DNA of 38,426 nucleotides, taken from assembly GCF_900114615.1 (NCBI RefSeq), contig NZ_FOTS01000048.1, forward strand, positions 1 through 38,426, read 5' to 3'. A model generated the notes under the pieces. It searched no databases, was not told the origin of the DNA, and saw nothing but the letters and a program-made list of their open reading frames with translations. Source of the DNA: Pelosinus propionicus DSM 13327. GTDB lineage: Bacteria > Bacillota > Negativicutes > DSM-13327. Positions within the stretch are counted from its first letter, which is position 1. Every line of letters begins with the position of its first letter. The position numbers and the translations under genes are program-made. Shown here in pieces: positions 1 to 38,426 of the stretch.

Positions 1-25
1 CACTTAATTCGCAAAAAAGAGAAAA

Positions 26-106
26 TACCCTATTCGGTTAGGGATACAAAGAAAGAGCTATCTCAAATAGGTTTTAAAAACCTATTTTGAGACAGTTCCT
101 TTTGTT
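26..106 (+). terminator. Hairpins ending an upstream transcript
   Basis: Two hairpins lie at the left edge. A small one pairs CCCTA with TAGGG (28-45). A larger one pairs 58-71 (CTATCTCAAATAGG) with 81-95 (CCTATTTTGAGACAG), with one mismatch and one bulged base, and is followed by a T-rich stretch (TTCCTTTTG). This fits an intrinsic terminator of a plus-strand gene outside the window. The TCTCAA/TTGAGA core with a flanking CAGTTCCTT resembles the hairpin at 38333-38369, so it may be a dispersed repeat. The rest of 107-225 shows no gene I can support. Confidence 0.6.
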
Positions 107-227
107 CACCATGAGGCGTTATCAGACAGGTTAAAATCCCGCTGAGTTTCTGGCTAAGGAATATATTTCAAATATGGAGGTATACTCAATTGCCTAGAAA
201 GCTTGAAGAGCAGGGTGTCATCCTATA

Positions 228-257
228 ATGAAACAAATGATATAAAGTGTGAAACAT
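228..257. promoter_or_regulatory. Putative upstream activator sites (paired TGAAACA)
   Basis: TGAAACA occurs at 229-235 and 250-256, 21 bp apart, so the two copies sit on the same face of the helix. They lie about 100-130 bp upstream of the sigma-54 promoter at 356-372, the normal range for an enhancer-binding protein. The first copy, ATGAAACAAA, is the exact reverse complement of a 10-mer at 13388-13397 in front of the sigma-54 activator gene. Inference: these are binding sites for the PrpR-like regulator encoded at 13464. Confidence 0.5.
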
Positions 258-355
258 TATGGGTTTTTAATGAAATGAAATTGCTTTTTTCATATTGAAA
301 GTGAAATCAAGATCTAAAATTTTTGAAAGTACCTGATTTTAAAGGGTTTAATGAG

Positions 356-372
356 TTGGCACGCATTTTGCA
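356..372 (+). promoter_or_regulatory. Sigma-54 (-24/-12) promoter of the tricarboxylate operon
   Basis: The sequence TTGGCACG, four bases, then TTGCA matches the sigma-54 consensus (YTGGCACG-N4-TTGCW) at every fixed position. The GG of the -24 element is at 358-359 and the GC of the -12 element at 370-371, exactly ten bases between. Transcription would start near 383, leaving a leader of about 55 bases before the first gene. A sigma-54-dependent activator gene in the same locus (13464) supports the call. Confidence 0.88.
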
Positions 373-437
373 ATAAACATTAACTGAATTTAAATGAGCT
401 TAAAGTTTGAGCATTCTTAAAACAGGGGGAATTAAAC

Positions 438-2372
438 TTGGGATTGACCATTGTTGAAAAATTAATAGTTACTGCATTAGTAGACGGAGAAATGATAAAA
501 GGGCAGCGAATAGGAATTCGTGCTGATCAAACGTTATCGCATGACTTAAATGGAGTTATGGCTTATTTGGCCTTTGAAGCCATGGGATTAGAAAAAGTCA
601 AAACTGAATTGTCAGTACATTACACCGATCATAATATGACACAGGCTGATTATAAAAATTCTGATGATCATCGATACCAGCAAGACATAGCAGCTAAGTT
701 TGGGATTATTGCATCTCGCCCAGGAAGTGGTATTTGCCATTCTCTTCATTTAGAACATTTTGCTGTACCAGGCAAAACACTAATAGGCTGTGACTCTCAT
801 ACGGTTGCTGCTGGTGGAGTGGGAATGCTGTCAATTGGATCAGGTGGTTTTGATGCAGCTATGTCCATGGCTGGTGAGCCATTTTATTTAACCATGCCTA
901 AGATTGTTAATGTGTATCTGACGGGTAAACTGCAGCCGTTTGTATCTGCAAAAAATATTATATTAGAAGTATTACGCCGCATTTCGGTTAAAGGTGGTGT
1001 CGGTAAGATTCTTGAGTATAGTGGACCGGGAGTTGCTACTCTTGATGTTGCAGAACGATCGACTATAACGAATATGGGGGCGGAAACAGGTGCTACCACA
1101 TCCGTTTTCCCTAGTGATGAAATTACAAAACAGTGGATGTACGCTTATGGAAGAGAAGAACAATGGGTGCCGTTAGCAGCTGATGAAGATGCAGTATATG
1201 ATGAAGTCATCACAATTGATTTATCCCTTCTTGAGCCGCTAATTGCTCTGCCTCATCAGCCGGATAAAGTGGTTCCTGTATCGGAAGTAGCTGGGACTTC
1301 CGTTGATCAAGTTATGTTTGGCAGTTGTACGAATACTTCATTACGAGATGTAATGTCAATGGCTCACATTCTGGGAGGTAAGCCCATTCACCACAATGTA
1401 GATGCAGGACTCTATCCTAGCAGCCGTACTGTGGTGCGTGAGAGTATTGCTCGAGGTGCTTATGATAAAATTTTAGCTTCAGGAGTGCGTATTTTTGAAC
1501 CGATTTGTGGTGGTTGCAATGGAAGTGGATTTGCTCCTCAGAGTAATGGAGTTTCTCTCCGGACAACTCCGCGTAATTTCTTGGGGCGCTGTGGCACAGC
1601 CTCAGCCGATACTTGCCTAGTTAGTCCTGAGGTGGCTGCTGCTTCTGCTCTTACTGGTGTCATAACTGACCCGCGCGAGCTTAATCTTTCGCCATTTGTG
1701 TATGAGATGCCTGAAAAATTTATTGATGATACGGATATGTTTATGTACCCTTCATCTGAACCGGAAAATATCGGCATTCGTCGTGGGCCTAATATTAAAC
1801 CCATTCCAGAAATGTCAGCTATGGATGATATTACCAGCGGAGAAGTCGTATTAAAGGCTGGGGACAATATCACCACAGATCATATCTGCCCAGCAGGGGC
1901 TCTGTATTTGCCAATTCGTTCCAATATACCTGAGATATCCAATCATGCTTTTAAGGTGTTAGATGAAAGTTTTGCGGAGCGTGCTCGACAAGCGGGTAAT
2001 GGATTTATTGTCGCAGGATCTAATTATGCGCAAGGCTCTAGTCGTGAACAGGCTGTCATAGTTCCAAGATACCTTGGTATAAAAGCTGTTATTACTAAAG
2101 GGTTCGCTAGACTTCATCTTGCCAATATGGTGAACTGGGGACTTTTGCCGCTCATTTTTGTTAATGAGTCAGACTATGACAATATTAACCAAGGAGATCA
2201 GCTAACACTTGATACAGCGAATTTGCAGGCTGGTCAACAATATATTCTTAAAAACGAGACGAAAAAGCTGGAGATACCAGTCACTACCCCGTTGTGCCAG
2301 GCAGATATCGATGCGGTAAAAGTGGGAGGGCGGATTAACTGGGTTAAAAATAAAAATAAAAAAAGTAAGTAA
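438..2372 (+). CDS. Aconitase-family hydratase (aconitate hydratase type, 644 aa)
   Basis: Iron-sulfur dehydratase of the aconitase superfamily; the family interconverts citrate and isocitrate, or related hydroxy acids, through an enoic acid. The cluster ligands are visible as Cys297 (GSCTNTS), Cys357 and Cys360 (CGGCNGSG). The C-terminal swivel domain carries GDNITTDHI and the substrate-binding GSNYAQGSSREQA. About 644 residues fits the short single-chain bacterial and archaeal type with a fused swivel domain. The start is TTG after AGGGGGA. It is the first gene after the sigma-54 promoter and is followed within 33 bases by a second family member. The true substrate cannot be read from sequence: citrate, isocitrate, aconitate, a homologue such as homoaconitate, or a methylated analogue are all possible. 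Confidence 0.88.
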   Translation: MGLTIVEKLIVTALVDGEMIKGQRIGIRADQTLSHDLNGVMAYLAFEAMGLEKVKTELSVHYTDHNMTQADYKNSDDHRYQQDIAAKFGIIASRPGSGICHSLHLEHFAVPGKTLIGCDSHTVAAGGVGMLSIGSGGFDAAMSMAGEPFYLTMPKIVNVYLTGKLQPFVSAKNIILEVLRRISVKGGVGKILEYSGPGVATLDVAERSTITNMGAETGATTSVFPSDEITKQWMYAYGREEQWVPLAADEDAVYDEVITIDLSLLEPLIALPHQPDKVVPVSEVAGTSVDQVMFGSCTNTSLRDVMSMAHILGGKPIHHNVDAGLYPSSRTVVRESIARGAYDKILASGVRIFEPICGGCNGSGFAPQSNGVSLRTTPRNFLGRCGTASADTCLVSPEVAAASALTGVITDPRELNLSPFVYEMPEKFIDDTDMFMYPSSEPENIGIRRGPNIKPIPEMSAMDDITSGEVVLKAGDNITTDHICPAGALYLPIRSNIPEISNHAFKVLDESFAERARQAGNGFIVAGSNYAQGSSREQAVIVPRYLGIKAVITKGFARLHLANMVNWGLLPLIFVNESDYDNINQGDQLTLDTANLQAGQQYILKNETKKLEIPVTTPLCQADIDAVKVGGRINWVKNKNKKSK

Positions 2373-2405
2373 AAGGGCACTAGTGGAGAAAAGGAGTGTA
2401 ATCGG

Positions 2406-4751
2406 ATGGTAGATTTGATAAGAAAAGGAGCTTATTTATTAAAAGGCAGGCTCATAGTAGAAAATGCAGATAAGTTAAATATTGATGAATTAAATCAGCG
2501 ATTAGTCCATGCTGGGGTTAGTCCTTTGTCTGAAAAGGTAATTAAGCAAGAACAAGCTAAGGCAAGTACGATTGCCAATAAAATATTGAATAAGCATAAC
2601 ACCTCAGAAGATTGGCATAATTTAAAGCTGAAATTTGATGCACTAACTTCTCATGACATAACATATGTGGGGATTATTCAAACGGCAATAGCCAGTGGGC
2701 TTAAGGAGTTCCCAGTACCTTACGTTTTAACGAATTGTCATAATAGTCTTGGTGCTGTAGGCGGAACGATTAATGAGGATGATCATGTTTTTGGACTTTC
2801 AGCGGCGCGTAAATATGGTGGAATCTATGTTCCAGCCCACATGGCTGTAATTCATCAATACATGCGTGAAATGCTGGCAGGCTGTGGGCAAATGATTCTA
2901 GGTTCCGACAGTCACACCCGGTATGGTGCGCTGGGCACTATGGCAATTGGTGAAGGTGGGCCGGAGCTTGTAAAACAGCTCTTAGGACGAACCTATGAAG
3001 TGCCTTGTCCTGAAGTCGTAGCCATATATCTCGAAGGAGAACCGATTAAAGGAGTAGGTCCTCAAGATGTGGCATTGGCTATTATTGGAGCAGTCTTTAA
3101 AGATGGATTCGTTAAAAATAAAGTAATGGAATTTGTAGGACCGGGGGTGAGGAATCTTAGTGTTGATTTTCGGAATGGCATTGACGTAATGACGACAGAG
3201 ACAACTTGTTTATCTTCTATTTGGCAAACAGATGAAAAGGTAGAAAGATACTTTAAAATTCATGGACGGCCTGAAGCCTATCAAAAACTAGAACCGGGTG
3301 AAGTGAGTTATTATGACGGAGTAGTTAAAGTAGACTTAAATAAAATTGTTCCTATGATTGCTCTTCCTTTTCATCCAAGTAATGTTTATACCATAGCAGA
3401 ACTCAATCGTAATGCTGCAGATATTCTTCATAAGGTTGAAGTGGAAGGAAACAAACAACTAGAAAACTCAAAGCTGCAATTCAAATTGACGGATAAATTA
3501 GTTAATGGACATCTTATGGTTGACCAAGGGGTTGTAGTAGGATGCTCAGGCGGAACTTTTGAAAATATCGCAGCTGTAGCCCAAATCTTAGAGCAAAAAT
3601 CCACTGGTAATGGGAATTTCTCTTTGAGTGTGTATCCGGCTAGTCAACCCGTATTTGCCGAGCTCATGGCCAATCGCTCTATGGAGAAATTGATACAGGC
3701 AGGTACAATTATTCGAACTGCTTTTTGTGGTCCATGCTTTGGTGCAGGAGACACGCCAACTAATAATGGGCTAAGCATCAGACATGCTACGCGGAATTTT
3801 CCGAATAGGGAAGGATCTAAACCCGATAATGGGCAAATTGCATCGGTAGCGTTGATGGATGCACGTTCCATAGCGGCCACAGCTATAAATGGAGGGCTGT
3901 TGACTTCAGCGACAGATGTAGAGTACAGTGATACTCCTGTGGAATATAAATTCGATAAACAATCGTACACCAATCGGGTATATCAAGGGTTTAGCCAGCC
4001 TAGATTGGAAGAAAATCTTAAGTATGGTCCTGGTATTGCCAATTGGCCGGAAATTAGACCGCTTCCGAATAACTTACTGCTTCAAGTGGTTTCGGTCATC
4101 CATGACGCAGTTACTACAACGGATGAGCTGATTCCTTCAGGGGAAACTTCTTCCTACAGATCAAACCCTTTCAAACTTGCTGAATTCACACTTTCTAGAA
4201 AAGATCCAGCTTATGTCGGCAAGGCAAAAGCTGTACAAAAGCTAGAAGTTCAACGGCAAAAATTGCTCACAGAACAGGGGGAACAGCAAGAAGTAGAAAA
4301 TACCTTCCAGACGATATTGGCGGCGGAAAAACTCAGCACTGCTAAATTGAAGGAACTCATTAAAGATACAGGTCTTGGCAGCGTTATTTTTGCTATAAAG
4401 CCAGGTGATGGATCCGCTAGAGAACAGGCTGCTTCTTGTCAAAGAGTGCTGGGAGGAGACGCTAATATTGCTATCGAGTATGCCACGAAACGTTACCGAA
4501 GTAATGTAATCAATTGGGGTATGATTCCTTTCACAATTCATCCTGCAGATATTGAAAAGATAGCTGCCGATAGTTATATTTTTATTCCTAACATTCGTCA
4601 AAGTATTAAAACTGGCGCAGAAAAAGTACAAGCATTTGTAATCAATGAAAGAGGTAAAATTGCTCTGGAACTTAAACTGGAGAATCTTGCGAAAGAAGAT
4701 CGGGATATTATTCTGGCAGGATGCCTCATTAACTATTACGCTGGTAACTAA
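2406..4751 (+). CDS. Second aconitase-superfamily hydratase (YbhJ-like, 781 aa)
   Basis: A longer and divergent aconitase-superfamily protein that most resembles the uncharacterised hydratase group typified by E. coli YbhJ. Putative cluster cysteines are Cys380 (GCSGGTFEN, replacing the usual C-T-N motif) and Cys441/Cys444 ([15 protein letters not shown]). The swivel domain near the C-terminus holds DGSAREQAA and [10 protein letters not shown]. The N-terminal 50 residues or so, with VKLLKGR-like start [12 protein letters not shown], are absent from the shorter neighbour. It starts 33 bases after the first aconitase, behind AAGGAG, so both are made together. The change near the first cluster cysteine suggests a substrate other than citrate. 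The reaction is unknown; family membership is certain, specificity is not. Confidence 0.82.
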
Positions 4752-4774
4752 AAAAATGTACGAGGAGATTCAAT

Positions 4775-5743
4775 ATGAACAAAGTGTTATTTTTCAGTGG
4801 ACTTAATCAACACGTAACAGATATTTTCCGAGGGATGATGCCTGAAGGTTTTGAAGTGTCCTGTCATTCAAACAGTCTAAGTGATAAGGAAAAAGCAGAA
4901 CTAATTCGGGAAGCAGAGTTTGTGGTACTTCATCCTGCAGAAATTTCTGACAGTGTTTTGCAAGAGGGCAAGTCACTGCGGCTTCTCCAACTTCTCACTG
5001 CCGGCTATGATAAGGTTGACCTGAAAGTCACAGGGGAACTTGATATTCCAGTGGCTACCAATGGTGGTGCCAACGCTTGGGCTGTTGCCGAACACAGTAT
5101 TGCCTTGTTGTTAGGTCTCTACCGGAAACTCATTGCATGTGATCGGTCAGTTCGTGAGGGAAAGTGGCGGCAAGCAGTCACTGGATATGACATTTTTGAA
5201 GTAGCAGGGAAAACCGTTGGTTTACTTGGAGCAGGAAATATTGGTAAAAAAGTAGCCAAGCGTCTAAAGGCTTTTGAGACAAATATTCTGTATTATGATG
5301 CGAGCGCTGCGCCTGAGCTAGAAACAGAGTTAGGTGCCCGTAAAGTTTCTTTAGATGAGCTGCTGCGCGAAGCGGATATTATTACGATCCACCTTCCGTT
5401 ACTTCCAGAAACACGTGGACTTATTGGAGAACGAGAATTGCAGATGATGAAACCGACAACCGTCCTTCTCAATGCGAGTCGCGCTGAAATTGTGGAAGAG
5501 GAGGCACTGATTACAGCACTCAAAGAAAAACGCATTGCTGGTGCTGGACTGGATGTGTTTCACAAAGAACCTATCTCACCAGAAGATCCATTGCTAACAC
5601 TTGAGAATGTAATACTTTCCCCCCACATAGCTGGGCATGCATATGAAGGCTGGAGCCGACGCATGTCTTTCGCGTGGGAGAACATACAGCGAGTAGCAGC
5701 AGGAGAAGCGCCTCTTTCCCTGGCTCGTCCGAAGAACAAGTAA
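4775..5743 (+). CDS. D-isomer specific 2-hydroxyacid dehydrogenase
   Basis: NAD-dependent dehydrogenase that interconverts a 2-keto acid and a D-2-hydroxy acid. The nucleotide-binding Rossmann motif GLLGAGNIG follows the TVG strand in the middle of the protein. The catalytic triad of the family is present: Arg in NASRAEIV, Glu in the DVFHKEP region, and His in LSPHIAGHA. At 322 residues it has normal length. It starts 23 bases after the second aconitase behind GAGGAG, within the operon. In this setting it could reduce oxaloacetate or pyruvate from the lyase step, recycling NADH, or oxidise a hydroxy acid before the aconitase steps. The substrate is inference. Confidence 0.85.
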   Translation: MNKVLFFSGLNQHVTDIFRGMMPEGFEVSCHSNSLSDKEKAELIREAEFVVLHPAEISDSVLQEGKSLRLLQLLTAGYDKVDLKVTGELDIPVATNGGANAWAVAEHSIALLLGLYRKLIACDRSVREGKWRQAVTGYDIFEVAGKTVGLLGAGNIGKKVAKRLKAFETNILYYDASAAPELETELGARKVSLDELLREADIITIHLPLLPETRGLIGERELQMMKPTTVLLNASRAEIVEEEALITALKEKRIAGAGLDVFHKEPISPEDPLLTLENVILSPHIAGHAYEGWSRRMSFAWENIQRVAAGEAPLSLARPKNK

Positions 5744-5765
5744 TATAATTCATTCTGTTAATGAT

Positions 5766-5801
5766 TTTCTAGCAATGGGAAATAGTTCCCGTTGCTAGAA
5801 A
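5766..5801 (+). other. Intercistronic hairpin without a T-tract
   Basis: Positions 5766-5781 (TTTCTAGCAATGGGAA) pair fully with 5786-5801 (TTCCCGTTGCTAGAAA), with one G-T pair and a four-base loop ATAG. No T-run follows (ATGATATC), so it is not a standard terminator. It sits 23 bases after the dehydrogenase gene and about 115 before the RraA gene. It may be an mRNA-stabilising or processing stem that sets expression of the upstream part of the operon apart from the downstream part. Confidence 0.6.
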
Positions 5802-5915
5802 TGATATCTATAATGTTCTTAAGAATGTAATGAATTGTGTAAATATTTGGAAATATAAAAAGCTGCTTTCTAGGTCACATTTGCCTGTAGGATTATTTTA
5901 TGAGAGGAATTCATT

Positions 5916-6530
5916 ATGAGTATTTACGAACAATTTCTAAAAATTCCTGCCACATGCATTTCAGATAGTCTTAAAGGGCTTACCAATATGGATTTTACTA
6001 TAAAGCCATTAAAAGAGACATACAAGATAAGTGGGCCTGCCTGTACGGTAAAACTTCTTGCTAATGACAATTTGATATTCCTTAAAGGTTTGGTGCTGGC
6101 AAAGCCCGGAGATGTTTTAGTCGTAGATATCGGGAGCTATCAGTATAATGCGATAGCTGGTGATTTTATGATAGGTGCCGCTAAGGTGTTAGGTTTGGCT
6201 GGAGTCGTGGTAGACGGCACTGTTCGGGATAGTGCTGGTATAAAGGAAACTGATTTTCCGGTTTTTTGCAGAGGGAATACGCTTGCTGCTAGTAATAAGG
6301 TAGGTATTGGTGAAGTGAATATACCTATTTGCTGTGGAGGAGTAGTCGTTAATCCTGGGGATATTATTATTGGAGATGCTGATGGTGTTGTAGTAGTTCC
6401 TCAAGATAGAGCGACCGAAACATTAAAATTTGCGCTAAAAAAAGAACAGGCAGATCGGAAACGGGCCAAGCTTTTGGAAAGTGCAAACGCGACAAGAGAG
6501 TATATTAACAAATTGCTTTTAAAATCATAG
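5916..6530 (+). CDS. RraA-family aldolase/decarboxylase
   Basis: Member of the RraA / HMG aldolase (class II pyruvate aldolase) fold family. The family includes 4-hydroxy-4-methyl-2-oxoglutarate and 4-carboxy-4-hydroxy-2-oxoadipate aldolases, many of which also decarboxylate oxaloacetate. Visible marks are the GDVLVVDIG strand, the GVVVDGTVRD segment carrying the Arg and Asp that bind substrate and metal, and DADGVVVVP near the C-terminus. 204 residues is usual. It starts behind GAGAGGAATT. Being in an operon with citrate lyase, it could turn oxaloacetate into pyruvate, or cleave a branched tricarboxylic keto acid. The RNase E regulator role of E. coli RraA is unlikely here. Confidence 0.82.
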   Translation: MSIYEQFLKIPATCISDSLKGLTNMDFTIKPLKETYKISGPACTVKLLANDNLIFLKGLVLAKPGDVLVVDIGSYQYNAIAGDFMIGAAKVLGLAGVVVDGTVRDSAGIKETDFPVFCRGNTLAASNKVGIGEVNIPICCGGVVVNPGDIIIGDADGVVVVPQDRATETLKFALKKEQADRKRAKLLESANATREYINKLLLKS

Positions 6531-6559
6531 ATTTCGGAGCTGGCATCACATTTATTGCC

Positions 6560-6664
6560 CTGATAAAACGTTATCTTACGACTTAAGAGGCAAGCTCATT
6601 CACCACAATCAGGACTCTATCCTAGCAGTTGTACGATGGTGCGTAAGAGTGTTGCTCTACAGCG
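6560..6664 (+). pseudogene. Internally deleted relic of the 438-2372 aconitase gene
   Basis: Positions 6560-6586 match 523-549 of the first aconitase gene at 23 of 27 bases, and 6587-6657 match 1375-1452 at 63 of 71 aligned bases with one 7-base gap. The two blocks are in the same order as in the parent but about 825 bases between them are missing. Translation around the junction gives PDKTLSYDL then RGKLIHHN, to compare with ADQTLSHDL and GGKPIHHN in the intact protein; after the gap the frame is lost. It is a dead gene remnant in the gap between the RraA gene and the hydrolase gene, evidence of an older duplicate or paralogue at this place. Confidence 0.8.
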
Positions 6665-6714
6665 TTTCCATATTAAAAAATAGAAAAATCAACAAATAAG
6701 GTGGTATATGCATC

Positions 6715-7473
6715 ATGAAGATGGAAGTTGTTGTTCAAGGTTTTCCAGGAAAGACAGCTAGCGGATCATTAAGCTGGAGCTCAGTTATTTATGTTGAAAG
6801 TGGGGATGAAAAGATACTTTTTGACACAGGAGGACCAAGTAAACGTAATCCGATCCGCAGCCACTTACAAAAAATTGGTGTAAATGCAAATGAAATAACT
6901 ATGCTGGTTTTTAGTCATTTTCACGATGACCATGTAAGAAATTATGATTATTTTCCAAATGCAAGAATTATTATGCATGCAAAAGAGGCAGAATGGATAC
7001 AAACGGAACCGAGTGATTTTGCAGTTCCTCAATTTTTATACCCGGCAGTGCAAAAAACAGGCCGATTAGAACTGGTTACTGAGGATGGAGAAATCGCACC
7101 TGGAGTGGAGACTCTTCTAGTTCCTGGCCATACGCCGGGGAGTATGGCTTTGGTTTTACGGGATTCCGATATGCCTGTTACTGTATTAACTGGAGATGCA
7201 GTAAAAAATATAGCAGAACTGGCAACTGGTAAAGTTGCTAAAGCATTAGACCCGACTTTGAATGCTCAAAGTATTAAGAAAATTAGGGATATTGCTGAAG
7301 TAGTTGTTCCTGGTCATGACCGTATGCTTAAAGTGACAGAGGATAGGATCATAGCGTTAACTGCCGCTCATGAAACAATCATTCTTCCGGCAGGGGTAGC
7401 TAATACGGATTCACCTAGATATCTAGAGTTAGTCATTGAACAGACTTGGCTGCAAAAAGAAGAAATATTATAA
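6715..7473 (+). CDS. Metallo-beta-lactamase-fold hydrolase
   Basis: Soluble 252-residue enzyme of the metallo-beta-lactamase superfamily, closest in layout to the N-acyl homoserine lactonase/quorum-quenching type and glyoxalase II relatives. The zinc motif is His68-x-His70-x-Asp72-His73 (SHFHDDH). Further ligands are His in VPGHTPGS, Asp in LTGDAVKN and His in VPGHDRM. The start follows AAGGTGGTA. In a carboxylic acid operon it could open a lactone form of the substrate (citrate-type acids lactonise) or hydrolyse a thioester; this is inference. It lies just after the aconitase relic and 78 bases before the MFS gene. Confidence 0.8.
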   Translation: MKMEVVVQGFPGKTASGSLSWSSVIYVESGDEKILFDTGGPSKRNPIRSHLQKIGVNANEITMLVFSHFHDDHVRNYDYFPNARIIMHAKEAEWIQTEPSDFAVPQFLYPAVQKTGRLELVTEDGEIAPGVETLLVPGHTPGSMALVLRDSDMPVTVLTGDAVKNIAELATGKVAKALDPTLNAQSIKKIRDIAEVVVPGHDRMLKVTEDRIIALTAAHETIILPAGVANTDSPRYLELVIEQTWLQKEEIL

Positions 7474-7551
7474 ACAGTAAAAAGTGCTGCCTTATCATTG
7501 TGTAACAATTTAGTATATGCATAAGAGAGATAACATTATAGGAGGGCTAAG

Positions 7552-8868
7552 ATGAATGTATCTACTAATATAAATGTATCTGCAAATGGAAAAGTGAAAT
7601 CCCTTTGGCGAGGTAAAAGACTTTATATTATGATTTTGTTGTTTTTTGCTTCGCTAATTAACTACATTGATCGTGTCAGCATGTCTGTTGCTGCTCCAGC
7701 AATTATTAAGGATTTTGGTTGGGACTCGGCAACGATGGGGATTATGTTATCATCTGCTTTTTGGGCATACGCAATTGCCTTAGTGCCCATTGGTTATTTT
7801 GTTGATAAGATCGGTGCACGTAAATTGAATGCTTTTTCAATTTCTTTTTGGTCACTAGCTGCCATGGTTACAGGAATATCGAACGGTTTTGGAACAATGC
7901 TGGCATCAAGGTTGGCACTGGGCGCAGGTGAAGCTTCCACCATGCCATCTGGCAGTAAAGTAGTTCGTCAGTGGTTTCCGATCCAAGAGCGTGGTTTGGC
8001 AACTGCGTTGGCTCGATCGGGAGCAGAGGCCGGTCCGGCTATCGGAATGCCGCTCGTAGCTTGGTTAGTCCTGGATTATGGTTGGCGCATGTCGTTTATC
8101 ATAACGGGTGCAGTTGGCTTTATTTGGCTGTTTTTCTGGCTGAAATATTTTCGGGACAAACCGCAGGATTCTGCGTTACTATCATCTGAAGAAAAAGACT
8201 ATATTGTAGCCAATACTGACAGTAATCAGGAAACTGCCGATAAAGGTATACCCAAAGGAACCCTCTGGCGTCTATTGCAGCAGAAAACTATGTGGGGATT
8301 GGCTTTGTCTCAAGGATGCATTATGTACACTCAGTATTTGATACTTACTTGGCTGCCAACATATTTGGTTCAAGTAAAACATTTACAATTGATGAAAGCA
8401 AGTGTTATGAGTTCTGTTGCCTTTGTCTGTGCATGGGTTTTGGGAATAGTAGTCTGTAAAATGAGTGATACGCTGTTAACTCCTGAAAAAGTCTTGAAAG
8501 GTCATCGCCGTACAATGGTAGTTGTTTTTATGGTGTTATCCAGTATATTCGTGTGTACTACAATGGTGGAAAGTCCTGTTGCAATTTTAGTAATCATTAC
8601 CTTGGTTAAGGCATTTCTTTCCTCCACAATTGGACTTAATATGACCCTGACGAATGACCTTGTTGCTACTCCAGCTGTCGCTGGAACAGCTTTTGGGATA
8701 CTGTTGCTTGGTGGCAACTTATTCGGGTCGATGGCGCCAATTGTGACGGGATATATTGTCAAGACGACTGGAAGTTTTGATAACGCGTTTTATCTGGCAG
8801 GTGCGCTGATTGTAATTGGATCTCTCATTTCTTTGTTCATGACTCGCAAGCCGATTACGGTTGAATAG
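7552..8868 (+). CDS. MFS transporter, anion:cation symporter type
   Basis: Twelve-helix membrane carrier of the major facilitator superfamily. The N-terminus has the NYIDRVSMSVAAPAI segment typical of the anion:cation symporter group that takes up sugar acids, hexuronates, tartrate and other organic acids. A central hydrophilic loop (about residues 205-235) divides two six-helix halves. 438 residues is normal. The start ATG follows AGGAGGG. As part of the operon it probably brings in the substrate or an alternative acid, beside the second carrier at 9073. The exact solute is unknown. Confidence 0.85.
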   Translation: MNVSTNINVSANGKVKSLWRGKRLYIMILLFFASLINYIDRVSMSVAAPAIIKDFGWDSATMGIMLSSAFWAYAIALVPIGYFVDKIGARKLNAFSISFWSLAAMVTGISNGFGTMLASRLALGAGEASTMPSGSKVVRQWFPIQERGLATALARSGAEAGPAIGMPLVAWLVLDYGWRMSFIITGAVGFIWLFFWLKYFRDKPQDSALLSSEEKDYIVANTDSNQETADKGIPKGTLWRLLQQKTMWGLALSQGCIMYTQYLILTWLPTYLVQVKHLQLMKASVMSSVAFVCAWVLGIVVCKMSDTLLTPEKVLKGHRRTMVVVFMVLSSIFVCTTMVESPVAILVIITLVKAFLSSTIGLNMTLTNDLVATPAVAGTAFGILLLGGNLFGSMAPIVTGYIVKTTGSFDNAFYLAGALIVIGSLISLFMTRKPITVE

Positions 8869-8919
8869 TTAAGATTATGAAATCTGTTAGTATATAATTA
8901 TGCCTTTATAGTTAAAAAG

Positions 8920-8938
8920 GAGGGGCAGTCAGCCCCTC
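8920..8938 (+). other. Hairpin that buries a Shine-Dalgarno sequence
   Basis: GAGGGGC (8920-8926) pairs perfectly with GCCCCTC (8932-8938) around the loop AGTCA. The left arm is part of AAAGGAGGGGC, the best ribosome binding site in this gap, so folding would hide it. No T-tract follows, which argues against a plain terminator. It stands before a 32-codon reading frame at 8950. Confidence 0.55.
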
Positions 8939-8949
8939 ATGACTTAGCG

Positions 8950-9048
8950 ATGAAATTACTTAATATGAAAAGGACAATGAATGATTGCAAAGAAGTGGTC
9001 AAGCGTATCGGAATGGCCGATCCTTTTAATATTGTAAGCACTAAATAA
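8950..9048 (+). CDS. Possible small ORF or gene remnant (32 aa)
   Basis: ATG to TAA frame of 32 codons between the MFS and DASS carrier genes. The peptide begins MKLLNMKRTMNDCKEVV and ends ADPFNIVSTK. It is soluble and has no signal peptide. The only ribosome binding sequence is inside the hairpin 12 bases upstream. I do not recognise it. It could be a leader peptide, or the tail of a deleted gene, since this operon already contains one gene relic. Confidence 0.25.
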   Translation: MKLLNMKRTMNDCKEVVKRIGMADPFNIVSTK

Positions 9049-9072
9049 AATATCTTGTTGGGTAGGTTAAAG

Positions 9073-10479
9073 ATGAATACAAAGTTATTTAAATGGATTA
9101 TGATTATTTTTTTTCCAGTGATGATATTACTTATTCCAGTACCAAGTGGTTTTACACAAGATGCATGGAATTTATTTGCAATTTATGTTGGCGCCATACT
9201 GGGGATTATGTTAAGACCAGTACCGGAGCCGGTTATCATGCTTATTGCAATTAGTATAACTAGTCTATGGCTGAAAAAAATGGATTTAGTATTGAGTGGA
9301 TTTAGTAATGGCACAGCATGGCTGGTGTTTACAGCATTTACATTAAGTCAAGCATTTTCGACGACGGGGTTAGGAAAGCGAGTTGCCTATATCTTAATAG
9401 GTAAACTTGGTCAATCGACTCTTGGTCTGGGGTATGCATTTGCGCTCACTGATGCGCTAATTAGTCCAGCAACGCCGTCAAATACAGCAAGAACTGCTGG
9501 CATTGTGTATCCAATTTTTCAAAGTGTATCGGTTACATTAGGATCTGAGCCGGGGAAAACAGGCAGGAAGATCGGAGCTTATCTAAATTTGCTGGCATAT
9601 CAAATTAGCATGACAACATCATGTCTTTTTGTCACTGCTACTGCGTCGAATATTATAGTGGTACTTTTTGCAAAAGATATTTTGCATGTAGATGTTACTT
9701 GGTTAACGTGGGCCTATGCGGCATTTGTGCCCGTGATGCTAGTGTTAGCTATAATTCCTTATTTGGTGTATAAGATTTATCCACCAGAAATAAAGAAGAT
9801 TGATAATTATCGTGAAATTTCACGTGAGGGATTACTCCGCTTAGGAGCTGTATCTAAAAATGAAAAAATTCTAGCAGGATTATTTATAGCCGCAGTAATT
9901 GGTTGGTCTACCATGGAATTTACTCACTTTGACGCTGCAGCTATTTCTATAGCATTTGTTAGTTCAGCGTTGTTGACAGGAATCATTACTTGGGAAGGAA
10001 TTTTGAAATCAGGAAATGCATGGAGTACCTTCCTTTGGTATGGTGGAATAATCGGATTAGCGACTTCTTTAAGTAAAGCTAAGTTTTTTGTTTCACTTGC
10101 TGGTGCTATTGGTACATATGTTCAATTTTCAGGATATAATCATTACCTTGTATTTGCGTTCATATTATTCATCTCTATTGCTGTACGTTATGCGTTTGCA
10201 TCAACAGCTGCTTATGCAACTTCTTTCGTGCCTGTGTTATTTACTTTAGGAGTTGCTGCAAATTTGCCAGCGATGCCTTTAGCACTCTTACTTGGGATTT
10301 CTTTAACTTGGGGTGCGCTTGTAACTCATTATGGCGGTGCTGCTGGCCCAGTTCTTTATGGAGCAGGTTACGTTGATCAAGTTACATGGTGGAAAGTTGG
10401 AACAGTCGTAGTAATGGTTCATTATCTGGTGACGATTGGTATTGGTCTTCCTTACTGGAAGCTGCTGGGCTTATGGTAA
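9073..10479 (+). CDS. DASS-family di/tricarboxylate transporter (CitT-like)
   Basis: Membrane carrier of the divalent anion:Na+ symporter family (SLC13/CitT/TtdT), which exchanges or imports citrate, tartrate, succinate and similar acids. The two substrate-binding SNT-type motifs are visible as SPATPSNTART and in TATASNIIVV. About 12 hydrophobic segments fill the 468 residues. I chose the ATG at 9073, preceded by GGGTAGG, over a TTG at 9055. It sits directly upstream of citD, the common place for the citrate carrier in citrate fermentation operons. An antiport of citrate-like acid against succinate, acetate or similar product is plausible. Confidence 0.85.
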   Translation: MNTKLFKWIMIIFFPVMILLIPVPSGFTQDAWNLFAIYVGAILGIMLRPVPEPVIMLIAISITSLWLKKMDLVLSGFSNGTAWLVFTAFTLSQAFSTTGLGKRVAYILIGKLGQSTLGLGYAFALTDALISPATPSNTARTAGIVYPIFQSVSVTLGSEPGKTGRKIGAYLNLLAYQISMTTSCLFVTATASNIIVVLFAKDILHVDVTWLTWAYAAFVPVMLVLAIIPYLVYKIYPPEIKKIDNYREISREGLLRLGAVSKNEKILAGLFIAAVIGWSTMEFTHFDAAAISIAFVSSALLTGIITWEGILKSGNAWSTFLWYGGIIGLATSLSKAKFFVSLAGAIGTYVQFSGYNHYLVFAFILFISIAVRYAFASTAAYATSFVPVLFTLGVAANLPAMPLALLLGISLTWGALVTHYGGAAGPVLYGAGYVDQVTWWKVGTVVVMVHYLVTIGIGLPYWKLLGLW

Positions 10480-10535
10480 ATACATCAATCAGAAGCCGCT
10501 TATCCTGGGAATAAAAGATTGGAGGAGAATATTTG

Positions 10536-10808
10536 ATGAGTAAGCTACTTAAAGCAGCACAAGCCGGAACAGTTGAATCAAGTGATATTTTGATTTCTCT
10601 GATGCCAGCTGAAGCTGCAACTGGAATACAAGTAGAATTAGTGAGTCCTACACTGCAGCAATATGGGAAACATATCAAAAATCTTATAATAGAAACACTA
10701 GTTTTTCATGGAATTGAGGATGTGCAGGTCTATGCTAATGACAAAGGTGCATTAGATTGTACAATTAAAGCACGCGTAAAAACAGCATTAGAAAGGGCAG
10801 GAGAGTGA
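10536..10808 (+). CDS. citD: Citrate lyase acyl carrier protein (gamma subunit)
   Basis: Small acyl carrier subunit of citrate lyase that holds the phosphoribosyl-dephospho-CoA arm on a serine. The conserved AGTVESSDILI segment, residues about 10-20, contains that serine. 90 residues is the family length. The ATG at 10536 lies nine bases after GGAGGA and is preferred over the TTG just before it. It is followed after 10 bases by citE, so the complex is made from one message. No gene for the arm-synthesis or acetylation enzymes (citC, citX, citG) is in this window, so activation must depend on genes elsewhere. Confidence 0.93.
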   Translation: MSKLLKAAQAGTVESSDILISLMPAEAATGIQVELVSPTLQQYGKHIKNLIIETLVFHGIEDVQVYANDKGALDCTIKARVKTALERAGE

Positions 10809-10818
10809 GGAGGATACA

Positions 10819-11700
10819 ATGGAAAAGCTAAGAAGAAGCATGATGTTCGTTCCTGGTAACAATCCAGGAATGCTTCTAAATGCCGGCATTTATGGTGCTG
10901 ATACGATTATTCTAGATTGTGAAGATGCCGTAGCAATTACTGAGAAAGATTCTGCTAGAAATCTTGTATTTCAAGCTATATCAGAACTGAATTACGGTAC
11001 AGAAGTAGCTGTTAGGATCAATCACATTAGTACACCTTTTGGTTGGGATGACCTAAAAAGAGTACTACCAGCAAAGCCTGATCTAATTCGATTGCCTATG
11101 GCTCAAGGACCAGAGGAAATTCGCCAAATTGATGAATTCATTAGTGAAGCAGAAGAAAAGAATAAATTCCCTGCGGGATCAATTAAAATGATGGCTGCTG
11201 TTGAAACTCCCAAAGGTTTACGTTTTGCCTATGAAATCGCAGCAGCGAGTCCTCGGATGGTAGCATTGGCTATTGGTGCAGAGGATTTCATTGCCAACTT
11301 AAAAACGACGCGCAGTAAATTGGGACGAGAATTATTAGCGGCCAGAGGACAATTGGTACTGGCAGCTCGGGAAGCTGGTATCCAGTGTATTGATACGGTT
11401 TTTTCTGACATCAATGATGAAGAAGGATTTAAAAGGGAACTTGAGCTCATTAAAGAAATGGGCTTTGATGGTAAATCCGTTGTAAATCCTCGTCAAGTTA
11501 GTGTCGTTCATGATTTCTTTGCGCCTACGGCGAAAGAAATGGATCACGCTGAAAGAGTTCTTGCTGCTTATCAAGAAGCCCTTGAGAAAAAATCAGGGGT
11601 TATCTCACTCAACGGAAAAATGATTGATCTGCCGATTGTAGCACGGGCAGAACGTACCTTGGCCTATGCGAAAGCTGCTGCTGGGAAAGGGGGCAAATAA
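10819..11700 (+). CDS. citE: Citrate lyase beta subunit (citryl-CoA lyase)
   Basis: CitE cleaves citryl-[acyl carrier protein] to oxaloacetate and acetyl-[acyl carrier protein]; it has a TIM-barrel fold with Mg2+. Recognisable blocks are RRSMMFVPGNNP at the N-terminus, ILDCEDAV with the acidic metal-binding residues, VAVRINH with the substrate Arg, and ALAIGAEDFIANL. 293 residues is normal. The start follows GAGGAGG. The stop codon is two bases from citF. A homologous complex, citramalate lyase, has the same three subunits, so a methylated substrate cannot be excluded from sequence alone. Confidence 0.92.
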   Translation: MEKLRRSMMFVPGNNPGMLLNAGIYGADTIILDCEDAVAITEKDSARNLVFQAISELNYGTEVAVRINHISTPFGWDDLKRVLPAKPDLIRLPMAQGPEEIRQIDEFISEAEEKNKFPAGSIKMMAAVETPKGLRFAYEIAAASPRMVALAIGAEDFIANLKTTRSKLGRELLAARGQLVLAAREAGIQCIDTVFSDINDEEGFKRELELIKEMGFDGKSVVNPRQVSVVHDFFAPTAKEMDHAERVLAAYQEALEKKSGVISLNGKMIDLPIVARAERTLAYAKAAAGKGGK

Positions 11701-11702
11701 AA

Positions 11703-13244
11703 ATGAAAAACTCTATCGGAAGAGAAATTCCTGATTTTATACCTGGACTAGGGAAAGTGACTGGCTTTGGCGGTGCGTTTGCTTATAAACCTGTTGGACG
11801 GACTGCAGGGGCAACTTTAACTACATGCTTACCGCGGGCGGATAAACTTTTAGCTTCCATTGAAACTGCCATTGATGCCGTAGGACTCAAAGACGGTATG
11901 ACAATATCATTTCATCACCATTTTCGTAATGGAGATCGGATCTTAAATCGTGTAGTTGAGGCAATTGCGAAAAAGGGGATTCGAGATATTACCCTTTCCC
12001 CGAGCTCACTTAATACGGTCAATGATGCACTGATTCCTTATATTGAGCAGGGGGTAATTACCGCAATCGAAACAAGTGGTGCCAGAGGGAAAATGGGGCG
12101 GTTTTTAACAGAAGGTCATTTGAAAAAACCATTGCACATCCGTTCCCATGGTGGTCGGGCGCAGGCAATTGAAAGTGGTGCCATTCATATTGATGTGGCT
12201 TTCCTTGGTGCTCCTGCCTGCGATCGCTACGGTAATATTAACGGAATTCAAGGTCAGTCTGCCTGCGGTTCTCTTGGGTATGCCATACAAGATGCAGCGT
12301 ATGCGGATCAAGTTGTAGCCATTACAGATAATCTAATGCCTCACCCTTTATTTCCCATCAGCATTCCACAAACGCAGGTTGATTATATTGTTGTAGTAGA
12401 CAGTATTGGTGATCCAACTGGTATTGCTTCCGGTGCTCTTCGTTATACGAAAGACCCAAAAGAATTGCTCATTGCCAAATATGCTGCTGATGTGCTGGAC
12501 TATTCGGGTTACTTGCAGCAAGATTTTTCCATGCAGCTTGGCAGCGGTGGTGCGTCCATGGCTGTCGGTCGCTTTATCAAGACAAAGATGCTCGAAAGAG
12601 GAATCACGGGTAGCTTTGGAGTTGGCGGCATGACGGGTGTTTTTGCTGAAATGATGGAAGAAGGATTATTTAAGATGATGTTTGATGTACAGAGTTTTGA
12701 TATTCCCGCCATTGATTCCATCAAGAAAAACAGCAATCACTTAGAAATGTCAGCCTCTTACTATGCAAACCCTCATAATAGTGGAGCGATTGTCAACAAT
12801 CTTGACGCTGTGATATTAAGTGCGACAGAAGTTGACGTTGATTTTAACGTCAATGTGATTACCGATTCAAACGGAGTGATTATGGGTGCTTCCGGCGGTC
12901 ACTGCGATACGGCTGCTGGCGCTAAGCTGACCATTGTGGTAGCTCCGCTGCTTCGTGGTCGGTTGCCTATGGTTAAAGATGCTGTTCAGACGGTGGTAAC
13001 ACCTGGTGAAACAGTGGATGCTATTGTTACAGAACGAGGAATTGCTATTAATCCTAAACGATTGGACATCATTGATAAAGTAAAACATTCTGGCCTTCCT
13101 ATCATGTCCATACATGAGCTTAAGGATATTGCCTACAAACTATGTGGTAAACCAGAGGCGATTGGGCTAAGCGATGAGATTGTCGGAGTTGTAGAATATC
13201 GGGATGGAACCATTATTGATGTAATCAGACGGCCAATTTTATAA
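11703..13244 (+). CDS. citF: Citrate lyase alpha subunit (citrate:acetyl-ACP transferase)
   Basis: CitF swaps the acetyl group on the acyl carrier protein for citrate, making citryl-ACP and free acetate. The 513-residue length and start region (IPGLGKVTGFGGAFAYKP) are typical, as are FHHHFRNGD, the SSLNTV region, HGGRAQAIESG and GASGGHCDTAAG. It begins two bases after citE, so translation is probably coupled. It is the last gene before the strong hairpin at 13265-13298, which closes the operon. With the aconitase-type enzymes upstream it would provide the carbon-carbon cleavage step of an anaerobic pathway yielding acetate. Confidence 0.93.
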   Translation: MKNSIGREIPDFIPGLGKVTGFGGAFAYKPVGRTAGATLTTCLPRADKLLASIETAIDAVGLKDGMTISFHHHFRNGDRILNRVVEAIAKKGIRDITLSPSSLNTVNDALIPYIEQGVITAIETSGARGKMGRFLTEGHLKKPLHIRSHGGRAQAIESGAIHIDVAFLGAPACDRYGNINGIQGQSACGSLGYAIQDAAYADQVVAITDNLMPHPLFPISIPQTQVDYIVVVDSIGDPTGIASGALRYTKDPKELLIAKYAADVLDYSGYLQQDFSMQLGSGGASMAVGRFIKTKMLERGITGSFGVGGMTGVFAEMMEEGLFKMMFDVQSFDIPAIDSIKKNSNHLEMSASYYANPHNSGAIVNNLDAVILSATEVDVDFNVNVITDSNGVIMGASGGHCDTAAGAKLTIVVAPLLRGRLPMVKDAVQTVVTPGETVDAIVTERGIAINPKRLDIIDKVKHSGLPIMSIHELKDIAYKLCGKPEAIGLSDEIVGVVEYRDGTIIDVIRRPIL

Positions 13245-13264
13245 TCGTATGCAATTTGATCTCG

Positions 13265-13298
13265 GTTTGCCCCATAGTAAGATTACTATGGGGCAAAC
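13265..13298 (+). terminator. Operon-end hairpin after citF
   Basis: GTTTGCCCCATAGTA (13265-13279) pairs perfectly with TACTATGGGGCAAAC (13284-13298) around the loop AGAT. The stem is very stable and begins 21 bases after the citF stop. The T-run is weak (TTGTAATAG), so termination may be partial or the stem may mainly protect the 3' end. Confidence 0.75.
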
Positions 13299-13359
13299 TT
13301 GTAATAGTACTTCAAAGACGGAAAAAATATAACGGATTATATCAGAAATAGCTAAAGTC

Positions 13360-13405
13360 TTGTTTCAAATCTGTATTTCGTTTTGGGTTTGTTTCATGGT
13401 AGAAT
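13360..13405 (+). promoter_or_regulatory. Regulator gene control region with paired TTGTTTCA
   Basis: TTGTTTCA occurs at 13360-13367 and 13389-13396. The second copy extends to TTTGTTTCAT (13388-13397), the reverse complement of the 10-mer at 228-237 upstream of the operon. A possible vegetative -10 (TAGAAT, 13400-13405) lies immediately beside it, so binding there could repress the regulator's own gene. The -35 is poor. Assignment to the PrpR-like regulator is inference from the shared motif. Confidence 0.45.
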
Positions 13406-13463
13406 CAAATAAAAGACAGGGATTACATTCTCTCTATACTAATAATAAAAAATATAAGTTGGG

Positions 13464-15347
13464 TTGGATGAAATGAAAAAAATAGCGTTTCTCGCTCCAG
13501 ATGAAGGTAAACTCACAGAAATTAAAAGCGTACTATATGATTTTCATAATGAAGTGATATTTGAAGTAGGATCATTAGCGGATGGTTTGTTAAAGGCGGA
13601 GAAACTAATTCAGCATGGAATTGATATTATTCTTGCCCGCGGTGAAACGGCATTTAACATCCGGGATAAATACCCGGATATTGTAGTAGTAGATATTCCT
13701 ATTACCGGCTTTGATTTAGTGCAGACTTTGGAGAAAGCCAAACAATTTGGTGATAATGTAGCCGTAGTATCTTTTCCATCTATGATAAAGCAAATTGAAA
13801 GTTTAGAATCGGCTCTTGGGGTCAATATTAAGAAATATTATTTGTCTCGGAGGGAAGAGGTTGATCGTGCAATTGATGATGCTTTAAAAGACGGTGCTAA
13901 TGTTATAATCGGCGGATTTACGGCAAAAAAAGCTACCCAAAAGAGAAGTCTTCCTTATGTTGAGTTTGTAACCGGACAGCAAGTATATTTGGAATGTTTC
14001 CAAACCGCAAAAAGTATTTTGAAATCGATTGAGCAGCAGAAAAGAAGAGCGGGCTTGATAAAGGCTGTGCTGAACCATGCTTACGAAGGAATTTTGTCGA
14101 TTGACGAAAAGTGCTTGATCTCTTCGATTAATCCCGTGGCGCAGCGAATATTAAATTTGAGAGCAAATGTAGGAGAAAATATCAATGAAGTGTGGCAAGA
14201 ATTACGATTAGATAAAGTATTATTAACTGGTAAAGAAGAACTTAATCAATTTCTTAAAGTAAACCAAATTAAAATTTTATGTAATAAAGTGCCTATAATG
14301 GATCGAGGAAGGATTATCGGGGCAGTTGCAACATTTCAAGATATCACTAAAATACAAAAAATGGAGTCTCGTATTCGTAATGAAATTTATGCCAAAGGAC
14401 ATGTAGCAGCCTATACTTTTAAAGATATAAGCTTTGTGGATCAGGTAACTAAGGAAGTCTTGGATATGGCGAAAAATTTTGCTGTTGCTGAGGCGAATGT
14501 CTTATTGAATGGTGAAACAGGGACGGGAAAAGAAGTCTTTGCGCAGAGTATTCATAATTTTAGCAATAGAGCAAAAGGACCTTTTGTGGCAGTAAATTGT
14601 GCAGCGCTGCCGGCACAGCTGCTAGAGAGCGAATTATTTGGTTATGTAAGCGGTGCTTTCACTGGTGCCAGTAAGGAAGGGAAATCTGGTTTATTCGAAG
14701 TTGCACATACAGGGACCATTTTTTTGGATGAAATTGGAGAAATGGATTATATTAATCAAGGGCGATTGCTACGAGTGTTGCAAGAAAGATCTGTAGTACG
14801 GCTTGGCAGTACAAAGGTTATACCAATTGATGTACGCATTATTGCGGCCACGAATAAAAATTTGCATGATTTAGTAATTAATCATAAATTTCGCGAAGAT
14901 CTATATTATCGCTTAAATGTGCTTCAATTAAGAATTCCTCCGCTGCGAAGACGTAGGAGAGATATTGGAAATTATGCAAAGATGTTTTTGGCTGAATTTG
15001 CTGATTCTTCAAATACTGAACTCAAATTAAGTGCTGAGGCAACAAAAGTTCTAGAAAGCTATAGTTGGCCGGGTAATATACGTGAATTAAGAAATGTAAT
15101 GCAAAGAGTAGTTGTTTTAGCCAAACGAAAAACAATTAGCGGAGTATTTCTAAAAAAAATGTTAACAATTGAAGAAGATGATAAACAAAATCCAGATGAG
15201 CTAGAAGAGGCAATAGCGATCGAAAATGCATTAACGAAATTTAAAGGGAATATTACAGAGGTAGCCAAGTTTTTAAATGTCAGTCGTTCAACTTTGTGGC
15301 GTAAAATGAATAAGTTGGGGTTAAAGCGGCAGAAGCAAAATAGTTAA
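13464..15347 (+). CDS. Sigma-54-dependent activator with PrpR-type sensor domain
   Basis: Enhancer-binding protein of 627 residues. Residues about 1-165 resemble the PrpR N-terminal domain, which in enterobacteria senses 2-methylcitrate. A PAS-like segment follows (about 190-300). The AAA+ domain has Walker A GETGTGKE starting at residue 350, the sigma-54 contact loop GAFTGA starting at 397, and Walker B TIFLDEIGEM. The C-terminal Fis-type helix-turn-helix is near NITEVAKFLNVSRSTLWRK. Together with the sigma-54 promoter at 356-372 it is the obvious activator of the upstream operon. By analogy it may sense a tricarboxylic acid intermediate. The ATG at 13473 inside MDEMKK is an alternative start; ribosome binding sites are weak for both. 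Confidence 0.9.
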   Translation: MDEMKKIAFLAPDEGKLTEIKSVLYDFHNEVIFEVGSLADGLLKAEKLIQHGIDIILARGETAFNIRDKYPDIVVVDIPITGFDLVQTLEKAKQFGDNVAVVSFPSMIKQIESLESALGVNIKKYYLSRREEVDRAIDDALKDGANVIIGGFTAKKATQKRSLPYVEFVTGQQVYLECFQTAKSILKSIEQQKRRAGLIKAVLNHAYEGILSIDEKCLISSINPVAQRILNLRANVGENINEVWQELRLDKVLLTGKEELNQFLKVNQIKILCNKVPIMDRGRIIGAVATFQDITKIQKMESRIRNEIYAKGHVAAYTFKDISFVDQVTKEVLDMAKNFAVAEANVLLNGETGTGKEVFAQSIHNFSNRAKGPFVAVNCAALPAQLLESELFGYVSGAFTGASKEGKSGLFEVAHTGTIFLDEIGEMDYINQGRLLRVLQERSVVRLGSTKVIPIDVRIIAATNKNLHDLVINHKFREDLYYRLNVLQLRIPPLRRRRRDIGNYAKMFLAEFADSSNTELKLSAEATKVLESYSWPGNIRELRNVMQRVVVLAKRKTISGVFLKKMLTIEEDDKQNPDELEEAIAIENALTKFKGNITEVAKFLNVSRSTLWRKMNKLGLKRQKQNS

Positions 15348-15406
15348 GTTTGTCACGAGAGTATCAAGGGTAACTATTTGAAATCTTATGAGTAAGAATG
15401 GAATCA

Positions 15407-15451
15407 ATAGGTCAATTTTAATAATTGCCTGAGATTTACCTATTGACCTAT
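15407..15451. repeat. Inverted repeat ATAGGTCAAT / ATTGACCTAT
   Basis: Ten-base arms at 15407-15416 and 15442-15451 are perfect reverse complements with 25 bases between. The right arm contains the -35 box of the marR promoter. It could be a further regulator site or a weak end signal for the activator gene 60 bases upstream. Confidence 0.45.
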
Positions 15452-15489
15452 GATTCTCCTGTGAGTATAATAAAGTTGTCAAGACAACT
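15443..15489 (+). promoter_or_regulatory. marR promoter with MarR operator
   Basis: TTGACC (15443-15448), 17 bases, TATAAT (15466-15471) form a near-consensus vegetative promoter. Immediately downstream, AGTTGT-CAAG-ACAACT (15474-15489) is a perfect palindrome over the transcription start. The same half-sites with the same four-base spacer recur at 15948-15965, after the marR gene. This layout predicts autorepression by the MarR protein encoded at 15506. Confidence 0.75.
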
Positions 15490-15505
15490 AAAGTGGTGAT
15501 ATAAA

Positions 15506-15931
15506 TTGAATTTTAAATTAGAGGATTCATTGGGATTTATTCTAAATAAGACGAATACAAAACTTAAGAATGAATTATTTCAACGATTCAAAGAATATGA
15601 TGTTACGCCAGAGCAATGGGCTGTTCTTAACTGTTTATGGGAACAAGAAGGTGTTACTCCTAAAGAATTGGCTGATCGGATTTTTAAAGATAAGCCAAAT
15701 ACGAACCGTATTCTTGAAAAATTGCAAATGAAAGAATTGATTATACGAAAACTTCATCCAATCGATAAAAGAGCGTATCAAATATTTTTGACAGAGCGTG
15801 GCTGGGCATTAAAGGAAGAATTAATTCCTAAAGTGATGCAATTACTAGAGACGGCTGCAATCGGAATCGAAAAAGAAAAAATAATAGAAATGAAAAAATT
15901 ATTAAATCAAATATATGATAATCTTACGTAG
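15506..15931 (+). CDS. MarR-family transcriptional regulator
   Basis: 141-residue winged-helix regulator. The helix-turn-helix lies around GVTPKELADRIFKDKPNTNRILEKLQMKEL, followed by the wing (HPIDKRAYQIFLTERG) and a C-terminal dimer helix. The start is TTG behind GTGGTGAT. It has its own promoter with a palindromic operator and a second operator in front of the DUF169 gene, so it probably represses both. The inducer is not visible; MarR proteins usually respond to small phenolic, lipophilic or oxidising compounds. Confidence 0.9.
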   Translation: MNFKLEDSLGFILNKTNTKLKNELFQRFKEYDVTPEQWAVLNCLWEQEGVTPKELADRIFKDKPNTNRILEKLQMKELIIRKLHPIDKRAYQIFLTERGWALKEELIPKVMQLLETAAIGIEKEKIIEMKKLLNQIYDNLT

Positions 15932-15947
15932 TTATTTTTTAATAAAC

Positions 15948-15965
15948 TAGTTGTTGTGACAACTA
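15948..15965. promoter_or_regulatory. Second MarR operator, before the DUF169 gene
   Basis: TAGTTGT-TGTG-ACAACTA is a perfect palindrome apart from the four central bases. It has the same half-sites and spacing as the operator at 15474-15489. It lies 160 bases upstream of the DUF169 start, where the promoter is expected. Confidence 0.65.
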
Positions 15966-16124
15966 AAATAGTAGTCATTGTAATTATTCTTACTCATTAA
16001 AAACGCTGCTTGCTAGAAGGACATAAAGCGTGTTTAAAATCACACGGATATAGATATTCTAGTAGAGGCAGTACTACTATTAGAATTTCAATATAGGAAT
16101 TTAAATAAAAGTGAGGTAATAGAC

Positions 16125-16862
16125 ATGGAGAGTCGTTTAGTGACAAAATTGAGTTTGCGTTATGAGCCAGTAGCTGTTTTGCTTAGTAATGAAAAACCAG
16201 AAGGAGCACTTCAGAGTAAAGAAGGACAGTGGAGCTGTACCATTCCATTATTCATTGCGGCAGCGAAAGGAAAAACATCTGTTTTTGAACGCAAAACTAC
16301 AGGATGTCCTGGGGGAAAAGCAGGATTAGGGTTTGGTCAATTTCCTAATTATCCTGATGGGATTGAATATTTTTTGTCAGTTGGCAAAAGTGGTCTATTT
16401 GAGGGAGAAGGATATTTAAAAGATCCAGAGCTAGGAGAGAATTTCGTTGCGTGCTTGCCAATAACGGATATTCCCTATCAATATGTTATCTTTAAGCCTT
16501 TGTCACAAGTTGAGACGACGAAGGAAATACCTGAGCTAATTGTATTTTATGTAAACACAGATCAGCTATCGGCACTTACTGTACTTGCAAACTACTATAG
16601 ACCGGGAATTGAAAATGTGATGATACCTTTTAGCTCAGGGTGTCAGTCCATTTTTCTTGTACCCTACGCCGAAGCACAGAAGGAAAATCCAAGAGCGGTA
16701 GTGGGCTTGACTGACATTACAGTGCGCCCCATGGTCGAAGCTGATATGCTGTCATTCTCTGTTCCCTATAAGATGTTTCTGGAATTGGAAAAAAATATAG
16801 AAGGAAGCTTCCTAGAAAAACACTTGTGGCACAGGGTGGCAGCGAGAATAGAAAAGAAGTAA
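16125..16862 (+). CDS. DUF169 family protein
   Basis: 245-residue soluble protein of the DUF169 (COG2043) family, common in anaerobes and methanogens, without an established reaction. The opening LSLRYEPVAVLLSNEKPEGA, the GQWSCTIPLFIAAAKGK segment with one Cys, and TTGCPGGKAGLGFG with another Cys are the usual family blocks; the cysteines hint at metal or cluster binding. The ATG follows GTGAGGTAA. It appears to be its own transcription unit under the MarR operator at 15948 and ends with a clear terminator at 16873. A role in redox or metal metabolism is only a guess. Confidence 0.82.
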   Translation: MESRLVTKLSLRYEPVAVLLSNEKPEGALQSKEGQWSCTIPLFIAAAKGKTSVFERKTTGCPGGKAGLGFGQFPNYPDGIEYFLSVGKSGLFEGEGYLKDPELGENFVACLPITDIPYQYVIFKPLSQVETTKEIPELIVFYVNTDQLSALTVLANYYRPGIENVMIPFSSGCQSIFLVPYAEAQKENPRAVVGLTDITVRPMVEADMLSFSVPYKMFLELEKNIEGSFLEKHLWHRVAARIEKK

Positions 16863-16872
16863 CTATAGTATC

Positions 16873-16920
16873 AAAACCTCTTTCCTGGATTAATCTAATC
16901 TGGGAAAGAGGTTTTTTTCT
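16873..16920 (+). terminator. Intrinsic terminator after the DUF169 gene
   Basis: AAAACCTCTTTCC (16873-16885) pairs with GGAAAGAGGTTTT (16903-16915), followed by more T residues. The rest of the 307-base gap to the next gene holds the promoter at 17036-17064 and no gene that I see. Confidence 0.88.
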
Positions 16921-17035
16921 TTTATGACTTAATATCAATTAAGTATTATGCTTTACCTTCCTAGAGTATCGTCCTAATGCAATTTAACAAGAGTTATCAT
17001 TTCTTTGCAAAATAAATAAGTCAAAATTACAAGAG

Positions 17036-17064
17036 TTGGTAAAATATGCAGAATGAAATATAAT
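17036..17064 (+). promoter_or_regulatory. Vegetative promoter for the DJ-1/PfpI gene
   Basis: TTGGTA (17036-17041), 17 bases, TATAAT (17059-17064). Transcription would start near 17071, giving a leader of about 100 bases before the ATG at 17170. Confidence 0.55.
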
Positions 17065-17169
17065 ATAAGGAACTGAGAAAAAGAAAAATACTCATTTGTT
17101 TTTCATGGGTATCCTAGTCAATACGTTACCAAATAAGATAAGCAGTTAAGGATTGGAGGAGCGTTATTT

Positions 17170-17751
17170 ATGATTAAAATCGGTATTCTTATTTTTCATC
17201 AGGTAGAGGAAATGGATTTTGTAGCGCCATTTGAAGTGTTAAGCTATAGTAATAAAATTAAGGAAGATAGCCTTCAAGTAGTTCTTATTGCTGAAAAGTT
17301 GGAACTTATACAAGCATATAATGGAATGAAGATTTTTCCGGATTATTCATTTGCTGCTTGTCCGAATTTGGATATTCTAATTGTACCTGGCGGGAAAGGC
17401 CGTCTTGAAGCTATGCACAATCCTAAGATTCATGAATTTATACTGCATCAGTCAAAGCAGATTCAGTATATTGCATCGGTTTGTACAGGTGCATTTATTT
17501 TGGCTGAAATGGGCTTGCTTGATGGCAAAAAAGCGACTACGCATCACTCTGCATTTGCAGAATTACAAGCCTATCATACAATTACGGTAGAGAAAGCCAA
17601 AGTGGTACGTGATGGTAATATCATTACGTCAGCAGGAGTGACTTCAGGCTTAGAATTAGGCTTTTATATTCTTAAAAATCTCTTTGGCAGTGTTTTCGCC
17701 AAAGAGGTTGCCACTAAAATCGAATATGCTGTCGATATTGAAGCATTATGA
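17170..17751 (+). CDS. DJ-1/PfpI family protein (isonitrile hydratase-like)
   Basis: 193-residue protein with the glutamine amidotransferase-like fold. The nucleophile elbow has Cys105 in ASVCTGAFILAEMGLLDGKKATTHHSA, the pattern of isonitrile hydratase and of the amidase part of GlxA-type regulators; no DNA-binding domain is attached. Earlier residues MDFVAPFEVL and IVPGGKG are also family blocks. The ATG follows TTGGAGGAG. It has its own promoter. Likely a hydrolase, hydratase or stress protein; the substrate is unknown. A second, more DJ-1/YajL-like protein lies at 32060-32671. Confidence 0.85.
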   Translation: MIKIGILIFHQVEEMDFVAPFEVLSYSNKIKEDSLQVVLIAEKLELIQAYNGMKIFPDYSFAACPNLDILIVPGGKGRLEAMHNPKIHEFILHQSKQIQYIASVCTGAFILAEMGLLDGKKATTHHSAFAELQAYHTITVEKAKVVRDGNIITSAGVTSGLELGFYILKNLFGSVFAKEVATKIEYAVDIEAL

Positions 17752-17883
17752 AATGGATATTCCTTTGATGCGCGATAGCTGATAGCAGGACTTTGGTATG
17801 CTAATATAAAAGAATATAGTAGATACAATGTAAATCAGCAAGATACATCTGAACATAGGAACGAAGGAAAGGAGCGAATGGCT

Positions 17884-18354
17884 ATGATGCGGCGGATCGG
17901 TTTATTTTTAATGATTATACTCGTTTGTGTGGTGACGCCTTGCTTTGCAGCAAAACAAAGCACAGAAAGCCAGGCAATATGGAGTTATGGTGAGGAAATA
18001 CGGAACATTGCTGACCCAGCTACCGAAAATATGCTTTTAATGCTTAATGAAGGGAATTACAGTCAATATAGCAGGAATTTTAGTCCACAAATGAAAGCAG
18101 CTGTTCCAGAGTCTAAATTTAGAGAACTCAATGCTATGATTCAAGATACATATGGTACTTATCGTTCCAAGGAATTTGTGAGCATTGAAATTAGAGAAAA
18201 CTACATTATGGTTTCTTATAAAGGTACATTTTCCCAAGAGAAAGAGCCCCTATTGATTAGAAGTGTCTTCACCCAAGAAAATGGTAAAACATACATTAGT
18301 GGATTTTGGCTGAACCCTTTAAAACTTGTAGGAAACATAGGAAATATCAAATGA
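17884..18354 (+). CDS. Secreted DUF3887-like protein
   Basis: Small protein with a clear signal peptide: MMRRIG, a hydrophobic run (about residues 6-18) and a likely cleavage site after CFA. The mature part of about 135 residues resembles the DUF3887 type, with NMLLMLNEGNYSQYSRNFSPQMK, a beta-rich centre and KTYISGFWLNP near the end. Function is unknown; such domains are found in extracytoplasmic proteins that may bind ligands. I favour the ATG at 17884, nine bases after GGAG; an in-frame ATG at 17878 is too close to it. Confidence 0.7.
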   Translation: MMRRIGLFLMIILVCVVTPCFAAKQSTESQAIWSYGEEIRNIADPATENMLLMLNEGNYSQYSRNFSPQMKAAVPESKFRELNAMIQDTYGTYRSKEFVSIEIRENYIMVSYKGTFSQEKEPLLIRSVFTQENGKTYISGFWLNPLKLVGNIGNIK

Positions 18355-18436
18355 TAAAGATCCAGTGAAGTAAAGAAATACAGTGTTAAAAAAATATGGT
18401 ATTTGAAGTAAAAAACGATGGTAAGGGGAGAAAAAG

Positions 18437-18943
18437 ATGGATCATCGTATTGTTCGAAGAGAATCCTTTCAGGTTATCGGCAAGGTATTCAAAGTATCAA
18501 CGAAAGAGGGGCAAGAACTACGACAAATTCCTGAATTGTGGAATGCATGTAATTCCGATGGAACTTGTGAAAAAATTTGTTCAATCGATAGCAGACAATA
18601 TATATTGGGCATATGTATGGATTTTGAACATGACAAAGAACAATTTTCTTACATGGTTGCAATAGAAGATGTGAATGATTTGAACGATACTGGTTTTGAA
18701 ACCAGAGAAATCCCAGCGAGTATGTGGGCGGTATTTACATCGGTAGGGCCTATGCCATGTGCAATACAAACGGTGTGGCAAAAAATCTTCCAGGAATGGA
18801 TGCCTGCGACAGACTATAGGCATGGGAAAGCACCTGAAATAGAAGTATATTTCCCTGGAGATCCATCGGCGCAGGATTACAAATGTGAAGTATGGATACC
18901 AGTAGTAAAAAATGCTGAAATAGAGGGAAAAGATGAATTTTGA
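18437..18943 (+). CDS. GyrI-like / AraC effector-binding domain protein
   Basis: 168-residue stand-alone effector-binding domain of the GyrI/SOUL-like small-molecule-binding fold. Typical are the start IVRRESFQVIGKVFKVS, YILGICMDFE in the middle, ETREIPASMWAVFTSVGPMP, the WQKIFQEWMPATDYRH segment and the end YKCEVWIPV. The ATG follows AAGGGGAG. Its last 11 bases overlap the methyltransferase start, so the two are translationally coupled. It lacks a DNA-binding part and may bind or sequester a hydrophobic compound, perhaps one that the methyltransferase modifies. Confidence 0.82.
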   Translation: MDHRIVRRESFQVIGKVFKVSTKEGQELRQIPELWNACNSDGTCEKICSIDSRQYILGICMDFEHDKEQFSYMVAIEDVNDLNDTGFETREIPASMWAVFTSVGPMPCAIQTVWQKIFQEWMPATDYRHGKAPEIEVYFPGDPSAQDYKCEVWIPVVKNAEIEGKDEF

Positions 18944-19544
18944 TATGCGGTCTACAAGCTGGGATACTGAAAAGAGAGTGAAACGGGCAGAGGTCATTGC
19001 AAAGCAGATTGCTCATACGGTTAAGCTCAAAAAGTCGTATAGTGCTCTAGAATTTGGCTGCGGAACGGGTCTTATAAGCTTTCAGCTTTATGACAAGCTA
19101 AAAGATATAACCTGTATTGATACATCACAAGGTATGATCGAAGCCTTAAACGCAAAAATTCAACAAAATAAAGCAGTAAATATCACAGCCTATCTGCACA
19201 ATATTGATGATAGTCACCAGTTAACGCCTACCTATGATTTGATTTATACATCCATGGCATTGCACCATATTACTGACATTGATACAACCTTAGCAAACTT
19301 ATATAAATTATTAAAGGCAGATGGGCAGCTGTGCATTGTTGATTTAGATGAAGATGATGGCAGTTTTCATAAATTAGAGCCTGACTTTACGGGACATCAT
19401 GGCTTTAATCAAAGTCGGCTAAAAGAAATTCTGGGACAAATCGGATTTAAAGAAGCAGCATCACATACCTTTTACAAGGATGTAAAAAACATCAATGGCG
19501 ATGAGTTTCAGTATTCATTGTTTATTGCTATGGGGAGAAAATAG
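18933..19544 (+). CDS. Class I SAM-dependent methyltransferase
   Basis: 203-residue methyltransferase. Motif I is ALEFGCGTGLISFQL; the acidic residue ending the second strand is in ITCIDTSQGMIEAL; motif IV is LIYTSMALHHI; later comes GQLCIVDLDEDDGSFH. The ATG overlaps the end of the GyrI-like gene by 11 bases. It resembles small UbiE/bile-type methyltransferases whose acceptors are small molecules; the acceptor is unknown. The hairpin at 19592-19620 follows. Confidence 0.87.
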   Translation: MNFDMRSTSWDTEKRVKRAEVIAKQIAHTVKLKKSYSALEFGCGTGLISFQLYDKLKDITCIDTSQGMIEALNAKIQQNKAVNITAYLHNIDDSHQLTPTYDLIYTSMALHHITDIDTTLANLYKLLKADGQLCIVDLDEDDGSFHKLEPDFTGHHGFNQSRLKEILGQIGFKEAASHTFYKDVKNINGDEFQYSLFIAMGRK

Positions 19545-19591
19545 GATGATGTTTTTAGCGTCAAAGCTCTGTGCTTGACCTGATAATAAAA

Positions 19592-19620
19592 AAGGCAGCC
19601 GTGTATTCTGCGGCTGCCTT
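19592..19620. terminator. GC-rich hairpin after the methyltransferase
   Basis: AAGGCAGCCG (19592-19601) pairs perfectly with CGGCTGCCTT (19611-19620). There is no T-run on the plus side, but the A-rich left flank gives a T-run on the minus strand, so the hairpin would work best for minus-strand transcripts and only weakly for the gene just upstream. Confidence 0.6.
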
Positions 19621-19664
19621 GAATGTATTGCTATGAGTAACGGCTCTCCCATAATGCTTTTTGC

Positions 19665-19692
19665 TTGCAATCCCATCAGAAAGTACTATAAT
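19665..19692 (+). promoter_or_regulatory. Vegetative promoter of the candidate RNA gene
   Basis: TTGCAA (19665-19670), 16 bases, TATAAT (19687-19692) predict a start near 19699. No good open reading frame follows before 20049, but a set of hairpins and a terminator do. Confidence 0.6.
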
Positions 19693-19698
19693 TAGTAA

Positions 19699-19956
19699 TA
19701 GGTGGAAATTAAAAAGTCGCCGTGTCCCAAGAGTGTAGCACCACTCTTTAGGCACGAGCAGGTGGCCTAAGCACCTACACGTAACAGTTACCTGTCTACG
19801 ACGACAATTTATTATACCGTGATCCCTCCCTGAAGACAAGGGATGGTATGTTCGGGATAGTAGGATTGTAGTCTGGCAGAAGCTGAGCGTCTGCATGCAA
19901 TCAAGATGAAGCAAAGCGCATGTGTAGGTTTAAAAAACCTTGCATGGGCTTTTTAA
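19699..19956 (+). ncRNA. Candidate structured non-coding RNA (rod-like, perhaps 6S-like)
   Basis: About 258 bases between a promoter and a terminator fold well and lack a plus-strand gene. A 5' hairpin spans 19721-19756 (CGTGTC with GGCACG, and AAGAGTG with CACTCTT). A long rod follows: CTGTC (19792-19796) with GGCAG (19875-19879), GACGACAATTT (19800-19810) with GGATTGTAGTC (19863-19873) with one mismatch, then a bubble, ATACC with GGTAT (19814-19818, 19845-19849), and ATCCCT with AGGGAT. A GCAGA/TCTGC stem competes with its base. The bubble in a long rod recalls 6S RNA, but I do not recognise a conserved sequence. RNase P, tmRNA and SRP RNA hallmarks are absent. Confidence 0.55.
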
Positions 19957-19957
19957 T
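19909..19957 (+). terminator. Terminator of the candidate RNA
   Basis: AAAGCGCATG and CATGGGCTTT pair around an inner AGGTTT/AAACCT stem, followed by TTTTTAATTTC. This long stem with a T-run closes the RNA gene and lies about 90 bases before the next coding start. Confidence 0.75.
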
Positions 19958-20048
19958 TTCTCCCATTACGCTTGCTGTATTCTGGCTTCTTCTTCTGGTA
20001 TATTAGAAAGAAGAAGCCTCATACAGTATGAATATGGGGGGATATATA

Positions 20049-20456
20049 TTGGCATCCATAAGAAGTATGAAGAGAAACATGAAAAGCCGGCGGCGTCAAA
20101 GAAATTTGACAGCAAAGCCAGAAAGCATTCAGTCCCACAATCAGCAAGGGATCGCGGAGAGGAACATACCCGTTAGAAGTGTAGTTACTGGGCAATGGTT
20201 GGAGAAGAGCGATGCGCTTCGTGATTGGCAAGAGTTTGTTTTTATGCGCCAAGAGAAAATAGAAGAAAAGTTGGAATTTGGTGAGTTATCGAGTGAATAT
20301 ACGACCATCATGAACCAAGTCGATCAACTATTAGAAGGGCAGCCGGAAACGGTAAGTAAAGCCGTTACTCATCTGGTGGTGACAGCTACCTATATGCACT
20401 ATAACAAAGGCTTTTTCGATGGTATGAAGATTGGAACGGCTATGGAGAAATTATAA
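20049..20456 (+). CDS. Unknown Arg-rich small protein
   Basis: 135-residue protein that I do not recognise. The N-terminus is very basic (MASIRSMKRNMKSRRRQRN) and may bind nucleic acid or phospholipid. The middle is a charged helical region (WQEFVFMRQEKIEEKLEFGELSS), and the end (YMHYNKGFFDGMKIGTAMEKL) looks amphipathic. I favour TTG at 20049, seven bases after GGGGGG, over the ATG at 20028 which has no ribosome binding site. It follows the candidate RNA gene and ends with a strong terminator. Conserved hypothetical is the honest call. Confidence 0.65.
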   Translation: MASIRSMKRNMKSRRRQRNLTAKPESIQSHNQQGIAERNIPVRSVVTGQWLEKSDALRDWQEFVFMRQEKIEEKLEFGELSSEYTTIMNQVDQLLEGQPETVSKAVTHLVVTATYMHYNKGFFDGMKIGTAMEKL

Positions 20457-20478
20457 GTAAATAGGATCAATTCAATAA

Positions 20479-20520
20479 GATTAACCTCTGTCAATGAAAT
20501 GACCGAGGTTAATCTTTTTT
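20479..20520 (+). terminator. Intrinsic terminator after the Arg-rich protein gene
   Basis: GATTAACCTCTGTCA (20479-20493) pairs with TGACCGAGGTTAATC (20500-20514) with a single mismatch, followed by TTTTTT. It overlaps the 3' end of the convergent methyltransferase gene. Confidence 0.88.
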
Positions 20521-21381
20521 TGCATAGGCGATACGTTCGATTTTTGATACGGCCAAATTTCGGTTGAGAGGTTTTAAATAATGTTCTTGATAATAGGATG
20601 CACCAATATCTTCGACTAGCGTAAGATGAAATGATGCTAGAAAATCATTTAAACTGTTTGGATCAAGTCCAAAAATCCACGGGTGAGATTTGGATTCGAA
20701 ATAATCTAGAATCGTATCCGCTCCTGGTATATCGGAAGTCTGATCAATGATACTCTTCAAAATATAGGAAAAAGCTACCATGCTTCCCGATGGAGCTTTT
20801 GATATAAATTTGAGGGTATTCATTACACCTGCTTCAGAAATATAAGGTGTAACTCCTTCCCAGATAAAGAAAATCGGTTTGGAAAGGTCAAGTTCTTGAA
20901 TGCCCAACACGTCATCAAGTGTTTGATGATTAAAGTCAATGGGGGCAAAGATGACATGAGGAGGTAATACACCCAGGCATTTTTGTAATTTTTCTTTTTT
21001 TATATTTTGCATATTTGGTAGATCGACTTCAATTACTTTCATCTCGTTAATGCCTGCAATTCGATAGGGTCGTGTGTCTAAGCCGGCTCCTAATATAACG
21101 ACCTGATCAATTCCTTTTGCCATTGCTGTTGTAAGTACATCGTCAATATATCTAGTTCTACAGATTAAAGCACCAAAAGCACCTTTGGTCATAAGCTCAG
21201 AAAAAAGAATCTCCATATCTCTGATGAATTTGAATTTCATTTGAAAAAGAATGATTTTGCTAAAAAAGTGTTTAATAATAGGATCATCAAACAGTCTCGT
21301 TTCTTTCGGGTGATATTGTTCAATTAACCGCATGGATGCTACTAGAAAGGCAGTTTTCCAACTTAGATTGCTGGACATCAT
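20509..21381 (-). CDS. SAM-dependent methyltransferase, LCMT/PPM-like family
   Basis: 290-residue methyltransferase of the leucine carboxyl methyltransferase-like (TIGR00027-type) family. Seen are FGALICRTRYIDDVL, the SAM motif VVILGAGLDTRPYRI, VIEVDLPNMQNIKKEKL, and PIFFIWEGVTPYISEAGVMNTLKFI, which are the family's strongest blocks. The bacterial members methylate carboxyl or hydroxyl groups of mostly unknown small molecules. The ATG at 21381 follows AGGAT. It is a single-gene unit on the minus strand among plus-strand genes, and its stop falls inside the opposing terminator. Confidence 0.85.
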   Translation of the reverse strand: MMSSNLSWKTAFLVASMRLIEQYHPKETRLFDDPIIKHFFSKIILFQMKFKFIRDMEILFSELMTKGAFGALICRTRYIDDVLTTAMAKGIDQVVILGAGLDTRPYRIAGINEMKVIEVDLPNMQNIKKEKLQKCLGVLPPHVIFAPIDFNHQTLDDVLGIQELDLSKPIFFIWEGVTPYISEAGVMNTLKFISKAPSGSMVAFSYILKSIIDQTSDIPGADTILDYFESKSHPWIFGLDPNSLNDFLASFHLTLVEDIGASYYQEHYLKPLNRNLAVSKIERIAYAKKD

Positions 21382-21677
21382 AGTTCATCCTTTCTTATTT
21401 CCTTTTATTATAAGGAACTTAATAGTAATATAGAACTTTTCATTGGATACTATATAGTTATGCTAAGAGTTTGATATTTCCTTTATATGTAAGGGAAAAC
21501 TTTTTATGCATAACAACTGGGAAATATGCTGATTCTTTGACAAGTCATAATAAAATAAATTGCTAGTGCGTTTCTAATTGAGGGGTTGGTAGGGGATTTT
21601 GCAGGATTTTGCATCTTGTGATTGAAGAAAGAGATAATGAAGTTTTTGATCCTAGTAAAGAACTGGGGGTTACACAC

Positions 21678-22427
21678 ATGATAATGCTAAAAAGTGAACG
21701 AGAAATCAAAATGATGCAAGAAGCAGGTAAGATTCTATCTTCTTGTCATAAAGAGATTCAGAAAATCATTCGGCCTGGTATTCGTACCATAGAAATCAAT
21801 ACTTTTGTTGAAGATTATTTAGCTGCATGGAAAGCTACACCTGAGCAAAGAGGATATCGCGGATATCCATATGCGATTTGTGCTTCTGTTAATGATGAAA
21901 TTTGTCATGGCTTTCCCAATAAAAAACCACTTAGAAATGGCGATATTGTAACCATTGATATGGTGGTGAATTATAATGGTGCGCTGGCAGATTCCGCTTG
22001 GAGTTATGCAGTCGGCACAATTTCAGATAAAGCACTGCATCTGCTCAAAGTCACGAAAGAATCTTTATACAAAGGAATTGAGCAGGCGCAGCTAGGAAAT
22101 CGGGTCGGTGATATTGGAAACGCAATTCAAACCTTTGTTGAAAAGGAAGGATTTTCTGTTGTGCGAGACTTTACAGGGCATGGTGTTGGACCTCGTATAC
22201 ATGAAGAGCCGTCTATTCCTCATTATGGTAAAGCCGGGAAGGGGATTCGATTAGAAGAAGGTATGGTCATAACAATAGAACCAATGATTAATGCTGGTGT
22301 GTGGCAATGTAAAATCGACGAGAATGAGTGGACTGCCAGAACGGTCGATGGTAAGCTTTCGGCCCAATATGAACATACCATTGCCATTACGAAGAAAGGA
22401 CCGCTTATCTTAACGGATCAATCATAG
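21678..22427 (+). CDS. map: Methionine aminopeptidase, type I
   Basis: 249-residue metal-dependent peptidase that removes the initiator methionine from new proteins in the cytoplasm. Family blocks are the start MIMLKSEREIKMMQEAGKI, SVNDEICHGFP with an active-site His, DIVTIDMV and ADSAWSYAVG with metal-binding Asp residues, FTGHGVGPRIHEEP with the metal His, and MVITIEPMI and the last Glu in YEHTIAIT. The ATG at 21678 follows TGGGGG; an upstream TTG at 21609 would add 23 residues that are not part of the family. It is not in the usual ribosomal-protein context, so it is probably a second, accessory copy. Confidence 0.92.
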   Translation: MIMLKSEREIKMMQEAGKILSSCHKEIQKIIRPGIRTIEINTFVEDYLAAWKATPEQRGYRGYPYAICASVNDEICHGFPNKKPLRNGDIVTIDMVVNYNGALADSAWSYAVGTISDKALHLLKVTKESLYKGIEQAQLGNRVGDIGNAIQTFVEKEGFSVVRDFTGHGVGPRIHEEPSIPHYGKAGKGIRLEEGMVITIEPMINAGVWQCKIDENEWTARTVDGKLSAQYEHTIAITKKGPLILTDQS

Positions 22428-22470
22428 GCATTACAGCTAAAAGTCTTAGGCGGCAGGTGTCAATCAATTG

Positions 22471-23301
22471 ATGCAAGTAGTTTTGAATATACTCATGTTA
22501 AGTATAATAGAGGTGACGTATCTTTTTGGATTTGTGATCATAGCAGGTTTTTTACTCGGCCAGATTCAAGCCGTTTCAAACAAGTGGGCATACCAAGCTT
22601 TTGGTCGACGAGGAATCTTGCTCACAGCATATATCGGAACACCGATACATGAAATTGGTCATGCGGTCATGTGTTTATTATTTGGGCACAAAATAAACGC
22701 CATAAAACTTTTGACGATGAATCCACAGAATTCAACGCTTGGATATGTAAATCATAGTTTTAACAAACACAGCCTGTGCCAAGTGATTGGCAATTTCTTT
22801 ATCAGCTTAGGGCCCATTGGCAGCGGAACAGCAGCGATACTATTCTATATGTACATGCTGGAGCCTGCTGCTTTCAGCACATTGCAGCAGCATATCATAG
22901 CCGCATCTGTCGATCACATTACGATAGCAGACTTCATCAGCCGGTCGGCTCAGTCTATCATAATCGTGTATGATGAACTAATTAATGGGGAGAACGTTTC
23001 TTCTCTAAACTTCTGGATATTCGTATGGTTAGCAATGTGTACATCATCCCACATTGCGCTAAGTGAGGCGGATATAAAACAGGGTATATCCGGTCTGATG
23101 GTTATTTTTTTAGTCACTGTACTCGTTAATGTGGGGGCATCTTTATTTGGCATCCCAATCCTGCAATATGTATTAACCGCTGCCAAGTATAATCTATATG
23201 CAGTAGCCGTCTTATCTGTATCCGTTGCATTTTCCCTGCTGACCGCTTTGATCATGAGAAGCTGCTGCGGGATAAAGAGATTCATTATGAATAAATGCTA
23301 G
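22471..23301 (+). CDS. Integral membrane protein with HEIGH zinc motif (M50-like)
   Basis: 276-residue membrane protein with about six hydrophobic segments. His60-Glu61-x-x-His64 (PIHEIGHAVMCLLFGH) is a zinc-metallopeptidase motif beside a membrane segment, as in M50/site-2 proteases, and FFISLGPIGSG may be the family's second half. The usual NxxPxxxxDG motif is not clear, so activity is uncertain. I chose ATG 22471 over the TTG directly before it; AGGTG lies upstream. It is 43 bases after map and ends with a perfect terminator. Regulated intramembrane proteolysis is the family theme; a partner is not visible. Confidence 0.65.
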   Translation: MQVVLNILMLSIIEVTYLFGFVIIAGFLLGQIQAVSNKWAYQAFGRRGILLTAYIGTPIHEIGHAVMCLLFGHKINAIKLLTMNPQNSTLGYVNHSFNKHSLCQVIGNFFISLGPIGSGTAAILFYMYMLEPAAFSTLQQHIIAASVDHITIADFISRSAQSIIIVYDELINGENVSSLNFWIFVWLAMCTSSHIALSEADIKQGISGLMVIFLVTVLVNVGASLFGIPILQYVLTAAKYNLYAVAVLSVSVAFSLLTALIMRSCCGIKRFIMNKC

Positions 23302-23360
23302 TGGCTCATTGATCAACCATAAAATAACATTTTTAATCAATTGCAGACTAAAATGTGATG

Positions 23361-23386
23361 AAACCCGCGAATTCCGCGGGTTTTTA
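23361..23386 (+). terminator. Terminator after the HEIGH membrane protein
   Basis: AAACCCGCG (23361-23369) pairs with CGCGGGTTT (23375-23383) around the loop AATTC and is followed by further T residues. Confidence 0.9.
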
Positions 23387-23491
23387 GTCTTGTCAATAAA
23401 GAAGTAAAGTGGCAAAGGGGAAAGTTATAGTGAATCATAATTTTTCCCGATGATGTACATGATAATAAGAAAAGTGCAAAAGGAGGATCAT

Positions 23492-25303
23492 ATGGATAAC
23501 AAACAGCGAAGTTTTTCAGCAGGGTATCTGATTATCGCCATACTGGCGACGTGGCTGTTTAATGACCTTGTTTATAAGCCATTCATTATTCGTGAAACAG
23601 AGGTTAGTTACAATGTTTTCCTCCAGGATTTAAAGGAGAACAAGATTAATGAGGTTATTTTGAATGGCGATCGTATCGTTTTTACGTTGAAAGCCACAGA
23701 AAATCAAAAAGAAACTGCTGCTAATGTTGTAGCAGTCACTGATCCAGATTTGGTGGAGCGTCTAATTGCATCAGGGGTAGCTTTTTCGGCTCAAGCGCCA
23801 ACGAAAAGTTTGTTTTCAACTCTATTTGGATGGATTTTGCCTCTGCTGCCTTTGTTTTTACTCTGGTATTTTATTTTTAAACGGATGGGAGGCGGGGGAC
23901 CTAATGCGATGTCTCTGGGAAAAAGTAAAGCCCATGAGATTAACGGTGAAATGATTGGTATTAAATTCAGTGATGTTGGTGGGGTCGGTGAGGCTGAAGT
24001 TGAGTTGCGGGAAATCATAGAATACCTAAAATATCCAGAGAATTTCAGCAAAATGGGAGCGAAGCTGCCTAAAGGGGTGCTTCTTGCCGGTTCACCTGGA
24101 ACAGGAAAAACATTACTCGCCAAAGCAACAGCAGGAGAAGCAGAAGTTCCATTTTTCTTTCTTACTGGTTCAAGTTTTGTTGAAATGTTTGTAGGAGTAG
24201 GTGCCGCAAGGGTACGAGACCTTTTCGAACAGGCACAAAAAAAGGCTCCCTGTATTATCTTTATTGACGAAATTGATGCCATTGGACAAGCGCGGACGAG
24301 TGTAGCAGGGATAGGCGGAAACAGCGAACAGGAAAATACTTTGAATCAGTTGTTAGCCGAAATGGACGGATTTGCAGCTAATTCTGGTGTAGTCATCATG
24401 GCAGCTACTAATCGACCGGAAATCCTGGATCCTGCATTGATACGGCCAGGTCGTTTTGATCGGCAAATTCAAGTTAATTTACCTACAGAACCAGGTCGCC
24501 TTGAAATTCTGATCATTCACACGCGCAATATGCCCCTTGGGAGTGATGTAAATCTCGAACGTCTTGCTAAAATAACAGCTGGTTTTTCAGGAGCGGAATT
24601 AGCCAATCTTGCTAATGAAGCTGCCTTATTAGCCATTCGGAAAGGGATTAAGACTATTTCCATGGCTGATTTTGATTTAGCTATCGAACGGGTTGTAGCC
24701 GGGCTGCAGCGGAAAACGCCTCTTTCCGATGCGATTCGGTCTAAGGTTTCCTATCATGAGGTTGGCCACGCACTTACTGCGTATTATCTTCCAGGAACTG
24801 ATCCAGTTCATAAAATCAGCATTATCCCAACTGCCAAAGGTGCGCTGGGGTATACCATGCAAATGCCAGAAGAAGATCGATATCTTATTGGAGAGAATGA
24901 ACTTAAGGCACGCATTGCTGTTATGCTTGGCGGAAGGGCAGCAGAACTCATTGTTTTTCAGGAAGCTTCTACGGGTGCTTCCAATGACCTTGAACGTGCT
25001 ACTGAAATGGCACGGCGTATGATTACTGAGTTCGGGATGTCTCTAAAACTAGGACCGGTTCGTTATGCGAATACTACAGGAAGTTACTTAAGAAGTGGGG
25101 TTTCAGGACGAGAAGATTTAAGCCCTGCTACCATTTTACATATCGATCAAGAAATTCATCGATTGTTAGATGAAGCACAAAATACAGCTAAGCAGATTCT
25201 CACCGAACACATTGCGGTATTACATGAAGTTGCGACGTTTTTAAAAGAGAAGGAAGTTATTTCAGGAGACGATCTTACTCGTATTGTAACTTCGATGTCT
25301 TAA
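23492..25303 (+). CDS. ftsH: ATP-dependent zinc metalloprotease FtsH
   Basis: 603-residue membrane-anchored AAA+ protease that degrades misfolded membrane and short-lived cytoplasmic proteins as a hexamer. Two membrane segments are seen (about residues 9-25 and 95-120). The AAA domain has Walker A GSPGTGKT (Ser in place of the usual Pro), Walker [12 protein letters not shown] and the second region of homology ending RPGRFDRQI. The protease motif is His422-Glu423-x-x-His426 ([15 protein letters not shown]). The ATG at 23492 follows AAAGGAGG; an upstream ATG at 23450 lacks a site. The variant Walker A and the absence of the usual hpt/tilS neighbours suggest an extra FtsH paralogue. Confidence 0.93.
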
Positions 25304-25357
25304 ATGGGGTTTGATGCAGTTTTCTTCCGCAGAGGGCATGAGTGATCAGATGGTGTT

Positions 25358-25405
25358 AATAGCTTGAATCCTTTATAATTAGGATTTAGGCTATTTGTTA
25401 TTTTT
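25358..25405 (+). terminator. Terminator after ftsH
   Basis: AATAGC pairs with GCTATT and AATCCT with AGGATT within one stem, with a three-base internal loop, followed by the T-rich TGTTATTTTTG. Confidence 0.7.
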
Positions 25406-25434
25406 GCAGGAGACATATTTCAGAGCTGCATAGA

Positions 25435-25450
25435 AGTTGACATTTCAACT
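25435..25450. promoter_or_regulatory. MarR operator over the -35 box of the marR/aldolase unit
   Basis: AGTTGA-CATT-TCAACT is a perfect palindrome with the same geometry as the operators at 15474 and 15948 (AGTTGW-N4-WCAACT). It contains a consensus -35 TTGACA (25437-25442); the -10 is less certain (TATGTT at 25460 or TATAAC further down). It is probably the autoregulatory site of the MarR protein encoded just downstream. Confidence 0.6.
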
Positions 25451-25506
25451 AAAAAAATATATGTTATAACTAGTGATTTTTTAACTGCTAAAAGGAGGAA
25501 TGACGG

Positions 25507-25971
25507 ATTAACAATTTGAAAAATGAAGTCTTACGGGAAGTTGGGATGCTGGCACGCTGCATTCAGTCCATTAGTGATATAAAATTTCGAGAAATAAGAT
25601 TACAAAGAGGGCAATTTATTTTTCTGACTCGTATTTGCGAATGCCCTGGCGTTAATCTGGTTGAGCTTTCTAATATCTTAAAAGTGGACAAAGCAACAAC
25701 AACCAAGGCAGTTCAAAAGCTGATGGATGAGAACTATGTGCGAAGAGAACGCGGTAATGATGATAAACGAATGTGGCACCTTTTTCCGACTGCAAAAGCT
25801 GCAGAGGCTTACTCCTATATCATTCAAGAAGAGAATCGGAATATTGAAAGCTGTTTCAATGGATTTAATTTAGAGGAAAAAGAAACCGTATTTCAATTGT
25901 TAAAGAAAATGCGTGAAAATATTGAACAGGATTGGAAAGAACTAAAGACATTCAAAGAAGAACGAGAATGA
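25507..25971 (+). CDS. MarR-family transcriptional regulator (second)
   Basis: Winged-helix regulator of about 151-154 residues. The recognition region is VNLVELSNILKVDKATTTKAVQKLMDENYVRRE, with the wing RGNDDKRMWHLFPT, and a long C-terminal helix pair. The start is unclear. The AAAGGAGG site fits best with ATT at 25507, eight bases downstream, a rare start codon giving MNNLKNEV; TTG at 25516 is 17 bases away; an ATG does not exist nearby in frame. A threonine aldolase gene follows after 36 bases, so it probably regulates that operon. Confidence 0.85.
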   Translation: MNNLKNEVLREVGMLARCIQSISDIKFREIRLQRGQFIFLTRICECPGVNLVELSNILKVDKATTTKAVQKLMDENYVRRERGNDDKRMWHLFPTAKAAEAYSYIIQEENRNIESCFNGFNLEEKETVFQLLKKMRENIEQDWKELKTFKEERE

Positions 25972-26007
25972 AAGTAGTATATACAATAAGTAATTGGGGG
26001 AATAGCT

Positions 26008-27057
26008 GTGAAAATTGTTGATTTACGTAGCGATACGGTAACCAAACCTACTTTGGAAATGCGACAGGCCATGTACCAAGCCGAAGTAGGTGATGATGTA
26101 TATGGGGAAGATCCGACAGTGCAAAAGCTGGAAGAGCTGGGTGCTGGAATTATGGGGAAAGAGTCTGCATTATTTGTTGCCAGCGGGACAATGGGCAACC
26201 AAATTGCTCTAATGGCGCATACTAATAAAGGCGATGAAGTCATTTGTGAAGCGGATTCTCACATCTTTTATTATGAAGTTGCCGGAATCGCCTGCTTGGC
26301 AGGTGCACAAGCGCGTCCGATCAGCGGGCAGCGCGGCATTCTTTCCTCAGATAGAATCAAACATCATATTCGGCCGCAAGATGTTCATCAGCCTCGTACG
26401 GGCTTAATTTGTCTGGAAAACACTCATAATCGGGCTGGTGGAACTTGTTATTCCGTTCAGGAGCTAGCGCAGATAAAAGAGCTTGCTGATTCTAATCATA
26501 TTCCAGTGCATATGGATGGAGCTAGAATCTTTAATGCAGCTACAGCGCAAAATGTGAGTGTAGAGAAATTGGCGGAAAAAGCTACTTCGATTACGTTTTG
26601 CCTCTCCAAAGGGTTATGTGCACCTGTAGGTTCATTGCTGACAGGTTCTCATGATTTCATACAGGAATGCCGTCGCTATCGAAAAATGCTAGGTGGAGGA
26701 ATGAGGCAGGCTGGCATCATTGCTGCTGCGGGTATTGTTGGATTAGAAACGATGGTGGAGCGGCTGCAAGATGATCATCTACATGCAAGAATATTGGCGG
26801 AAGCTTTAGTTTCGATTGGAATGGATATTGATATGGAAACGGTTCAAACCAATATTGTTATCGCAAATGTTTCTTCATTCGGTATTACGGCCAAGCAGGC
26901 AGCAGCATTATTGGGAGAGCAAGGAATTAAGGCTGCTGTATTTGGGGAGTACAGCATACGTTTTGTTACCCATCACGGCATAGAAAAAGACGATATTAAC
27001 TATACCGCTGGCATAATCGCAAAACTAGTTAAAGAAATTAATGCAGGCTTACTTTAG
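26008..27057 (+). CDS. ltaE: Low-specificity L-threonine aldolase
   Basis: 349-residue pyridoxal phosphate enzyme of fold type I that splits L-threonine or allo-threonine to glycine and acetaldehyde. The start VDLRSDTVTKPTLEMRQAM, VGDDVYGEDPTV, FVASGTMGNQIAL, CLENTHN and VHMDGARIFNAA are the hallmark blocks; the cofactor-binding Lys201 is in FCLSKGLCAPVGSLL. The start is GTG after TTGGGGG. It follows the MarR gene by 36 bases, so the pair is likely one transcript and aldolase expression depends on the MarR ligand. Confidence 0.93.
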   Translation: MKIVDLRSDTVTKPTLEMRQAMYQAEVGDDVYGEDPTVQKLEELGAGIMGKESALFVASGTMGNQIALMAHTNKGDEVICEADSHIFYYEVAGIACLAGAQARPISGQRGILSSDRIKHHIRPQDVHQPRTGLICLENTHNRAGGTCYSVQELAQIKELADSNHIPVHMDGARIFNAATAQNVSVEKLAEKATSITFCLSKGLCAPVGSLLTGSHDFIQECRRYRKMLGGGMRQAGIIAAAGIVGLETMVERLQDDHLHARILAEALVSIGMDIDMETVQTNIVIANVSSFGITAKQAAALLGEQGIKAAVFGEYSIRFVTHHGIEKDDINYTAGIIAKLVKEINAGLL

Positions 27058-27097
27058 GTGGCTTAGGTTTGCTCTATAGTAAAGACAAGGTGATACA

Positions 27098-27129
27098 AAG
27101 GATTTTCAATTAAAGGATTGAAAATCCTT
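27098..27129 (+). terminator. Perfect hairpin after ltaE
   Basis: AAGGATTTTCAAT (27098-27110) pairs fully with ATTGAAAATCCTT (27117-27129), loop TAAAGG. It lies 40 bases after ltaE and lacks a T-run (ACTCCC follows), so it is a 3'-end stem or a weak terminator. Confidence 0.55.
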
Positions 27130-27153
27130 ACTCCCAGTATTGAAGAATAAAAG

Positions 27154-27567
27154 TTGATCTCTCTTGCTATTGCGCAAGTAAAGGCAGGGGATATCGAAAA
27201 GAATCAATTACTCGGCAAAATGAGCAATATGATTTCTGGGTATTGCCGCATGGAGGTACAATCATTTATTGCGGGCTGTGCGGAGATACCTCTTTTATTT
27301 AAACATCTGCAGGGTGATTATACTAGTATTGATCCCACCTTGCTTTTGGCTAAAGAAGTGGTAAGATATGCAGCCCAGAATGGATTTAAGAGAATGGAGT
27401 ACTGTGAGCGGCCGTCTGATAGCAGTGGTGCCACAAAGGGAAACACGAATTGTATAGATGACTTATATACACAAAAACCAGCAAGCAGTGTGCTGGTTTT
27501 TACTATTTGCAGAACGCAAATTTTTTTCTTACTCCATATGATAAGGAATAAAGAGCGTATCTCTTAG
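27154..27567 (+). pseudogene. 3' remnant of an aspartate/glutamate racemase-family gene
   Basis: The reading frame from 27154 to about 27395 encodes the C-terminal part of an Asp/Glu racemase-family protein: AQVKAGDIEKNQLL, then FIAGCAEIPLLF with the second catalytic Cys, then IDPTLLLAKEVVRYAAQNG. About 110 N-terminal residues, including the first catalytic cysteine, are missing, and an in-frame stop stands just before the fragment. After residue 85 the frame runs on without family similarity through the terminator at 27473. No ribosome binding site is present. A dead fragment left by a deletion next to ltaE. Confidence 0.75.
27473..27502 (+). terminator. Terminator of the former racemase gene
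   Basis: AAAAACCAGCA (27473-27483) pairs perfectly with TGCTGGTTTTT (27491-27501), with T residues at the end. It survives although the gene in front of it is broken. Confidence 0.85.
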
Positions 27568-27638
27568 TTAGAAAAGTATGAGAAAAGTCGATGATAAGAT
27601 TGATGATGCATTGTGCTATTTTATAAATTTTGTAAATA

Positions 27639-28334
27639 TTACTCTATAGTGATACTGAATCCAAATTCATCGGATAATCCTTTCAGCCCAGCATCTGTCA
27701 CATGTACAGCACGCCCATCGGGTAAATGTTCTATCCACCTAAGTTCAAATAACCGCTTTGTAAGAGAGGCACCTAAGCTTCCTGCTAAATGATGGCGGCG
27801 TTCACTCCAGTCTAAACATTGACGAGCAAAACAACGGCGGCTCTTGGGCCTCTTTTCAACTTCTACTCCCAATTTGAGTAATTTTTCCTTGCCTTCTGCA
27901 CTGAGTATAAATTCTTTTCCGGACTTCTCTATGAATTTCAATTCGAGGAATCTGTCCGTTAGTGCAACACCAATTTTACCTGCTAAATGATCGTAGCAGG
28001 TTCGAGCAAATTGTAAGGCGTGTAATTGATTCGATTCTCGAAGTGAACAAATCGATTTTGGCGGTGAGATGGTTTGAAGTGCTTCCAATGCATGCCCGAC
28101 TTCGCTGCTTGCGAGGCGGAAATATTTATGCCGGCCATATGGCTCTTGAATAAGCAGACCTGCATGTATCAATTTTGCAAGATGCATACTGGCCGTCTGT
28201 GGTGAGACCTTAGCAGCGCGAGCTAAATCGCCTGCAGGCAGCGATTTTCCGCCAAGTAAACTGATAAGCATTGCTGCACGTGATGGATTACCGATAAGAG
28301 AGGCAACTACAGCAAGGTTAGGATTTGAATTCAT
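27639..28334 (-). CDS. ArsR-type HTH regulator
   Basis: 231-residue regulator with an ArsR-type winged helix at the N-terminus (LIGNPSRAAMLISLLGG, then LPAGDLARAAKVSPQTASMHLAKLIHAGLL, then the wing GRHKYFRL). The extra C-terminal part of about 130 residues contains two related copies: CYDHLAGKIGVALTDRFLELKFIE and ERRHHLAGSLGASLTKRLFELRWIE, an internal duplication. Cys residues (ICSLRES, RRCFARQCLDW) could serve metal or redox sensing. The ATG at 28334 follows GGAGGTGAAA; an upstream ATG at 28364 is weaker. It is transcribed away from the sulfite reductase-like gene. Confidence 0.85.
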   Translation of the reverse strand: MNSNPNLAVVASLIGNPSRAAMLISLLGGKSLPAGDLARAAKVSPQTASMHLAKLIHAGLLIQEPYGRHKYFRLASSEVGHALEALQTISPPKSICSLRESNQLHALQFARTCYDHLAGKIGVALTDRFLELKFIEKSGKEFILSAEGKEKLLKLGVEVEKRPKSRRCFARQCLDWSERRHHLAGSLGASLTKRLFELRWIEHLPDGRAVHVTDAGLKGLSDEFGFSITIE

Positions 28335-28366
28335 ATGTGTTTCACCTCCAGATAAAACATTCATAC

Positions 28367-28383
28367 TTCGATGATAAACGAAA
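28367..28383. promoter_or_regulatory. Possible ArsR operator in the divergent region
   Basis: TTCG, eight bases, CGAA form a short inverted repeat (about 28367-28382), just upstream of a -10-like TACAAT (28395-28400) for the plus-strand gene. Its position between the two divergent genes fits a regulator site; the match is short. Confidence 0.3.
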
Positions 28384-28444
28384 TATTGTCGTGTTACAAT
28401 AGTGCCAGAGTGAAAAAATGGTTAAAAAAGAGGTGTCGGACAGT

Positions 28445-29290
28445 ATGATTAACCCATGTAATTCGATTAGACAGCACGGTCATATCAAGCAGCAGCAACA
28501 AGGATTTGCTGCAGTGCGCATTCGGACAATTGCTGGTAATATGACGAGTGATCAGCTTCGTAAAGTAGCATATTTATCTGACAAATACGGTCAAGGGCAA
28601 CTTCATATTACCACGCGTCAGTCAGTGGAGATCCATTGGGTGCAGGAAAACCAGTTGAAAACAATGTTTCAAGAGATATATGATTTTGGTCTACTTCTTG
28701 CAGTTCGAGGACCTCGGGTTATGACAGTGATTGCCTGCCCGGGCGTAACCCTTTGTAAGCGAGGAATTGGCGATACAACTAGGTTAGCTACTCAGTTGAA
28801 TGATTGTGTAGTAGGGCGGGATTTGTCAGGTAAAACAAAAATCGCCGTCAGCGGCTGTCCAAGTTCATGTGCAAAGCCTCAAATTAATGACATTGGGCTT
28901 CATGGCATTATAATCCCTACTGTGTTTGAGGGATGTGTTGGTTGTAATTTCTGTACTCAGCATTGTAAAGTGGCGGCGATTAAGGTCGAGGAAATGATCC
29001 CGAGTATTGATAGCAGCAAGTGCATTGGGTGCGGAGCCTGTGTGAAGAATTGTCCCCAAAAAGCCTTGACTGCTAAGCGGCAAGGATATACCGTATATGT
29101 GGGAGGGAAAATTGGGAAGAAGCCAATGCTAGGTACGAAAATATTTTCCGTTATTCCTGAGCAGGAGGCGATCTCTTGCATTCAGCGGATATTAGAGGCT
29201 TATAGCCGACTGAGTTTCAAGGGAGAGCGAATCGGCACGGTGATAAATCGTATTGGAATGACTAACTTTCAACAAGAGGTATTGAAATAG
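28445..29290 (+). CDS. Siroheme sulfite/nitrite reductase-like protein with two ferredoxin clusters
   Basis: 281-residue protein. The N-terminal part is a ferredoxin-like half domain of nitrite/sulfite reductases (GQLHITTRQSVEIHWV). The siroheme/[4Fe-4S] ligands are Cys98, Cys104 (CPGVTLC), Cys138 and Cys142 (CPSSC). Two [4Fe-4S] ferredoxin motifs follow (CVGCNFCTQHC and CIGCGACVKNC). This order, in one short chain, resembles AsrC of anaerobic sulfite reductase and related small siroheme proteins. I see no asrA or asrB partner nearby. ATG 28445 follows GAGGTG; the frame is open from 28418. The divergent ArsR-type gene may control it. Sulfite, nitrite or another acceptor is possible. Confidence 0.82.
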   Translation: MINPCNSIRQHGHIKQQQQGFAAVRIRTIAGNMTSDQLRKVAYLSDKYGQGQLHITTRQSVEIHWVQENQLKTMFQEIYDFGLLLAVRGPRVMTVIACPGVTLCKRGIGDTTRLATQLNDCVVGRDLSGKTKIAVSGCPSSCAKPQINDIGLHGIIIPTVFEGCVGCNFCTQHCKVAAIKVEEMIPSIDSSKCIGCGACVKNCPQKALTAKRQGYTVYVGGKIGKKPMLGTKIFSVIPEQEAISCIQRILEAYSRLSFKGERIGTVINRIGMTNFQQEVLK

Positions 29291-29342
29291 GATCTGTTCA
29301 AAGCAGATACGACTTTGCATTTATCGTAAGATTATCATGGTG

Positions 29343-30248
29343 CTATCTCTCATTTTCCTTTAGAAAGGTTTCAATATTTTTTAATGCCTTTTCACTTAGG
29401 CGGTCAAAGGCTTGTTTGGTGAGTCCGGATGATGCATTCATGCAGTTGACATGGGGATTGGCAAGAAGCTTGCCGGTATCATCGCCGAGTGCCGCAGCCG
29501 TGTCGCAGAAAAATTCGTTGTCACCGTGTTCCAGCCATTTGGCAAGGGCAGTGATATCGTGAGATGGACCGATAGAGGTATTGAACAGTATTTTGTGATT
29601 GCCAAACCATTTAAATTGTTCATCGTGAAATAAGATGACGTTTTTATTCAGGCAGGTACAGATCACATCAACTGTATTCAGAAGTTCTTTTAATGGCAGG
29701 TATTTTATTTTTTTTGTTTCCTGTTCTGGTTTGCGGGTACGGCTGAAATAATATAAATCAGCTCCTAGTGCCTGAAGGCCGCCGGCAATCAGCTGACCGG
29801 AAGTACCAAGACCGACGATGCCTACTTTTAAATCAGTAAGCTCGATTGGCAGTTTCTGCCACTGTTTATTGCCGAAGCCATGAAGATAGCGAATCAGTTC
29901 GCTGGCTATATATTCGACAACTCCTTGGTCGCCGTAGTCGCGGATGCCGTATACTGTGATATTTTTTGCACGGGCAGTGCGAATGTCTACATTGGCACTT
30001 GCTTCGGAATATAGGCTGCAGCACATGCCGATGTAGCGAATTTGGGGGCAGGCATCAAGTACGTTCTTTTCTATGCAGCTGGTATAACTAAGTAATACAG
30101 CATCTGCATCGCCAATTCGACGGATTATTTCCGTATCGTCCTTCGGAATATCATTAAATAGCACTACTTCTTCTGCATAATCATGAAGTTTTTGCTGAGC
30201 TGACGGAACGAGCCTGATAGGCTCTATAGCAACTAATTTTTTAAACAT
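29343..30248 (-). CDS. D-isomer 2-hydroxyacid dehydrogenase-like protein
   Basis: 301-residue protein of the D-2-hydroxyacid dehydrogenase family. The NAD-binding motif is VGIVGLGTSGQLIAGGL. The catalytic Arg position (usually in N-x-x-R-G) reads NTSIGPSHD, so the arginine is missing; the downstream His is not obvious either (HVNCMNASSG). It is therefore a diverged or inactive family member, perhaps binding rather than reducing a ligand. The ATG at 30248 follows GAGAGAGG. It is a single gene, convergent with the sulfite reductase-like gene. Confidence 0.75.
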   Translation of the reverse strand: MFKKLVAIEPIRLVPSAQQKLHDYAEEVVLFNDIPKDDTEIIRRIGDADAVLLSYTSCIEKNVLDACPQIRYIGMCCSLYSEASANVDIRTARAKNITVYGIRDYGDQGVVEYIASELIRYLHGFGNKQWQKLPIELTDLKVGIVGLGTSGQLIAGGLQALGADLYYFSRTRKPEQETKKIKYLPLKELLNTVDVICTCLNKNVILFHDEQFKWFGNHKILFNTSIGPSHDITALAKWLEHGDNEFFCDTAAALGDDTGKLLANPHVNCMNASSGLTKQAFDRLSEKALKNIETFLKENER

Positions 30249-30340
30249 TGCATGTTACCTCTCTCCAAGTTTACTTTCATATTTTAAAAAAATTTATAAT
30301 TATAAGATACGCTGTCAGTCTCTTTTTAACCTTTTACTAG

Positions 30341-30763
30341 TTTGGCAGGAGTTTTGCTATTGTGAAAATAGCTGGTGCTTTTTATCTTGCTTACTTAGGT
30401 ATCACTACTTTGCTTGCAAAAGAGAGTACACTGGTTTCACCTGACAGAGAAGCTATGTCAGATCAAGATCTATATTTACAGGGGCTTTTAACTAGTGTAC
30501 TCAATCCCAAAGTGGCTCTGTTCTTTCTGTCCTTTCTTCCCCAGTTTATTGTCTTAGAGAATAGCTATGGTATTTTGCCTTTTATGCTCCTCGGAGTCAC
30601 TTTCGTAACAACTGGTACTCTTTGGTGTTTGCTGCTCGTTTTGTTCTCATCAGGTATGACAAATTTCCTTCGGCAAAGAAGTCGAGTGACTCATATGATG
30701 AACAAAGTGTGCGGGGGAATTTATTTGCTTTTAGGGGTAAAAATTCTAACGGTTGAACGATAA
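30341..30763 (+). pseudogene. 5'-truncated LysE/RhtB amino acid exporter
   Basis: The frame after the TAG at 30338-30340 encodes FGRSFAIVKIAGAFYLAYLG and then the later two thirds of a LysE/RhtB exporter (LLTSVLNPKVALFFLSFLPQF, three more membrane segments, and a normal end VCGGIYLLLGVKILTVER). The first 60-70 residues of the family, including the GPN/PGP motif and the first helices, are missing, and no ribosome binding site precedes the GTG at 30362. A short protein from GTG of 133 residues might be made, but the gene is most likely dead. Confidence 0.75.
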
Positions 30764-31112
30764 AATAAAGCTGCACGATTAAGGAAATGGACTTTAAGAC
30801 GTTAGACGATACCGGTCAAAGGTAGGCTGTCATTAAAACTCAACTCGCATGTATGAGTATAATATTACTAAAAAATCCAGGATTTCAAGTATTTTTGTGA
30901 AATCCTGGATTTTGGTTTAAAGAAACGTAATATTCTTGATGTTTTTTACGAATAGTAATGAAGATTAACTATTGTATTGCCATTTTACGACTTTAATGAA
31001 ATTAAAATAGATTATTAGAGGGATTTGATTACTATTAGTAGAATGTTTGCTGTATATAATTACTTATAGTTTGCAATGGGATGAAATGTGCTATAATTAT
31101 AGGAGGATACTT
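30764..31112 (+). other. 349-base gap: hairpin and Lrp promoter only
   Basis: AAAATCCAGGATTTCA (30872-30887) pairs perfectly with TGAAATCCTGGATTTT (30898-30913), a 16-base-pair terminator-like stem. Further right, TTTGCA (about 31070) and TATAAT (31092-31097) form a promoter for the Lrp gene. I see no gene in this stretch. Confidence 0.6.
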
Positions 31113-31544
31113 ATGGATCATATTGATAACGAGATTATTAAAATTCTAGAACAAAATGGTAGAGTTAGTCATGAAGAAATTGCTAAAAGATTACACCTGT
31201 CTAGACCAGCTATACATAAACGCATTGAAAATTTAGAACAAGAGGGGATAATAACTGGGTATAAGGCATTAATTGATTGGCGAAAAGTTACACCATGTAT
31301 CCGATGCTTACTATTTCTAAAAATCAACGGAAGATATTTTGCCCAAATTGCGGATGAAATAGCTGGCATGGACATGGACGGAGTAGTCATAGAAGAGTGT
31401 CACCGTCTGGCAGGAGAATGGTGTGTGCTAATAAAAACGAGAATTTCATCACCGGAAGATACGACAAAGATACTAGATCGTGTTTGGAAATTTGATGGGG
31501 TATTAGAATCATCAACAACCTTTGTTATTGATACGGTCTTATAA
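31113..31544 (+). CDS. Lrp/AsnC-family transcriptional regulator
   Basis: 143-residue regulator. The N-terminal helix-turn-helix is DNEIIKILEQNGRVSHEEIAKRLHLSRPAIHKRIENLEQEG, followed by a hinge (IITGYKALIDW) and the C-terminal RAM domain that binds amino acids and forms oligomers. The ATG at 31113 follows AGGAGGA. A NIPSNAP gene starts 44 bases after the stop and may be co-transcribed. An amino acid exporter relic lies upstream, a type of gene often controlled by Lrp proteins, so this regulator may have lost its target. Confidence 0.92.
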   Translation: MDHIDNEIIKILEQNGRVSHEEIAKRLHLSRPAIHKRIENLEQEGIITGYKALIDWRKVTPCIRCLLFLKINGRYFAQIADEIAGMDMDGVVIEECHRLAGEWCVLIKTRISSPEDTTKILDRVWKFDGVLESSTTFVIDTVL

Positions 31545-31588
31545 TGAATCCTAGGCATGATCAAATTTTAAAAAGGGGGATTCAATTA

Positions 31589-31894
31589 ATGGTTACTTGT
31601 TATTTGCGATATATTATTGATCCTTATAAAGTTGCAGAGTTTGAAGAATACGGAAAGATGTGGATACCACTTGTAAATAAACTAGGTGGTGTTCATCATG
31701 GATACTTTTTGCCCCATGAAGGAGCAAACAATGTTGCTTATGCTTTATTTAGCTTCCCAAGTCTTGCTGAATATGAGCGATATAGAGAAGTCATTAAAAC
31801 GGATGAGGCATGCAAGAATGCTTTTGATTTTGCAGAAACAACCCGCTGTATTTTGAGTTATGAACGCAGCTTTTTAAAGCCTGTATTTAAATAA
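31589..31894 (+). CDS. NIPSNAP family protein
   Basis: 101-residue protein with the ferredoxin-like alpha+beta fold of the NIPSNAP family: LRYIIDPYKVAEFEEYGKMWIPLVNKLGGVHHGYFLPHEG, then YALFSFPSLAEYERYREVIKTD. Function in bacteria is not established. ATG 31589 follows AAGGGGG; the frame is open from 31544, overlapping the Lrp stop. Adjacent to and downstream of the Lrp gene. Confidence 0.82.
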   Translation: MVTCYLRYIIDPYKVAEFEEYGKMWIPLVNKLGGVHHGYFLPHEGANNVAYALFSFPSLAEYERYREVIKTDEACKNAFDFAETTRCILSYERSFLKPVFK

Positions 31895-31919
31895 TGATTC
31901 ATTTAGCGGAGGATGTGAA

Positions 31920-32070
31920 ATGAAAATAGAGGGATATATTGCGTCCACAAGGTTTTAAGCCAGACAATTCACCACATTTATGTGAGAAACTAACAAATCA
32001 AGCTATACAATTTACCGCTGAATACTTGAAAAGAAGAATTGGAGAATCGTTTTCTTATGCTAGTTTGTAG
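31920..32070 (+). pseudogene. Small gene broken by a frameshift
   Basis: An ATG at 31920 with a strong GGAGG eight bases upstream begins MKIEGYI and stops after 12 codons. In the next frame, 31942-32070 reads RPQGFKPDNSPHLCEKL and continues to YLKRRIGESFSYASL and a stop. A single-base change near 31940 would join them into one protein of about 50 residues. I do not recognise it. Its end overlaps the convergent DJ-1 gene by 11 bases. Confidence 0.45.
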
Positions 32071-32671
32071 TATTATACGGCGGGTAAAAGCCCATTAGGT
32101 TTTTAACATTACGGCAGTTATCCGCGGATGTTAACATTTCAAGTAAGGTAAAGGCCACTCCCAAGGCGGTGGATGGACACGATGATGTTATTAGATTTTT
32201 ATCAACGACGATGGGTTGATTCATTACTTGTACTCCGAATGCAGCTAATTCTTGTTGACGCAATCCATTATTTAAATGATAGGTTGTACCCTTGCGACCT
32301 TTCAATACACCGCTTTTTCCTAATGGTAAAGCGCCAACGCATACAGATGCAATGATTTTTTTCTCCTGATCAAATTTTCGGATGACAGAAAGAAATTCCT
32401 CGCTAAAAGCATCGACGTAAAAGCCTGCCTCTTCAAAACCACCTGGTATAGCCAATGCATCAAACATGGTTACATCAACATCGGATAGCTGTATTTCGGG
32501 AAGTATGGTAAAATTCCAGGTACACTTCAACTCTTTTCGTAGGCCGCAGGTTATTACTTCAGTAGAGCCATCTCCTTCTTGCTTATTCCAGCCCAGCACA
32601 TCGGTAAAAACACTGGCTTCATACGCTTCAAAACCGTTGGAGAGTAAGAGTAATACTTTTTTTGTTTTCAT
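32060..32671 (-). CDS. DJ-1/PfpI family protein (second)
   Basis: 203-residue protein of the DJ-1/ThiJ type. The start KKVLLLLSNGFEAYEASVFTDVLGW carries the conserved Glu, ALAIPGGFEEAGFY follows, and the nucleophile elbow is ASVCVGALPLGKSGVLKGRKGTTYH with the reactive Cys. Such proteins act as deglycases, chaperones or hydrolases against reactive carbonyl stress. The upstream ribosome binding site is weak (GGCGGCGATC). It stands alone on the minus strand. Confidence 0.85.
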   Translation of the reverse strand: MKTKKVLLLLSNGFEAYEASVFTDVLGWNKQEGDGSTEVITCGLRKELKCTWNFTILPEIQLSDVDVTMFDALAIPGGFEEAGFYVDAFSEEFLSVIRKFDQEKKIIASVCVGALPLGKSGVLKGRKGTTYHLNNGLRQQELAAFGVQVMNQPIVVDKNLITSSCPSTALGVAFTLLEMLTSADNCRNVKNLMGFYPPYNTTN

Positions 32672-32780
32672 TAAGATCGCCGCCTTAATTCCATTTTCTT
32701 ATGCTTTATCGTATCATAGTTGTAAGTGAATATAAAATTGAAAGTTTAGGATCGATTAACTTTTTATTGGGCAATAGTGA

Positions 32781-32820
32781 AAAAGCCACAACTTCTCAAA
32801 TTTGAAGGGTTGTGGCTTTT
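32781..32820. terminator. Bidirectional terminator hairpin
   Basis: AAAAGCCACAAC (32781-32792) pairs with GTTGTGGCTTTT (32809-32820). A-rich and T-rich flanks on the two sides let it end the minus-strand MFS transcript. Confidence 0.82.
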
Positions 32821-32846
32821 CCTCTTTAAAAAATGTCTAAAAGATA

Positions 32847-34034
32847 TTAATTATTTTTTTCTGTACAATAGTATAAGAATGCTGCAACGGGCATACTTAG
32901 TCCTAGAATTGATGCAAGCATCCAGCCCCCGTAAGCGTATGCCCAGCCGCCTGCTGCTGAACCGATTGCTCCGCCGATAAAGAAAACAGCCATGAATACT
33001 CCGTTTACGCGCCCGCGTATTTCACTTCCCAGTGAATAAATTGCACGCTGACCAAGAACTAGATTTCCCGATACTGCCATGTCTAATGTAATAGCGGCAA
33101 CGACAAATGCGGCTAAAGATAATGTTGATTGGCTTTCAAATAGATGCGTAAGTAAAAAGGAGAGCGCTGCGATTCCAATCGCCACACCTGTCAATAAATT
33201 AGTCCATCCCTTGTCGGCTAATCTTCCTGCGATGGGAGCTGCTATGGCACCAGCCACACCAGCAAGTGCAAATAAGGCAATTCCTTGCTGTGACAAATGA
33301 AAATCATTGGCTAGGGATAAAGGTACAACTGTCCAAAATAGACTAAAAGCACCAAATAGGCAAGCTTGATATAAGGAACGTCGACGTAAAATAGCCTTCG
33401 TTTTAAACAGCGACCACAAAGAACTAAGCAGCTCACTATATTTCAAGCCAGGCAGCGGTTTACGCTCGGGAAGAACAAAAGTCAGCAGCACAGCCAAGAT
33501 TGCGGTAATAGCAGCGGATAGAGCAAATACTGCCTGCCATCCCCAAAGATCAGTAACAAAGCTGGCGATAGGCCGAGCAAGCATGATTCCGAGTAATAGT
33601 CCGCTCATCACGTTGCCTACCACTTGGCCTCGTTGCTCTTCTGTTGCTAAATGGGCTGCATATGGCACTAATATTTGAGCTGATACTGAACCTAACCCGA
33701 TAAACATTGCTGCTATAAGAAAGAACAGCGCATTATGTGCTAAAGGTGCTGCAATCAATGCACAAATAACGACTGCTAATGCTGATACGACTAAGCGTCG
33801 GTTTTCAATAAGATCGCTAAGCGGAACAATAAATAATAGCCCCAAAACATAGCCAATTTGAGTCAGCGTTACGATTAGTCCTGCTGATGCTAAAGAAAGA
33901 TGGGTATCTACACTGATAGGACCAATTAAAGGTTGTGCATAATAAAGATTGGCAACAATAACTCCGCATGCAATTGCTAATAAGAATGTTATCCAGTTTG
34001 GAACTTTCTTAGTTTCTGATTGTACATTTTTCAT
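32847..34034 (-). CDS. MFS drug-type exporter
   Basis: 395-residue twelve-helix transporter of the major facilitator superfamily. The motif between helices 2 and 3 reads LFIVPLSDLIENRR, a variant of the GxLaDrxGrr loop of drug/H+ antiporters, and the motif in the fifth helix region is GNVMSGLLLGIMLARPIASFV. The ATG follows GGAAGGGA. It is divergent from the TetR gene at 34238, and two palindromes in between form its control region, so it is most likely an export pump induced by its substrate. Confidence 0.88.
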   Translation of the reverse strand: MKNVQSETKKVPNWITFLLAIACGVIVANLYYAQPLIGPISVDTHLSLASAGLIVTLTQIGYVLGLLFIVPLSDLIENRRLVVSALAVVICALIAAPLAHNALFFLIAAMFIGLGSVSAQILVPYAAHLATEEQRGQVVGNVMSGLLLGIMLARPIASFVTDLWGWQAVFALSAAITAILAVLLTFVLPERKPLPGLKYSELLSSLWSLFKTKAILRRRSLYQACLFGAFSLFWTVVPLSLANDFHLSQQGIALFALAGVAGAIAAPIAGRLADKGWTNLLTGVAIGIAALSFLLTHLFESQSTLSLAAFVVAAITLDMAVSGNLVLGQRAIYSLGSEIRGRVNGVFMAVFFIGGAIGSAAGGWAYAYGGWMLASILGLSMPVAAFLYYCTEKNN

Positions 34035-34098
34035 AGGGCAATCCCTTCCTTAGTTTAATTTTTCCCATTTGCGTTCGTATTCTAATTTTCAAGTAGAT

Positions 34099-34154
34099 AC
34101 TGAACGTTTAGTTTTTATATTTAGTATTATAAACTGAACGTTCAGTATTGTAAA
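34099..34154 (-). promoter_or_regulatory. MFS promoter with two TetR operators
   Basis: On the minus strand, TTTACA (34154-34149), 17 bases, TATAAT (34131-34126) make a strong promoter for the MFS gene. The perfect palindrome ACTGAACGTTCAGT (34133-34146) fills the spacer. A second copy with one change, ACTGAACGTTTAGT, lies at 34099-34112, just downstream of the start. Binding at either would block transcription. Confidence 0.82.
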
Positions 34155-34237
34155 GAGGAATTTACTTTTCTTGCAATAAAATATTTAGTATAATGTACGT
34201 ATAGTTTTTGAAAATTAAATACACAGGGGGTATTGAA

Positions 34238-34819
34238 TTGGAAAAGAAAAAAGGACGTCCCCGTAACGTCGAGACGGAAAAAGCTATTCTTGCTGCTTCT
34301 TATGATTTATTGTTGGAGAATGGCTTTGGGGCCGTAACTGTAGAAAAAATTGCTGAGCGAGCTAAAGTTAGTAAAGCGACGATTTATAAATGGTGGCCAA
34401 ACAAAGCTGCAGTTGTTATGGACGGCTTTCTATCAGCTGCTATATCGAGGCTTCCAGTGCCGGATACAGGATCAGTTATGAATGATATAATCATTCAAGT
34501 TACCAATCTAGCTAGATTTTTGACTAGTCGGGAAGGGAAAGTAATTAATGAATTAATTGCTGAAGGACAGTGTGATTTAAAATTGGCAGAAGAATATCGA
34601 GCAAGATATTTCAACCCTCGGAGACTCGATTCACGACGTATTTTAGAGCGAGGGGTGGACAGAGGTGAGCTAAGGAGCGACTTGGATATTGAATTAAGCA
34701 TTGACTTAATTTATGGTCCGCTCTTTTATCGATTATTAGTAACAGGAGAAAATTTAGATGATTCTTTTATCGAAGTTTTAATCAAATATGCTTTTGAAGG
34801 CATTCGTTCAGAGCGATAA
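34238..34819 (+). CDS. TetR/AcrR-family repressor
   Basis: 193-residue regulator. A basic leader (MEKKKGRPRNVETEKAIL) precedes the TetR helix-turn-helix (ENGFGAVTVEKIAERAKVSKATIYKWWPNKAAVV). The ligand-binding part carries a TetR_C-type region ending IYGPLFYRLLVTGENLDDSFIEVLI. The start is TTG after GGGGG; upstream codons lack a site. A TATAAT box is at 34189-34194. With the palindromes at 34099 and 34133 it most likely represses the divergent MFS gene. Confidence 0.92.
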   Translation: MEKKKGRPRNVETEKAILAASYDLLLENGFGAVTVEKIAERAKVSKATIYKWWPNKAAVVMDGFLSAAISRLPVPDTGSVMNDIIIQVTNLARFLTSREGKVINELIAEGQCDLKLAEEYRARYFNPRRLDSRRILERGVDRGELRSDLDIELSIDLIYGPLFYRLLVTGENLDDSFIEVLIKYAFEGIRSER

Positions 34820-35070
34820 ATGGAATGGTTAAGTTTGGCTTTATGAATTAGCTTGCCTTTTTGAGCAGAAAGAGAAGAATGAAGGATGTCCCTGATTCTA
34901 TTGATGTAATACAAAAAGCAATGTATTGGCAAAAAAACTATTGATATTACTTCTCATTAGTGGTATACAATGATATGATAAAGGTATATATGCGTTACTT
35001 TCATAGACTGCAGATCATATAGACAGGGAATATGCGCATAAGAAAACATTTGAGGAAGGACTAATGCCCA

Positions 35071-35883
35071 ATGAAGATTATTGATGCCCACATCCATTTC
35101 TGCCAGGAGCCTTACTTTGATCAGATTGCAGAATTGGCGGGTCATAAAAATACTGATGCGCATCTGAAAGATCAATATGCTGCGCATAACATTGTTCATG
35201 GTGTGGTCATGGGCAACCGGAGCCTGGAGCTCTGCGAACACGATTATCCTGACTATCTTAGCTATTGTATCGGACTGGATAGCACTTGCTTTAATGTGGA
35301 TGAGGTGGTGCAGCAAGCTTCTTTGGTAGAGAAACATTTGCAAAGAAAGAATTGTGTCGGCATTAAGTTATATCCAGGCTATAACCACTTTTATATTTAC
35401 GATTCGGTGGTTGATCCGTTTTATCAGCTGGCAATGCAGTATAAAAAACCAGTAGCGATTCATACTGGATTGACAGCTTCCAGTAATGCTCTGTTGAAAT
35501 ACAGTCATCCTTTGATCTTGGATGAAGTAGCGGTGCGCTATCCCCAAGTTCAGTTTGTTATGTGTCATATTGGCAATCCGTGGCTAGTAGACGCTATTGC
35601 AGTTATTGAGAAAAATGAAAATGTAGCTGCCGATCTTTCAGGAATTTTGGAAGGCCGGATTGATAATATGCAGGATTTTTTTCAAAAAAAGAAAGGCTAT
35701 ATTCATTTCTTAAAAGTATGGCTGGAATACTTGGATAACTATGAGCGTCTATTATATGGAACAGATTGGCCTTTAGCTAACATCGCCAATTATATTGAGT
35801 TTGTTGCACATATTATTCCAGAAAAGCATCATGACAAGGTGTTCTTTGACAACGCCAACAGGATTTATGGTCTTGGCCTTTGA
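35071..35883 (+). CDS. Amidohydrolase-2 family metal-dependent hydrolase
   Basis: 270-residue TIM-barrel protein of the amidohydrolase-2 family, which holds decarboxylases and lactone or amide hydrolases. Metal ligands are visible as His-x-His in IDAHIHFCQ, His in VAIHTGL, His in VMCHIGNPW and Asp in LLYGTDWPLANI. The ATG follows AGGAAGG with a slightly long spacing. The YjbR gene begins 30 bases after its stop. The substrate is unknown; neighbours give no pathway clue. Confidence 0.87.
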   Translation: MKIIDAHIHFCQEPYFDQIAELAGHKNTDAHLKDQYAAHNIVHGVVMGNRSLELCEHDYPDYLSYCIGLDSTCFNVDEVVQQASLVEKHLQRKNCVGIKLYPGYNHFYIYDSVVDPFYQLAMQYKKPVAIHTGLTASSNALLKYSHPLILDEVAVRYPQVQFVMCHIGNPWLVDAIAVIEKNENVAADLSGILEGRIDNMQDFFQKKKGYIHFLKVWLEYLDNYERLLYGTDWPLANIANYIEFVAHIIPEKHHDKVFFDNANRIYGLGL

Positions 35884-35912
35884 GCGGTACCAAAGGAGAG
35901 AAGGAAGAGCAA

Positions 35913-36293
35913 ATGGATAAAAACAGGTCGGATTTGAATTCAAGAAGCCTATATTCCTATTGTTTAACTAAACCTGGATCGATAGAGGATTATCCTTTCG
36001 GTCCTGATATCATTGTTTTTAAAGTAGCATCGAAGATGTTTGCTTTATTATCGCACAGGAACGGTCAGGACAATCTCGCATTGAAATGTGATCCTGAGTA
36101 TTCTGAGGTGTTAAGACAGCACTATCCTAGCATAACCCCTGGATACCATTTGAATAAGCGTCACTGGAATACGATACTGCTTGATGGCAGTGTTCCGGAA
36201 CGTGAAATAAGAGGCTTAATTGATCATTCTTATGAACTGGTGTATCAATCGCTTCCCCGGAGAAAGAGGGCTGAATTTCAGGCAGACTGGTAA
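35913..36293 (+). CDS. MmcQ/YjbR family protein
   Basis: 126-residue protein of the MmcQ/YjbR (CyaY-like fold) family, thought to bind DNA. Blocks: YCLTKPGSIEDYPFGPDIIVFKVASKMFALLS, LALKCDPEYSEVLRQHYPSITPGYHLNKRHWNTI, and LIDHSYELVYQSLP. I use ATG 35913 after GGAAGAGC; the frame is open from 35880. It follows the amidohydrolase gene and ends at the long palindromic terminator. Confidence 0.88.
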   Translation: MDKNRSDLNSRSLYSYCLTKPGSIEDYPFGPDIIVFKVASKMFALLSHRNGQDNLALKCDPEYSEVLRQHYPSITPGYHLNKRHWNTILLDGSVPEREIRGLIDHSYELVYQSLPRRKRAEFQADW

Positions 36294-36295
36294 AG

Positions 36296-36354
36296 TCAAT
36301 AAAACAAAAAAACTGCTAGTTTGAATAAAACTAGCAGTTTTTTTGTTTTATTGA
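36296..36354. terminator. 27-base-pair bidirectional terminator
   Basis: Arms 36296-36322 and 36328-36354 are perfect reverse complements around the loop GAATA. The CTGCTAG/CTAGCAG core has A7 and T7 tracts and further T-rich sequence on both strands, so it can end both the YjbR unit and the convergent lipase transcript. Confidence 0.93.
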
Positions 36355-36368
36355 TCCAAGTTTTAACG

Positions 36369-37577
36369 TTAATTATTTACTTTTAGTTGACTCAGTTTTT
36401 CAGCAAGGCTCTTATACCAAGATAAAGGTAATGCATTCGATCCAATGCCGCACGCATCCATATGATCAATGGTGTCTAGCAAAGGCATGGAATTCCACTT
36501 TCCGATTTGTGGCACTCCATTATAATTGACGATTTTATCCGAAGACCAGATTTTGGGACCATTTTGCGAAATGGTATTGACTACGCCATCATTAGGTTTC
36601 CAGCTGTCATCAATAATCACTCTTCCTTGTTCATTACGCGTGTAACTTCCTATAAAACTTCCAAAGGGGTATAGCAGCGGAGTCATATAAATTACATGAG
36701 GAAGTTCATTATCTGTTAAAATACTGGGGACCGTTGCACAGGTTGAATAAGAAAAATAGTATACATCGGATTGTGCTTTAACCCATTGATTAAGTATTCG
36801 CGCTCCATCAGTGCTTAAATCCCAATTTGCAAGGTCATTCGTACTGTTCCAAATGTTACTGTTAAATATCCTGTTTGTATAATCTGTAAGGCTTTCCCCT
36901 GTCTGTCGATTCAAACCCCATTGATCGAGTTTGAAATCATAGATAAGTTTTTCTCCTGCACCCGTAAAAGATGCAAGTGAGGCTACTAAATTCTTGGCAA
37001 AATCGCCAAAGATATTAATTCCGTCTGCCAGTGTGGTACCATCATGAGTAGAAGCAATAGTAGTAGCACTGTGAACCCATGATTTACTGCCTTCAAAAAG
37101 AGGACTTAACTGAGATGATGCTGCATTTCTTTCCTCTGCACTGCCTTCTTTCAGAAGCTGTACAAGGGTGCGTATTGTCTGACCACCCATACTGTGAGCT
37201 ACAAGATGAATTTTATTTATTTTACCTTCTGCTGTGAGATTTCCCCATTCAGGATATAGGCCGGGATATGTTCTGCCATACCTGCTATGTCCCTTTTGGG
37301 TAGAATGTGCATGTCCGTAGTCTACGGTTCCTCCTTTGATATAGGCGTACAATTCACAAGCTCTATCCCAATTGCTGGATACAGGGCCTACTGTTGCAGT
37401 ATAAACCTTGTAACCGCATGAAGACAGCTCTTGTTCATAATCACTTAATCCCCCCCAATATTTTATTCCCAGTGCCTCGTTTCTTCCCCAGCCCATAAAT
37501 CCATGTACCAATACGATAGGGTAAGTGTTGCCGTTTGATTTCATTGCCCTTTCATTCGTTTGCATTACAGAATCCAT
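36369..37577 (-). CDS. Triacylglycerol lipase-like alpha/beta hydrolase (family I.5 type)
   Basis: 402-residue lipase resembling the Geobacillus/Staphylococcus lipases. The oxyanion block is PIVLVHGFMGWGRNE. The nucleophile is Ser129 in AHSMGG. The acid is in KPNDGVVNTISQNG and the His in LLDTIDHMDAC. The YGHAHSTQKGHSRYGRTYPG region carries the histidines that bind structural zinc in relatives. The ATG follows AAAGGAGG. Relatives are exported, but here the protein begins MDSVMQTNERAMKSNGNTYP with no signal peptide, so it is cytoplasmic or exported by an unusual route. Confidence 0.88.
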   Translation of the reverse strand: MDSVMQTNERAMKSNGNTYPIVLVHGFMGWGRNEALGIKYWGGLSDYEQELSSCGYKVYTATVGPVSSNWDRACELYAYIKGGTVDYGHAHSTQKGHSRYGRTYPGLYPEWGNLTAEGKINKIHLVAHSMGGQTIRTLVQLLKEGSAEERNAASSQLSPLFEGSKSWVHSATTIASTHDGTTLADGINIFGDFAKNLVASLASFTGAGEKLIYDFKLDQWGLNRQTGESLTDYTNRIFNSNIWNSTNDLANWDLSTDGARILNQWVKAQSDVYYFSYSTCATVPSILTDNELPHVIYMTPLLYPFGSFIGSYTRNEQGRVIIDDSWKPNDGVVNTISQNGPKIWSSDKIVNYNGVPQIGKWNSMPLLDTIDHMDACGIGSNALPLSWYKSLAEKLSQLKVNN

Positions 37578-37725
37578 TTTAAATTCCTCCTTTACGTGTT
37601 ATGCTTATTACATTCTTGTGCATGTTTAGAATTCAACTGGCAATACAAAAAAATCTTCACTTTTTATTCGTATAGAATAGGTGTATTTTGGATAGGTTAG
37701 AGTACATACTTTTAAAAAATATAAT

Positions 37726-37740
37726 TAATAATCATTATCA
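37726..37740. promoter_or_regulatory. Fur/PerR-like box upstream of ferritin
   Basis: TAATAAT-C-ATTATCA matches the 7-1-7 Fur box TGATAATNATTATCA at all but one position, and is also close to the PerR box. It is about 95 bases before the ferritin ATG, in the promoter region. Which metalloregulator uses it cannot be told from sequence. Confidence 0.6.
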
Positions 37741-37834
37741 ATAAATAGAAAAAGTTATTGATAAGAACTGAGAAATGTGTTAAAATTAACCTCATAAAAG
37801 AAGTAATTGTTTTGAAATGAAAGGGGAACATAAC

Positions 37835-38323
37835 ATGATTAGTACAAAACTTCAAGATGCATTTAATAATCAAATTCAAGCTGAAATGAATTCAGCGCAT
37901 ATTTATTTAGCAATGTCTGTAGAAAGTGAGGCTAAAAATCTTAGTGGTTTTGCTAGCTGGCTTAGAGCTCAGTACCAAGAAGAAAATAGTCATGCTTTTA
38001 AATTAATGGATTACTTATTAGAGCGAGGCGGCAGCGTCAAGTTGCAAGCGATTGAAGCACCAGCTGCTGAATATGGTACTCCAGTAGAGTTATTTGAAAA
38101 AGTATTGGCTCATGAAATACATATCAGCAATTTAATTAACAAATTATATGAAGTAGCCTTAGAAGAAAAAGATTATGCAGCACAAATCTTCTTGCAATGG
38201 TTTATTGCTGAACAGGTAGAAGAAGAGGCGAGTGCTTCGGCTGTTTTAGAAAGATTGAAAATTGTTGGTGATAAAGGCGGTTCCCTTCTTTATATTGATA
38301 AAGAGCTTGGAAAACGTGCATAA
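37835..38323 (+). CDS. ftnA: Non-heme ferritin
   Basis: 162-residue ferritin that stores iron as a mineral core inside a 24-subunit shell. Ferroxidase residues are visible as Glu in QIQAEMNSAHIYLAM, Glu-Glu-x-x-His in YQEENSHAFKL, Glu in VLAHEIHISNLI, and Gln/Glu in IAEQVEEEASA. ATG 37835 follows AAGGGGAA; an upstream ATG at 37817 would add six residues without a site. The Fur-like box upstream suggests iron or peroxide control. It stands alone and ends at the hairpin 38333. Confidence 0.93.
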   Translation: MISTKLQDAFNNQIQAEMNSAHIYLAMSVESEAKNLSGFASWLRAQYQEENSHAFKLMDYLLERGGSVKLQAIEAPAAEYGTPVELFEKVLAHEIHISNLINKLYEVALEEKDYAAQIFLQWFIAEQVEEEASASAVLERLKIVGDKGGSLLYIDKELGKRA

Positions 38324-38332
38324 ATAGAATGA

Positions 38333-38369
38333 AAGGGGCTGTCTCAATAAGAAATTGAGATAGTCCCTT
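38333..38369 (+). terminator. Hairpin after ferritin
   Basis: AAGGGGCTGTCTCAAT (38333-38348) pairs along its whole length with ATTGAGATAGTCCCTT (38354-38369), with two G-T pairs. It is the likely terminator of the ferritin gene and is related in core sequence to the hairpin at 58-95. Confidence 0.75.
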
Positions 38370-38385
38370 ATATGTATTAAAAATA

Positions 38386-38417
38386 CAAGAGGCAGGTTCC
38401 GAAGAACCTGCCTCTTG
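38386..38417. repeat. Perfect GC-rich hairpin at the right edge
   Basis: CAAGAGGCAGGTTC (38386-38399) pairs with GAACCTGCCTCTTG (38404-38417) around the loop CGAA. No T-run is seen before the window ends. It may be a terminator for a minus-strand gene beyond the edge or part of a palindromic repeat. Confidence 0.6.
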
Positions 38418-38426
38418 GTGTAGAAT

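What the first reader, a model, noticed from the sequence alone, without database searches (positions are those of the whole stretch)
19665..19957. Candidate non-coding RNA gene with rod-like fold
A promoter, about 258 bases that form nested stems, and a strong terminator, but no credible reading frame. The long rod with an internal bubble recalls 6S RNA, yet I recognise none of the standard RNA family sequences. It may be a diverged 6S RNA or a new family.
Basis: partly seen in the sequence, partly recalled or inferred. Interest (0 to 1): 0.6.

Follow-up and report, generated by a model that had tools for sequence, protein, structure and literature searches.

The report
Leader RNA with built-in antisense gene
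The flagged stretch is one copy of an apparently undescribed, multi-copy bacterial RNA module: a long structured leader in front of a small-protein gene, which seems to carry a second RNA gene on its opposite strand whose two pairing loops change much faster than anything around them, as one would expect if each copy's antisense RNA must recognise only its own target.

Summary
The 264-base RNA at 19700-19963 folds far better than shuffles, matches no Rfam 15 family, and recurs six times in its genome and in 30 of 300 genomes of its class, its own included (Pelosinus, Sporomusa, Propionispora and relatives), plus Desulfosporosinus. The genome has three 6S RNAs elsewhere. It is not a stand-alone gene: a Shine-Dalgarno run (20036) and a TTG-started 135-codon ORF (20049) follow, and other copies precede SymE-like, DUF6809-like or unknown small genes. 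The 3' arm of the closing stem can pair with the RNA's 5' end or with the ribosome site; both pairings covary. On the opposite strand, inside the RNA, lies a promoter-like sequence: TATAAT in 122 of 122 copies, -35 box at 17 bases in 109, reading back through the 5' domain. Two hairpins there have near-invariant stems and loops that differ at 58% of positions between copies whose silent sites differ by 8%. Best reading: an antisense-RNA-controlled small-protein module that works like a type I toxin-antitoxin locus, with copy-specific loop recognition. Transcription, repression and toxicity are untested.

The parts
19665..19692 (+). sense promoter, -35 TTGCAA (19665-19670), -10 TATAAT (19687-19692)
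   Evidence: aligned in the six own-genome copies; a simple search found TATAAT in 94 and TATACT in 5 of 122 copies, nothing in 22
19700..19963 (+). structured leader RNA (short form; other copies up to about 420 bases)
19700..19716 (+). 5' arm of closing stem P1 (AGGTGGAAATTAAAAAG); read on the other strand, the U-tract where the antisense RNA would end
   Evidence: own arms pair at -17.5 kcal/mol, swapped arms -14.9 (sd 0.19), 0 of 200 swaps as good, 66 copies
19716..19805 (+). helix P2 (19716-19724 with 19797-19805), closing the 5' domain
   Evidence: 97.6% of cells paired, compensatory changes in two of eight pairs, 68 sequences
19726..19752 (+). hairpin P3; hypervariable loop at about 19736-19741
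   Evidence: stem differences 0.008, loop 0.429 per position in 255 pairs of copies 90-98.5% identical
19760..19776 (+). hairpin P4; hypervariable loop at about 19765-19770
   Evidence: stem differences 0.003, loop 0.559 in the same 255 pairs
19774..19780 (+). CCTACAC, complementary to GTGTAGG at 19922-19928; all seven pairs kept in 68 of 68 aligned copies (one by G-U)
   Evidence: in an earlier set of 76 copies one (L077) lacks CCTACAC through a deletion
19811..19839 (-). antisense promoter inside the RNA: -35 TTGTCT (19839-19834), 17-base spacer, -10 TATAAT (19816-19811)
   Evidence: scan; -10 identical in 122 of 122 copies, spacer 17 in 109 and 18 in 7 of 122
19700..19804 (-). inferred antisense RNA, about 105 bases, three stem-loops and a U-rich tail
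   Evidence: fold of 19689-19804 minus: z -3.99; start and end inferred from the promoter and the U-tract; no terminator scored there
19916..19949 (+). 3' terminator-like hairpin (GCGCATGTGTAGG...)
   Evidence: not scored as a terminator by the scan
19949..19966 (+). 3' arm of P1 (CTTTTTAATTTCTCC) running into the anti-Shine-Dalgarno stretch CTCCCAT (19960-19966)
20036..20041 (+). Shine-Dalgarno run GGGGGG; mean pairing probability with the P1 3' arm region 0.85, 0.93 when the first 17 bases are kept unpaired
20049..20456 (+). small-protein ORF, TTG start, 135 aa; C-terminal part resembles the DUF6809-like proteins of other copies
   Evidence: dN/dS median 0.23 over 10 pairs of 5 homologues; hhalign E 5e-5, probability 67%

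Best explanation
The element is the long 5' leader of a small-protein gene, with an antisense RNA gene nested inside it on the other strand; together they work like a type I toxin-antitoxin locus. The sense transcript starts near 19699 and, at least in part, runs into the ORF at 20049. When its 5' end pairs with the arm just behind the last hairpin (stem P1), the C-rich end of that arm is partly held and the ribosome site is freer. When the 5' end is taken away, the C-rich arm pairs with the Shine-Dalgarno run and shuts translation. The antisense RNA, started inside the leader and ending at the U-tract opposite the 5' arm, is complementary to exactly that 5' end and to the two hairpins. Contact would begin loop to loop, and the loops diverge so that each of the several copies in a cell is controlled only by its own antisense RNA. 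Shown here: the conserved parts, the covariation of P1, P2 and the Shine-Dalgarno pairing, the antisense promoter sequence, the loop divergence, and selection on two of the protein families. Inferred: that both RNAs are made, that they meet loop first, and that binding represses translation. That the proteins are toxic is a guess, best supported for the SymE-like ones.
For: Antisense promoter: -10 TATAAT in 122 of 122 copies; TTG-type -35 at 17 bases in 109 of 122; its CAA core is invariant in the 68 aligned copies while the bases between are variable (TTG itself was a search condition, the spacing was not). It is placed so that the RNA covers the whole P2-closed domain and ends at the A-run opposite. 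Loops: in pairs whose fourfold sites differ by under 10%, loops differ by 57.8% against 7.6%, in 13 of 13 pairs; copies L135 and L203 of P. fermentans JBW45 differ almost only in the loops; 1 of 305 within-genome pairs shares both loops; loops do not covary with any other part of the transcript. Switch: P1 covaries; the Shine-Dalgarno helix scores higher with own than swapped arms, 17.6 against 15.8 (sd 0.32, 0 of 200 swaps), 62 copies; keeping the first 17 bases unpaired raises that pairing by over 0.2 in 13 of 53 copies and lowers it so in none. Coupling: 16 of 16 genomic copies of one protein family in 12 genomes sit behind an element; dN/dS medians 0.23 and 0.24; SymE-like genes (PF08845) form a cluster of 18 downstream ORFs.
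Against: No transcript of either strand was seen. The terminator scan found none on either strand, so the end of the antisense RNA rests on the U-tract alone. A GC-rich hairpin plus a U-run of 5 or more in 49 of 66 copies, and a group II intron lodged just behind it in one copy (such introns often sit behind terminators, from recall), leave open that much of the sense RNA stops before the gene. In 40 of 53 folds blocking the 5' arm changes the ribosome-site pairing by 0.2 or less: in most it is already closed, and in 8 of 53 the pairing is not predicted at all. The loop U-turn motif common in antisense systems (recall) is not clearly enriched. Loop sharing is about as rare between genomes (4 of 5581 pairs) as within. 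SymE (3 of 8) and DUF6809 (3 of 8) genes were also found with no element in the DNA held. The downstream proteins are unlike typical hydrophobic type I toxins. The invariant CCTACAC/GTGTAGG pair has no explanation in this model.
Confidence: 0.7

Rival explanations
1. A large riboswitch-like leader: the conserved RNA senses a ligand or protein and P1 controls the ribosome site, without any antisense RNA.
For: Expression-platform anatomy and covariation; one RNA in front of unrelated genes; the invariant CCTACAC/GTGTAGG pair.
Against: The downstream genes show no metabolic theme; an exact opposite-strand -10 box in 122 of 122 copies at an almost fixed distance from the -35 box with a variable spacer, and fast-diverging loops on near-invariant stems, are not expected of a ligand pocket.
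Confidence: 0.14
2. A stand-alone structured RNA with its own promoter and terminator that acts in trans, the downstream ORF being expressed only by read-through; for instance a type III-like arrangement in which the RNA binds the protein.
For: Promoter, RNA, terminator-like hairpin, then gene is the order of type III loci (PMC4147584, passages seen); U-runs of 5 to 7 in 49 of 66 copies; a group II intron just behind the hairpin in one copy.
Against: No tandem repeats; several unrelated protein families behind the same RNA; U-run length varies while P1 pairing covaries.
Confidence: 0.11
3. A diverged 6S RNA, as first proposed.
For: Long rod-like fold.
Against: No 6S match up to E 10; three 6S RNAs elsewhere in the same genome; multi-copy leader position.
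Confidence: 0.01

Closest known systems
SymE/SymR of Escherichia coli (type I toxin-antitoxin)
   Same: SymE-family proteins (PF08845) lie behind a cluster of copies; an RNA encoded opposite the mRNA's 5' part is expected to block translation.
   Different: SymR overlaps the start codon and ribosome site (PMC4147584, passages); here the antisense gene lies over 200 bases upstream, inside a structured leader of about 265-420 bases, and would act through the closing stem. The window's own protein has no SymE match.
ZorO/OrzO and Ibs/Sib type I pairs
   Same: Near-identical paralogous loci (zorO-orzO, zorP-orzP) whose short variable antisense region sets target specificity; loop-loop contact proposed; two recognition regions in Ibs/Sib (PMC3919570, passages).
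   Different: No matched protein family was seen; here the variable parts are two loops on near-invariant stems in a leader shared by several unrelated protein families.
ToxIN-like type III toxin-antitoxin loci
   Same: Promoter, RNA, terminator-like hairpin, then small gene (PMC4147584, passages).
   Different: No tandem repeats; unrelated protein families behind one RNA.
6S RNA (RF00013)
   Same: Long imperfect rod in the predicted fold.
   Different: No family match; 6S matches present elsewhere in the genome.

Membership tests
Type I toxin-antitoxin | Antisense RNA gene with its own promoter overlapping the mRNA of the small-protein gene | tested here: inconclusive
   Promoter sequence conserved in 122 of 122 copies and antisense fold z -3.99; no terminator scored; transcription not testable here
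Type I toxin-antitoxin | The antisense RNA represses translation or stability of the mRNA | not testable with these tools
   Only predicted: keeping the 5' arm unpaired closes the ribosome site further in 13 of 53 copies
Type I toxin-antitoxin | The encoded small protein is toxic | not testable with these tools
   Only family resemblance: PF08845 SymE_toxin in part of the copies
SymE/SymR | The downstream protein belongs to PF08845 | tested here: not met
   For the window's protein no PF08845 match; met for other copies
6S RNA | Match to RF00013 | tested here: not met
   three separate 6S matches elsewhere in the genome
Riboswitch | Conserved domain plus a mutually exclusive pairing that controls the ribosome site | tested here: inconclusive
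   Both pairings covary and partly exclude each other in folds; control of translation itself not testable
Riboswitch | Binding of a small ligand | not testable with these tools
   No metabolic theme among downstream genes
Type III toxin-antitoxin | Antitoxin RNA made of tandem short repeats | tested here: not met
   0 tandem repeats in 19640-20060 at score 30

The most novel reading that the evidence does not exclude
A previously undescribed family of antisense-RNA-controlled modules in which one conserved sense/antisense RNA unit has been put in front of several unrelated small-protein families, and in which two recognition loops are diversified faster than silent sites, by selection against cross-talk or by a dedicated loop-changing process, giving each cell a set of up to about ten mutually private RNA locks.
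Probability: 0.5. Interest if true: 0.85.

Novelty: new variant of a known kind. Interest (0 to 1): 0.74.

Why it matters
If right, this is a natural library of sense/antisense RNA pairs: more than a hundred distinct copies (136 collected) built on fixed stems with two short divergent loops. That makes the question of how related antisense RNAs avoid cross-talk directly testable, and offers ready-made orthogonal regulators. It would also extend RNA-controlled toxin-like modules to Sporomusa-type bacteria, to DUF6809-like and unnamed small proteins, and to a leader-switch mechanism in which the antisense RNA works through a distant closing stem.

Tried and rejected
6S RNA: rejected. Reading the opposite-strand ORF 19561-19914 as a gene: no Pfam match, and loop lengths vary by non-multiples of three. 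Phage or plasmid element: no match in 50,697 phage or 72,556 plasmid records; one viral contig carries a copy next to lysis- and recombinase-type genes (those names are from reading the translations, not from a family search). Mobile element with fixed ends: in the pair L135/L203 similarity runs from within 60 bases before the RNA to the end of the ORF and the flanks then differ, as in a duplicated cassette, but no insertion signature was sought. Loop pairing inside one transcript: own no better than swapped in all five tests. U-turn motif in loops: 34 of 85 distinct antisense P4 loops against 40.6 in shuffles; P3 borderline, 47 and 53 of 1000 shuffles as high. Alternative pairing of CGUG (19721-19724) with 19755-19758: 86.8% of cells paired, compensatory change in one pair, weak against shuffles; left open. 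Other libraries: only weak, partial matches for the downstream proteins in NCBIfam, PHROGs and PADLOC, SymE-like below the NCBIfam cut-off. Structure: MYRTYRTT family pLDDT 72, no PDB match with E under 0.001; window protein pLDDT 53, too poor to search. Literature: ten searches showed no description of this RNA in titles, abstract starts or the passages read; only open-licence PMC papers are held, so absence is weak.

Errors on the way: a first downstream tblastn used the wrong frame and was redone. An earlier count gave a covariation energy for whose sign I checked only (-150.6 = -82.4 folding plus -68.2).

Rows dropped before counts. Copies with identical sequence from 40 bases before the RNA to 140 bases into it were collapsed (136 kept, 122 with a 3' end); this removes pairs identical in the loops and so favours loop difference among the closest pairs. 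L181 and L194 (5' end replaced) were left out. One search used 62 of 65 non-redundant copies with at least 300 bases downstream (68 in all); one search used 53 of 68. One search used 110 copies from 19 genomes listed by hand. One search used the 42 of 119 copies whose downstream gene was recognised in three families; in its other bins loops exceeded fourfold sites in 48 of 50, 43 of 53 and 28 of 52 pairs.

Full report
What was claimed and what is there. The promoter is TTGCAA-16-TATAAT at 19665-19692. The fold is real: z -4.56, no shuffle of 200 as good. No Rfam family matches at gathering score in the whole window, and the permissive search of 19550-20030 gave only matches below their gathering scores. 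In five other 5-8 kb loci that carry copies the one gathering-score match, a pemK RNA, lies more than 4 kb from the element. The terminator is less sure: the scan found none on either strand.

A family, not a single RNA. A blastn search of 60 related genomes (own included) found the stretch in 20, six copies in the window's own genome. A covariance model built from 35 copies matched 30 of 300 genomes of the class, own included, and 3 of 398 of the phylum, one of them the window's own. A pattern scan of named genomes returned 78 stretches: Pelosinus, Sporomusa, Propionispora, Propionispira, Anaerospora, Lucifera, Massilibacillus, unnamed Bacillota and two Desulfosporosinus. One genome of the window's genus has a contig as long as the P. 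fermentans JBW45 chromosome, so the window is Pelosinus by inference. There is a short form of about 265 bases and longer forms up to about 420.

Structure. The consensus fold of 41 short-form copies has -150.6 kcal/mol, of which -82.4 is the folding term and the rest covariation. The 5' end (AGGTGGAAATTAAAAAG) pairs with the arm behind the last hairpin (CTTTTTAATTTCC); own arms pair better than arms swapped between copies (-17.5 against -14.9, sd 0.19, 0 of 200; 66 copies). Helix P2 and hairpins P3, P4 and P5 keep 97.9% of cells paired in 68 sequences, with 6 pairs changed on both sides against 1.5 in shuffles; the count of further pair types is not exceptional (42 of 500 shuffles as high). 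CCTACAC (19774) and GTGTAGG (19922) are complementary and kept in 68 of 68 aligned copies, once by G-U, so they give no covariation evidence; in an earlier set of 76 copies one, L077, lacks CCTACAC by a deletion. They may be a pseudoknot or an alternative to the last hairpin; I could not decide.

It is a leader. Behind the RNA, on the same strand, 99 of the 113 copies with at least 350 bases downstream have an ORF of at least 45 aa with a Shine-Dalgarno-like sequence starting within 330 bases. The proteins fall into unrelated clusters: DUF6809-like (37 ORFs; Pfam matches weak, one of three tested over the cut-off), SymE-like PF08845 (18), an unnamed MYRTYRTT family (18), the window's type (7) and others. 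The reverse also holds for one family: 16 of 16 MYRTYRTT genes found in 12 genomes lie behind an element; for SymE it is 5 of 8 and for DUF6809 5 of 8, one SymE locus having only about 430 bases upstream in hand. Two families are under selection: median dN/dS 0.23 (window type, 10 pairs, range 0.13-0.31) and 0.24 (MYRTYRTT, 131 pairs, 0.09-0.98). In the window this gene is 20049-20456 with a TTG start; its C-terminal part aligns with the DUF6809-like set at E 5e-5, probability 67%.

A two-way switch at the ribosome site. The arm that closes P1 ends in a C-run complementary to the Shine-Dalgarno run of the gene, in some copies over 15 bases (CCCCCTATAAAAAGC with GCTTGTGATAGGGGG, L194). Own pairs beat swapped pairs, 17.6 against 15.8 (sd 0.32, 0 of 200; 62 copies). 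In folds of leader plus start region (53 copies) the Shine-Dalgarno run pairs with this arm with mean probability 0.67; if the first 17 bases are kept unpaired it becomes 0.81, rising by more than 0.2 in 13 copies and falling so in none; in 8 copies the pairing is not predicted at all. For the window the values are 0.85 and 0.93, so there the site is mostly closed either way.

An antisense gene inside. The scan also reported a promoter on the minus strand at 19839-19811. Across the family its -10 box is TATAAT in 122 of 122 copies; a TTG-type -35 box (TTG was the search condition) lies at 17 bases in 109, 18 in 7 and elsewhere in 6; in the 68 aligned copies its CAA core is invariant while the bases between carry 0.8 to 1.9 bits per position. 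Invariant boxes, nearly fixed distance and free spacer are what a promoter looks like. The RNA would start at about 19804, where P2 ends, run back over P5, P4 and P3 and end at the U-tract opposite AAATTAAAAAG; its fold has three stem-loops, z -3.99; the U-run is 5 or more in 91 of 120 copies, but the scan scored no terminator there in the window.

Loops that run away. P3 and P4 have near-invariant stems and very variable loops. In 255 pairs of copies 90-98.5% identical overall, the loops differ at 43% and 56% of positions, the minus spacer at 8%, the plus spacer at 16%, stems under 1%. Against fourfold degenerate sites of the downstream gene: in 13 pairs with under 10% difference there (mean 7.6%), loops differ by 57.8%, more than the silent sites in 13 of 13; the lead shrinks as silent sites diverge (48 of 50, 43 of 53, 28 of 52 pairs). 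Within a genome, copies differing by under 3% outside the loops (14 pairs) differ by a mean of 49% in the loops. L135 and L203 of P. fermentans JBW45 are the clearest case: in the RNA outside the loops one base change and one single-base gap, against about five changed positions in the loops. Some copies in different genomes keep both loops (L138/L196, L157/L107), but averages within and between genomes are alike, and sharing of both loops is rare both within (1 of 305 pairs) and between genomes (4 of 5581), so avoidance of cross-talk inside one cell is suggested, not proven. Pairs are not independent, and collapsing identical copies favours loop differences among the closest pairs. The loops show no covariation with the rest of the transcript, so the partner is probably another molecule; the antisense RNA is the obvious one.

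Reading. [quoted passage not shown] Here the antisense RNA would take the 5' arm away from P1 and so let the C-run close the ribosome site. Presence of the parts is shown; their transcription and action are inference; toxicity is open. I therefore do not file it as a type I toxin-antitoxin system but say that it most likely works like one. 6S is excluded as far as sequence can: three 6S matches lie elsewhere in the genome.

Print. Ten searches of the held papers gave no description of this RNA in what they showed; passages of five papers were read by term search (PMC8632094, PMC6429828, PMC6563280, PMC4147584, PMC3919570), no paper in full. Most subscription journals and bioRxiv preprints are not held.

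Noticed in passing
L085 (own genome, contig C106), minus strand, from about 315 down: One of the six own-genome copies is broken off inside the P1 3' arm by a group II intron (Rfam RF02003, 81.5 bits, 151-288 minus), directly behind the terminator-like hairpin.
   Followed up: partly
window 19774-19780 and 19922-19928: CCTACAC and GTGTAGG, complementary, with all seven pairs kept in 68 of 68 aligned copies although the last hairpin that holds GTGTAGG changes around it. Possibly a pseudoknot or alternative pairing; unexplained.
   Followed up: partly
window 19721-19724, 19755-19758, 19797-19800: The CGUG strand can pair with either of two downstream segments; in L143 and L112 all three change together (CAUG), so two mutually exclusive helices seem to be kept.
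   Followed up: partly
L065, L159, L198 downstream of the element: Some copies precede a gene for a large protein (about 470-510 aa in L065 and L159) that looks from recall like an ACT/PAS sigma-54 regulator rather than a small protein.
   Followed up: no
L207 5400-6130: A copy with a SymE-like gene sits in a viral contig between what read like amidase/lysis genes and two serine recombinases.
   Followed up: partly
G020 contig C27, 45-60 kb: Three copies of the element within about 14 kb, all in front of DUF6809-like genes.
   Followed up: no
Pelosinus copies such as L044, about 63-240 bases behind the RNA: A conserved short frame (GGYKLVAIQGKRK...) abuts or overlaps the start of the MYRTYRTT gene; it may be a coupled leader peptide. 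In the window the corresponding start opens the main ORF.
   Followed up: no
L143 2983-3078: Rfam pemK RNA match (45.5 bits, gathering 34.8) more than 4 kb from the element in Lucifera butyrica.
   Followed up: no
window 438-15347: Two aconitase-family genes, transporters, citrate lyase alpha subunit and a PrpR-type sigma-54 activator: probably a citrate or tricarboxylate utilisation cluster.
   Followed up: no
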